This document shows, one piece after another, positions 1-44,507 of a stretch of 44,507 bases of DNA. Below the pieces are notes generated by a model. That model searched no databases, was not told the origin of the DNA, and worked only from the letters and a program-made list of their open reading frames with translations. The stretch is from assembly GCF_028858535.1 (NCBI RefSeq), contig NZ_JAPMOU010000044.1, positions 1 through 44,507 of the forward strand, in the 5' to 3' direction. A program made the position numbers and the translations under genes. Source of the stretch: Spartinivicinus poritis (GTDB lineage Bacteria; Pseudomonadota; Gammaproteobacteria; Pseudomonadales; Zooshikellaceae). Each line of letters opens with the position of its first letter. Position 1 is the stretch's first letter.

Positions 1-1163
1 TAAATGATGGTAATGGGGGTAATAGCTTGCCTGTGCAAGCCACAGTGAATGTCAATGGGACACCAGCCATTAATAATTTAGCTGGTGATAGTCAAATCTA
101 TTTAAAAGGTTCAGGACTTGTTCCCATTGATGCAGGACAAAACGCCATTGTCATTGATCCTGACAATACCCATTTTTCCGGAGGTCAGTTAACCGTACAA
201 TTAATTACAGGAAGTGACAGCCGACATGATCAGTTGGCGATTCGTTCAACCAGCAACGCCAATCAAATTAGACTAACTGGTAATACTATTAATTTTTCAG
301 GGGTTACCATTGGCACTTTCTCTGGTGGTAGTAATGGTAATCCTCTGGTAATTAATTTAAATGATCAAGCGACACCAACCGTCCTTTCAACTTTAGTGCG
401 GAATATTGCTTTTATTAACGATACCACCTTGCCAGTACCAGGCAATCGCATCATTCAGTTTCACTTAACCGATGGGCAAGGAGGTTTCAGCTCAAATATT
501 AATACCAATATTGCGGTTGCTAAAACCACTGCCCCGACATTACCTGGTTCAGCCAGTACCATAACAGATGCTGATACTGACCTGTTACCTAAAGAACCTG
601 TAATAACAGACGATGAAGAGCTGACAACTACGACAACAGATGCACAACAACCACTGGATATTGCTACTAGTATTACACCGTCTTTAAGTCAAGCGGACAT
701 AGCAACTGCAACACAAGACTATCAATCTATAGGCCACCATAACCCAGATACCACCCGTACAGCTAACAGCTTATTTAACCAAAGCCCAGTCACTGACCAG
801 GAAATAACACAACGCCCCGTTATTATTGCATTTGACAAACCTGCTTTAAGTGCTTCTGAATTTTTAATTATTAAGACAAAAGCAGACAATACAGGGTTAT
901 TTGGTTCTTTGGAACATTCCAGCCAATTAAAAGGACAACAGGTAGTGGGTTATAGTGCTCAATTAATAGATGGTTCAGATTTACCTGCTTGGTTTAACTT
1001 TAATAAAAATAAAGGCACATTTACTGGATTACCACCAGCTGATGTAGACCAGATTTCATTAAAAGTACAAGTGGAGCTTGCTAATGGTGATACAGTATGG
1101 AAAGAAGTCGTTATTAATACCCACACAGGCGAAGTTCACTATCAACAACAAACCGCACAATAA
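1..1163 (+). CDS. C-terminal part of a large cadherin-like repeat adhesin (5' end outside window)
   Basis: The reading frame is open to the left edge (codon phase starts at base 3), so only the last ~386 residues are seen. The first part is a bacterial cadherin/VCBS-like repeat: a stretch resembling 'VRNIAFIND' followed by 'IIQFHLTDGQGG' is the usual end of such beta-sandwich repeats. Residues ~185-260 (counted from the TTG at 27) form a Thr/Asp-rich linker. The end, with 'LPAWFNFNKNKGTFTGLP', is a CADG/Put_Ig-type Ig-like domain. No RTX nonapeptides, sortase signal or membrane anchor is visible. These are typical parts of very large secreted or surface adhesins. The export-type operon starts 57 bp downstream on the same strand, so this protein is the likely cargo. 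Family assignment is good; full length and function are unknown. Confidence 0.75.
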   Translation, partial: NDGNGGNSLPVQATVNVNGTPAINNLAGDSQIYLKGSGLVPIDAGQNAIVIDPDNTHFSGGQLTVQLITGSDSRHDQLAIRSTSNANQIRLTGNTINFSGVTIGTFSGGSNGNPLVINLNDQATPTVLSTLVRNIAFINDTTLPVPGNRIIQFHLTDGQGGFSSNINTNIAVAKTTAPTLPGSASTITDADTDLLPKEPVITDDEELTTTTTDAQQPLDIATSITPSLSQADIATATQDYQSIGHHNPDTTRTANSLFNQSPVTDQEITQRPVIIAFDKPALSASEFLIIKTKADNTGLFGSLEHSSQLKGQQVVGYSAQLIDGSDLPAWFNFNKNKGTFTGLPPADVDQISLKVQVELANGDTVWKEVVINTHTGEVHYQQQTAQ

Positions 1164-1220
1164 TCTACAAATGCTATACTACAGTAATAGATATAGTTAG
1201 TTGTTGTCTGTTGTTATGAA

Positions 1221-2711
1221 ATGAATAAAACCATTGTTGTATTAGGTATTTTCATAATATTGAGTGGTTGTAGCATTCATCCTATTCCTATCACTCCTCA
1301 GCAACACCAACAACGTTTAAGCCAAGACCAATCAGCATTACAAACTAAACAACAGCCACTCACCCAGCCCCTGGCTTTATCAGAGGCAATGGCCAGGGCT
1401 ATTCGCTATAATCTTAATCATCGCATTAGCTTATTACACGGAGCACTTTCGGCTAAAGAGTTAAATACCGCCCGTTTTGAGCTGCTTCCAAAACTTACCG
1501 CACGAGCTGGTTATAACTATCGATCCAATCTAGATGCATCCTCTAGTGAGTCAATCGAAACAGGCACTGAAACATTAGAGCCATCCACATCCTCTGATCG
1601 AGAAATCAGTGAAGCCAGTTTATCCTTCACTTGGAGTGTACTGGATTTTGGCCTGTCTTATGTTCGCGCCAAACAACAAGCTGATCGTTATTTAATGGCT
1701 AAAGAACATATCCGTAAGACTGCTCATCAAATTATGTTGGATGTGCGTTCTACCTATTGGCGAACAGTCGCCCAACAGCGCCTGATGAAGCACATCGATA
1801 GAGTAATGGCACAAGCAGAAAATGCGCTAAGGGACAGCGAAGTCATCCGTCAAAAAAGACTACAATCGCCTTTTACTGCACTAACCTATCAACGAGATAT
1901 TTTATTAATTATTCGTGAATTACACATTTTACGAAAAAATGTACTCCCAGCAAAAGCCGAACTGGCAAAGTTAATTAATGTACTACCCAGCAGCAATATT
2001 AAAGTGATAGAGCCTGCTGCAAACGCCATGTGGTTACCAGACCCACCTATGTCACTTAGCGAGTTCGAGCAACATGCATTATTGCATCGTCCTGAGCTAA
2101 TAAACGAAGCCTATAAAGAGCGAATAACTGCCGCTGAAACCAAGGCTGCAATGTTACAACTACTCCCCCATTTAAAGTTACAAACAGCCGGCTATTACAA
2201 TAGTAATGATTTTTTAGTCAATCAGCACTGGGGGACCATCGGCATTGATGTCAGTTATAACTTACTGGGCACATTTTCCCAGTTGAGTCGACTGAAAGTC
2301 GCTAAAGAAAAACAAAACATTATTCGATTAAATCGGTTAGCCATGCATATGGCTGTATTATCTCAAATACACATTGCCTGGCAGGCATATTATCAAGCCA
2401 TTGATGAGTTTAAAGCAGCCAGTCACTTTAGCCAGATCGAACAGAAAATTGTTCACCATGTGAGAGTCAATGCCAGAAAAAAACGCTTAGGTAAAAATGA
2501 ATTATTAAGGGCAGAACTCAACCATTTGCTTGGCAAATTAAGACGTGACTTAAGCTATGCAGATGTACACAACACATTTGGTCAGTTACTCGTCGCTTCC
2601 GGCATTGATGTACTACCTACAACAATAACAGATAATACCTTAGCTGGTTGGGCAAACGGTATAGAGCAAAAAATGCTTGAATTAGGTGACAAAATAACTT
2701 CAGCTGACTGA
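1221..2711 (+). CDS. TolC-family outer membrane efflux/secretion lipoprotein
   Basis: A 496-residue outer-membrane factor. The N-terminus is a short signal ending in the lipobox 'LSGC', so it is probably lipid-anchored. The rest has the TolC pattern: two half-repeats of long Ala/Leu/Gln-rich helices (about residues 50-260 and 275-460), each interrupted by a short beta-strand segment. Such proteins trimerise into a channel-tunnel that spans the outer membrane and periplasm and docks onto HlyD-type adaptors. Three adaptor-domain proteins follow immediately. It is probably the exit channel for the adhesin encoded just upstream. The gap to the next gene is 20 bp, so they are very likely one operon. 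Confidence 0.85.
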   Translation: MNKTIVVLGIFIILSGCSIHPIPITPQQHQQRLSQDQSALQTKQQPLTQPLALSEAMARAIRYNLNHRISLLHGALSAKELNTARFELLPKLTARAGYNYRSNLDASSSESIETGTETLEPSTSSDREISEASLSFTWSVLDFGLSYVRAKQQADRYLMAKEHIRKTAHQIMLDVRSTYWRTVAQQRLMKHIDRVMAQAENALRDSEVIRQKRLQSPFTALTYQRDILLIIRELHILRKNVLPAKAELAKLINVLPSSNIKVIEPAANAMWLPDPPMSLSEFEQHALLHRPELINEAYKERITAAETKAAMLQLLPHLKLQTAGYYNSNDFLVNQHWGTIGIDVSYNLLGTFSQLSRLKVAKEKQNIIRLNRLAMHMAVLSQIHIAWQAYYQAIDEFKAASHFSQIEQKIVHHVRVNARKKRLGKNELLRAELNHLLGKLRRDLSYADVHNTFGQLLVASGIDVLPTTITDNTLAGWANGIEQKMLELGDKITSAD

Positions 2712-2731
2712 TTAAAACGCGTGAAGGCCAT

Positions 2732-3538
2732 ATGCAGTTATTATTCATTCATTCTATTTTTTTTCTGCTAATAACCCATATTAGCCAGCCTGGTATTAAT
2801 TTCAGTTCAGCTTCAACCACTCTCACTCAAAACCTTACTTACCAGCAACCATTAGCTAATGAAAGTTCTCCTTTATTTCAACAATCCTTAATTAGAGGAA
2901 TTATCAAGTCTCAACATCAAGTGGTGCTTTCCTCGCAAATAGGCGGCCAAATTACTCAACTACCGCTGGGTATTGGCAAAGCCTTTAAGCAAGGGGAGTT
3001 ATTAATGCGATTGGATTGTCGTCACTATCAGGCAGAACTTCAGGCAACAAAAGCAAAATATCGGGCCAAACTAAAACACTACCAAAACAGCCAATCACTG
3101 TTGAAGCATAATGCAATTGGTCAATTAGAAGTAGCGCTTGCCAAAGCAGAGCTGGATATTGCTAAGACAAGCATTACAAAAGCCAATATCAGTGTTCAAG
3201 GCTGTCATATTAAAGCACCTTTTGCAGGTAAAGTTGCTCGACTGCTGGCACAGCCCTACCAAAGTATTAAAGCTGGCGATGCCATTATTGAAGTAATCGA
3301 TCATCAACATTTATCTGTAGAACTGATTATTCCTGACAGTTTTTATTTCAAAGTCAAGCCAACCACATTACTTATTTTCCAGATTGATGATAGTCCACAT
3401 CAAATCTCCATCAGCATTACCCAAGTCAGCCCCACAATTGACCCTGTCAGCCAGACCTATCGCGCTTTTGCCCGAATTCATCAACATACTAATAAGCAGC
3501 TTGTAGTTGGTATGAGTGGCACCGCTCTAGTCAAATGA
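2732..3538 (+). CDS. HlyD/RND-type periplasmic adaptor (membrane fusion protein)
   Basis: A 268-residue protein with an N-terminal hydrophobic signal (residues ~1-20), a biotinyl-lipoyl-like half motif near residues 60-95 ('VVLSSQIGGQI', 'FKQGELLMRLDC'), a short alpha-hairpin (~95-140) and a second lipoyl half ('IKAPFAGKVARLLAQP') followed by a beta-barrel region. This is the standard adaptor architecture, though compact. It would bridge an inner-membrane partner and the TolC-like protein upstream. The stop codon overlaps the ATG of the next gene (ATGA at 3535-3538), which implies translational coupling. Confidence 0.85.
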   Translation: MQLLFIHSIFFLLITHISQPGINFSSASTTLTQNLTYQQPLANESSPLFQQSLIRGIIKSQHQVVLSSQIGGQITQLPLGIGKAFKQGELLMRLDCRHYQAELQATKAKYRAKLKHYQNSQSLLKHNAIGQLEVALAKAELDIAKTSITKANISVQGCHIKAPFAGKVARLLAQPYQSIKAGDAIIEVIDHQHLSVELIIPDSFYFKVKPTTLLIFQIDDSPHQISISITQVSPTIDPVSQTYRAFARIHQHTNKQLVVGMSGTALVK

Positions 3539-4890
3539 ACGATATAAATACCGGCATTAAACAACATAGCCCAAAATATATAACAAACTTAACTCGATTA
3601 GTTCAACTGGAAAATCAGGTTCGTCAAACGAAGTCAATTAAGGCTCTACAATTTCTTGCAGTTAACCATACCAGACAACTATTGCGTTATGACCAAGCTT
3701 TTTTAGTTTTTCGCCACCGGCACCAATGGCGATTAGTGAGTATAGCCAATACAACCGTTGTCGATACACACAGTCCTTTAGCTTGCATCATCAAAGCAAT
3801 CACTCAATCCCATTCGACTTTTTTTAAACAATCTGCCCTTAACCCTAATATCCAGCAACTTTGCAAGAATACTGACAATAGCTATCGTCAATTAATGATG
3901 CCTCACATACTATATCAGCCGATTAAGCTACCAACAGGTAAGCTAGTCGGAGGATTATGGCTTGGACGAGCCCAAAAGCAGTGGCAACCCGCTGAGCAGA
4001 CATTATTAACTCACTTATCAACAATATATGGACATGGCTTTCAAGCTTTGGGGCTCAAAGATAAACAACTGTCCAGACTTACCCCAAAAAAATACATTGC
4101 TTGCTGTATAGCACTAATTTTTCTATTTTGTTATCCAGTCAGTTTAACCATTACTGCTCCAGCTGAAATCGTTGCTCGCACACCAACTATTGTCAGCGCT
4201 CCTATCAATGGCGTTATTAAACAGTTATGGGTTAAACCCAATCAATCTGTCGCATCCCAGCAAAAATTATTTAGTTTTGAAACAACAGCGCTTGCCAATC
4301 AGTATGCCATTAGCCAACAACAACTAAATCTTGCTTATACCCGCTATCATCAAGCACTACAGATCTCATTAAAAAAATCTTTGGTTGAAAATAATATTGC
4401 CCTTTATCAAGCTGAAGCTAAGCTGCGTTTAGCCGAGTCAAAATTTACTCAAGCCCAACTGGATCAAGCTGAAGTAGTAGCCACTCAAGCAGGCATTGTA
4501 CAATTTTCTTCAGTCAGCGACTGGCAAGGGCGCCCTGTCATCACTGGTGAACAAGTAATGACGATTAGTGATCCTCAAGATGTAATGGTTAATATCTATG
4601 TACCAGTAAAAAACCACACCATTTTCCCTGAAAAAGCTCAAATTAAACTGTTTTTAGATGCTGTGCCTTTACAACCATTGCAGGCAACCCTACAGCAGGT
4701 CAGTTTTACAGCAGCACCACACCCTCTTGCTGGTTTAAGCTATCAGCTCTCAGCTTCATTGGACAATAAACACACAAAAGCGCAAATTGGTTTAAAAGGT
4801 ACCGCAAAAGTTTACAGCGAGCCAGTATCACTGTTTTACTATTTATTCAGGCGGCCAATTACAGCTATAAGACAGTATTTGGGGGTTTAG
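3535..4890 (+). CDS. GAF-like domain fused to an inner-membrane HlyD adaptor
   Basis: 451 residues. Residues ~15-175 have no signal peptide and read as a GAF-like cytoplasmic domain, including a stretch near 125-145 with 'LPTGKLVGGLWLGR'. A single transmembrane helix follows at ~187-207. The C-terminal half is a HlyD-type adaptor with lipoyl halves ('VSAPINGVIKQLWVKPNQ' and 'VVATQAGIVQFSS') around a short coiled coil. The topology puts GAF in the cytoplasm and the adaptor in the periplasm, so it could pass a cytoplasmic signal to the export channel. It overlaps the upstream stop codon by 4 nt, and only one base separates it from the next gene. The GAF call is by pattern; the HlyD call is firm. 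Confidence 0.75.
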   Translation: MNDINTGIKQHSPKYITNLTRLVQLENQVRQTKSIKALQFLAVNHTRQLLRYDQAFLVFRHRHQWRLVSIANTTVVDTHSPLACIIKAITQSHSTFFKQSALNPNIQQLCKNTDNSYRQLMMPHILYQPIKLPTGKLVGGLWLGRAQKQWQPAEQTLLTHLSTIYGHGFQALGLKDKQLSRLTPKKYIACCIALIFLFCYPVSLTITAPAEIVARTPTIVSAPINGVIKQLWVKPNQSVASQQKLFSFETTALANQYAISQQQLNLAYTRYHQALQISLKKSLVENNIALYQAEAKLRLAESKFTQAQLDQAEVVATQAGIVQFSSVSDWQGRPVITGEQVMTISDPQDVMVNIYVPVKNHTIFPEKAQIKLFLDAVPLQPLQATLQQVSFTAAPHPLAGLSYQLSASLDNKHTKAQIGLKGTAKVYSEPVSLFYYLFRRPITAIRQYLGV

Positions 4891-4891
4891 T

Positions 4892-6976
4892 ATGCAAGCT
4901 CTCTGCTTACGTCAAGACTTGCAACTTTTCCGCGGCCCTGAGAGTATCAACGGCGAGCCTAGTTGGTCACTATATGATCCTGCTAAAAATCAATATTTTC
5001 GCATTAGCTGGCGAACTTATAATATTATCCAGCAACAGTTTTATTCTGCTCCCTCTGCAACAATCAACCTACACAAAAATGTTCAAACAACCACTGATGA
5101 AATTAACCAAGTTAAATCTTTTTTAGTTAAACACCAACTGGTTACTGACTCGTATCAAAACTACTCTCCCACTAACAGTAACCCTTTAATCCAACTATTA
5201 AAGCATTATTTATGTTGGCAAATCCCACTATGGCAGCCAGACCGCTTTATTAATACTTTATTACCTTTGGTAAAAAAGCTTTTATCACCTTATTTATTGT
5301 ATTGCTGGTTGATAATGACCTTTATTGGCAGCTTTTGGACGTATAAGCAATGGGATATTTTTGTCAATAGTTTTTCCTACTTAACTCAACCAACTGGCAT
5401 CGTGCTATTTATTCTATGTTTGTTATTTACAAAATTTGCCCATGAGCTAGGTCATGCTTTTGCAGCAAAATACTACCAATGCAAAACTAACAGTATTGGT
5501 ATTGCCATTATTTTACTATGGCCACGTTTTTACACTGATACCAGCCATAGCTGGCGCTTGGTTAAGCGCAATCAAAAAATAGTTATTGATGGAGCAGGGG
5601 TATTAACTGAGTTCTTTATCGCCGGCTTAATGATCTTCTTGTGGCACTTTTTACCAACCGGTCCACTGCAAAACTGTGCAGCTTTTATTGCGACTAGCGG
5701 ATTAGTATTAACCTTGATCATTAATTTAAACCCTTTTATGCGCTTTGATGGTTACTATATACTCTCTGATTGGCTTGCTATTGACAACTTACAAACTAAA
5801 GCATTTATTTGTGGTAAGTGGTTTTTACGGAAATTCTGTTTAGGGTTAACTACTCCTTGCCCGATTCAACTCCCCCTCCATACTGTTCGTTTACTTGTGC
5901 TTTATGCCTGGCTAACCTGGTTTTTTCGTTTAATCGTATTTTTTAGTATTGCTTTGTTGGTTTATTCTTTTTTCTTTAAGACATTAGGCATAATTTTATT
6001 TTCACTTGAAATTTACTGGTTAATTTTACGCCCAATTTTTTCTGAACTAAAACAGTGGTGGCAGCTGAAGCAACTTGTCAAAAAAGAACTTATCAAGAAA
6101 CCACAGCAATGTTTGTTGCCTGCCACCATTGCTATCATTGTCTTGATATTATTAGGCTATCCTTTCAGTTGGCCTACATTTATCCCTGCACTCTACCTTC
6201 CTCAGCAAAGCCAACAACTGTATACCTTTACTGCTGGAAAAATCACTGCCATACATGTCAATCATCAACAATCAATTACTGCTGGAACCCCTATTCTTAC
6301 CTTAGAAAACCCTCTATTAAGTCATCAGATTAATGTTAGCCAATTGAAAATCGGCCATCTTCAAGAACAGTTACGTCAAACCATTGGCACAGATCAGCTA
6401 TTGTTTAATCGTACCCTACTTTTAAAACAATTAGCTCAAGCAAAGCAACAGCTAGATGGTTTACAACAAAAGCGTGATTTACTTGTTTTAAAAGCACCCT
6501 ATACAGGCACAGTTTACTGGCATAACCCTGCTCCACATATTGACCAATGGGTAAACTCTCAAAATGCTTTAGGTCGACTTATTACGTCAAAACATACCTA
6601 TTTAACGGGATACAGCATAGCAACAACGCTCAATCAACTAAGTGACACTAAGTCAGGCATATTTTACCCCGACATACCTGAACTCTCCCCAATAAGGGTA
6701 AAATTACATCAAGTCAGCATTATTAATTCCCCCTTCCTTGAGCACACTTTTTTTCAATCAATATTTGGTGGCCCTATCGCGGTACGATTAAATCCGAATA
6801 ACCAAGCTGTACCGGAGCAGCCTATTTATCCTGTCACCTTTCAAGCAATAGAATATCCTAATTACCCTACCCAGATGATTAATGGCACAGTAAAAATTGA
6901 TGGTAATGAACAAAGTTTAATCACTCGAATTTATAATCAGATCTTCGCTGTTTTAATTAGAGAGTCTGGTTTTTAA
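4892..6976 (+). CDS. M50 site-2-type zinc metalloprotease fused to a HlyD adaptor domain
   Basis: 694 residues in three parts. Residues ~1-88 form a soluble N-terminal domain that begins with 'LRQDLQLFRGP' and looks PqqD/winged-helix-like. Residues ~130-420 are a multi-span membrane region with the M50 signature: HELGH at 184-188 and the third-ligand motif 'NPFMRFDGYY' (Asp286), so the zinc site is intact. Residues ~425-694 are a periplasmic HlyD-like part with two lipoyl halves ('YTFTAGKITAIHVNHQQ', 'LVLKAPYTGTVYWH'). In this family the protease part sits in the inner membrane. Here it takes the operon position an ABC transporter would occupy in a type I secretion system. Substrate and direction of action are unknown. 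Confidence 0.85.
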   Translation: MQALCLRQDLQLFRGPESINGEPSWSLYDPAKNQYFRISWRTYNIIQQQFYSAPSATINLHKNVQTTTDEINQVKSFLVKHQLVTDSYQNYSPTNSNPLIQLLKHYLCWQIPLWQPDRFINTLLPLVKKLLSPYLLYCWLIMTFIGSFWTYKQWDIFVNSFSYLTQPTGIVLFILCLLFTKFAHELGHAFAAKYYQCKTNSIGIAIILLWPRFYTDTSHSWRLVKRNQKIVIDGAGVLTEFFIAGLMIFLWHFLPTGPLQNCAAFIATSGLVLTLIINLNPFMRFDGYYILSDWLAIDNLQTKAFICGKWFLRKFCLGLTTPCPIQLPLHTVRLLVLYAWLTWFFRLIVFFSIALLVYSFFFKTLGIILFSLEIYWLILRPIFSELKQWWQLKQLVKKELIKKPQQCLLPATIAIIVLILLGYPFSWPTFIPALYLPQQSQQLYTFTAGKITAIHVNHQQSITAGTPILTLENPLLSHQINVSQLKIGHLQEQLRQTIGTDQLLFNRTLLLKQLAQAKQQLDGLQQKRDLLVLKAPYTGTVYWHNPAPHIDQWVNSQNALGRLITSKHTYLTGYSIATTLNQLSDTKSGIFYPDIPELSPIRVKLHQVSIINSPFLEHTFFQSIFGGPIAVRLNPNNQAVPEQPIYPVTFQAIEYPNYPTQMINGTVKIDGNEQSLITRIYNQIFAVLIRESGF

Positions 6977-7160
6977 AAAAACGATTATTATTTGACCACA
7001 CTCCTTCTTTTGACTAATCATTTTATATTGCGTGAAATCAGTCAAACTTTTATAGTGCGGTTTTACATAGGATAGCTACCCAAACACATAAGCTATACAC
7101 TCTTCGCAAATGGCTTACATAGCCAAGGCGAATAAGTAGTAACCAGGAAGTTGGCGTAAT

Positions 7161-8114
7161 ATGATCAAAAATAAAGCATTACTTATCTTTAGCGTTAGCA
7201 CCACATTATTTTGTATTAATAGCTATGCAGAAGAGTCAGCCGAAACCAATAATAAATGGGATGGCTGGTTATCAGGTGAAGGGGCTTATACTGATGGTAG
7301 CTCGTTTGGCGACTTCAATTCATTTATTCCGCTAACCCAGGATGACTCAGGCCTTTCTTATTTAAATATTCTGGCTGAAGCTGACGATGACTTTGCAGAA
7401 GGGCAAGCTGGTTACGGTTACCGGCAAATTATTAATGAAGACTGGGCAATCGGTGGTTATGGTTTTCTTGGCAATAAACGCACTGAACATAACAACAATT
7501 TTTACCAACTAAACTTTGGTGCTGAAGTAGTTTCATTTGACTGGGATTTTAGATTTAATTTCTATATTCCGATAGGCGATAAAGAAAAAGAAGTCAGTCG
7601 CAATGCAGCCACTAACCAAATTCGAAAAGAATTTGCCTATCACGGTGCTGACTTAGAAGTAGGTTATCGGCTCCCTTTTTGGGATGAAACTGATGATAGT
7701 CAAATGCGCATTTATGGGGGAAGTTATTATTTTGATGCTGATGGCGCCGAACACATTGCTGGTGGTCGAGTTAGACTGGAATATGACATTGCCAATATCG
7801 TTAGCAGTATTCCTGGTAGTAGCATTACCTTAGGTGCAGAATATCAGCATGATAATGTCAATAAAGAAACTAATCTATTGACCGCTGCCTTCACCGTACC
7901 GTTTGACTTTTTCAGAAGCAATAAACAAAGTCAATATAACAGCTTAAGTCCTTTGGAAAAGCGCATGAGCCGCATTAGATCAAGGCGTGTTAGTGTAACA
8001 ACCAGTGTGGAAACAGACCCTCTCACTACAGTTACTGAGCCAGCACCACCTGTAGTCGTCCCTCCACCGTTACCAGAGCCAGAACCAGAGCCTTTGCCAG
8101 ATGAAGCGCCCTGA
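7161..8114 (+). CDS. Intimin/invasin-type (inverse autotransporter) beta-barrel with proline-rich tail, no passenger
   Basis: 317 residues with a signal peptide (~1-23, 'INSYAEE' at the cleavage region). Residues ~25-265 alternate short amphipathic strands with aromatic girdles, for example 'GQAGYGYRQIINEDWAIGGY' and 'QLNFGAEVVSFDWDFRFNFY', which matches the inverse-autotransporter barrel (IAT_beta) seen in intimin and invasin. Instead of Ig-like passenger domains the protein ends with a Pro/Glu-rich tail (~290-317, repeated PEPEP). It lies 184 bp behind the export operon and shares its strand. It may anchor or present the adhesin, but that is inference. A Rho-independent terminator follows. 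Confidence 0.7.
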   Translation: MIKNKALLIFSVSTTLFCINSYAEESAETNNKWDGWLSGEGAYTDGSSFGDFNSFIPLTQDDSGLSYLNILAEADDDFAEGQAGYGYRQIINEDWAIGGYGFLGNKRTEHNNNFYQLNFGAEVVSFDWDFRFNFYIPIGDKEKEVSRNAATNQIRKEFAYHGADLEVGYRLPFWDETDDSQMRIYGGSYYFDADGAEHIAGGRVRLEYDIANIVSSIPGSSITLGAEYQHDNVNKETNLLTAAFTVPFDFFRSNKQSQYNSLSPLEKRMSRIRSRRVSVTTSVETDPLTTVTEPAPPVVVPPPLPEPEPEPLPDEAP

Positions 8115-8126
8115 TATAGATTGATT

Positions 8127-8161
8127 AAAAGCCCTATTACATTTAGTGATAGGGCTTTTTA
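8127..8161 (+). terminator. Rho-independent terminator after the adhesin/export locus
   Basis: The inverted repeat AAAAGCCCTATTAC / GTGATAGGGCTTTTT has a 4-base loop and ends in a T run. It starts 13 bases after the stop of the beta-barrel gene. Because the stem starts with an A run, it could also serve the opposite strand. Confidence 0.85.
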
Positions 8162-8238
8162 ATTTGTTGTTGAGAATATATAGATACTGGTTTGACCAGA
8201 CCACAAGACAATCTTCTGCACCGAGAGAAGCATTCAGG

Positions 8239-8529
8239 CTAAAGCTTTTTCAAAATATTGCGTCCTTTTGCTGTGAGATAAATCAACTTAAACCTTTTAT
8301 CTTTAGCATCTTGCTTCACACGAATCAGCTGCTCATCTGGATTGCCTGCCCTCCCCTCTTCTAGCCGCCGAATTGTGGTGGCTACATTTTTTTCGCCAAC
8401 CTCCATTCGTTGAGCAATTTCAGATACAGAGCTACCTTCATTGTCTCCAATTGCAGCTAAAGTAGCGAGGGTACGTACGGTAATACGAGGGTATTTAAGT
8501 GACAGGTTGATTACTTTTTTAGTGTTCAT
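8239..8529 (-). CDS. Small MarR-like winged-helix regulator
   Basis: 96 residues from the chosen start, the ATG at 8529 (Met-Asn-Thr-Lys-Lys). The frame is open for 21 more codons upstream, but that extension is hydrophobic and unlike a regulator. The protein has a helix-turn-helix ('GSSVSEIAQRMEVGEKNVA') followed by a wing and 'KRFKLIYLTAKGRNILKKL', the typical end of the MarR winged helix. It lacks the long dimerisation helices of full MarR proteins, so it is closest to the compact winged-helix type. Its target is not evident. It lies tail-to-tail with the beta-barrel gene and upstream of nothing on its own strand. Confidence 0.7.
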   Translation of the reverse strand: MNTKKVINLSLKYPRITVRTLATLAAIGDNEGSSVSEIAQRMEVGEKNVATTIRRLEEGRAGNPDEQLIRVKQDAKDKRFKLIYLTAKGRNILKKL

Positions 8530-8653
8530 AATTGGCACTTCTATTACGGATATAAGTACCAATAAGCATGGCATGAAATTGTACAATATCAAGGTTTGAG
8601 CCTTCTAAAACCCGCTTTTTGCAAGTAAGTAGGTACTCAAACCTCTTATAGGA

Positions 8654-9844
8654 TTAAACGGTAGGTCCGTTATAATGAAAAACCTGCTTTAAATACTCTA
8701 CATAGGTTGCATCTTGGCACATAGTTTTACCTGTACTGTCCGATAATTTCGCTACCGGCTGACCATTACACTCAACCATTTTGATAACAATGTTAAGACT
8801 TGGGCAGCCTAAATCATTAGTTAGGTTAGTGCCAATACCAAAGCTGACATTTATTCTATTGGTAAAATGCTGATAAATTTCAAGCGCTTTTGGAATATCC
8901 AGGCTATCACTAAAAATGAGCGTTTTACTACGTGGGTTAATACCTAACCGTTCATAATGTGCAATCGCTTTTTCACCCCAAGTAATCGGGTCGCCAGAGT
9001 CTTGCCTGATACCGTCAAATAATTTAGCAAAATACATATCAAAATCACGCAAAAAAGCATCCATACTAATCACATCGGTTAATGCCACACCCAAATCACC
9101 ACGGTATTCTTTTACCCAAGCATCCAGGGCTGCCTTCTGACTATCAATGAGCCTAACGCCTAGTGCTTGATGCGCCTGCAACCATTCATGAGCCATGGTG
9201 CCTATAGGTGACAGCTCTAGCTCACGGGCAAAATCTACATTACTGGTGCCAACTAAATATTCACCCAACTCATGCTTTAAAATGTCAACCACCTCAAACT
9301 GCCATTCTCTGGAAAAACGGCGACGGGTACCAAACTCAGCCAAACTAAAGCCCGACAAATCTATTTTTGTTGCTGCCTGCTTAATCATTTTTATTTTTTC
9401 ATAAAGGCGGCGGCGTCCTTCGTTATAATCCACATCAGAATATTTATTACGCGCAACTACTTCACTGATGATGGCTAAAATATAAATTTCAAAATGGGTA
9501 ATGTGAACCCATGGCCCATGAACGGTAATTGCTAACTGACCATCTTCAATAAATACTCTTACATGCTTAGGGTTTAACCGAAATAAGCGCAAATAGTCGA
9601 CATAATCTTTTTTTATATACCGCAATTTTTTTAAATAGCGCAGTTCATCTTCACGAAAATACAATTCAGATAAAGCCTCTACTTCGTCCCGTATTTCATG
9701 AAGATACGGCCTTAAGTCAAAGTCACTACGACATTTAAAGCGTACCACAGCATCCGCCTCTGGATACTGATGCAACATCGCTTGTTGCATAGTGAATTTA
9801 TATAAATCGGTATCCAAAGGTGTTTTAATAATTGATCGGGACAT
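8654..9844 (-). CDS. pncB: Nicotinate phosphoribosyltransferase
   Basis: 396 residues, the usual length for bacterial PncB. It converts nicotinate plus PRPP (with ATP) to nicotinate mononucleotide in the Preiss-Handler NAD salvage pathway. The N-terminus 'LDTDLYKFTMQQAMLHQYP', the central 'AEFGTRRRFS' (the conserved phosphoribosyl-site stretch), 'VGTSNVDFAREL' and 'DSGDPITWGEKA' are all characteristic. The ATG at 9844 has an AAGGA ribosome-binding site and lies 10 bp behind the nicotinamidase gene, so pncA-pncB is an operon. Confidence 0.95.
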   Translation of the reverse strand: MSRSIIKTPLDTDLYKFTMQQAMLHQYPEADAVVRFKCRSDFDLRPYLHEIRDEVEALSELYFREDELRYLKKLRYIKKDYVDYLRLFRLNPKHVRVFIEDGQLAITVHGPWVHITHFEIYILAIISEVVARNKYSDVDYNEGRRRLYEKIKMIKQAATKIDLSGFSLAEFGTRRRFSREWQFEVVDILKHELGEYLVGTSNVDFARELELSPIGTMAHEWLQAHQALGVRLIDSQKAALDAWVKEYRGDLGVALTDVISMDAFLRDFDMYFAKLFDGIRQDSGDPITWGEKAIAHYERLGINPRSKTLIFSDSLDIPKALEIYQHFTNRINVSFGIGTNLTNDLGCPSLNIVIKMVECNGQPVAKLSDSTGKTMCQDATYVEYLKQVFHYNGPTV

Positions 9845-9854
9845 GGGCTATTCC

Positions 9855-10556
9855 TTACTGGCTGTTTTTAACTTGTGCTGCAGACTTTATAAGTAAAATG
9901 CCCGCTTGGTGCATATCATTAAGCGCTTCGTTAATACTGTTTTCAGCTATTCCTCGACAAGCAGCCAAATTAACGATTACCTGAAAATTAGCTTTAGCCA
10001 ACTGCAAAGCCGTTGTTTTAACACAATAATCCAACGCCAAACCACCCACCAGTACAGTTTGCACCTTATTTACCAACAGGTATTCAATCACGCCTGTACT
10101 TTTAGTATCTGCCAAATCATGATAACAAGCACCATAAGGATGCATATCTGGCTCAACCCCTTTCCATACAAAAAAGTCGTAAGCAGTCACTTCTGGCAAC
10201 CCTTCAATAAGTGTAAACCCTTTTGTTCCTGGTACTGCATGAAGAGGCCAATGGATATCCACATTTTTCCCCTTGACCGGGCTTAGCGGAGGATGGTTCT
10301 GATCAGCAACCCAAACCGCATGGGGTGAATGAGCATCTTTAGAGCCTAAGCGGTAATGTGCTAACTCAGCCTGCTGGTTAAGCTCTGTCACAATTTCATT
10401 ACCTGCTGGCACAGGTAACTCATCAGGACAAACCGGTGTAAAGCAATTTTGTGCATCCACATCAAAGGAAGCGACCGTGTGCCTTGGCCCGATGTTAATA
10501 GCCGCTGTTGTCACTACTGCAGACTTATCAATTGTCTTCTCAATAGAGTTAGCCAT
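9855..10556 (-). CDS. pncA: Nicotinamidase
   Basis: 233 residues from the ATG at 10556, which has a strong AAGAAGG site just upstream. The longer in-frame extension to 10643 has no such site and was rejected. It hydrolyses nicotinamide to nicotinate, the substrate of PncB encoded directly downstream. Visible family features are the N-terminal Asp ('ASFDVDAQNCFTP'), the metal/active-site segment 'VWVADQNHPPLSP', 'HWPLHAVPGTKG', the catalytic Lys in 'VWKGVEPDMHPYGA' and the catalytic Cys in 'ALDYCVKTTALQLA'. It is divergent from the NrtR-type regulator, a common arrangement in NAD salvage regulation. Confidence 0.93.
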   Translation of the reverse strand: MANSIEKTIDKSAVVTTAAINIGPRHTVASFDVDAQNCFTPVCPDELPVPAGNEIVTELNQQAELAHYRLGSKDAHSPHAVWVADQNHPPLSPVKGKNVDIHWPLHAVPGTKGFTLIEGLPEVTAYDFFVWKGVEPDMHPYGACYHDLADTKSTGVIEYLLVNKVQTVLVGGLALDYCVKTTALQLAKANFQVIVNLAACRGIAENSINEALNDMHQAGILLIKSAAQVKNSQ

Positions 10557-10589
10557 GCCCCACCTTCTTAAAGAACTTAATTCACTAAC

Positions 10590-10618
10590 ATAATGAATTA
10601 GATTCTCTATCAAGTCAA
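10590..10618 (-). promoter_or_regulatory. Predicted promoter of pncA-pncB
   Basis: Read on the minus strand: TTGACT (-35, plus-strand 10613-10618), a 17-bp spacer, then CATTAT (-10, 10590-10595), with the pncA ATG 34 bp further on. The -35 matches the consensus at five of six positions. A candidate sigma-70 promoter; not experimentally supported. Confidence 0.45.
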
Positions 10619-10690
10619 GTAGGCTTGTTATTTTTTTGATCAAATCCTGGGGAATTGGTTTAAACCGTTATAGCTAAAGCATCAAAAGGT

Positions 10691-10696
10691 TATAAT
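10691..10696 (+). promoter_or_regulatory. Perfect -10 box in the pncA/nrtR divergent region
   Basis: A TATAAT box lies about 125 bp before the regulator start, with only a weak -35 (TTATAG at 10668-10673, 17-bp spacing). A 10-bp palindrome GGTTTAAACC (10657-10666) lies just upstream of that -35 and a second, TTTGATCAAA, at 10635-10644. Either could be part of an operator for the NrtR-type repressor. I could not match a full NrtR box. Confidence 0.35.
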
Positions 10697-10821
10697 CACA
10701 ATGCAGTACACGGTGAGTGATAAGACCTCATTCGTCAGATACAGCAAAACTTGCAGTAATCAAAATTAATGGTATAAACACAGCAGTATTAGTGTGTTGA
10801 CAACAAGTTGCTTTGAAAACC

Positions 10822-11556
10822 ATGGTTGATCACTCCCAACTGACAGAAGCTGAATATCTTGCTCAATACAATGTTCAAGATTTTGATGCACCATTATGTA
10901 CTGTGGATGTAGTACCGTTTCGATTTCATAACCACCGGCTCCAGGTACTGACCTGTTTACGCCATCAACACCCTGCGAAAGAACAATGGGCGTTGCCAGG
11001 AGGGTTTATTGATATTAGTCAGGATGACAATTTAGATACTACTGCTCAACGCAAATTAGCTGCCAAAATAGGCACGGAAGCGCCCTATCTAGAGCAAGTG
11101 CAAACCGTTGGCAATCAACAGCGAGACCCCCGTGGCTGGTCAATTACTGTTGTGTACTATGCACTCTTTCCTGGCTCTGCTGCCAATCAGGTATTACTCC
11201 CTGATACCCGTTGGTTAACGTTGCAAGGCAATACGGTGGGACAGCTGTTAGCTTTTGATCATAACCAATTAATATCAGTCGCGTTAGAGCGCCTACAAAA
11301 TAAAGTACAATATACTTCTCTACCCGTTTATTTATTACCAGAATGTTTCACCCTAGCCGATATCAGTGATGTATTTTTGGCTATTCTTGGCAAAACACCT
11401 CCCATGCGCTCAATCCGCAATCGGTTTTTAAATGAGGATTTATTAGAAGATACGGGTGAAAAACGCTATGGTAGCAACCGCCCCGCTACATTATACAGGC
11501 TGAAAAAAACGGCTGTTGCTCAATTTTATAATCGGCTATATCACACAACTCAGTAA
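10822..11556 (+). CDS. nrtR: NrtR-type NAD-salvage regulator (Nudix-like domain plus winged helix)
   Basis: 244 residues from the ATG at 10822; a TTG nine bases earlier is a possible alternative. The N-terminal half is a Nudix fold ('VDVVPFRFHNHRLQVLTCLR', 'WALPGGFIDI'), but the Nudix box is degenerate: the expected REUxEE core reads 'RKLAAKIG'. So it probably binds ADP-ribose compounds without hydrolysing them, as NrtR proteins do. The C-terminal ~90 residues form the winged helix, with 'PPMRSIRNRFL' and 'KRYGSNRPATLYRLK'. It is divergent from pncA-pncB, which it most likely represses. Function is assigned by family and context. Confidence 0.88.
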   Translation: MVDHSQLTEAEYLAQYNVQDFDAPLCTVDVVPFRFHNHRLQVLTCLRHQHPAKEQWALPGGFIDISQDDNLDTTAQRKLAAKIGTEAPYLEQVQTVGNQQRDPRGWSITVVYYALFPGSAANQVLLPDTRWLTLQGNTVGQLLAFDHNQLISVALERLQNKVQYTSLPVYLLPECFTLADISDVFLAILGKTPPMRSIRNRFLNEDLLEDTGEKRYGSNRPATLYRLKKTAVAQFYNRLYHTTQ

Positions 11557-11866
11557 TTGAGGACAGAGCTTACAAGCTATTCCACCAATGTCGTATATAC
11601 ACTCAAAACACAAAGTGCTAACACTATATAGGCTGCGCTAGTTAGTTATAATTAGCGTGTCTTTTTGAGAGACATTTATATCAGCAGCCATCAAAGCAGT
11701 GTAAAGCTGTATCATCTCCCAAAAACTGCATAATAATTTGAAGAAATTATTACTGCAATGCTGTTTAGACTAACCCTACTCGTAGTCATATTGTTGTCAG
11801 AGATAGATCAGCAGTCTATAAGTGGTATAGCCACTATCTGGCACTACACAAAACAAGGATAAAGCG
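11557..11866 (+). promoter_or_regulatory. Leader region of the TOMM cluster with several dyads
   Basis: This 310-bp stretch separates the NAD regulator from the precursor gene. The clearest structure is at 11727-11757: TGCA-T-AATAATTT-GAAG-AAATTATT-AC-TGCA, an 8-bp perfect hairpin flanked by matching TGCA arms, which could be an operator or the 3' end of the upstream transcript. A smaller dyad AGTGG-TATAG-CCACT (11821-11835) lies 31 bp before the precursor ATG. A possible promoter is TTGTTG (11791-11796) with TCTATA (11815-11820), 18-bp spacing. No gene is seen here. Confidence 0.4.
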
Positions 11867-12025
11867 ATGGAAAATAATATCGAAAAGGATTTTCACAAAA
11901 AACTAGATGATGATTTATTTGAAATTACAGTCCTTCAAGAAAACACCACACAACATGCAGTAGCTGATATTACTGTACCTTGTGGTGCTGGCTGTAACTG
12001 CTCAAACAATGACAACCCCCAATGA
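11867..12025 (+). CDS. TOMM/RiPP precursor peptide (52 residues, Cys-rich C-terminal core)
   Basis: The ATG at 11867 follows AAGGA with 7-base spacing and the stop overlaps the next ATG (ATGA, 12022-12025), so it is coupled to the cyclodehydratase gene. The 52-residue product has an acidic, helix-prone leader (residues 1-35, with 'DDDLFEITVLQE' as the likely recognition segment) and a C-terminal stretch 'PCGAGCNCSNNDNPQ' (38-52). Cys39, Cys43, Cys45 and Ser46 are the heterocyclisation candidates, with Gly/Asn spacers. It is followed by exactly the enzymes that convert Cys/Ser/Thr to azolines and azoles. The leader/core border is not certain; around 'ADITVP' is likely. No characterised product with this core is known to me. 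Confidence 0.85.
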   Translation: MENNIEKDFHKKLDDDLFEITVLQENTTQHAVADITVPCGAGCNCSNNDNPQ

Positions 12026-13149
12026 AACTTTCATTCAATAGACCGCAGTTAAAGCGCTTTTTAACGGTCTTCCCACTCGCTAATGGCGGGTGGGGTATCC
12101 GTGGTGGAGATGAAGACATAACCCAGATCAGGGCAAAATCTGAACAAGCCTCTGCAGCCATTAGCGAAGTGCTTTCATTGCTGACAGGTCAATATGATCA
12201 AACTACCCTGCTAAACATTTTACAACAACGTCAGATTGATCCATCAACAGCCATAGCGCTGCTTCAACATTTAGATAAATGTACGCTGCTTGAAGAGGGC
12301 CATAGTTATTCCCGCGCGTCTGACTTGCCAAATGCTCATCAAAATCAATTACTATTTTTTTCACGCTTTGCAACAGATGGAGGGCACGCTATGCAAAACA
12401 AGCTGAATAATGCCCATGTAGCTATTATTTACAGTCATGGCGTAGGTACGGCAATGATCAGTCTGCTGCAACGCAGTGGTATTGGTTCTATTTCAGTATT
12501 TTGTGAAAATCAAGATGATATCACTACCCTACAAAATACCTGGCCAGCCCAACCAGATTCAGATAGCCTGGTGACATTTTATCCACTTGATCGACAACAA
12601 CTATTTCCTAACGCTTTTCAAAGTCTGCCTGTCCAGGATCAACCCAATTTATTGATTGTTTGTCGAGATGCGCAAGACCCTGCGTTATGTGAAACCATTA
12701 ATCAATATGCATTAACCCATGGTTTAGCATGGCTATTAGTTCAAGTAGATAATCATCAACTGGTCTGCATTGGCCCTTTATTTTTACCAGGTGATTCCGC
12801 CTGTTATAACTGCTATCAAGGACGTATCTTAGCTAATTTACAATTTCCTGACGAATACCGAGATTTTCAAAACCATTTACGCCAGCAACAAACGACTGTT
12901 CAAGCTGTCGGGCTAACTGCACAGTTTGAAATGATTGCCGGTGTTGCTGTTACAGAAACAATAAAGTGGTTGACTCAATATAACGATGCCAACCTGGTTG
13001 GACGGTTATTAATATTGGATAGCGATACCTGGTCAAGCCAAATACACGATGTGTTGCGATTACCTCACTGCCAGTGTCGTGTAACAGGACCTTCACATTT
13101 TCCATGGAAAGAGGCCAATTATGCAAAACGTTTGGGATCGCAATCCTGA
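12022..13149 (+). CDS. TOMM cyclodehydratase partner (RRE plus degenerate E1/ThiF-like, zinc tetracysteine)
   Basis: 375 residues. Residues ~1-95 have the winged-helix look of a RiPP recognition element that grips the leader peptide. Residues ~130-345 are an E1/ThiF-like fold: 'VAIIYSHGVGTAMISLLQR' stands where the nucleotide-binding glycine loop would be, and it is degenerate, as expected for this family (bacteriocin cyclodehydratase, ocin-ThiF-like). The structural zinc ligands are intact: Cys261/Cys264 ('ACYNCYQGR') and Cys350/Cys352 ('PHCQCR'). It presents the precursor to the YcaO enzyme. It overlaps the precursor gene by 4 nt and the YcaO gene by 29 nt. Confidence 0.9.
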   Translation: MKLSFNRPQLKRFLTVFPLANGGWGIRGGDEDITQIRAKSEQASAAISEVLSLLTGQYDQTTLLNILQQRQIDPSTAIALLQHLDKCTLLEEGHSYSRASDLPNAHQNQLLFFSRFATDGGHAMQNKLNNAHVAIIYSHGVGTAMISLLQRSGIGSISVFCENQDDITTLQNTWPAQPDSDSLVTFYPLDRQQLFPNAFQSLPVQDQPNLLIVCRDAQDPALCETINQYALTHGLAWLLVQVDNHQLVCIGPLFLPGDSACYNCYQGRILANLQFPDEYRDFQNHLRQQQTTVQAVGLTAQFEMIAGVAVTETIKWLTQYNDANLVGRLLILDSDTWSSQIHDVLRLPHCQCRVTGPSHFPWKEANYAKRLGSQS

Positions 13150-14530
13150 AAATACGGACCCGCGGCAAGCCCCAGATGCTTTGATTGACTTACAGGATGT
13201 TCCTCCATCTGACCCAGCCCAAACTATTCGCCGTGCTGCCCCTTTAATTTCTCCACGTACAGGCATTATTCGTACTATTAACCAAGGAGTTTTCTGTCCG
13301 GGTGACCCTGAATGTTTTTCTTTCGGGGTAACTACTTGTGATATTTCCCAGTTTACCAACCAGGCAAATACCAGTAAGGCAGGTGGTGCTGGCCTCACCC
13401 TGGAAGCGGCGTTAGCAGCTACCATAGGTGAAACCGCAGAACGTTATGCCATGTTATTTTACAACCAGGATAATATGGTTTTAGACTCCGCCAAAAATTT
13501 AAAAGATAAAGCCGTTGCACCGGCCTTGATGAGCTTATTATCACCTCAGCAATTAGCCGCTCGCCCGTCAGCTACTCAGTATTTTGATGAAAATACCGTC
13601 ATTCGCTGGGTTTGGGGCTATTCGCTGACTCATCAATGCTGGCGCCTAGTGCCCGCCTCGCAGGTTTATATGAGTTATCAACCTGGGCCAGATGAAGCAC
13701 GTATTGAGTCCAACGCCTCCAGTGGCTTATCAGCTTCTTCCAGTTTTGAAGAAGCCACTTTGTCTGGTTTATATGAAGTAATCGAGCGTGACGCATTTAC
13801 GATTGCCTGGCTGCATCGACGAATTAAACGACAGGTAACTACTAAAAATAACCCTTTAGACTCACTGTTAAATCAACGCTTTCACGCTTCAGATTCGCAA
13901 GTCAATGTTACAGTGTATGATATAACACTGGATATTCCCGTACATTGTAGTTGGGTAGTCATGCGCCGCCCTAGTGAGTTTGGTCCTGTGATTGCTGTTG
14001 GCTCTGCTGCTCGCTTATCACCACAGGCAGCAATGACTAAATCAATTCTAGAAATAGGCCAAACGATGTCCTACCTGCGTTATTTACGTCAGGAAGATGA
14101 AGACTGGCAACCTGCCAGCAATTTTTCAGACATTACTTCATTTGATAAACATTGCAGTCTTTATGTTAAGCAACCTCAATTAATTAATGACACTCTGGCA
14201 AGCTTGCAAAGTTCAAAGCAATCTATAAACGCCTCCACACTAAAAGATCAAAGCACAGGCAGCGTAAAAGGTGATTTATTAAAAGTAGTGGTTTTTTTGG
14301 CCAAGCTTGGTTATGAGACAATTGTCGTTGATATTACCACTGCCGATATCGCCCAGGTTGGACTACGCGTGGTTCGTGTTATTGTACCAGGGTTAGTGCC
14401 TTTGCATGGTAATCATAACTGGCCTTTTTTAGGGGTTAACCGGTTATTTACTATCTCGCAAGAAATGGGCTGGAGCAGTGTACCTACTAATCCAGAATTA
14501 TTAAATCCTCTGCCTCACCCATTTCCATAA
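13121..14530 (+). CDS. YcaO-domain azoline-forming cyclodehydratase
   Basis: 469 residues, the size expected for the catalytic D-protein of a TOMM synthetase. YcaO enzymes phosphorylate the peptide backbone with ATP and cyclise Cys/Ser/Thr to thiazoline/oxazoline. ATP/Mg-binding acidic motifs are visible: 'EAALAATIGETAERYAM' (~95-111) and 'EEATLSGLYEVIERDAF' (~210-226). The protein ends in the Pro-rich tail 'NPLPHPFP', the PxPxP-type C-terminus that organises the active site in azoline-forming YcaO proteins. The ATG at 13121 has an AGAGG site inside the end of the upstream gene. The next gene starts 10 bp after the stop. Confidence 0.93.
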   Translation: MQNVWDRNPENTDPRQAPDALIDLQDVPPSDPAQTIRRAAPLISPRTGIIRTINQGVFCPGDPECFSFGVTTCDISQFTNQANTSKAGGAGLTLEAALAATIGETAERYAMLFYNQDNMVLDSAKNLKDKAVAPALMSLLSPQQLAARPSATQYFDENTVIRWVWGYSLTHQCWRLVPASQVYMSYQPGPDEARIESNASSGLSASSSFEEATLSGLYEVIERDAFTIAWLHRRIKRQVTTKNNPLDSLLNQRFHASDSQVNVTVYDITLDIPVHCSWVVMRRPSEFGPVIAVGSAARLSPQAAMTKSILEIGQTMSYLRYLRQEDEDWQPASNFSDITSFDKHCSLYVKQPQLINDTLASLQSSKQSINASTLKDQSTGSVKGDLLKVVVFLAKLGYETIVVDITTADIAQVGLRVVRVIVPGLVPLHGNHNWPFLGVNRLFTISQEMGWSSVPTNPELLNPLPHPFP

Positions 14531-14540
14531 GGAGAAATTC

Positions 14541-15359
14541 ATGGATGTTATTAAGCGTGAATTGCGTAATAAAATTGGTAGTAATTCTCGAATGCCTTTA
14601 AAAAACGACTCATTGTTATGTGAGTTGTTCCATGAAAACAGTAAGTTTACTGCTACCTCAGCTAAACGTGCCGGCAAAGCAATGCAAGCATTAAACCACA
14701 AACCTGAAGTATTATCGATGATGAGTCAAAGCTATAAGGTTTACAGTTTAGCGCCTAAAATAGCACTATCACTGCCAACGCCAAATAATAATTTGGAAAA
14801 AACCATTGTTAAACGTCGCTCTCTTAGAGAATACTCAGGCGAATACATAACCCTAGAGCAGTTAACTCGTTTATTGTATTTTGCTTATGGCCGAACCAGT
14901 GGTGAGCAATTTAGAGCAGTAGCCTCTGGCGGGGCACTTTATCCACTGGAAATATATAGCATTGTTTTTCGAGTAGCAGGACTAGAGCAAGGTATTTATC
15001 ATTATGGGGCTGATAACCATGTGCTGCATAAAATAAAAACTGGGAGTTTTTCTAATGAATGCAGACAATGTATTTTTATGGATGAAACAGGCGTACAAGT
15101 CGATACTGCTAATGCAATAATTATTTTAACTGCATTATTTGAACGCAGTACAACCAAATATGGTGATCGAGGCTACCGGATGACATTAATGGAAGCCGGT
15201 GAGGTAGCACAAGCCATTAGCCTGAAAGCCGTTGATGAAAACCTTGGCTGCTGTTTACTGGGTGGATTTTTGGATGATAAAGTAAATCAACTGATTGGTA
15301 TTGATGGAACAGTAGAGTCCACATTATTACCCATCGTCATTGGCACCCCCAACAAATAG
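14541..15359 (+). CDS. SagB-type FMN-dependent azoline dehydrogenase
   Basis: 272 residues of the nitroreductase superfamily. SagB-type enzymes oxidise azolines to aromatic azoles. FMN-site motifs are 'KRRSLREYSGEY' (~91-102), 'ASGGALYPLEIYS' and 'TLMEAGEVAQAISLKAV'. The 'TKYGDRGYR' segment carries the Lys-Tyr pair known to be important in characterised TOMM dehydrogenases, so it should be active. A clear AAGGAG site precedes the ATG. It completes a precursor/C/D/B set and implies the final product contains azoles, not only azolines. Confidence 0.92.
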   Translation: MDVIKRELRNKIGSNSRMPLKNDSLLCELFHENSKFTATSAKRAGKAMQALNHKPEVLSMMSQSYKVYSLAPKIALSLPTPNNNLEKTIVKRRSLREYSGEYITLEQLTRLLYFAYGRTSGEQFRAVASGGALYPLEIYSIVFRVAGLEQGIYHYGADNHVLHKIKTGSFSNECRQCIFMDETGVQVDTANAIIILTALFERSTTKYGDRGYRMTLMEAGEVAQAISLKAVDENLGCCLLGGFLDDKVNQLIGIDGTVESTLLPIVIGTPNK

Positions 15360-15417
15360 ATATATAAAAATACAGAAATCGGTGGCCTTATAATCTAAAT
15401 AACAGGAAGCCGCATTA

Positions 15418-18400
15418 ATGACTCACCCCACAATGACAGCAGCTGATATTATCTGCACCCATATTCTAGACCAACAGTTAAATAGAGTCACACAACAAAC
15501 AGCCCATGTATGGCTGCAAGGCCATCAGAGTCAAGCCAGCTCATTATTAGCGGTCATTTGCCAACAGGCTCGTAATAGTGGTGCAATTTCACTTTGGAGT
15601 ACAGGTAATAACCATCTCAAACATCCTTGGAATGTAATTGCTCAACTTGTCATTGAATTAGTGTTGCGACTGGAAACCACCCAACCCGAATTAATTACGC
15701 GTTATGGGGCAGTCATATTAACGTTGGCCCCCCAATTAAAAGACTTATCGGCATTGCAAGGTAAAACAGGTTACCGTGCCCTCCTCGCTGACTTTGTATT
15801 GCAGAATAATTCAGATGCACTTATACAGTTTTATCGTAAACGTGAAATTAAACCACGCATCCAAACCCAACTGGTTAAATTTATTTTTGATGCAGCTACT
15901 GCAGTTGCTCATGAAACTGGATTGCCATTATTCATTTGTATCGAAGATTTCTCTCAAGTCGATTCACTATCAAAACAAGTACTGGATTTATTAGTTCATC
16001 TATCAGAGACCGTACCACTGCATTTATGGGTATGTAGCCAAGCGTTACCCGATACTGCCAACGCAGCTAGCTGGCAACTGTTGTATAGCCATGTTCACTC
16101 AACCTATAATAATGACACAACGAGTGTCGACCACTCTATTCTAGCCTTATTCAATTTTATATATAGTCCTTTACCGGTTCATACCATAAATAATCTATTG
16201 GGTTATGATGCAACAGCAGAGGTACAAACTCTATGCCAAACAGGTTGGTTAAGAGAAGACAAGCGAGGCTTGTGTATTGCTCACCAGGGTATTACCAATA
16301 AGATAAAAGAGTTGCTTATGACCACTGTTAATAACAAACAGCAAGCTTTTTATGCAACTTTATTAGAACAGCAAAAAAATGAGCCAACTGGTTGTGAAGC
16401 ATTTTATTACGCCAGTCAGTTAACTCACTTCCTATCTGTTACTAAAGATTTCAAACAAGCCAATAATGACAATCAACAATCACTTAATAACCTACAATTA
16501 CTTAAAGCCCAAGCAGCAATGCGTGCTTTATGTTATTCATGGAATTTAGCTGATTACCCAACGGCTAGGTATTATGTAGACTGCGCTTTAGCTTTATTCA
16601 ATGAAAATAAATTATCAGATCAGCAGAATAGATTGCTGCTACAAGGTTTGCTAGCTTATGAAGCTGACGATCACCAGGAAGCCCACCAGAGCCTGGAAAA
16701 AGTGCTTGCAGTAGAAAAAGATGCCTTAGCCCAAACAAGATGGCAACATTTATTAGGTCACAACGCTATTTTTGGTTCTGGTGATTACCCTTTAGGTTTA
16801 GATTATTTACAAGCAGCCTTAAATGGCTATGAAACAAAGGGTGAAGCCAACCATGCTATTTATGTGCGTAACAGTATGGCTTTTGGATTATTTCGTAGTC
16901 GCAGTGTAAATGATGTCATTAATTACGAAAAAGAGGTTTTACAACTGGCTCGCTCAACGACTCGTAGTGATTTATTTATAGACAGTATTTTGCAATTAAA
17001 TCTGGCTCGGGTACATACAGTCAATAATGAGTTACAAAGTGCCCTCAATTATCTGCAAAATGCCATTGCAGGCGATAATGGTGATTTATCACCTCTATTA
17101 CGAATGGTATTTCATGCTAAATTAGGCCACCTGAATTTTGCCCTAAAACAATACCCTCAAGCAGTCACTGCATTTTGGCACTGCCTGGAGTTGGCTCGCT
17201 GCCAATCTCTCGAAGGTACTACAGAGCGCTTGCTACCCAGCTTAGGCGAGTTATTTAAACGTTCCGTCGATTCATTAAATACCCAATTGATATTACGTGA
17301 TCGACTAGCACTTGCTTACATACATTTTAACTTAGGGCTTGCTTGCAAACAGGCTGGGCTTCAACCAATCGCTGAAGCCTGTCAGCGACAAGTAGTGCAT
17401 TTATTGCAGCCGATCAACTCCAAGCTGAATGACCAAATCAACAGGGTATTTGCTGAGTCAACCAAAGTCGCTGGCACAACCCATACTATGCATGCCATTG
17501 CCCCCCCACTGCAATCCAAACCAACTGATATAGCAGCACAACTGCAGCAGTCTCCAATGACAGAAGCTATTCATTACCAGCAACTCTCTAACGGTATCAT
17601 TAACAAAGCCGTTGATCTCCTACTAAACAAGCAAGCGATTGCTTGGGTACGCCAAAAAACAGCTACTCAGGCAATGGATACTCTGGTATTGTTTGATGCA
17701 CAAGCGCCCCTTTGCTTAGAAGTATTGAACAACAGTCTAACTAGCCAACCACATAAACAAGGATGCCTGGTCATAGCACCTGGTGATCATTGGTTTTCTG
17801 AGCCCGTTGAACCATTGCCCTGGGTATTACAAGAACGCACCTTACTCAGTGAGCACCGAGCCAAACTACCTGGTCTACAACCAATTAGTATGTTGGTTCA
17901 GGCTCTTAATCCCGATTGGGACACTGAATTATGGGAGCTTGCCCAAGCATACTACCAGCGTAGTGGCTACCCATTACTTGGGGTTGCCTCTTTTAGTCTT
18001 GCTGCTCATGATTTAGTGACACAAACGGATAGCATCATTGGCCAGTTTTTAGAAAGCAATTTAACCTCACTGGTGTATAGTGACTACTGGATTAACAAGC
18101 GCTTTAGTAATGATGCTGCAGAAAACCTATTGCTATTGCGCCCTCGCACCTTCCAAAGTGTTCATATACAGCTAGTGGAGAATAGCCATAACCAGCGTAT
18201 TTGCTTAATTCATAGTAATGCTAACGCAGGAAGTAAAAAGCAACTCTCCGTTGCGGCCGCATTGGCCCCCATATTTCCTCTGTGTGATGGAGCTCATACC
18301 ATCGTAGCAATTGCAACAGCAATGAAGTCACAAATACCTGAACTAACAGCCAATAAGCTGTGTTATTTTTTTCGTACGTTACAACAGCAACAAGTCATCT

Positions 18401-18459
18401 ATTTTGTACACACAACACAGCCATTACAGAATAAGCCAGCTTATGAACCTACTTTATAA
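15418..18459 (+). CDS. Large protein: degenerate AAA/STAND-like ATPase domain plus TPR-like helices
   Basis: 1013 residues without a signal peptide. Residues ~20-260 resemble the ATPase module of AAA_16/STAND proteins: a Walker-B-like 'LFICIEDFSQVDSLS' is clear, but the position of the P-loop reads 'LQGHQSQASSLL', without the GxxGxGK[ST] pattern, so ATP binding may be lost. Residues ~350-680 are helical repeats with TPR character ('HLNFALKQYPQAVTAFWHC', 'LLGHNAIFG'). Residues ~700-1013 are not recognised. It starts 58 bp after the dehydrogenase gene and is the last gene of the run, so it is probably co-transcribed with the TOMM cluster. It could regulate, scaffold or confer tolerance; nothing in the sequence decides this. 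Confidence 0.6.
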   Translation: MTHPTMTAADIICTHILDQQLNRVTQQTAHVWLQGHQSQASSLLAVICQQARNSGAISLWSTGNNHLKHPWNVIAQLVIELVLRLETTQPELITRYGAVILTLAPQLKDLSALQGKTGYRALLADFVLQNNSDALIQFYRKREIKPRIQTQLVKFIFDAATAVAHETGLPLFICIEDFSQVDSLSKQVLDLLVHLSETVPLHLWVCSQALPDTANAASWQLLYSHVHSTYNNDTTSVDHSILALFNFIYSPLPVHTINNLLGYDATAEVQTLCQTGWLREDKRGLCIAHQGITNKIKELLMTTVNNKQQAFYATLLEQQKNEPTGCEAFYYASQLTHFLSVTKDFKQANNDNQQSLNNLQLLKAQAAMRALCYSWNLADYPTARYYVDCALALFNENKLSDQQNRLLLQGLLAYEADDHQEAHQSLEKVLAVEKDALAQTRWQHLLGHNAIFGSGDYPLGLDYLQAALNGYETKGEANHAIYVRNSMAFGLFRSRSVNDVINYEKEVLQLARSTTRSDLFIDSILQLNLARVHTVNNELQSALNYLQNAIAGDNGDLSPLLRMVFHAKLGHLNFALKQYPQAVTAFWHCLELARCQSLEGTTERLLPSLGELFKRSVDSLNTQLILRDRLALAYIHFNLGLACKQAGLQPIAEACQRQVVHLLQPINSKLNDQINRVFAESTKVAGTTHTMHAIAPPLQSKPTDIAAQLQQSPMTEAIHYQQLSNGIINKAVDLLLNKQAIAWVRQKTATQAMDTLVLFDAQAPLCLEVLNNSLTSQPHKQGCLVIAPGDHWFSEPVEPLPWVLQERTLLSEHRAKLPGLQPISMLVQALNPDWDTELWELAQAYYQRSGYPLLGVASFSLAAHDLVTQTDSIIGQFLESNLTSLVYSDYWINKRFSNDAAENLLLLRPRTFQSVHIQLVENSHNQRICLIHSNANAGSKKQLSVAAALAPIFPLCDGAHTIVAIATAMKSQIPELTANKLCYFFRTLQQQQVIYFVHTTQPLQNKPAYEPTL

Positions 18460-19175
18460 AGCCCTAACGTTGGATAATCTCTTGGGGCTCATGAGACAAA
18501 AAACTATGCAACATTAGGGTAAAGCCTCTCGTTGTGTTTAAAAACTTTATTCTGTGTTGTATTAGCGTACTAATCACAACTCATTTTTAAGTTTCACTCA
18601 CGACTGATACTCATTTTTTATAATCTGTGACTTTCTTTAAGGATACACTGAGATTTTTCTATTCTTAAAAACGAAATCTACTACGAACAATATGATACAA
18701 ATTAGCCCACCAAAATTAATAGTTACCAAATAATAACCAAGCGTTTATCACAGAATGCACAACTCCTCCAAGTAAAGCCACTTTAGGTTAATAACTGCAC
18801 ATAAATACCCTGTTTACTCAGGCATAATAAAACCCTAGAAATACAGCAAAACTTTTGATTGAAGCGAATCTAACTAATACTGATAATAAGTTCATAATTT
18901 ATACATTACTAAGAGTTATGGATAAAAAATCAAAAAACAATGTCAGTAAACACAGACTTACATGATGATTTATAAACAGCACTTGTCAGCAGGTTATTTT
19001 ATCCGCTAATTTAAAATTGATTTATTTTTTAGTGCAGTAATTCACAGTATCGCATAACTACTTATTTGATCTTTCTTAAATGAAGGGTGAAAATTACCAA
19101 CCTTTATAAACTGTGAATTAGGTTTAGTTGTGAGTCATTGATACATCAAATAACTGAATAGAGGGTGATCAAATC
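18460..19175. other. Long AT-rich intergenic region with one large dyad
   Basis: About 700 bp without a convincing gene on either strand. Near the end of the TOMM run is an inverted repeat CCCTAACGTTG (18462-18472) / CAACATTAGGG (18509-18519), 10 of 11 positions paired, with a 36-base loop. It is not followed by a T run, so it is a weak terminator candidate. No further structure is evident before the DUF5329 gene. Confidence 0.4.
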
Positions 19176-19583
19176 ATGTTCAACTTAGTCAATAAGCTAC
19201 TACTGATGACAACTCTGTTTAGCTTGACTATCCCAACGTTCAGCAATAGCCAAGCGGACATATCCAATACTAAGAGCCAAACGTTAGGTCTAGAGCAAGA
19301 AGAAGAAGTAGCCCACTTATTAGAGTTTGTTAGAAACTCAGCCTGCACCATGATGCGCAATGGCGCTTCACATAGTTCTCTTGAGGCTGCCCAACATATT
19401 CTAAATAAATACGACTACTTCAAAGAAGATATTCAAACCACTGAGCGCTTTATCCAGTTGGCTGCAAGCCGCAGTACCTTAACAGGTAAAGACTATCAAG
19501 TGCAGTGTAATAACCAGCCTCCTGTTACCAGTAGAGACTGGTTAATGACTGAACTACAAAACTTTCGTAGCCACCAATACTAA
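19176..19583 (+). CDS. DUF5329 family exported protein
   Basis: 135 residues with a signal peptide (~1-27, cleavage near 'NSQA'). The mature part carries the DUF5329 pattern: 'EEEVAHLLEFVRNSACTMMR', 'AAQHILNKYDYFKEDI' and 'RFIQLAASRSTLTGKDYQVQC', ending with 'WLMTELQNFR'. Two Cys residues (in 'SACTM' and 'VQCNN') could form a disulphide. Function of the family is unknown; it is a small periplasmic helical protein. The ATG follows GAGGG. It appears monocistronic. Confidence 0.85.
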   Translation: MFNLVNKLLLMTTLFSLTIPTFSNSQADISNTKSQTLGLEQEEEVAHLLEFVRNSACTMMRNGASHSSLEAAQHILNKYDYFKEDIQTTERFIQLAASRSTLTGKDYQVQCNNQPPVTSRDWLMTELQNFRSHQY

Positions 19584-19628
19584 AGATTCAGCTACAGAAG
19601 TTTTATATTTAATCAAGTAGATCAAATA

Positions 19629-19686
19629 AGAGGCCTAATCCAAGTTATTTCAACACACGCCCATCGCTTTGGGCATTATGGCCTCT
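19629..19686. terminator. Bidirectional hairpin between convergent genes
   Basis: A large dyad AGAGGCCTAAT (19629-19639) / ATTATGGCCTCT (19675-19686) encloses an inner stem GCCCA / TGGGC. It sits between the 3' ends of the DUF5329 gene (+) and the ceramidase gene (-), where a shared terminator is expected. Confidence 0.65.
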
Positions 19687-19688
19687 AC

Positions 19689-21716
19689 TTATTTATTCCT
19701 CCCCCTTCCAACAACTTCAAACATACTTGAAACCCCTTGGTAGTTTTTCAGTTGGTAAGTCCAATTCTTTTTATACGTACCTTCGTGTCGGATACGATAA
19801 TGTCCTGGTTGCTGATCAACGGGAATCTGCCAACTGATTGTTACCACAGAAGTGCCCCATAAAGGGTCTTTACGCTGCCAATGGTAGCGGGTATTCCAGT
19901 CATTATCAGTATATATGGGCTGCCAGGCTTGCTTCCCTTCAATTGTTACCAGCTGCTCAACAAACAAATAACTACTACCGGTTTTCATATTATTTTTAGG
20001 GTGGCCTGCCCAAAAGCTCACTTGTACTGTGTCACCAGACTGATAACTGGGATGCACATCCATCACCTGATCCCCTATATGTTTAAAAAGGGGAGGCTGA
20101 TCATATACAACTCCTGTCTGAAAAGTTAACTGATGTGCAGATAAGTCTCTAGGAGATGGCTCCATATCACGCGCTATTGGAATGCCTCCCGCTAATGACC
20201 GGGCTAAACCTGCGAATATCTGCCGGTAAGCAGCTAATGTCCAGGGGCCAAAATGAGTAGAGCCACCCTCATAGTGTTGTTTATTATATTCTTCTCGTGT
20301 CGTTAAATAACCCGCGTAGGCATTGGCATACCCTGCCACTACCAGATGGGAAAATAAGGCGCTGGCCTGTACGGCAACTGTTGTCTTTAACCGACGCCCT
20401 GCCATCACAGTCACTTCAGCAGGTAACCCCAGCAACCCTAGTTGACCGATTTGCAATAAGCTGACAGGTAGAATCTCTGGGCTCCATGGAAATGGCTTAA
20501 AATTTCCTTGAGCCAATAAAATAGGTTTGGGCGCCTGACAATGTTTTAGTGCAGCAGATGGCTGGGTGAGCATCCAGGTAACCGCTTTCCAAAAAGGGTT
20601 TTCCTTTAACGCCCCCTCTTGGAATGAAAAAGGCCCTCGACCATCTTCAGTACCAGCAGCAAAAGCATAACCTAGTGCAGCAGTACAGGTTCTACGTATC
20701 TCACCATCAGTAAACTCAGGTAACACCTGTTGGTTAGCCATGTTGACATAGCGGTGGCGAAAGCCAATAGGGCCTGTTAATTGGGTACTAGCTGATTGAT
20801 AGAGGGACCAAGCTTTTTTGAATTGTCGTTCCCCAATAATCTGTGTATTAGCAAAAGAGTCTTTAGTTGGTCCTGTACCATCTAGCGCTAAATTAGGCGA
20901 CATGTCGGCAGCATTGGATTGAGCAAATGCTGCTACAAAGTCTACTCCCCCTGTCTGTTGACGTATTTTCTGCTCAAATAAATAAGCCGCATAACCTTTA
21001 TTATCACCTGAAATTAGCTTGTTAGTATTTGGCATGGAAACAGCGTGAGTTGGAAACCAAGACAATAGCCCAATGGGCTTCCCTTGCTGCACAAACTTTA
21101 TAACAGTCATGTGCCGATCTTCAGCAGGATAATATTCTGCATCTGCGTTATTCAAATAAGCCGCTAGCGAACGATTTTTATTAGCCCCGGTTAATTCACC
21201 TTTATTCAATAAAATATAACCAGGCTTAAGGTTTCGATCTGCTGCAATAATAGCATCGACAATACCATTAACTACTACCTGAAAATTTTCTTTAATAAAG
21301 CCTTTACTGGAAATATTATACAACGCATAGTGGGAAAACCCGCCTGGCCCACTGTGAGTATGAGTCGCGGTAATCAACAAATTTCTGTCACTATACCGCC
21401 CGCCAAGCTTTTGTTGCAATTGTTGGACAACCGCTTGAGTCACCCCTTGAAAAACCATACCAGCATCAATAGTCACTAAAGCAACCCGCTGTTGGTCAAG
21501 TCGATCAGCTACCACAAATGCTCTGGCCCATAATCGTTGATGAATACCTGCTGCTACCTGATCTGATTTGGCATACCCTAACATCACCACTTCCGCAGCC
21601 GATCCGGTAATATCTCGTTTAGCTTGCCCAATTAAATAATTATTGGTATACCCCCAGCCAAATGATGAAATAAAAATTACATTTAGCGCGATATAAATTT
21701 GTATTAGTAGCTTCAT
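19689..21716 (-). CDS. Secreted neutral/alkaline ceramidase
   Basis: 675 residues, the usual size of bacterial neutral ceramidases, with an N-terminal signal (~1-22). These enzymes hydrolyse the amide bond of ceramide outside the cell. The zinc-site motif 'TATHTHSGPGGF' (about 116-127) is intact, as are 'WFPTHAVSM' and 'ISGDNKGYAAYLF', which carries the nucleophilic Ser region. The last ~150 residues form the C-terminal Ig-like domain ('YQSGDTVQVSFWAGHPKNN'). Its natural substrates are mostly eukaryotic sphingolipids, which suggests contact with an animal or algal host. Confidence 0.93.
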   Translation of the reverse strand: MKLLIQIYIALNVIFISSFGWGYTNNYLIGQAKRDITGSAAEVVMLGYAKSDQVAAGIHQRLWARAFVVADRLDQQRVALVTIDAGMVFQGVTQAVVQQLQQKLGGRYSDRNLLITATHTHSGPGGFSHYALYNISSKGFIKENFQVVVNGIVDAIIAADRNLKPGYILLNKGELTGANKNRSLAAYLNNADAEYYPAEDRHMTVIKFVQQGKPIGLLSWFPTHAVSMPNTNKLISGDNKGYAAYLFEQKIRQQTGGVDFVAAFAQSNAADMSPNLALDGTGPTKDSFANTQIIGERQFKKAWSLYQSASTQLTGPIGFRHRYVNMANQQVLPEFTDGEIRRTCTAALGYAFAAGTEDGRGPFSFQEGALKENPFWKAVTWMLTQPSAALKHCQAPKPILLAQGNFKPFPWSPEILPVSLLQIGQLGLLGLPAEVTVMAGRRLKTTVAVQASALFSHLVVAGYANAYAGYLTTREEYNKQHYEGGSTHFGPWTLAAYRQIFAGLARSLAGGIPIARDMEPSPRDLSAHQLTFQTGVVYDQPPLFKHIGDQVMDVHPSYQSGDTVQVSFWAGHPKNNMKTGSSYLFVEQLVTIEGKQAWQPIYTDNDWNTRYHWQRKDPLWGTSVVTISWQIPVDQQPGHYRIRHEGTYKKNWTYQLKNYQGVSSMFEVVGRGRNK

Positions 21717-21813
21717 TCAAATACCTTATTTGTCTTATTTTTATTATTACAAAAGATAAGTATTAGTAGATAAAACTGATTTTCACCTCCCCACATTCGA
21801 CTTATATCGCAAA

Positions 21814-21832
21814 AAAAAAGATAATCATTGAT
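21814..21832. promoter_or_regulatory. Possible Fur-like site upstream of the ceramidase gene
   Basis: The segment around GATAATCATT (21820-21829) matches 13 of 19 positions of the Fur consensus, helped by an A-tract. It lies about 100 bp upstream of the ceramidase start on the minus strand. AT richness makes chance matches likely. Confidence 0.25.
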
Positions 21833-22046
21833 TAACATAGTTGCAGGCATAGCAGCACCTTAGTCCCACCTAACCCTCACAGGGCATCTTGAAGGCATAA
21901 AATAAAAAAGAAAATAACTGCCTTAAAGTTACTTTTTACAATTATTAATGGAGTAGAATACTCGTTGTACTACTCTTGATGAAAGGTATCTTAGTGAAAA
22001 CAGCTCTTGATGAGAGAATGTGCTTGCCTTCAGCGTATTATATTAA

Positions 22047-22793
22047 ATGGATATTTTTATGAACAGCAAAAAAATCTTTAGTTTCATTATGGTTTTTACC
22101 ACCATATTTTCTGTTTTATTGACAGATATGTTAAGTTTTGCGAGCGCCTTACCAAAAGGAGCAGGCAAGTTAAAACATGTATCTGATCTTAGATTTAGGG
22201 ATGAGTACTTCTATCGTTGTTTAACTAAAAGTGAGAAACAAGCTTTAAATGAAATTGAGGTGATTGACTGCCCCAATATGAAAATCATGTATGCCGATGA
22301 AATAGAGTACCTTCCTAATCTGAAGAAAATTAACCTATCTACAAATCAACTACTACAGCTTAATCTATCAAATAACCCACTATTAGAAGAACTCAATCTT
22401 GCTGAAAACCAACTCTCTGAGCTCAACTTAAGCAACAACCCAAAACTTAGATTACTCACGCTATCTAATAATAAAATTGGAGACCTTAATATTAAAAGTA
22501 ATACGCTATTGGAAGAAATTACTATAGAAAGCAACCTACTTAAAAAAGTTAATTTTTCAAATAATATTAAGCTAAGCCATATAGATATCTCATCAAATAA
22601 AATCCGCGACCTTGATGTATCAAAAAACACTAATCTATCCGTATTAAGTGCAATAAATAATCGCATTACAAGCTTAACACTTCCTGAGCTCAATAAGTTT
22701 ATTGTACTGGAAGTAAACAACAATCCACTAAACAAGGAAACTGTAGAAAAATTAAAAGGCATTCAGCTTTCGCAAGGCACTGTAAGATTTTAA
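22047..22793 (+). CDS. Exported leucine-rich-repeat protein
   Basis: 248 residues. The first ~35 are a hydrophobic signal; the internal Met at residue 5 (22059) may be the true start. Residues ~85-235 contain about seven LRR units of roughly 21 residues, with the pattern LxxLNLSxNxL ('LNLSNNPLLEELNLAENQL', 'LDVSKNTNLSVL', 'LTLPELNKFIVLEVNNNPL'). A Cys pair at residues ~59 and 74, in the N-terminal cap, may form a disulphide. It has no anchor or lipobox, so it is probably secreted or periplasmic. LRR proteins bind other proteins; the partner is unknown. Confidence 0.75.
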   Translation: MDIFMNSKKIFSFIMVFTTIFSVLLTDMLSFASALPKGAGKLKHVSDLRFRDEYFYRCLTKSEKQALNEIEVIDCPNMKIMYADEIEYLPNLKKINLSTNQLLQLNLSNNPLLEELNLAENQLSELNLSNNPKLRLLTLSNNKIGDLNIKSNTLLEEITIESNLLKKVNFSNNIKLSHIDISSNKIRDLDVSKNTNLSVLSAINNRITSLTLPELNKFIVLEVNNNPLNKETVEKLKGIQLSQGTVRF

Positions 22794-22867
22794 ATGAGAA
22801 ATGTGCTTGGGAGCAGATAAATACTTCATGACTTCTATGCAAAAGTAGCTTAACTTATTGTAAATAA

Positions 22868-23177
22868 GTTATTTGTCAGGAGTTTACCCTGTATAATGGT
22901 GAGTGCCTTTGCGGTACCGTGATGTATCAAGTCAATACAGCCCCTTTCAACGATAGAGTGCTGCCACTGCCAAACCTGCCGAAAAGCACACTCATCTGCT
23001 TTTGCTATAGGAGTAACAATTGACGCCTCAAGCTTTCAATTAGTCAATGGAGAGGATTCACTTCAAGCATTTGAGTCATCCATTGGCAAGTTCAGGGTAT
23101 TTTGTAAGCAGTGTGGTTCTCATATCTACGCCTATGTATGGCTAACTCCCTATAAAGCGGTTGTTAGCTGCCCATAA
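22868..23177 (+). pseudogene. Frameshifted GFA-family (Mss4-like zinc) gene
   Basis: Two reading frames together make a GFA/CENP-V-type protein. Frame one gives 'YNGECLCGTVMYQVNTAPFN' (from ~22892). After a frame change near 22950-22956 the second frame gives 'ECCHCQTCRKAHSSAFAIG' and later 'FRVFCKQCGSHIY', ending at the TAA at 23175. All three zinc-binding Cys clusters (CxC, CCxxC, CxxC) are present but split between frames, and no convincing start codon lies in the first frame. The end is also short compared with the family and overlaps the 3' end of the opposite gene. A broken gene, unless a sequencing error explains the shift. Confidence 0.75.
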
Positions 23178-24006
23178 AAATAGCGACTCGCTCTAACCCC
23201 GCATCTCGGTGAATTTGGCCATTATTGAATTCATCACTTTCAATAATGGCTAGTAAATCTCGACGCTGAGGATAACGAACAAAAATAAATTTATCCCAAC
23301 TGTCTACCAGCATAGAACCCTGACTACTTTCCAGTAGGCAAATAGGTTTTCCTCCATAGACTGGATAGGCACCTCTTCTCAATAACTCAAAGCCAGCAAT
23401 TTTAGCATAACGATCATAAGCTACTTGACCACTAACCAGGCTATCAATATTTTCAGACTCAGGATAATTTGCAACTGTCTTATACTTATTCAGATTATAG
23501 ACAAAAAGTGCTTTATTCAGGTTCTGCTTTCTTGCCACATTCATTTGTTTTTCATCAGGCCATACTGCTACATTATCTGCTGTCCAGTTTGCCGCAAGGG
23601 GTCGTTTATCTTTTACACCTTTAAACAACCTGACTAACCAAGATATTACTTTAACCATATAAAAAGTCATTGCGGGCTCAGGTACAATAGCCAGTACTTC
23701 ATAAACACTGCAAATTGACTGTAAAGTACTGCCAAATTTAGCCATAAATGCCAGTGCTGATTGTGCAGAGGGATATTCGTTAATTATAAGCTGATCAATT
23801 AGCATGCCTTCACGAGGAGCAGGGTCTATTGCTATCTGAAATAATTGCCTGCCACCCAGTTGCTTATTACTGTTAACCAGCCATTGCTGATATGCTGAAT
23901 AATCTTTAACTTTTAAGTGGAAAACTAAAGCAAGCTTTTTTCCATTTGCTTTCTGCTCTAAAGTATTATCAATGGTTTTTTGTGTGACAACTGTCAACTG
24001 ATTCAT
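23164..24006 (-). CDS. Double DUF1330-like (dimeric alpha-beta barrel) protein
   Basis: 280 residues from the ATG at 24006; in-frame Met codons reach 24063, without better ribosome sites. Two related halves are visible. The first has 'ALVFHLKVKDYSAYQQWLV' and the second 'ALFVYNLNKYKTVANYP'. The second ends with 'WDKFIFVRYPQRRDLLAII' and 'HRDAGLERVAIF', the DUF1330/ferredoxin-like pattern, where His and Arg of the end motif are conserved. Such folds often act on small ligands; no activity can be assigned. Its 3' end overlaps the GFA pseudogene on the other strand. Confidence 0.65.
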   Translation of the reverse strand: MNQLTVVTQKTIDNTLEQKANGKKLALVFHLKVKDYSAYQQWLVNSNKQLGGRQLFQIAIDPAPREGMLIDQLIINEYPSAQSALAFMAKFGSTLQSICSVYEVLAIVPEPAMTFYMVKVISWLVRLFKGVKDKRPLAANWTADNVAVWPDEKQMNVARKQNLNKALFVYNLNKYKTVANYPESENIDSLVSGQVAYDRYAKIAGFELLRRGAYPVYGGKPICLLESSQGSMLVDSWDKFIFVRYPQRRDLLAIIESDEFNNGQIHRDAGLERVAIFMGS

Positions 24007-24171
24007 TGTAAAAGCCTGCTCCATTGAAGTTAAAAAACTTACAATAAAACTGTCATACATCATTCATAACTGGCCAAATGTATATATTGCAAGTATTATA
24101 TCCAAACTAATTAAAAATATACGACGACAAGTATGTAAATAAACACCCTCGCACCGACTAACGGATCATAC

Positions 24172-25872
24172 ATGGAACAATACCAGATATTTGAAACAGA
24201 TCTAATCAACTTTCTGGCCAGTGACCCCAACGGCTCTCTGGCACTTGGTATCGCCAAAAATCTTAATGATTTACCCGATCCATCTCTCGAAAGCTGCTCT
24301 GCCAGAGCCAAACAGGCACAAGATCTAATTAATCAAATTAGCCAATTAAAACAAACAACCACAGACTTTGAGTTGCTCACAGACTTACGCTTATCTGAGT
24401 TACACCTAAATAAAATTGTACACCGCTACCAACGCCAGTTTAACGACAGGTTGGAAGTTGCACAACATCCCACTGCCGGTGGAGACATCAGTGAAGGTAT
24501 ATTTACTTTATTTATTGATGACCCTAGACCTGCAGGAGACCGTCTAGAAAATATTTCATCTCGCATTGCTAATATTCCCACCTTTCTGCATAGTATGCTG
24601 GGGCGTTTAGACACACCTGTCAAACGCTGGCAAGCAATTGACTTAGAAACCGTCGCAGTATTACCAACCTTGTTTAAAGCAATTACTGACTGGGCATCGG
24701 AACAAAAGTTCAATGGTTTAAATGAACTAAAAAAACATATTGCCCAAGCTGATACTGCATTAAATCAGTATCAACGGCAATTAAATCAGCTATCTACTAC
24801 CGAACACTTTGCATTATCTATAGATGATGCACAACAAGTGGTTCGTAATCATGGTATCGAGTTATCTTTTAGTGAATTAAAAACACTGGCTGCCGACTTT
24901 CTACACAGCACTCAGCAGCAAATCGGAGAATTAACCCAGACCTTAACTAAAAAGTATCAATTAGCTGCTGATACCTCACCCGAAGCACTTCAGCAGTTTT
25001 TAAATAAACACTATCAGGTTGAGCTTATTGACAACAAGCTCCATTCAATTATTGATATCTATAAGCAAGAAAATAAAAAAATTATTGATTTTATTAACCA
25101 GCATAATTTATTTCCAATTTTTGCTGACCAACAAATGCTGATTGAACAAACCCCTAAATTTTTAGAGCCAGTGATTCCTGCTGGTGCCATGCGTTCTCCC
25201 CTACCCTTACGAGAAGGTACCCGCACCAGCTTGATTCATCTGACGTTACGTGAAGACTTAATTGATGAACACAATAAGCTGGGTATTCCAGTGATGATGA
25301 TTCATGAAGGAATTCCTGGCCATCATTTACAACTCGCTACCAGCGCTACCCATAACAGTAAAATTCGTCGCATCCTTTTCGCACCAGAACAAGCAGAAGG
25401 TTGGACTACCATGCTGGAAGACTATATGTTAGATATGGGTTACATGGGAGACTTAACGGATGAAGCGCGCTTCATTGCTAAACGAGAAATATGCCGAATC
25501 GGCGCCCGAGTGGCTATTGATCTATTTTTCTTAACAGGCGATAAGCAATACCTGGATGTTGGTATACCTCTACAAACTAAAACTGATGACCCCTTCCGCC
25601 TAGCCGGCGAGCTACTGCAAGTTGTTACTGGTTTTACCTCTGGGCGAGTTCAAGCTGAATTAAACTGGTACTCATCCGAACGGGGTTACCCTATGTGTTA
25701 TTTAGTTGGTAACCAACTCGTTTGGCAACTAAAACAAGACTTTATAAAAAAACAGCAGTCGTCTTTGTCAGGCAAAACCTTAGACCGAGCTTTTCACCAG
25801 GCATTTTTAAGCACCGGTAATATGCCTGTTTCTATAATGAGAGAGGTTTTTGCTCATCAACAACTAATCTGA
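24172..25872 (+). CDS. DUF885 family zinc metallopeptidase-like protein
   Basis: 566 residues without a signal peptide, so cytoplasmic unless the start is elsewhere. The DUF885 hallmark 'MMIHEGIPGHHLQLATS' (HExxxHH-type, near residues 375-391) is intact, followed by the downstream Glu-rich helix region 'EGWTTMLEDYMLDMGY' that supplies the third zinc ligand in this family, and the end 'RGYPMCYLVGNQL'. The N-terminal ~300 residues are helical. Members are thought to be peptidases; the substrate is unknown. The ATG at 24172 follows a weak ribosome site. Confidence 0.85.
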   Translation: MEQYQIFETDLINFLASDPNGSLALGIAKNLNDLPDPSLESCSARAKQAQDLINQISQLKQTTTDFELLTDLRLSELHLNKIVHRYQRQFNDRLEVAQHPTAGGDISEGIFTLFIDDPRPAGDRLENISSRIANIPTFLHSMLGRLDTPVKRWQAIDLETVAVLPTLFKAITDWASEQKFNGLNELKKHIAQADTALNQYQRQLNQLSTTEHFALSIDDAQQVVRNHGIELSFSELKTLAADFLHSTQQQIGELTQTLTKKYQLAADTSPEALQQFLNKHYQVELIDNKLHSIIDIYKQENKKIIDFINQHNLFPIFADQQMLIEQTPKFLEPVIPAGAMRSPLPLREGTRTSLIHLTLREDLIDEHNKLGIPVMMIHEGIPGHHLQLATSATHNSKIRRILFAPEQAEGWTTMLEDYMLDMGYMGDLTDEARFIAKREICRIGARVAIDLFFLTGDKQYLDVGIPLQTKTDDPFRLAGELLQVVTGFTSGRVQAELNWYSSERGYPMCYLVGNQLVWQLKQDFIKKQQSSLSGKTLDRAFHQAFLSTGNMPVSIMREVFAHQQLI

Positions 25873-25881
25873 ACGCTAGAA

Positions 25882-25924
25882 AGGGCCATTAGTTAAAGCG
25901 AAGGGTTTAAAAAGAAGTGGCCCT
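25882..25924 (+). terminator. Weak dyad after the DUF885 gene
   Basis: AGGGCCA (25882-25888) pairs with TGGCCCT (25918-25924) over a 29-base loop. A T run follows only after 12 more bases, so termination here is uncertain. Confidence 0.3.
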
Positions 25925-25928
25925 CATT

Positions 25929-26069
25929 ATGCATTTTTTGTTACCAAGGCTTTTTCTATTGATAGCCTCATCAAAACAACGGCTACTTATTATACTTTTT
26001 ACTACTCTATTATTTTCCCCAGTTTTTGCTAAAAAGCTTAAGTTTTCTGCTACAGAATGGCCACCTTAA
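25929..26069 (+). pseudogene. N-terminal remnant of a periplasmic substrate-binding protein
   Basis: A 46-codon frame encodes a signal peptide (hydrophobic core 'LLIILFTTLLFSPVFA') and then 'KKLKFSATEWPP', after which it stops. The segment of the type 'lrfat.eWPPy' is the first strand of SBP_bac_3-type (amino-acid-like) solute-binding proteins, so this looks like a gene cut off right after its signal peptide. The stop lies only 6 bp from the 3' end of moaA on the other strand. The remaining ~230 residues are absent from the window. Confidence 0.55.
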
Positions 26070-26074
26070 ATTGT

Positions 26075-27067
26075 TTACCCGCCAGTCATATTCATAAACC
26101 GCACGAGCTGTACATCACCCGTTGGATCAAAATAATGACGCTCAGGCTTTAAGTCCATAGCCGTTATGATCGTCTCCCGCAATTTATCCTGCTCACCAGG
26201 ATAACGTCGGATGATATTTTTAAGATCAGCAGAGTGCTCGTTACCTAAACACAACAGGAGCTTGCCTTCTGCTGTTACTCTTACTCGATTACAATCTCCA
26301 CAAAAGTTATGACTATGAGGTGATATAAAGCCAATTTTGCTTTGATAACCTGGTATTTGCCAATAACGGCTTGGTCCGTTAGTTTCATAAGTAGAAGGCA
26401 TTAGCTGATATTGTTGCTGAATAATATCTCTAACTTCTTCGCTGGTACACAAGGTTAATCCTCGTTGGTGCTCTGAAATAGCACCCAGTGGCATTTCCTC
26501 AATAAAGCTGACATCCACTTTATTAGCCAAAGCATAATCAACCAAGGGTAATATTTGATGCTGATTACGCCCTTTCATCACTACAACGTTAAGCTTAATT
26601 CGTTCAATACCCGCCTGTTGTGCAGCATTAATTCCAGCTAACACTTTTTTAATATCACCAGTGCGGGTTAATTGCTTAAATTCGGTAGGATCAAGTGTAT
26701 CTAAACTGACATTAATTCGTTTAACACCTGCTTTGGCTAGAGCAGGTGCATATTTAACTAACTGCGAACCATTAGAGGTAATGAGTAACTCATCAAGCCC
26801 TGGTAATGCTGTTAAACGCTCAATTAACCAGATGACATTATGACGAATAAGCGGCTCTCCGCCGGTTAAACGGATTTTTTTCACTCCAAGTGAAACGAAT
26901 GTTTCGGCTACTTGAAGCATTTCTTCCAAGCCTAGAATTTTTTGTCTGGGTAAAAATGTCATATCTTCTGCCATGCAGTAAACACAGCGAAAATCACAAC
27001 GGTCAGTGAGCGAAAAACGTAAATAGGTAATCTTCCGGCCAAAACGATCAACTAATGGAGAACTCAT
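26075..27067 (-). CDS. moaA: GTP 3',8-cyclase MoaA
   Basis: 330 residues from the ATG at 27067, chosen because an AGAGG site lies 8 bases upstream; an in-frame ATG at 27085 lacks one. It is a radical-SAM enzyme that, with MoaC, turns GTP into cyclic pyranopterin phosphate in molybdopterin synthesis. The N-terminal cluster motif '[11 protein letters not shown]' and the C-terminal cluster '[11 protein letters not shown]'...'LLCLG' are both intact, as is 'RLTGGEPL'. It ends in the Gly-Gly tail typical of MoaA. It is the last gene of moaB-moeA-moaA. Confidence 0.96.
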
Positions 27068-27194
27068 TATTATTACCTCTTCCACTCCGACAGTATCTAG
27101 TGCTATTTCCTGTTAATGAAAGGGCCACACTAACAACACTATCTATTACCTATTTTACTGCACTTTAAAAACCGTATTGATCAATATTATATGA

Positions 27195-28418
27195 CTAGAC
27201 AAACTCACTAAATGGCCAGTATTCAAGCCAGTCACCAGGTTTAACGTCTGTATCCGCAGGCACCAGTGCCAAGCCGCTCGCCCAACTTGCAGACGACAAC
27301 ACTCCAGAACCCTGCTTAGGATAAGGTACAATTGTTTGCTCACCTAATTGCGACTGAAGTTGCACTCTAAGGTATTCAGCTCGCTTAAGGTTTTTCTTTT
27401 TAGTAAAACCTGCTCTAAACCGGTAACTGGCTGGCTGAGTGTCATGTAAACCTTGCATTTGTTGTAATGCAGGACGAGCCACCATTAAATAAGTAACTAA
27501 GGATGAAATAGGATTTCCAGGCAAACCAAATACCGGCTTTTTATTTAGCTGCCCGTATAACAGTGGCTTACCTGGTTTGATAGCCAGCTTCCATAAATGA
27601 ACTGTGCCGTTTTCCTTAATCACGTCTTGCACATAATCCTCTTCACCCACAGAAACGCCACCAGTGGTAATAATTGCATCAGCTTGCTGACTGGCTTTCA
27701 ATAACGCTTGTTTAGTAGCTTCGTGCTGATCAGGCAAAGTACCGCCATCAATGATTTTAAAGCCTCCTTGCTGTAATAGCCCCATTAAGGTATAGCGGTT
27801 TGAGTTATAAATTTTGCCATCAGGTAGTGGCCGACCAGGCTCAATTAACTCATCTCCAGTGGTAAACAAGGCAACGGTTAACGGCTTATAAACAGGTACT
27901 TGCATAATTCCCACAGATGCAAGTAGTCCAAGCTCCTGAGGTCTCAGGCGTTTGCCTGCAACGACTACCTGTTGCCCTTCAGCAATATCCTCACCCGCAT
28001 TTCGAATATGCTGCCCTATTCGCCAGCCAGGCTGCACTTCAACTTGATCACTGGTAACCTTCACTAGTTCTTGGGGGATGACCAAGTCAACATTGGTAGG
28101 AATAAAAGCTCCCGTAAAGATTCTTGCTGCCATACCAGAGGGTAGAGTGCCTGGTTGATCACCTGCAGCTACTCTTAATCCAACGGGTAGCTGGGTAAGC
28201 TGATCGGGCGCTAAGTCTTTAGCATTGAAGCCATAGCCATCCATTGCACTGTTGGCTGCAGGAGGTACGTTTAAGGTGGACAATTGGTCTGCTGCTACTA
28301 CTTTGTTTACAGCTTCTGCCAAAGACAGCCACTCAACATCTGCCTTATGTTCCAAGGTTTCCTGAATTTGGGCAATTGCCTGGCTAACTGTAATAAGGTT
28401 ATGCTCTGAGCAGCTCAT
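27195..28418 (-). CDS. moeA: Molybdopterin molybdenumtransferase MoeA
   Basis: 407 residues, full length. It inserts molybdate into adenylated molybdopterin. Motifs include 'NSAMDGYGFNAKDL', 'RIFTGAFIP', 'TTGDELIEPG', 'GGVSVGEEDYV' and 'KPVFGLPGNPISSLVTY'. The ATG has a GGAG ribosome site. It is located 79 bp behind moaB and 127 bp before moaA on the same strand. The two spacers contain no obvious terminator, so a three-gene operon is likely. Confidence 0.96.
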   Translation of the reverse strand: MSCSEHNLITVSQAIAQIQETLEHKADVEWLSLAEAVNKVVAADQLSTLNVPPAANSAMDGYGFNAKDLAPDQLTQLPVGLRVAAGDQPGTLPSGMAARIFTGAFIPTNVDLVIPQELVKVTSDQVEVQPGWRIGQHIRNAGEDIAEGQQVVVAGKRLRPQELGLLASVGIMQVPVYKPLTVALFTTGDELIEPGRPLPDGKIYNSNRYTLMGLLQQGGFKIIDGGTLPDQHEATKQALLKASQQADAIITTGGVSVGEEDYVQDVIKENGTVHLWKLAIKPGKPLLYGQLNKKPVFGLPGNPISSLVTYLMVARPALQQMQGLHDTQPASYRFRAGFTKKKNLKRAEYLRVQLQSQLGEQTIVPYPKQGSGVLSSASWASGLALVPADTDVKPGDWLEYWPFSEFV

Positions 28419-28497
28419 TAAACTTTTTTCTCCACTTTATTGCTCCACCAAGTCTAAAGCCTTTAATTGATAGTCAAGCGCAATCCTGCTGCTTACT

Positions 28498-29010
28498 TCA
28501 ATTCGGCAACAAATGACACACAAAGTTGCAAGGGCGTGTTGTGCTATCCAGTTGTGGTTGAATGATTTTTCCCCAGCCCGTTTTACAAGCCCCTGTTGAC
28601 CCTGGTAGACAAAAAATTACTGTATGATTTGCTAAGCCAGCCAGCGCCCTAGATTGAAGTGTAGAGGTACCTATCTCTTCTTTTGAAACTTGCCTAAATA
28701 GTTCACCAAAGCCCGTCACTTCCTTGTCAAACAATACTGCTACTGCCTCTGGTGTGCTATCACGCCCAGTAAACCCGGTACCACCTGTAATCAATACCAC
28801 TTGTATGGTTTCATCGTAAATCCATTCAGAAACAATGGCACGAATATGGTATATGTCATCTTTGATAATTTGCCGATGTTTTAATTGATGACCAGCTTCC
28901 TGCAAAGCGCTAATCAAGTACTGACCCGAAGTATCAGTAGACTCATCCCTGGTATCACTTACAGTAAGCACAGCAATATTGAGTGGAATAAAATCAGTAT
29001 GTTGATGCAC
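28498..29010 (-). CDS. moaB: Molybdenum cofactor biosynthesis protein MoaB (MogA-like)
   Basis: 170 residues, beginning with GTG at 29010 ('[20 protein letters not shown]'). The MPT-binding signature '[18 protein letters not shown]' and '[16 protein letters not shown]' are intact. MoaB/MogA proteins adenylate molybdopterin before metal insertion by MoeA, encoded next. An AGGA lies about 11 bases before the GTG, a little far. First gene of the operon. Confidence 0.93.
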
Positions 29011-29333
29011 TTTGGTTAGTCCTAATCTAAAAGTAATTTAGCCTACCATCATAAATAGATTTGCGCCGGAATCAAAACGAAATGACTACCATCTATTAAC
29101 GACCTGTTGTAGCCTCTGATAGCCTTACGACTATTGATGGCTTATTTGATAACTTATTTTTGTAACGGTATAGGACATTGTTATCCAGCATGATCGCCAC
29201 TACAACCATCCTACTTTATATACCCTAGCTTTACAGTTTTAAGAATATCAGTTTACTGAATCTTTTTAAGAGCATATTGATTTTTGTCAATAGTCACTAA
29301 CTCCTTAAAAGTGTAATCAGAAAACAGACCAGC
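29011..29333. other. Intergenic region upstream of moaB and downstream of marC
   Basis: A 323-bp stretch that must hold the promoter of the moaB-moeA-moaA operon (minus strand). I looked for a Moco-type riboswitch fold and for a ModE-like palindrome and saw neither clearly. No gene and no strong terminator is visible. Confidence 0.4.
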
Positions 29334-29942
29334 CTATAATTGAAAGTAAGTTTGAATCCCCGCCAACACACTATTTGTTGCCACTGCAGCCAGTATTAAC
29401 CCCATTACCCGACTGATGACACTTGCTCCAGCGGTCCCAATCACTTTTTGAATGAATGGCGCAACAAGCAATAACATCAATGTTATAAACATGATTAGCA
29501 AAACAATACCAGTAGTTACGAACTGATCAATTAACGAAAAGCGATGATTGTCAGTCAGTAGCACCACAGCCATCATGGCACCTGGTGATGCAATTGAAGG
29601 GATGGCTAAAGGAAAAATAGCACTGTCGACCCCTTTATTTACCATTTGCAGCTCTTCTTCTGGCTTACTGTCACCAAATATCATCGACAGTGCAAAAACA
29701 AATAAGACAACTCCACCTGCTATTTGAAATGCAGATAAAGGAATTGACATTGCCTCCAACAGAATTTCACCAGCCACTATAAAAAATAGTAACACCAGGG
29801 AAGCCACTCCCACTGAAACTAAAGCAATTTTTCGATTATGCGCAACACTGCCGCCTGCTGTGACAGCCAAAAAAACAGGTAGTGTACCTATTGGATCAAT
29901 AACAGCCCAAAGTAATACAAACTGCCGTATTAAATCCTCCAA
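29334..29942 (-). CDS. MarC family (UPF0056) integral membrane protein
   Basis: 202 residues with six predicted membrane helices, the MarC family layout: 'FVLLWAVIDPIGTLPVFLAV' at the start, 'FQIAGGVVLFVFALSMIFG' in the middle and 'FPLAIPSIASPGAMMAVVLL' after it. The start is a TTG at 29942 with an AAGGAG site 8 bases before it. Substrate is unknown; the old link to multiple antibiotic resistance was not supported. It is 20 bp from the holin-like gene and probably co-transcribed. Confidence 0.85.
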   Translation of the reverse strand: MEDLIRQFVLLWAVIDPIGTLPVFLAVTAGGSVAHNRKIALVSVGVASLVLLFFIVAGEILLEAMSIPLSAFQIAGGVVLFVFALSMIFGDSKPEEELQMVNKGVDSAIFPLAIPSIASPGAMMAVVLLTDNHRFSLIDQFVTTGIVLLIMFITLMLLLVAPFIQKVIGTAGASVISRVMGLILAAVATNSVLAGIQTYFQL

Positions 29943-29962
29943 CTGAAGTTCTCCTTATACCC

Positions 29963-30298
29963 TTACATCACCCAATCAATCAGCAAATTTAATATGGTTA
30001 GCAAAATACTCCCGACAACAGCAGGTAAAAATCCTTTGACTTTAATACCTGACACAAATGCAGCCGTCAGTTGTAACATAAGTGCATTAATGACGAGTAA
30101 AAATAGCCCTAATGTGACAACCGTAATTGGAAAGGCTAAAAAAGAAATCACTGGTTTTATCACTGCATTACATATACCTAGAACAATAGCACCAAAAAAT
30201 GCAGCACCAAAATTATCAATTTCGACGCCTTTAACAAAGTTAGCGACTATTAATAGGAAAATGGATGTTAATAATAAATGAACTAAAATGACCAACAT
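29963..30298 (-). CDS. Phage-holin-family (Mycobact_4TM-type) membrane protein
   Basis: 111 residues with four hydrophobic helices. The pattern 'FFGAIVLGICNAVIKPVISF' and the C-terminal 'LTILNLLIDWVM' is typical of the small 'phage holin family' proteins (DUF/4TM) found in many bacteria without any phage nearby. The ATG has an AGAGG site. Function unknown; the holin name is only a family label. It sits between marC and the GlxA-type regulator on the same strand. Confidence 0.75.
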   Translation of the reverse strand: MLVILVHLLLTSIFLLIVANFVKGVEIDNFGAAFFGAIVLGICNAVIKPVISFLAFPITVVTLGLFLLVINALMLQLTAAFVSGIKVKGFLPAVVGSILLTILNLLIDWVM

Positions 30299-30319
30299 TT
30301 TAAGGGTACCTCTAAGCGC

Positions 30320-31270
30320 TTATTGATTAAAAAACTGTCTTTGATATTGGGTAGGAGAAAGACCCAGGTATTTTCTAAAGTAGTGACGCAAATTCATTGC
30401 ATTCCCAAACCCGACTCTTATTGCTATTTGTTCCACAGAGGCTGCTCCCTTTTCTAGCTGCTTTTGCGCTAAAGTCAAACGTTGTCGATTAATCCACTCT
30501 TTAGCAGACATTCCAAGTGCTTGCCTAAAGTGCCGATCAAAACTACGGCGAGACATATGCGCCTGATCAGCCAAGTCATTGACCTCTAAAGGCTGATGTA
30601 AATGTTCAATCGCCCAGTCCAGCGTTGCTGAAAACTGACTATGATGTTTGAGAACAGGGGTTTCAACATACTGTGCCTGACCACCACCCCGATGGGGCGA
30701 TACTACCAATCGACGGGCTACCTGATTAGCCACTTCATGTCCAAAGTCTTGGCGGATAACTTCAATACCCAAATCAATCCCTGCGGCACTGCCTGCTGAA
30801 CAACCAATTTGACCATCAAACATATACAACACATTATCCTGATAGTTAACTTGAGGATACCGCTGTTGGAATAGTTCAGCATAACGCCAATGGGTGGTAG
30901 CACAACGACCATCAAGTAATCCTAACTCAGCCAACAAGAAGGCACCTGAGCAGAACGATATTATCCGCCCTCCTCGGCGATAGAAATTGACGAGTTGCTG
31001 CTTGATCAGCTCTGCCACACCACGCTCTTGAGTAGGCCAGCCTGGAATAATCAAACTGTGATAACTAGATAGACTTGTCACTGGCTTTGCTGACACTACA
31101 ATGCCGCCTGTTGCAGCAATAAGCGGCTTATCAAAGGTCACCACCTCAGCCTTATACCATTGATCATACTCAGGTCGCGGTAATCCAAATAGCTCAATAG
31201 CACAGCCAAACTCAAAAGTTGCGAGCCCTTGATAAGCCAAAATAGCAACCTTATGCATTTCACTCATCAT
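30320..31270 (-). CDS. GlxA-type AraC-family regulator with DJ-1/PfpI domain
   Basis: 316 residues. Residues ~1-185 are a DJ-1/PfpI (class I amidotransferase-like) domain with the nucleophile-elbow region 'IISFCSGAFLLAELGLLDG' (Cys present). Residues ~215-316 are a double HTH of the AraC type ('VNDLADQAHMSRRSFDRHF' and 'VEQIAIRVGFGNAMNLRHYF'). Such regulators, related to FtrA, usually sense a small metabolite and activate a neighbouring gene. It is divergent from the rhodanese gene, its probable target. Alternative Met starts at 31267 and 31258 differ by a few residues only. Confidence 0.88.
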   Translation of the reverse strand: MMSEMHKVAILAYQGLATFEFGCAIELFGLPRPEYDQWYKAEVVTFDKPLIAATGGIVVSAKPVTSLSSYHSLIIPGWPTQERGVAELIKQQLVNFYRRGGRIISFCSGAFLLAELGLLDGRCATTHWRYAELFQQRYPQVNYQDNVLYMFDGQIGCSAGSAAGIDLGIEVIRQDFGHEVANQVARRLVVSPHRGGGQAQYVETPVLKHHSQFSATLDWAIEHLHQPLEVNDLADQAHMSRRSFDRHFRQALGMSAKEWINRQRLTLAQKQLEKGAASVEQIAIRVGFGNAMNLRHYFRKYLGLSPTQYQRQFFNQ

Positions 31271-31299
31271 CTATCGTTTATCATTATTCTAGCCTGATA

Positions 31300-31334
31300 T
31301 GGCTTAAATTTAACGCATATTGTCTTTTAAGCCA
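31300..31334. promoter_or_regulatory. Operator-like inverted repeat between regulator and rhodanese gene
   Basis: TGGCTTAAA (31300-31308) and TTTAAGCCA (31326-31334) are perfect inverted arms with a 17-bp centre, in the 123-bp divergent region. They are a good candidate for the binding site of the GlxA-type regulator, although AraC-type proteins more often use direct repeats. Confidence 0.45.
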
Positions 31335-31393
31335 ATTTATAGTTTAGCTTTCATTAAGTAGGATAAGTGCATGAGTTAAAAAGGAGAAACAAC

Positions 31394-31783
31394 GTGTCAT
31401 CAGTATCCAGGCTACCAGCTGCCCCTAGCGATCAAACACTCGCCCATTTTCAAAATTTATTGCGCTATGAAACTGACTGCTGGGATGTTCACCATGCTAT
31501 AACCAATCAACAGCAAGACTTCGTTTTATTGGATGTAAGGGGTGAAGAGGCATTTAAACAAGGGCATATCGAAGGTGCTATTAATCTGCCCTACTGGAAA
31601 ATTAAACCCGATACTGTCGATCAATATCCAAAAGATACATTATTTGTTGTCTATTGTGCTGGCCCCCATTGTAATGCAACAGAAAAAGCCGCTATTCGAC
31701 TCGCCGAACTCAACTGCCCCGTGAAAAAAATGATTGGCGGTATTTGTGGATGGATTGATGAGGGGTTTGCTTTAACAAGTTAA
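31394..31783 (+). CDS. Single-domain rhodanese-like protein
   Basis: 129 residues from the GTG at 31394, which lies 8 bases after a clear AGGAG; the upstream in-frame ATG region lacks a site. The rhodanese fold is clear: 'VLLDVRGEEAFKQGHIEGAI' and the active-site loop 'VVYCAGPHCNATEKAA', with Cys in the catalytic position. Such proteins transfer sulphane sulphur. A second Cys in the loop (CAGPHC) is unusual for classical GlpE but common in this AraC-linked subgroup. It is followed by a strong terminator. Confidence 0.85.
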   Translation: MSSVSRLPAAPSDQTLAHFQNLLRYETDCWDVHHAITNQQQDFVLLDVRGEEAFKQGHIEGAINLPYWKIKPDTVDQYPKDTLFVVYCAGPHCNATEKAAIRLAELNCPVKKMIGGICGWIDEGFALTS

Positions 31784-31785
31784 AT

Positions 31786-31827
31786 AAAGCGCCTGCAATG
31801 GGATATATTTATTGCAGGCGCTTTCTA
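31786..31827. terminator. Strong bidirectional Rho-independent terminator
   Basis: AAAGCGCCTGCAAT (31786-31799) and ATTGCAGGCGCTTT (31811-31824) form a 14-bp perfect stem with an 11-base loop, with T/A runs at both ends. It serves the rhodanese gene (+) and the cytochrome b561 gene (-). Confidence 0.92.
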
Positions 31828-31840
31828 TTCAGGCAGTTGG

Positions 31841-32398
31841 CTATTTAGCCCTAACCATTCTATACAGCGTATTATCTTTTTTAATCAGTTGATGCCAAAG
31901 AGCCCCTAGAATATGTAAAGCTAAAATGGCAATCATAAAATATCCAGCTATATAATGAGCTTCATGAGCAAAGCCAGCCAACAAACCATTAATAGGTCTT
32001 TCAGCCGGGGCTACACTATCAAATAATGAAAGCCCAAAGAAAGGCACACCATACCCCCCTGCTGCAGATGAAATGACTCCTGACACAGGCATGATGATTG
32101 TACAAATAATTAAGGCAAAATGTGCTACTTTAGCAAGCTTATTCATCACAGCTTGTTTGTTGTCCAAAGGCTTTGGAAATCCTTCCTTAATACGCCAAAT
32201 AACCCTAGCCATAGCTATTAATAATGCCAATACCCCTATTGATTTATGCCAAGAATACCAACTAAAGTCTTCAAAATATGTCATGTAAACACCGGAGGCT
32301 AACAAGAAAATCATTATAATTGCTACAACCCAGTGTAAGGAAATTGTGGTTTTACTTAACTTATCAGTGCCTTGAGCTAATTGATTGGAAGTAGGCAT
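31841..32398 (-). CDS. Cytochrome b561 (diheme membrane protein)
   Basis: 185 residues with four membrane helices. The four heme-ligand histidines expected for bacterial b561 proteins are visible in 'ISLHWVVAI', 'WHKSIGVLALL', 'VAHFALIIC' and 'LHILGALWHQL'. These proteins transfer electrons between the quinone pool and periplasmic acceptors; some quench superoxide. It is monocistronic. The ATG at 32398 has a GGAG-like site. Confidence 0.92.
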   Translation of the reverse strand: MPTSNQLAQGTDKLSKTTISLHWVVAIIMIFLLASGVYMTYFEDFSWYSWHKSIGVLALLIAMARVIWRIKEGFPKPLDNKQAVMNKLAKVAHFALIICTIIMPVSGVISSAAGGYGVPFFGLSLFDSVAPAERPINGLLAGFAHEAHYIAGYFMIAILALHILGALWHQLIKKDNTLYRMVRAK

Positions 32399-32623
32399 AT
32401 CGTACAGCTCTCCTCAACAGAATAATATTGTTATTCAGACTAGTTTGGTAGACTATCTTACTTTCCTGATGATCAGCTGACTTTTTTTAAATACATTTTT
32501 TGATTAAGATACATTCATGGGTATCTCTACTATCAATAAGGTAAATTAAACATTTGTTTATCTTCCCTTTTCATAGGCCCCATCATTTCAAACCAGCCGG
32601 TTAGTTATAAAATAGGAAATTAT

Positions 32624-33103
32624 ATGGTTACTCTGCGCCCAATGATACAGCATGAATTTGCTGACTTTCTTACCAATGAAATAAAAGGTTATGCAGAATG
32701 GATAACACACGCATACAAGTTGCCACCCGAAAGAGCACTGGCTACTGCCAAAGAGCAGCTTTCGTATAAGTACAAAGATGGTATTGATACAAAAAATCAG
32801 TACATTTTTATAGTGGAAAATAGTAATCAACAAAAAATAGGTATTGTTGCTTATTCAATTCAAATCGAAGACCAATCTGCCTGGATCGATGTCATTGAGA
32901 TTGAGAAAGCTCATCGACAACAAGGTTATGGTAAACACGTACTAGATTTAGTAGAAACTCGATTAAAGCAGCATGATATCAATCATATAGTGCTTCACGT
33001 TTACAAAGAAAATGAAATCGCTCAGTCCCTATACAAGAAACAAGGTTATCGAGTTATAAGCCACATAATGACGAAGCAGCTTAATTATACCTTTAACGAA
33101 TAA
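32624..33103 (+). CDS. GNAT family N-acetyltransferase
   Basis: 159 residues. Motif A is visible as 'IDVIEIEKAHRQQGYGKHVL' (Q-x-x-G-x-G/A acetyl-CoA loop), followed by the usual 'NHIVLHVYKENEIAQSLYKKQGYRV' pattern, read here in parts. It should acetylate a small amine or protein N-terminus; the substrate cannot be predicted. The ATG has an AGGAA site 5 bases upstream. No close partner gene. Confidence 0.88.
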   Translation: MVTLRPMIQHEFADFLTNEIKGYAEWITHAYKLPPERALATAKEQLSYKYKDGIDTKNQYIFIVENSNQQKIGIVAYSIQIEDQSAWIDVIEIEKAHRQQGYGKHVLDLVETRLKQHDINHIVLHVYKENEIAQSLYKKQGYRVISHIMTKQLNYTFNE

Positions 33104-33259
33104 TTTCCAGGTTTTGTTATGACCACCATGGATGGTGAGAATTCAGTTAAAAATGAATAATGATAGGTATAATAAAAAAATTTGATCATTAATGCTACTC
33201 TCAAACTAATAAATCTAATAAAATTAGCTCACTTATTTTATCATAAGTAGAATCATTAA

Positions 33260-33904
33260 ATGTTTAAAGTTGCTTTACTGACTACTATTCTTATATTCAC
33301 TGCTACAGCATGTAGCAACTCAAGTAATTCCATTCATGATATTTGCTATCAGCAAGAACATATTTGTAATCAAGTAGCAAATAAAAAAAAGTGGCCTGAA
33401 AGCAGTAATAGTAAAGGCTTTGAGTACAAATGGCATCAACTACAACTAGCCTTCCCCTCAAATATTGTAGAGATGAAGCAAATCAACGATTCAGTAGTAT
33501 TGAATTACCCCGAAGAGACTACTATCAAGGTAACCCCCCTTATCTTATTTAAAACACCTTATCCCTCACCTACTTACCAAAAAAACTATAGTCCAGTGAT
33601 ATTGAACCAGTTCAAAGTAGAGTTTCAACTAACTCTTAACGACTTACCAAAGACTGTTGATAATCATGTAGAAGCCGCTGTATGGAAAAATGGTCTATTT
33701 GGTAAAATATTAAATATTGACCAAGAAAAATGGTTCTACTATCGAGAGGGTATTAGTGTATATATTTATCAACATAACCCTCATCATCACATAGCGATAA
33801 TCACCTATAACAAACTAGCTCAACAAGCCCTAGAGATAATAATTGAAGGAGGATCAGTTAAATTAGATACGCTTATTTCAAGTATATCTATACAACCTAA
33901 ATAA
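33260..33904 (+). CDS. Putative lipoprotein, unrecognised
   Basis: 214 residues. An N-terminal signal ends in 'TATACSNSS', a tolerable lipobox with Cys18. The mature part is a predicted alpha/beta domain with no family that I recognise. It has a mid-region 'WHQLQLAFPSNIVEMKQ' and a C-terminal 'IIIEGGSVKLDTLISSIS' that recalls the end of PsbP/DUF1795-like stress-response folds, but that is a guess. Isolated gene. Confidence 0.55.
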   Translation: MFKVALLTTILIFTATACSNSSNSIHDICYQQEHICNQVANKKKWPESSNSKGFEYKWHQLQLAFPSNIVEMKQINDSVVLNYPEETTIKVTPLILFKTPYPSPTYQKNYSPVILNQFKVEFQLTLNDLPKTVDNHVEAAVWKNGLFGKILNIDQEKWFYYREGISVYIYQHNPHHHIAIITYNKLAQQALEIIIEGGSVKLDTLISSISIQPK

Positions 33905-33927
33905 TTTTTAAATGCTATTTCAAATAA

Positions 33928-34548
33928 CTACCAATTACTTCTATAGCGTAGCGAGTTATATTGCTGCTCTGACCAGCGCGCATCGCTTTCAAGGCGATAA
34001 ATCTTATGTTGTAACTGTTGCTTTTTATGCCTAATGTCATTTAATTCTTGCAGTATTTCTGAACGCTGAGCAGAGGTTAAACCATCTTTTACTAACTTCC
34101 TTTCTTTTTTTCGAATATCTTCATCAAGCGTTTCAAGCTCAGACTTTGTATATCTTAAGTCATCACGAATATTTTCCCACTCTTTTCTTGCCTGATAGAC
34201 TTCCTTCCCTCTCCTATAGCCAGCTAAAAACAAAGCTTCAGACTGGTAAGGGCAAACACCTTTATATCTATTGCCTTCAATACCTTCAGCATACCCTTTG
34301 GCTTCAGTACAATACTTTTCAAGCCCTGAACGTCTCCCCAATCGATAATCATCTAAAGTAGGCGTTACTCCATACTCAGCACAAGCTTCACGATAGTCAC
34401 CAACCCTTGATGATGATCGCCCATCAGCACCATCCTCATAACCAACTGTATACCAGTCCGCCGTCAAACATTCTTCTCTTGACATAACACTGCAAGCTGA
34501 AAGTTGTACTATCGAAGTAATCAATACTAGTTTTTTAACTAATTTCAT
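33928..34548 (-). CDS. DUF2799 domain lipoprotein with C-terminal coiled coil
   Basis: 206 residues. The lipobox 'LSAC' gives Cys19. Residues ~27-120 show the DUF2799 pattern: 'DWYTVGYEDGADGRSSSR', 'YRLGRRSGLEKYCTEAKGY' and 'YQSEALFLAGYRRGKEVY'. Residues ~125-200 are a charged coiled coil rich in Glu, Lys and Arg. Function of the family is unknown; it is an outer-membrane or periplasmic lipoprotein. The ATG follows AGGTGA. Confidence 0.82.
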   Translation of the reverse strand: MKLVKKLVLITSIVQLSACSVMSREECLTADWYTVGYEDGADGRSSSRVGDYREACAEYGVTPTLDDYRLGRRSGLEKYCTEAKGYAEGIEGNRYKGVCPYQSEALFLAGYRRGKEVYQARKEWENIRDDLRYTKSELETLDEDIRKKERKLVKDGLTSAQRSEILQELNDIRHKKQQLQHKIYRLESDARWSEQQYNSLRYRSNW

Positions 34549-34654
34549 TGGTCACCTATTTAGCGTTGACAAGCACTCAACTGTCAAAGCATAACATAAC
34601 CAATTCACAATAGTTATCTATAGCTATCAGCAAACTATTAGAAAGCCTCTTAAA

Positions 34655-34673
34655 TGTAATGATTATCATCTAC
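34655..34673. promoter_or_regulatory. Possible Fur box upstream of the DUF2799 gene
   Basis: TGTAATGATTATCATCTAC matches 13 of 19 positions of the GATAATGATAATCATTATC consensus, with the core AATGAT-TATCAT intact. It lies 107 bp upstream of the DUF2799 gene start on the minus strand and 335 bp before pagL. The rest of the 459-bp interval (34549-35007) shows no gene. Confidence 0.35.
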
Positions 34674-35007
34674 AATACTTATCAATTGTCGATCAATCTC
34701 ATAAAGGCATTTGAGTAAACTGCATCTACGTAATAATACCTACAAAACAAGTATGGTTTACCAAACTATATAAGAATATATTTACAGCAACACTCAGAGG
34801 TTACAAATATAAATTAGTAAAAAATAAACATATTTCATATAGAATAAATAAAAACCCAAAAGCCAAATTTATTTATGATACCTCTCACAGTTTAATGTAA
34901 GCAAATCGTAAAGAGCCTTATTCAAAAAAACACAAACAATTACAATTCATTACAGCTCAACTAATTGAGCATTCAAAAAACAATTCTTCATTGATTGGCG
35001 CAAAACA

Positions 35008-35589
35008 ATGAAAACAAAACTTTGTTTATTAGCATTAATAACAAACTCATTAATCGCTGAATCAACAATTGCAGACACTGCCTCCAACAATCCAATGTTT
35101 GGCGATAAAAAAAGCCAAGTGATGCTTCATGGTGGCATGAGCTTTCGCAGCAAAGGCTTTGAAAAACTTTATTTTGGTGGAATATCTTATAGCCAACCTG
35201 ACACCTTTTTTCGCCTACCCGCAAGAAACAACCTTGAATTAGGTGTATTTCGAGGCAAAAACTCCAAAAATGACCCCACTAATAAAAGTTTTAAAGACGA
35301 TGTAGACTTAAGCCAGTATGATTTAAATATGTTTGGTATATCAAAAGATGTTGCATTGCTTAGCGGCACCAATGCTTACCTTACTTTAGGTTTAGGCGCT
35401 TATATTAAAGATAATGATACCAACCGCATAGGGTCTAAATTCACTTTTGGTGAACGCTTAGCAGTTGGCTACCGCTTCAATAATGGTGTTGTTTTAGAGC
35501 TTTATGCCAGACATTTTTCTAACGGCTCACTCACTAAAGAAAATAGTGGTCAAAATTTTGCTGGCTTAAGTGCTGGTTATACATTCTAA
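35008..35589 (+). CDS. pagL: PagL-type lipid A 3-O-deacylase (acyloxyacyl hydrolase)
   Basis: 193 residues with a signal peptide (~1-22). The mature protein is a small outer-membrane beta-barrel. The C-terminal catalytic segment 'YARHFSNGSLTKENSGQNF' contains the His169-x-Ser171 pair of PagL, and the protein ends in an aromatic residue (Phe193) as outer-membrane barrels do. PagL removes the 3-O acyl chain of lipid A and lowers recognition by animal innate immunity. Together with the ceramidase this hints at host contact. Monocistronic. Confidence 0.85.
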   Translation: MKTKLCLLALITNSLIAESTIADTASNNPMFGDKKSQVMLHGGMSFRSKGFEKLYFGGISYSQPDTFFRLPARNNLELGVFRGKNSKNDPTNKSFKDDVDLSQYDLNMFGISKDVALLSGTNAYLTLGLGAYIKDNDTNRIGSKFTFGERLAVGYRFNNGVVLELYARHFSNGSLTKENSGQNFAGLSAGYTF

Positions 35590-35703
35590 ACTCATAACTA
35601 TTTCCCTTACAATAACAATACTCCCCTAACAACACTTCAAAAACAAGTCCATTATTTTCTTAATGGGCTTTATCTTTTTAAGCTTACCTTACTCCTAACT
35701 GAG

Positions 35704-35727
35704 TATCAGCTTAAGTTTAAGCTGATA
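35704..35727 (+). terminator. Perfect hairpin downstream of pagL
   Basis: TATCAGCTTAA-GT-TTAAGCTGATA is an 11-bp perfect inverted repeat. It lies 115 bp after the pagL stop. A T-rich stretch follows 10 bases on. It may be a terminator or a binding site; the rest of the 290-bp gap holds no gene. Confidence 0.45.
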
Positions 35728-35879
35728 AATTAGTTTTAAATTAACCCACCAAGATCACACTAGAGTGTAAAGACAAAATTTACAAAAGTAAAAATGCAAA
35801 ACAAGCCAACATATTAACCAACCATTTAATTAAAATAATTTGTACTAACAAACTATATAGATAAAGTTAAGGATCAAAT

Positions 35880-36626
35880 ATGAAATTAAAAAAACTAGCT
35901 TTAATCGCAACGACAACCTTTGCTTTTAGCTCACTAAGCCAGGCCAATAATAATTATGATAATGACTCATGCTATCAATCAGGTAAAGGCTTTTCAGAGT
36001 GTAGTACTTCAGCTAGCTGGAGCAGCACCAACAAACCCTCATTAAAAAAAGTAAGTTCAAATAAAGAAAAAAATTGGAATAACCAAGATAAAAGTAATGA
36101 TGATTGGTTTAGCAAGCCATGGCCTTCTAATAATTGGCCTAGCACAAATTGGCCTAAACCAAATTGGCCAACAGATAATAGCTGGCCTACTGATAACAAC
36201 TGGCCCTCCCCTGGCAATGCAAATTCTAAAACTAAGTTATGTCAATCTATTCAAAAAGTAGACAAGCTTGCCAACTGGAAAACCACAGGTACAGCAAAGC
36301 TTTCCGAAGCTAAGCCCAGCACTTTATGTAAAGATAAAAATGAATTTCATTTAACTAATACTTATGCAAGTGGTGGCGAGCTTCAATATCAATTAAAAGA
36401 AGCCGGTAATTATCAGTTAGAAATGGTAGTCCATGGCATTAACAATCAAACAGCAACAATCAATGTATATGCTTGTGGCAGCACCAGTCGCATTACTGTA
36501 TCAGGAAGTAATTCAACAGGTAAAGTCAATAGCAGCGTATATAACAACTGTGGCAATATTCGAATTTTTGCTGATGATCCAGCAAGCACTATTGTTATTG
36601 ACAAGTTAAAAGTGAGTAAAAAGTAA
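35880..36626 (+). CDS. Secreted protein with an Asn/Trp-Pro repeat and a C-terminal beta-rich domain
   Basis: 248 residues with a signal peptide (~1-22, 'SSLSQANN'). Residues ~65-112 form a low-complexity linker with six Trp-Pro units separated by three to four polar residues ('PWPSNNWPSTNWPKPNWP' and more). Residues ~118-248 look like a compact beta-sandwich with four Cys, possibly in two disulphides ('LCQSIQK', 'STLCKDK', 'YACGSTS', 'NNCGNIRI'), similar in feel to carbohydrate-binding modules of bacterial secreted proteins. No catalytic motif. It lies next to two exported subtilase-type proteins. Function not assigned. Confidence 0.6.
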   Translation: MKLKKLALIATTTFAFSSLSQANNNYDNDSCYQSGKGFSECSTSASWSSTNKPSLKKVSSNKEKNWNNQDKSNDDWFSKPWPSNNWPSTNWPKPNWPTDNSWPTDNNWPSPGNANSKTKLCQSIQKVDKLANWKTTGTAKLSEAKPSTLCKDKNEFHLTNTYASGGELQYQLKEAGNYQLEMVVHGINNQTATINVYACGSTSRITVSGSNSTGKVNSSVYNNCGNIRIFADDPASTIVIDKLKVSKK

Positions 36627-36636
36627 AGAGCTAAGA

Positions 36637-36764
36637 TATACCCAATACGAATGGTTTTTAGGTGCGGCCATCGAGTGACGAGCACTCATGAGCCTATAAA
36701 TAATAGGTGATTGGGGCGAGAAATGAAGATAACAAAACCTAGAAATCATTCGTGAATGGGTATA
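36637..36764. repeat. MITE-like 128-bp palindromic repeat, copy 1
   Basis: The ends TATACCCAATACGAATGG and the reverse complement of TCATTCGTGAATGGGTATA form imperfect terminal inverted repeats of about 27 bp, including the internal AGGTTTT/TAGGT arms. The centre has a small stem CCTAT/ATAGG. A second copy of the same length lies at 39919-40046. No coding capacity. This is a non-autonomous mobile element or a family of intergenic palindromes. Confidence 0.85.
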
Positions 36765-36857
36765 ACGACTACATATATTAGAATTATTAACAATTAATAC
36801 ATCTCACATATTCATAATTAACCTTAACAATTTCCACCCAAATCTAAAGAGCCTTTT

Positions 36858-38312
36858 ATGAAAAGTTATTTATTGTCAAGCTTAAGTCTTGCTATTCTTG
36901 TTACTTGTAATGCCACAGCATCTGAAAGCACTGGAGGCTCAAATAAACTCAGCCCCAAAACAATTAATGAAACAAGCCTCAACATAAAAAGCAAATTTAA
37001 TTACCACAACATTTCAGGACAGCTTAAAAGAAAACTGGAAACGACCAACAAAAATTCAACAACAAAAATTTCTGTTAGGCTTTTAGACACTTTGATAAAT
37101 AGCGGTGATACAAACTTTGAAGATGAAGCAAAAGCTGTTTTAAACTCTGCAGGCATACATTATAGTAATTTCAACATGGTAGGAAGCTCACCATTATTTA
37201 CAGTAGAAACTACATATGAGGATATCATTAAATTAAGCAACTCTTCCAAAGATATTTATATCGAGGAAGTTTCACCCAATACAGAAATTTTATCAGAAAA
37301 TAATAGAAGATATCGTACTTCATTTACCCGTAGTGAATATAATGGGCACACAAGTTTCAAAAACCTGACTGGAAAAGGTGTTACTGTAGCTGTTATTGAT
37401 TCTGGCGTAGCCAATGTCCCACAGTTGCCTAATGTTTCTCACTATTGCTTTTCTAAGCATATTGATAAGAAAGGAGAGCCATCCAATTGTCCACAAAATT
37501 ACCCAAATGAAGGAGGCAGTGCTCGTACCATAGATGGCAAACAAGATATTCATGGTACACATGTAGCAGGAACCATTGCAGCTAAACCTCTTAAGGAAGG
37601 AGCCCCTGCTGGAATGGCCTATGATGCTAAAATTATCAGCTTACGTTCTTTACATAAAAATGGTAAAGGATCATCCCTTGACACTATTGAAGCATTAAAT
37701 AAGATTGCATCAGACATTTCTGATGTGGATATCGTTAACATGAGTTTAAGTACCAGTATTTATGCAGCAGAAAACTGTGATGGTATGTTATCAGGATTTC
37801 TAGTTGACTATAAAAAAGCAATTGACAATCTAGCAAGTAAAGGAGTAAAGATTGTAGTTGCTTCTGGTAACAATTATCAAAAAGGCTATGTTGCTTTTCC
37901 AGCTTGCCTTCAAAACGTAATTTCTGTTGGTGCTGTCTACCCTACATCAGGAACAAACGACAGTACAAATGAAAATTATAATAGTGGAGATGTCACAGAC
38001 TTTACCAATTTATCTAAATATGTAACAGTCTTAGCACCAGGTCATAACATAGAATCAACAAATGCAAATTATGATAAAGCTGACCCTAGTACTTTGAAAT
38101 TAGAACTGTCTGGTACTTCTATGGCTGCTCCTTACGTTTCAGCATGTATAGCTAGAATGCTACAGAGAAACCCCAAGTTAACAACATCTGAAATAAAAGA
38201 TATTTTCAAGTATTCGGTTAAACAAGGACATAAAAAGAACGACCACGACATTAATAGGCCTTCGCTAAATTGTGATGATGCACTATTACTAACCCCATCA
38301 TCTAGAGTTTAA
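36858..38312 (+). CDS. Secreted subtilisin-like serine protease (S8)
   Basis: 484 residues. Signal peptide ~1-22. Residues ~50-145 form an I9-like propeptide. The catalytic domain has Asp181 ('VAVIDSGVAN'), His235 ('DIHGTHVAGTIAAK'), the oxyanion Asn338 ('VASGNN') and Ser421 ('LSGTSMAAPYVSA'), so it should be active. Cys197/Cys211 and Cys350 ('FPACL') may form disulphides. The ATG lies 93 bp after copy 1 of the 128-bp repeat. A paralogue with substituted catalytic residues follows 40 bp downstream. Confidence 0.95.
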   Translation: MKSYLLSSLSLAILVTCNATASESTGGSNKLSPKTINETSLNIKSKFNYHNISGQLKRKLETTNKNSTTKISVRLLDTLINSGDTNFEDEAKAVLNSAGIHYSNFNMVGSSPLFTVETTYEDIIKLSNSSKDIYIEEVSPNTEILSENNRRYRTSFTRSEYNGHTSFKNLTGKGVTVAVIDSGVANVPQLPNVSHYCFSKHIDKKGEPSNCPQNYPNEGGSARTIDGKQDIHGTHVAGTIAAKPLKEGAPAGMAYDAKIISLRSLHKNGKGSSLDTIEALNKIASDISDVDIVNMSLSTSIYAAENCDGMLSGFLVDYKKAIDNLASKGVKIVVASGNNYQKGYVAFPACLQNVISVGAVYPTSGTNDSTNENYNSGDVTDFTNLSKYVTVLAPGHNIESTNANYDKADPSTLKLELSGTSMAAPYVSACIARMLQRNPKLTTSEIKDIFKYSVKQGHKKNDHDINRPSLNCDDALLLTPSSRV

Positions 38313-38352
38313 AAACTAGCATTAATCCTTAGCATTTATTCTGGAATTTAAT

Positions 38353-39879
38353 ATGAAGCAAGCCATAAAACTCAGCACTATTTTTTTTATAGCCTTAAAC
38401 TGCTCTAACTTAAAGGCAGTTACTGTAGATGAAGTCAAGAATGAGTTATCACCAAACCTAAATAAATACAACAAACTCTTAATCAATGATATTGCCAATT
38501 CAAGTGATTATAAAAATGAGCTTTACAAAGTATGGATTCACATTAATTTCAACCTTCCTGATAAAGAAAAAATAGAGCTAATAGAACTAGTACGTAGCAA
38601 CTACCGAATTGGTTTGAACTATGAAAAACATATAAAGGGTTCTATCTATCGTCAGTATATGGCTCTTGATATTGATACTCTAAAAAAATTTGCAAATCAC
38701 CCAAATGTATTGAATATAATTGCAAGCCCAGAAGGAAGGAATATAAAAGTAGCTGTATTTACTACAGGAATACCGAGCAACCGACCCGAAATAGAGCATG
38801 TGGATGAACATTGCTTACTACCACTTTATGATATGGAAGGTTTTGACCCTGATTATGATGATGGCTTGTATGAACCAGAAGATAAAAAATATCAAAAGAA
38901 ATCTTCATGTCCATCAGGATCAAGTCGTCAATCTGGTAAAGGCGCTGCATATAGTATTGATAATGCTAGCTATATAGGTGCAGAGATAGTGAGCAGTATA
39001 GCAGCCAAAAAGTACAAACTAGGTAGTAAAAAAGAGTCTAGCGCTAAAATTGGCAGTGCCTATTTTAGTGATATAAGCGTGTATAACGTACATCATACAA
39101 TTTATAGACCAAATAACTTGAGAGGAAGTGAGTTAGGCCCTGATGGTGGAACTTATGACTGGTTAGGTATTAAAGAAGGTTTATTAGAATATGTAAATAA
39201 CCCCAATAAAAAAGTAGACATTATTTATCTACCCAGCTTGTATTATAGGGGTGTTAAAGGTAATGATTGCTCTGAACATTCTGTGGTTCAAAATAGTGAA
39301 AACACTTTCTTTCAAATAAGACAAGCCATTAATGACCTGATAGCCCGTGGTGTTGTAGTAGTTACTCCTACTGGTAACAAAGGCTACACTGGACAAACTG
39401 CTTTCCCTGCATGTTTACCTGAGACAATATCAGTGACGGCCCACTCCCCCATTAATCTTCCCATCTCTTTTATTGATGATAGAGGTCTATTAGGTACACC
39501 TAGAGTAGGAGATTGGCTTAATAGTCCTTATACTGCTAATGTACCAATGCCTTTTGCCAACATCAGTAAAAGTACAACTATCTCAGCAGAAGGAATTCCT
39601 ATTAATTACATCCCTACAATAAATAAGCTTGATGCAGAAGCAATAATTTCTGCAGGTAATAAGGAATACATTAATGCATCAACTCATTTAGCAGCTACAG
39701 AAACCCTTTCCTGTATAGCTAAATTAAAAGAAATAGAACCTTCCCTTAACCAGCAGGCAATCAAAAACTATCTAACCAAGAATAGCAATGGATATGCCTA
39801 TAAAGAAGGTGATACCCTAAATCCCGTACCACTGCTTAATTGTGATGCAGCAATCGATGACTTATTAAGTCGTTATTAA
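38353..39879 (+). CDS. Subtilase-fold pseudoprotease paralogous to the upstream protease
   Basis: 508 residues with a signal peptide (~1-22). It aligns along the whole length with the protease before it: 'VAVFTTGIP' for 'VAVIDSGVA', 'YIGAEIVSSIAAK' for 'IHGTHVAGTIAAK', 'PTGNKGYTGQTAFPACL' for 'ASGNNYQKGYVAFPACL', 'INASTHLAAT' for 'LSGTSMAAP', and a shared end 'LNCD'. In that alignment the triad becomes Thr137, Glu211 and His445; only the oxyanion Asn342 is kept. The frame is intact over 1.5 kb, so the protein is maintained, not decaying. It may be a chaperone, inhibitor, decoy or substrate-binding partner of the active enzyme. It is probably co-transcribed with it. Confidence 0.85.
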   Translation: MKQAIKLSTIFFIALNCSNLKAVTVDEVKNELSPNLNKYNKLLINDIANSSDYKNELYKVWIHINFNLPDKEKIELIELVRSNYRIGLNYEKHIKGSIYRQYMALDIDTLKKFANHPNVLNIIASPEGRNIKVAVFTTGIPSNRPEIEHVDEHCLLPLYDMEGFDPDYDDGLYEPEDKKYQKKSSCPSGSSRQSGKGAAYSIDNASYIGAEIVSSIAAKKYKLGSKKESSAKIGSAYFSDISVYNVHHTIYRPNNLRGSELGPDGGTYDWLGIKEGLLEYVNNPNKKVDIIYLPSLYYRGVKGNDCSEHSVVQNSENTFFQIRQAINDLIARGVVVVTPTGNKGYTGQTAFPACLPETISVTAHSPINLPISFIDDRGLLGTPRVGDWLNSPYTANVPMPFANISKSTTISAEGIPINYIPTINKLDAEAIISAGNKEYINASTHLAATETLSCIAKLKEIEPSLNQQAIKNYLTKNSNGYAYKEGDTLNPVPLLNCDAAIDDLLSRY

Positions 39880-39918
39880 AAATTAGTTCTCTAGATACAG
39901 TACCAGAAACCTGGTAAT

Positions 39919-40046
39919 TATACACCCAATGCGAAGGGTTTTTAGGTGAAGCTATCAAGTGACGAAGCCTCATGAGCCTATTGGAATAGGTGATTGGGGT
40001 GGGGAACGACGATAACAAAACCTAAAAATGATTCGCGACGGGTATA
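39919..40046. repeat. MITE-like 128-bp palindromic repeat, copy 2
   Basis: Same family, orientation and length as the copy at 36637-36764, with roughly 80 percent identity by eye. Shared blocks include GGTTTTTAGGTG, TCATGAGCCTAT, AATAGGTGATTGGGG and GATAACAAAACCTA. Its right end runs into the pilin-like reading frame on the minus strand and supplies the stop codon of that frame. Confidence 0.85.
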
Positions 40047-40375
40047 TCTAAGAACTTACTAAAGCCACCTGTTTTATTTTCTCCGACTGCTTCCATACCC
40101 TCAACAGCATTATCATAACCGCATAGCCAAGCAATAGGACTAATTGGGCTACTTTTGAAGACAGCATGCCTAAATGATAATGTTTTTCCTTGCAAGCTAT
40201 CAGGCACTTTATTACCTAGCGTAACATGGATAACACCATTGACTCCTTCTACACCAGTCACTTGATTACCTATTATTTTGTTAGGGGCTGGTACCCCTTC
40301 CTCGTTATTATTAGCAGGAAATTTATGATGATCGAAATAGAATTGTGCAATATGATCTATAGCAAATCTCATCAT
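40022..40375 (-). pseudogene. Type IV pilin-like C-terminal domain, lacking the N-terminal helix and true 3' end
   Basis: The 117-residue frame contains a type IV pilin globular domain: 'FAIDHIAQFYFDHHKFPANN' (end of the long helix), 'IIGNQVTGVEGVNGVIHVTL' and 'ISPIAWLCGYDN', as in PilA proteins. The prepilin leader and hydrophobic N-terminal helix are missing; stop codons precede the first Met in this frame. The last eight residues ('DIPVANHF') are read from the 128-bp repeat, so the original C-terminus was replaced. A remnant, unless it is used as a soluble domain. Confidence 0.65.
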
Positions 40376-40452
40376 ACTTCATCAGGTTAGCGTCAGGATC
40401 ATCAGGTGATATTTTATCATTATCACCCACCACCAGCTCCCCTGAAGAAAGC

Positions 40453-40674
40453 ATGAATATAAAAAGAGCTATCAACTACTTAAAAAAAACATTAATGCTA
40501 TTTTTTGTTAATGTTAGCTATGGCAACGAATTATCTATTATTAAATTATCACTACAAGGTGATACTACAGCAGTTAAAAAACAACTAAACAGTTCAAAGC
40601 TGCGTATAAACATAAAATCATCTAATGACGACACACCACTATTAATTGCTGCTCTGGTGTTTATCAAGCATTAA
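40453..40674 (+). pseudogene. Truncated ankyrin-repeat protein
   Basis: 73 residues: a signal-like hydrophobic N-terminus (~8-24) and then one ankyrin unit ('SIIKLSLQGDTTAVKKQL', 'NDDTPLLIAAL'). The frame ends at once after the first repeat in 'VFIKH', where it runs tail-to-tail into the SUFU-domain fragment. Ankyrin proteins normally have several repeats, so this is the 5' remnant of a longer gene. Breakpoint near 40654. Confidence 0.6.
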
Positions 40675-40950
40675 CTTACCGACTGAGAGAATAAGCTCAC
40701 TTATAGCCAGACCAGAAAATGAGTTATCAATAGTTACTAAAAGTTCCTGCCTAATTAATTTTCCATTTTTCTGCTTAAATATATGGCCACTTAAACCAAT
40801 AGAAACATAAGTCGTAAGCCCTTCCTCAGGAGTGTTTACGAATTTAGCTATTGTAATTCCCGTTACATCCTCATTCGTAATAGAGCTTGGGGAATCACTA
40901 CAAAAATTGTCAACATGAGACTTTAGCAACTGGCCATATTCATTTTTCAT
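40642..40950 (-). pseudogene. SUFU-domain (suppressor-of-fused-like) protein, C-terminally truncated
   Basis: 102 residues from the ATG at 40950, which has an AAAGG site; an in-frame ATG at 40968 lies inside a hairpin. The segment 'YVSIGLSGHIFKQKNG' followed by 'RQELLVTID' is the first half of the bacterial SUFU domain, often an immunity protein in polymorphic-toxin loci. The remaining ~70 residues of the domain are missing, because the frame ends at the junction with the ankyrin fragment. No toxin gene is seen next to it. Confidence 0.6.
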
Positions 40951-40965
40951 TATTTGAACCTTTAA

Positions 40966-40997
40966 CATCCTCCCAGTCCTTCAGAACGAGGAGGATG
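40966..40997. mobile_element. IS200/IS605-like terminal hairpin (relic)
   Basis: On the minus strand CATCCTCC-TCGTTCTGAAGGACTG-GGAGGATG folds into a long imperfect hairpin whose loop region (GTTCTGAAGGAC) pairs again. It resembles the subterminal hairpins of IS200/IS605-family elements, which often contain CATCCTCC and CTGAAGGAC. No transposase is present nearby, so it is a relic or a non-autonomous end. Confidence 0.45.
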
Positions 40998-41139
40998 TCA
41001 ATTGGTATTTGAAATAGTAAGAGGAATTAAAAAATCGCCAATAAGAGTAGTCAGCTTCTTCAATAAAGATAGCGACCCCTAAGTAACGAAGAAAAACTAG
41101 GTCGCTTGTTGCCCCAGCATTCGAGCCTATAACACTAAA

Positions 41140-42084
41140 CTATTTTTTTAATAATTCTGCATTCGTTGGGTATTCCTTAAGTAACTCAACCAGTTTCCTA
41201 GCGCCCTCTATAGGTTTAAGGCTCGTAAGCGCCTTTCGCAAAACTCTTACACTTTCGATATCTTTCGAATTTAGAAGCAGCTCCTCACGACGCGTGCTAC
41301 TTTTCGCAATATCCAGCGCGGGAAAAATTCGCTGATTCGCAACCTCCCGTGATAAAACGATTTCCATATTACCCGTGCCCTTGAACTCCTCAAATATTAC
41401 CTGGTCCATCCGGCTTCCAGTGTCAACGAGTACAGTCGCTAGAATGGTAAGCGATCCACTATTCTCAATCTTTCTAGCAGCGCCAAACAGTTTTCGTGGT
41501 ATTTCCATCGCTCTAGCGTCAATCCCGCCCGACATGGTACGACCACCGCCCTTTTGCCCTGCATTATGTACTCGTGTAAGCCTTGTTAGAGAATCAATGA
41601 CAATCATTACATTGTGACCTTCGCCAGCCTCCTGGAGAGCGGTATTAAGAAGGTTATTGGCCACACGTACGTGTTGGTCATAGCTTTCATCAGAGGATGA
41701 GGCATGTACTTGTGCTGGCACACTGCGCTTAAAATCAGTTACTTCTTCCGGTCGCTCATCAATGAGTAACGCATAAAGTTTTATCTCAGGATAAGCTGTC
41801 CCTACCGCCTGGCAAATATGTTTTAAAATGGTTGTTTTTCCTGAGCCTGGTGGAGCAACAATCAAGCCTCTCTGCCCTATTCCAATTGGCGAGATCAAAT
41901 CAATCGCTCGCGTGGTGAGCTGCTGAGAACCTAATTCTAGGCGAATGCACTGTGTAGGATTAATGGCTACGCCATTTAAAAAACGTTTTTGTGGGTCGTC
42001 ATGAGATACATCCTTGACCACCTCGTCTCCTTGTTTGCAGTCCTTATTTCTTTTCACCTTCAAGCGTAATATTTTTTTCGTCAT
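41140..42084 (-). CDS. Rho-type ATPase lacking the N-terminal RNA-binding domain
   Basis: 314 residues, against about 419 for a standard Rho. The ATPase/translocase core is complete: P-loop 'VAPPGSGKTT' (76-85), catalytic 'LLIDERPEEVTDF', Walker B 'VMIVIDSLTRLTR', R-loop region 'SGGIDARAMEIPR' and the arginine-finger region 'STRREELLL'. The N-terminal helix bundle and cold-shock/OB domain that grip the RNA are absent. They are replaced by a ~30-residue basic tail ('KKILRLKVKRNKD'). No remnant of the missing domain is seen upstream, so this is not a recent truncation. It is probably an extra paralogue beside a normal rho elsewhere in the genome. Its role is unknown. Confidence 0.85.
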   Translation of the reverse strand: MTKKILRLKVKRNKDCKQGDEVVKDVSHDDPQKRFLNGVAINPTQCIRLELGSQQLTTRAIDLISPIGIGQRGLIVAPPGSGKTTILKHICQAVGTAYPEIKLYALLIDERPEEVTDFKRSVPAQVHASSSDESYDQHVRVANNLLNTALQEAGEGHNVMIVIDSLTRLTRVHNAGQKGGGRTMSGGIDARAMEIPRKLFGAARKIENSGSLTILATVLVDTGSRMDQVIFEEFKGTGNMEIVLSREVANQRIFPALDIAKSSTRREELLLNSKDIESVRVLRKALTSLKPIEGARKLVELLKEYPTNAELLKK

Positions 42085-42141
42085 GATATAGGTTTATAGC
42101 TCTAGAAAATTAAGTGTTTTTCGTCGCTATCAAATAACTTG

Positions 42142-42192
42142 TTAAGCACTGACTTCAACATCATAACTATCTTGTGAGTTCTTGCCTGCCAT
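42142..42192 (-). CDS. Possible 16-residue leader peptide or mini-gene remnant upstream of the Rho paralogue
   Basis: An ATG at 42192 with a GGAG site 5 bases before it encodes 'MAGKNSQDSYDVEVSA'. Its promoter/ribosome-site block (42190-42240) aligns with that of the mini-gene at 42327-42524. It lies 57 bp before the short Rho. Either a leader peptide or a truncated member of the mini-gene family. Confidence 0.3.
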   Translation of the reverse strand: MAGKNSQDSYDVEVSA

Positions 42193-42240
42193 GAGCACTC
42201 CGGCTTATGTTGGTCGAGTATTGTACATGGAACAGGTGAA
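42190..42240 (-). promoter_or_regulatory. Duplicated promoter/ribosome-site module, copy B
   Basis: On the minus strand it reads TTCACCTGTTCCATG then TACAAT, 27 bases (with GGAG) and ATG. The copy at 42522-42571 has the same spacing: TATAAT, 27 bases (with GGAG), ATG. The likely promoter of the short Rho transcript. Confidence 0.5.
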
Positions 42241-42326
42241 CCGTTTTGCTCAGTAAAAGATGCTATTAGTCGTATGCAAGTATGGTGAGGAGAGCTATCT
42301 GATTAGGTTAGGCAACATGCGGTTTA

Positions 42327-42524
42327 TTAGCCTTTGGTATTTTTTTCTGCAGACGAATTGCCAAGTACTATGCCTATGCGAGTGTTACTCCCTTTTGCAA
42401 TGCCACTTTTACCTTTGGGTATTTCTTGGATTTCTCCACCGGCTTTAAGGAAGGCAGCTACTTGATCATCAATGCTTTTCTGACGGGTTTCACTTGATAG
42501 TTCATCTTGCTTTTTACGTGTCAT
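42327..42524 (-). CDS. Small SutA-like protein with an AFLKAGG motif
   Basis: 65 residues from the ATG at 42524, with a strong AGGAG site. The frame extends 12 codons further upstream, but over the promoter. The product is polar, starting 'MTRKKQDELSSETRQKSID', with the central motif 'AAFLKAGGEIQEIPKGKSG'. The 'FLxxGGxIQEI' type of motif recalls the RNA-polymerase-binding protein SutA of Pseudomonas and related short proteins, but the flanks differ. A paralogous fragment lies just upstream at 42597-42740. Function not proven. Confidence 0.6.
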   Translation of the reverse strand: MTRKKQDELSSETRQKSIDDQVAAFLKAGGEIQEIPKGKSGIAKGSNTRIGIVLGNSSAEKNTKG

Positions 42525-42571
42525 GATAGCTCCTGCTGTAATTGAACAAGCATTATACATGAAACAGTGAA
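42522..42571 (-). promoter_or_regulatory. Duplicated promoter/ribosome-site module, copy A
   Basis: On the minus strand it reads TTCACTGTTTCATG then a perfect TATAAT, 27 bases ending in AGGAGCTATC, and the ATG of the SutA-like mini-gene. No clear -35 is seen. See copy B at 42190-42240. Confidence 0.5.
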
Positions 42572-42596
42572 GGCTTGGCTGTTAACTATGAGCTAG

Positions 42597-42740
42597 CTAG
42601 GAAAAAAACCCTCTTATACTCACCTGATATGACTGCTTAACATCCTTAACACTAGGTAGCCCACTTGCACCGGGTGACACTTCCTGAATCTTACCGCCAG
42701 CTTTCAGGAACGCGGCTGTCTGTCCTGCTATTTCTCTGTG
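42597..42740 (-). pseudogene. Fragment of a second AFLKAGG-type mini-gene
   Basis: A minus-strand frame gives 'REIAGQTAAFLKAGGKIQEV' followed by 'SPGASGLPSVKDVKQ', clearly paralogous to the mini-gene at 42327-42524. No start codon with a ribosome site precedes it in frame. A Met with similar context ('MPGKEHKP', around 42780) is in another frame, so the gene seems frameshifted. Confidence 0.5.
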
Positions 42741-42937
42741 TGAGTCCGGTAGATAGGGGCTTGTGTTCCTTGCCTGGCATTGGTGGCTGTCCTAGTTTTG
42801 GCTGGAGAGATTGAGTATAGATCAGGGATGGCATAGCGGCCTGCAAGGCATCAAAAAAGCAGACCACTAGCTTTCGAGAACCATTATGTCGTATAACTTG
42901 CGTAATTTGGTCGCAGGGAGTGAAAACTACCCTCTGT

Positions 42938-43801
42938 TTATACAGCGTCCAAAACGGCGTCACCTATTGACTCAAGCAAATCACCAATAGAATCAATAAA
43001 GTCTCCTGACTCCATATCAACCAGATACCCTAAACTTAACCAAAAACCATCCACTTTAGGAAGGGAATAACCCTCTGACCCTGAAAAGCTTTTATACTTA
43101 ATTTCTCTTGCCTTTTGATCATTTGGGTTAGGTTTTAAATTAAGCTGTTGATACTTTTTCTCTAATGATGCCAGATAATTTTTCACATCAGATTTTAGCA
43201 TATCTAAATATGAGCCTTTTAATGCCAATTGCATCGATTTATCTGGATTTAACTTAATGTCTACTTTCCAGGAAATGACAGCCTCGATTAGCTTTCTTTT
43301 ATTTTCAGCGCTAGGGAGTTTACGATACTGTACGCTATAGTCGATAACCTTTTTGACAGCAGGCGCTAATGTTGATGAAACGCCAAAATTACTGATTAAT
43401 TCATCCCTTAAAATGTCTGTTAACCCTCCCCTTTCATTCCATTCAGCTGGGTTCAAAGATACCCACAGATCAAGCGCTTCTACAGCTTTTTTAGCACTAT
43501 CCAACGAAGGGTTATTCTGAATAACACGAACAGATGATACTAGGTTCTTAAGTTCCACACTTTGAAAATGGGTACTACCCCTTCTTATTGAGCGCTCAAA
43601 CAGACTACTTCCCTCCTCGGTCAGACGGAAACGGGGCTGCGACGATTTTTTAAGGAATGACTGGGTCTCGAGCTGAGTGACAGATTCAGCTATTATGTTT
43701 AAAGCTGGCAAAGGCTGTATACTTTTCATCGTAGAATAATCCATTACATTACGAAAACTTGCAGAGTAAACCATAATCAACCTGAGCCTGATATTTGCCA
43801 T
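42938..43801 (-). CDS. Unrecognised protein with a winged-helix-like N-terminus
   Basis: 287 residues; the true start may be an internal Met (43774, 43744 or 43729), as no start has a strong ribosome site. Residues ~35-72 with 'LETQSFLKKSSQPRFRLTEE' followed by 'GSSLFERS' look like the second half of a MarR-like winged helix. The rest is helical and charged, with no known motif, and ends in an acidic amphipathic segment ('FIDSIGDLLESIGDAVL'). No signal peptide. It stands alone in the decayed zone. Function unknown. Confidence 0.5.
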   Translation of the reverse strand: MANIRLRLIMVYSASFRNVMDYSTMKSIQPLPALNIIAESVTQLETQSFLKKSSQPRFRLTEEGSSLFERSIRRGSTHFQSVELKNLVSSVRVIQNNPSLDSAKKAVEALDLWVSLNPAEWNERGGLTDILRDELISNFGVSSTLAPAVKKVIDYSVQYRKLPSAENKRKLIEAVISWKVDIKLNPDKSMQLALKGSYLDMLKSDVKNYLASLEKKYQQLNLKPNPNDQKAREIKYKSFSGSEGYSLPKVDGFWLSLGYLVDMESGDFIDSIGDLLESIGDAVLDAV

Positions 43802-43873
43802 AGACGCTTTTTTTTATGTGATCGAGGCTCAAAAGATCAAGAACCTAGAAACAGAGAATAAAAAGCCAACATC

Positions 43874-44122
43874 TTAAAACACCTTAAAGCCAGTCCCACC
43901 ACACAACCAGCAGGGGTTTTCCCGACCAGATGAGTGTGATGACTCCGCTGAAATGGCCGATGATTTAACATGAGTTGTCGAACTATTATTGAGGGGTTTT
44001 CGTTGGTCGATAGTCAGCCTGAGTCGGCTATTGCAGTTTTCAATCATGAAGCTACAACGATGGGTGCGAGCCATGATGGCTAATACTTCATCTGTGTTCC
44101 CTTGGAGAGTGTGCGGAGCCAT
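43874..44122 (-). pseudogene. Possible transposase remnant
   Basis: An 82-codon frame contains 'RTHRCSFMIENCNSRLR', which resembles the conserved 'vEN.NSRLR' segment near the C-terminus of some DDE transposases. The rest does not match. It adjoins the inverted repeat at 44121-44286, which supports a mobile-element origin. A weak call. Confidence 0.25.
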
Positions 44123-44286
44123 AAAAAATCTTCACTCTACGCATGGTTACCGAGGGGACACCTTAATATGTAGCAAAATCACAGATTAATGAGTTTTGGG
44201 CTGATAAGATATATTTCAGCTATTTTGTGTCCCATCAGTAATTGTGCACAAAGGGAACATATATCCCTTGTGTGAAGATTTTTTAT
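44121..44286. repeat. 166-bp region bounded by 15-bp perfect inverted repeats
   Basis: ATAAAAAATCTTCAC (44121-44135) and GTGAAGATTTTTTAT (44272-44286) are exact inverted arms. Inside are a second pair GGGACAC (44155-44161) / GTGTCCC (44227-44233) and a hairpin CACAAAGGGA / TCCCTTGTG (44247-44272). The right arm with its T run also forms a terminator-like end for the plus strand. It may be a MITE or an insertion-sequence end. The remaining bases to 44507 hold no gene I can support. Confidence 0.6.
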
Positions 44287-44507
44287 AGGGCTAGCTGATG
44301 AAAATGATTTCCAATGAACATTACATGATTTACTTTTATACAGCTATAACTTTAATAATACTTGATCCATATAATACATAATATCTAGAGCTTAATTGTA
44401 AAAAGTAGAAAAAGAGGCTATCTATAGATTTACCTAATTATCATCATGCCTAAGCTATATTTAGTAGCTTACCTGGTAGCGGAGGTGTTCTCAGCGCTAC
44501 AAATGCT

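Follow-up and report, generated by a model that had tools for sequence, protein, structure and literature searches.

A probable five-gene azole-peptide cluster in Spartinivicinus poritis with a putative sparse-cysteine precursor and a large TPR-bearing protein

In Spartinivicinus poritis, a compact run of five genes encodes a short peptide, P, three enzymes of the kind that modify azole-containing peptides, C, D and B, and a large protein, G4. We consider it probable that the run P-C-D-B-G4 is a linear azol(in)e-containing peptide (TOMM/LAP) operon, with P as the substrate acted on via C, D and B. The window, meaning the whole stretch of 44,507 nt that was analysed, carries the following features of the run:

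11855-11859, + strand: AAGGA resembling a Shine-Dalgarno sequence, 7 nt ahead of the P start codon (ATG), read from the sequence
11867-12025, + strand: P, putative precursor peptide, 52 aa (open reading frame list, coding-like codon usage, position upstream of C)
12022-13149, + strand: C, 375 aa, a leader-binding protein of the E1/ThiF-like type (passes the TIGR03882 and ThiF cut-offs)
13121-14530, + strand: D, YcaO cyclodehydratase, 469 aa (TIGR03604)
14541-15359, + strand: B, SagB-type dehydrogenase, 272 aa (TIGR03605)
15418-18459, + strand: G4, 1013 aa (weak AAA_16-like N-terminus, TPR middle, carbamoyltransferase-C-like stretch at about 824-894)

All five frames are open, and C, D, B and G4 run without internal stops. 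P and C are joined by an ATGA overlap, the frames of C and D overlap, and gaps of 10 nt and 58 nt separate D from B and B from G4, respectively. A preliminary description of this DNA had reported a 52-residue peptide coupled by ATGA to a ThiF-like partner, followed by YcaO and SagB-type genes, and these frames were found where it had placed them. The span it gave, 11867..18459, owes its end at 18459 to G4, which it did not mention, as it did not mention the TPR gene that occupies the place of G4 elsewhere; the decayed remains in one sister species, described below, were invisible to it.

The three enzymes were compared with family models and solved structures. C matches the model of TOMM precursor leader peptide-binding proteins, TIGR03882, with 57.7 bits (cut-off 36.9) and ThiF with 47.9 bits (cut-off 28.1), while its 64.3 bits against the SagC-family model TIGR03603 stay below the cut-off of 187.65. 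Among solved structures, C alone matches MccB, LynD and TruD, and a profile of 20 C proteins matches MccB, TruD, LynD and PaaA in the PDB more strongly than C alone does; among the matches listed for this profile, PaaA extends furthest towards the N-terminus (from position 51, compared with 79 for MccB). Cys261, Cys264, Cys350 and Cys352 are invariant in the 20 aligned C proteins. A winged-helix RRE in C gave no match in Pfam or NCBIfam, which we count against the azole-peptide reading.

D scores 297.6 bits against TIGR03604 (cut-off 219.25), and its nearest solved structures are LynD (E 5e-32), MusD and TruD. In YcaO proteins, ATP and Mg are bound by stretches of the ExxER and ExxERD type, and for the TOMM members a proline-rich end is important; D keeps both stretches and ends in PLPHPFP, and E104, E107, R108, E219, E222, R223, D224 and PHPFP are invariant in a three-sequence alignment. 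B reaches 129.3 bits against TIGR03605 (cut-off 78.4), contains a KYGDRGYR stretch and matches in the PDB a putative nitroreductase, 3eo7 (E 1e-41), McbC (E 6e-9) and also CyaGox. The active-site motifs had been called intact from the letters alone; support for this comes from the alignments only. As C, D and B all lie above the cut-offs of curated TOMM-specific models, the enzyme set argues for a TOMM/LAP cluster.

Many relatives carry the same cassette. A scan of genome contigs with the three-sequence D alignment returned at least 589 stretches, at least 511 of them relatives, from which the best 79 loci were kept. C, D and B are adjacent in this order in 46 of these best 79 loci, which further supports the TOMM/LAP reading; in 25 of the 79, D and B are neighbours and C is either fused, located elsewhere or not detected at E 1e-3; the remaining 8 are otherwise arranged or cut. 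The preliminary assignment to the TOMM class is thus upheld by both the family models and the recurrence of the cassette.

The window D stands apart from these relatives. Used as a single protein, it found no relative in the scan of genome contigs. Among samples of other genomes, it had no match at E 1e-30 in the order (389 genomes) and none at E 1e-40 in the phylum (397 genomes); in the class, 4 of 368 genomes match at E 1e-20, with 25-28% identity. Its identity to any of 70-80 aligned relatives is at most 35-36%. A tree of 81 D proteins places it on a long end branch (0.99), and it belongs to no starred set that comprises half of the rows or fewer. By tree path the nearest D is that of a Candidatus Cloacimonadota locus (L021, SOKM01000358.1); in AU tests, the pairing with this protein was not rejected (p 0.565), and forcing the window D into the 24-row clade that contains the D proteins of the TPR-bearing loci, which it does not join in the tree, was nearly rejected (p 0.055); both tests used a quick tree of 71 rows, 10 long-branch rows having been dropped, and the group was chosen once the first tree was known. 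The Cloacimonadota locus resembles the run in its P-C-D-B order and in a precursor frame situated where the C frame begins. It differs in that its core consists of two Cys runs (CCCCCCPCCCCC) and its genes after B encode 296 aa or less; the two D proteins are 33% identical, and the leaders are not significantly alike. An apparent likeness between the leader of P and that of this locus was dropped, as 766 of 1000 shuffles reach its score.

We then considered whether P is the precursor. Its C-terminal region, the presumed core (PCGAGCNCSNNDNPQ), holds Cys39, Cys43, Cys45 and Ser46, that is, the three Cys and one Ser previously named as targets, and this sparse arrangement contrasts with the cores of many relatives, which are Cys runs. 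In the flanks searched (11557-12030 and 18460-19175, both strands), P is the sole closed frame of at least 20 aa with three Cys. Its codon-usage score falls within the range of real genes (35% of 129 real 52-codon segments of the window score equal or lower) and is attained by 5% of 121 frames that are antisense or out of frame, a mildly circular comparison given that the codon table was built from genes of the same window. The Shine-Dalgarno-like sequence, the ATGA coupling, the coding-like usage and the lack of another three-Cys frame in these flanks all suggest that P is the precursor.

The equivalent position was inspected in the 45 loci whose sequence extends far enough and whose C lies immediately before D, namely 44 from the best 79 and the plasmid locus L007. 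A small frame with at least four Cys near its end lies upstream of C in 26 of these 45 loci, against 33 of 225 single-base shuffles; the 26 include chance-like frames, for example those of L039 and L040, and P, with three Cys, would itself miss this cut. The excess of Cys-rich frames at this place is again in line with a TOMM/LAP cluster.

Other properties of P count against this reading. P has no match in Pfam and NCBIfam at E up to 1, no homologue among 72,556 plasmid and 50,697 phage records, and no further copy or relative in the rest of its own genome; no match was found in the available literature for the strings of its core or of the TPACCC core of some relatives. A search for related leaders beside YcaO genes had been suggested; in the part that was run, the leader of P was set against 13 other precursors, and no convincing resemblance emerged, with scores reached by 13 to 994 of 1000 shuffles and the lowest counts being 13, 27 and 49. 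Leader kinship with these 13 peptides is therefore unconvincing as a set. Finally, Cys, Ser and Thr make up 7 of the 26 residues in the C-terminal half of P, so that P stays below the 45% Cys/Ser/Thr threshold which Cox et al. applied to annotated small genes, according to the available text of their survey (PMC4603692).

The missing homologues and the low Cys/Ser/Thr share would also fit a situation in which C, D and B work on a true substrate encoded elsewhere, with P being a leader-like or regulatory small frame, and the same survey, in its available text, mentions distant precursors for some TOMMs. We regard this as unlikely in view of the position of P, its Shine-Dalgarno-like sequence and overlap with C, its coding-like usage, its C-terminal Cys and the Cys-rich frame found in its place in 26 of 45 relatives. 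With P as the substrate, the translated peptide, coupled to C via the overlap, would have its leader bound by C, which would present the core to D; D, with ATP, would cyclise Cys39, Cys43 and Cys45, and perhaps Ser46, to azolines, and B would oxidise these azolines, in part or completely, to azoles, with a loss of about 20 Da per azole. Leader removal and export would depend on genes outside the run.

The formation of azoles is predicted from the presence of a SagB-type B. We give a low probability, lower than that of a substrate encoded elsewhere, to the idea that the enzymes install some change other than an aromatic azole, either unoxidised azolines or another YcaO-dependent backbone change. 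D lies far above the cut-off of the TOMM SagD model, its best solved relatives LynD, MusD and TruD are azoline-forming enzymes, and B matches both the SagB model and McbC. In favour of such a product, YcaO proteins are described in the available text of PMC10352776 as also making thioamides and amidines, and the activity of B is itself a prediction.

Precursor-like frames of other kinds were observed in several relatives. In eight cyanobacterial clusters (L066, L068, L074, L077-L079, L081 and L088), frames of 119-125 aa upstream of D carry C-terminal tandem triplets of the CGGC/CRGC type and end in GFGY or GFGH. Three loci (L048, L071 and L084) each have three different precursor-like frames, with leaders resembling IEDLEERSEL or IELLESR and cores resembling ACACTCSCGCTS or CGCSCSCSCTSC. 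In L095, a frame beside the YcaO gene (8247-8618) is made of near-identical repeats, FCTTTNSTMTAM, with EWDTADVS-type spacers, and has the look of a multi-core precursor.

The history of the cluster was followed in the two sister species (G034, locus L018, and G100, locus L019), where it is missing between syntenic flanks. At the syntenic spot of G034, around 5255-5570 of L018, decayed pieces of G4 correspond to residues 312-373 (E 8e-10) and 900-936 (E 1.6e-4) and contain a stop, whereas the gap of G100 holds no G4 relic. No convincing trace of C, D or P was found in the gap of G034, and a B match at the same place (E 0.005) was taken as chance. The decayed pieces between syntenic flanks suggest a deletion in the G034 line. 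G4, and by inference the whole cluster, would have been present in the ancestor shared with G034, and a recent gain as a mobile island is disfavoured, as the syntenic flanks and the G4 relics make loss in G034 the simpler account. This ancestry, like the lack of internal stops in C, D, B and G4, counts in favour of the azole-peptide reading. That the cluster is also silent and on its way out here, as its absence from both sister genomes and the G4 relics in one could suggest, is very improbable given five open frames and a coding-like P.

G4 is the least familiar member of the run. Pieces of the protein match TPR_12 above the Pfam cut-off (E 4e-9) and AAA_16 weakly (E 0.006, 17.6 bits against a cut-off of 32.6), and its Carbam_trans_C match (E 6e-5, about 23.1-23.3 bits) is below the cut-off of 27. 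By phmmer, residues 705-895 align with the C-terminus of a solved carbamoyltransferase (E 0.047). A profile of 15 carbamoyltransferases gave 9.3 bits on G4, compared with 1.7 for the best of 200 shuffles; this score adds up two pieces, 644-739 and 826-896, and the best piece, 826-896 with 4.9 bits, is the only one that fits the carbamoyltransferase C-terminal domain. GPRALG, the stretch used to pick the 15 carbamoyltransferases, and G-x4-GK-S/T are both absent from G4 in motif checks. An active carbamoyltransferase of the NodU/CmcH type finds no support, given the below-cut-off match and the missing GPRALG, and neither does an active ATPase, given the weak AAA_16 match and the missing G-x4-GK-S/T. 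Modelling gave a mean pLDDT of 35 for the fragment 682-1013 alone and of 42 for whole G4 with an alignment, with fair confidence only at about 460-550 and most values below 50; these values, together with the AU result of p 0.055, count against the place of G4 in the azole-peptide reading. No match to G4 was found in 94 other near genomes (E 1e-10), in 397 other genomes of the phylum (E 1e-8) or in plasmids (E 1e-3), the genome sets being samples that overlap with those of the D searches.

Elsewhere, the position of G4 is often taken by another large protein. The gene directly after B encodes a TPR protein in 17 distinct other loci (L064 repeats L005), and these proteins are mutually homologous and mostly 714-814 aa long; the frame of L055 opens earlier and reaches 1121 aa. 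In L057 the TPR gene lies about 5.6 kb from B on the opposite strand, and in L047 a TPR piece of 274 aa follows B. In L049 a papain-like peptidase gene (13382-13858, Peptidase_C70 match) lies directly after the TPR gene, and genes of similar size come after the TPR gene in several other loci of the TPR-bearing clade.

A profile of this TPR family matches G4 at 463-552 with 17.8 bits over 90 positions, and hhalign aligned the family with G4 over 103 gapless columns with a probability of 61%. In the PDB, natural TPR chains reach up to 21 bits over 32 positions with the same profile, and a designed TPR chain 37.6 bits in four stretches. As TPR chains in the PDB reach comparable bits, a specific kinship is short of proof; from these alignments it is plausible that G4 is related to the TPR proteins after B beyond the generic TPR motif. 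The AU test nearly rejects membership of the window D in the corresponding clade, and so the sharing of this place may be convergent.

The TPR gene after B in 17 loci and the 103-column match are our grounds for including G4 in the azole-peptide reading, in which it would probably be a non-enzymatic partner, a scaffold or chaperone for the enzymes or the peptide; the TPR proteins after B elsewhere may play the same role. A more far-reaching view, which we put forward as speculative and rather doubtful, would unite G4 with the TPR proteins that follow B in at least 17 clusters from several phyla: together they would form a single, so far unrecognised fourth component of the azole-peptide machinery, a TPR scaffold of STAND-like type that lacks an ATP site. 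The Spartinivicinus lineage would then have added a catalytically dead carbamoyltransferase-like part to this component, and its machine would mature a core with sparse Cys (Cx3CxCS), different from the Cys runs that make up the cores of many relatives. In the literature available to us on YcaO and tetratricopeptide proteins, no paper on such a partner was found.

Pfam and NCBIfam scans of the run proteins found no peptidase or transporter, in agreement with the preliminary description, and we count this too against the azole-peptide reading. Peptidase_C39 has eight matches in the genome, none of them on this contig. Upstream in the window, an outer-membrane efflux protein, two HlyD-type proteins and an M50 peptidase stand in a row (1221-6976), a possible export system, preceded by a frame at 27-1163, possibly the final part of a larger protein truncated where the contig begins, and followed at 7161-8114 by an inverse-autotransporter beta-domain match (E 4e-11). 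Downstream there are two tandem subtilase-like genes (36858-39879), the second of which scores 22.4 against a Pfam cut-off of 21.8 and may be degenerate. A frame of 314 aa at 41140-42084 appears to resemble the ATPase part of the transcription terminator Rho; it is shorter than the usual Rho and may be a second copy.

Compared with known systems, the run combines familiar and unfamiliar traits. LynD, TruD and MusD, cyanobactin-type heterocyclases, are each matched in part by D and by C, but hold in one chain what is here split into separate C and D proteins, and no match to a PatA/G-like protease-macrocyclase of cyanobactin clusters was found among the run proteins. Neither lantibiotic-dehydratase-type genes nor a pyridine synthase, as in thiopeptide clusters, gave a match among them. 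Clusters with a TPACCC core (for example L005 of Tistrella, L058 and L080 of Pandoraea and L062 of Burkholderia) share the large TPR-bearing protein directly after B; unlike the run, they have precursors longer than P where seen, and six of their TPR proteins that were examined have no carbamoyltransferase match. The families covered in the available text of Cox et al. 2015 (PMC4603692), which describes nearly 1,500 TOMM clusters, likewise have a short precursor, an E1-like C, a YcaO D and a SagB-type B. What sets the run apart from them are the few, spaced Cys of the core, the long lone branch of D, the presence of G4 and the lack of a transporter or peptidase match in the run. A precursor was identified in 46% of the clusters surveyed there and none in 54%, so that a further orphan core is to be expected.

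In conclusion, the cluster is intact and compact, its enzyme kit and chemistry are of a known kind, and the core of P and G4 appear to be new in detail as far as searched. It would add an azole-peptide cluster with an orphan core to the marine genus Spartinivicinus, whose type species was described for red prodiginine pigments (available text of PMC7484904). A cluster of this type would escape a rule based on Cys/Ser/Thr content, and it is compact enough for co-expression testing. That distant clusters repeatedly carry a large TPR gene immediately behind B suggests the existence of a partner protein of azole-peptide enzymes that goes unmentioned in the available text of the 2015 survey (PMC4603692).
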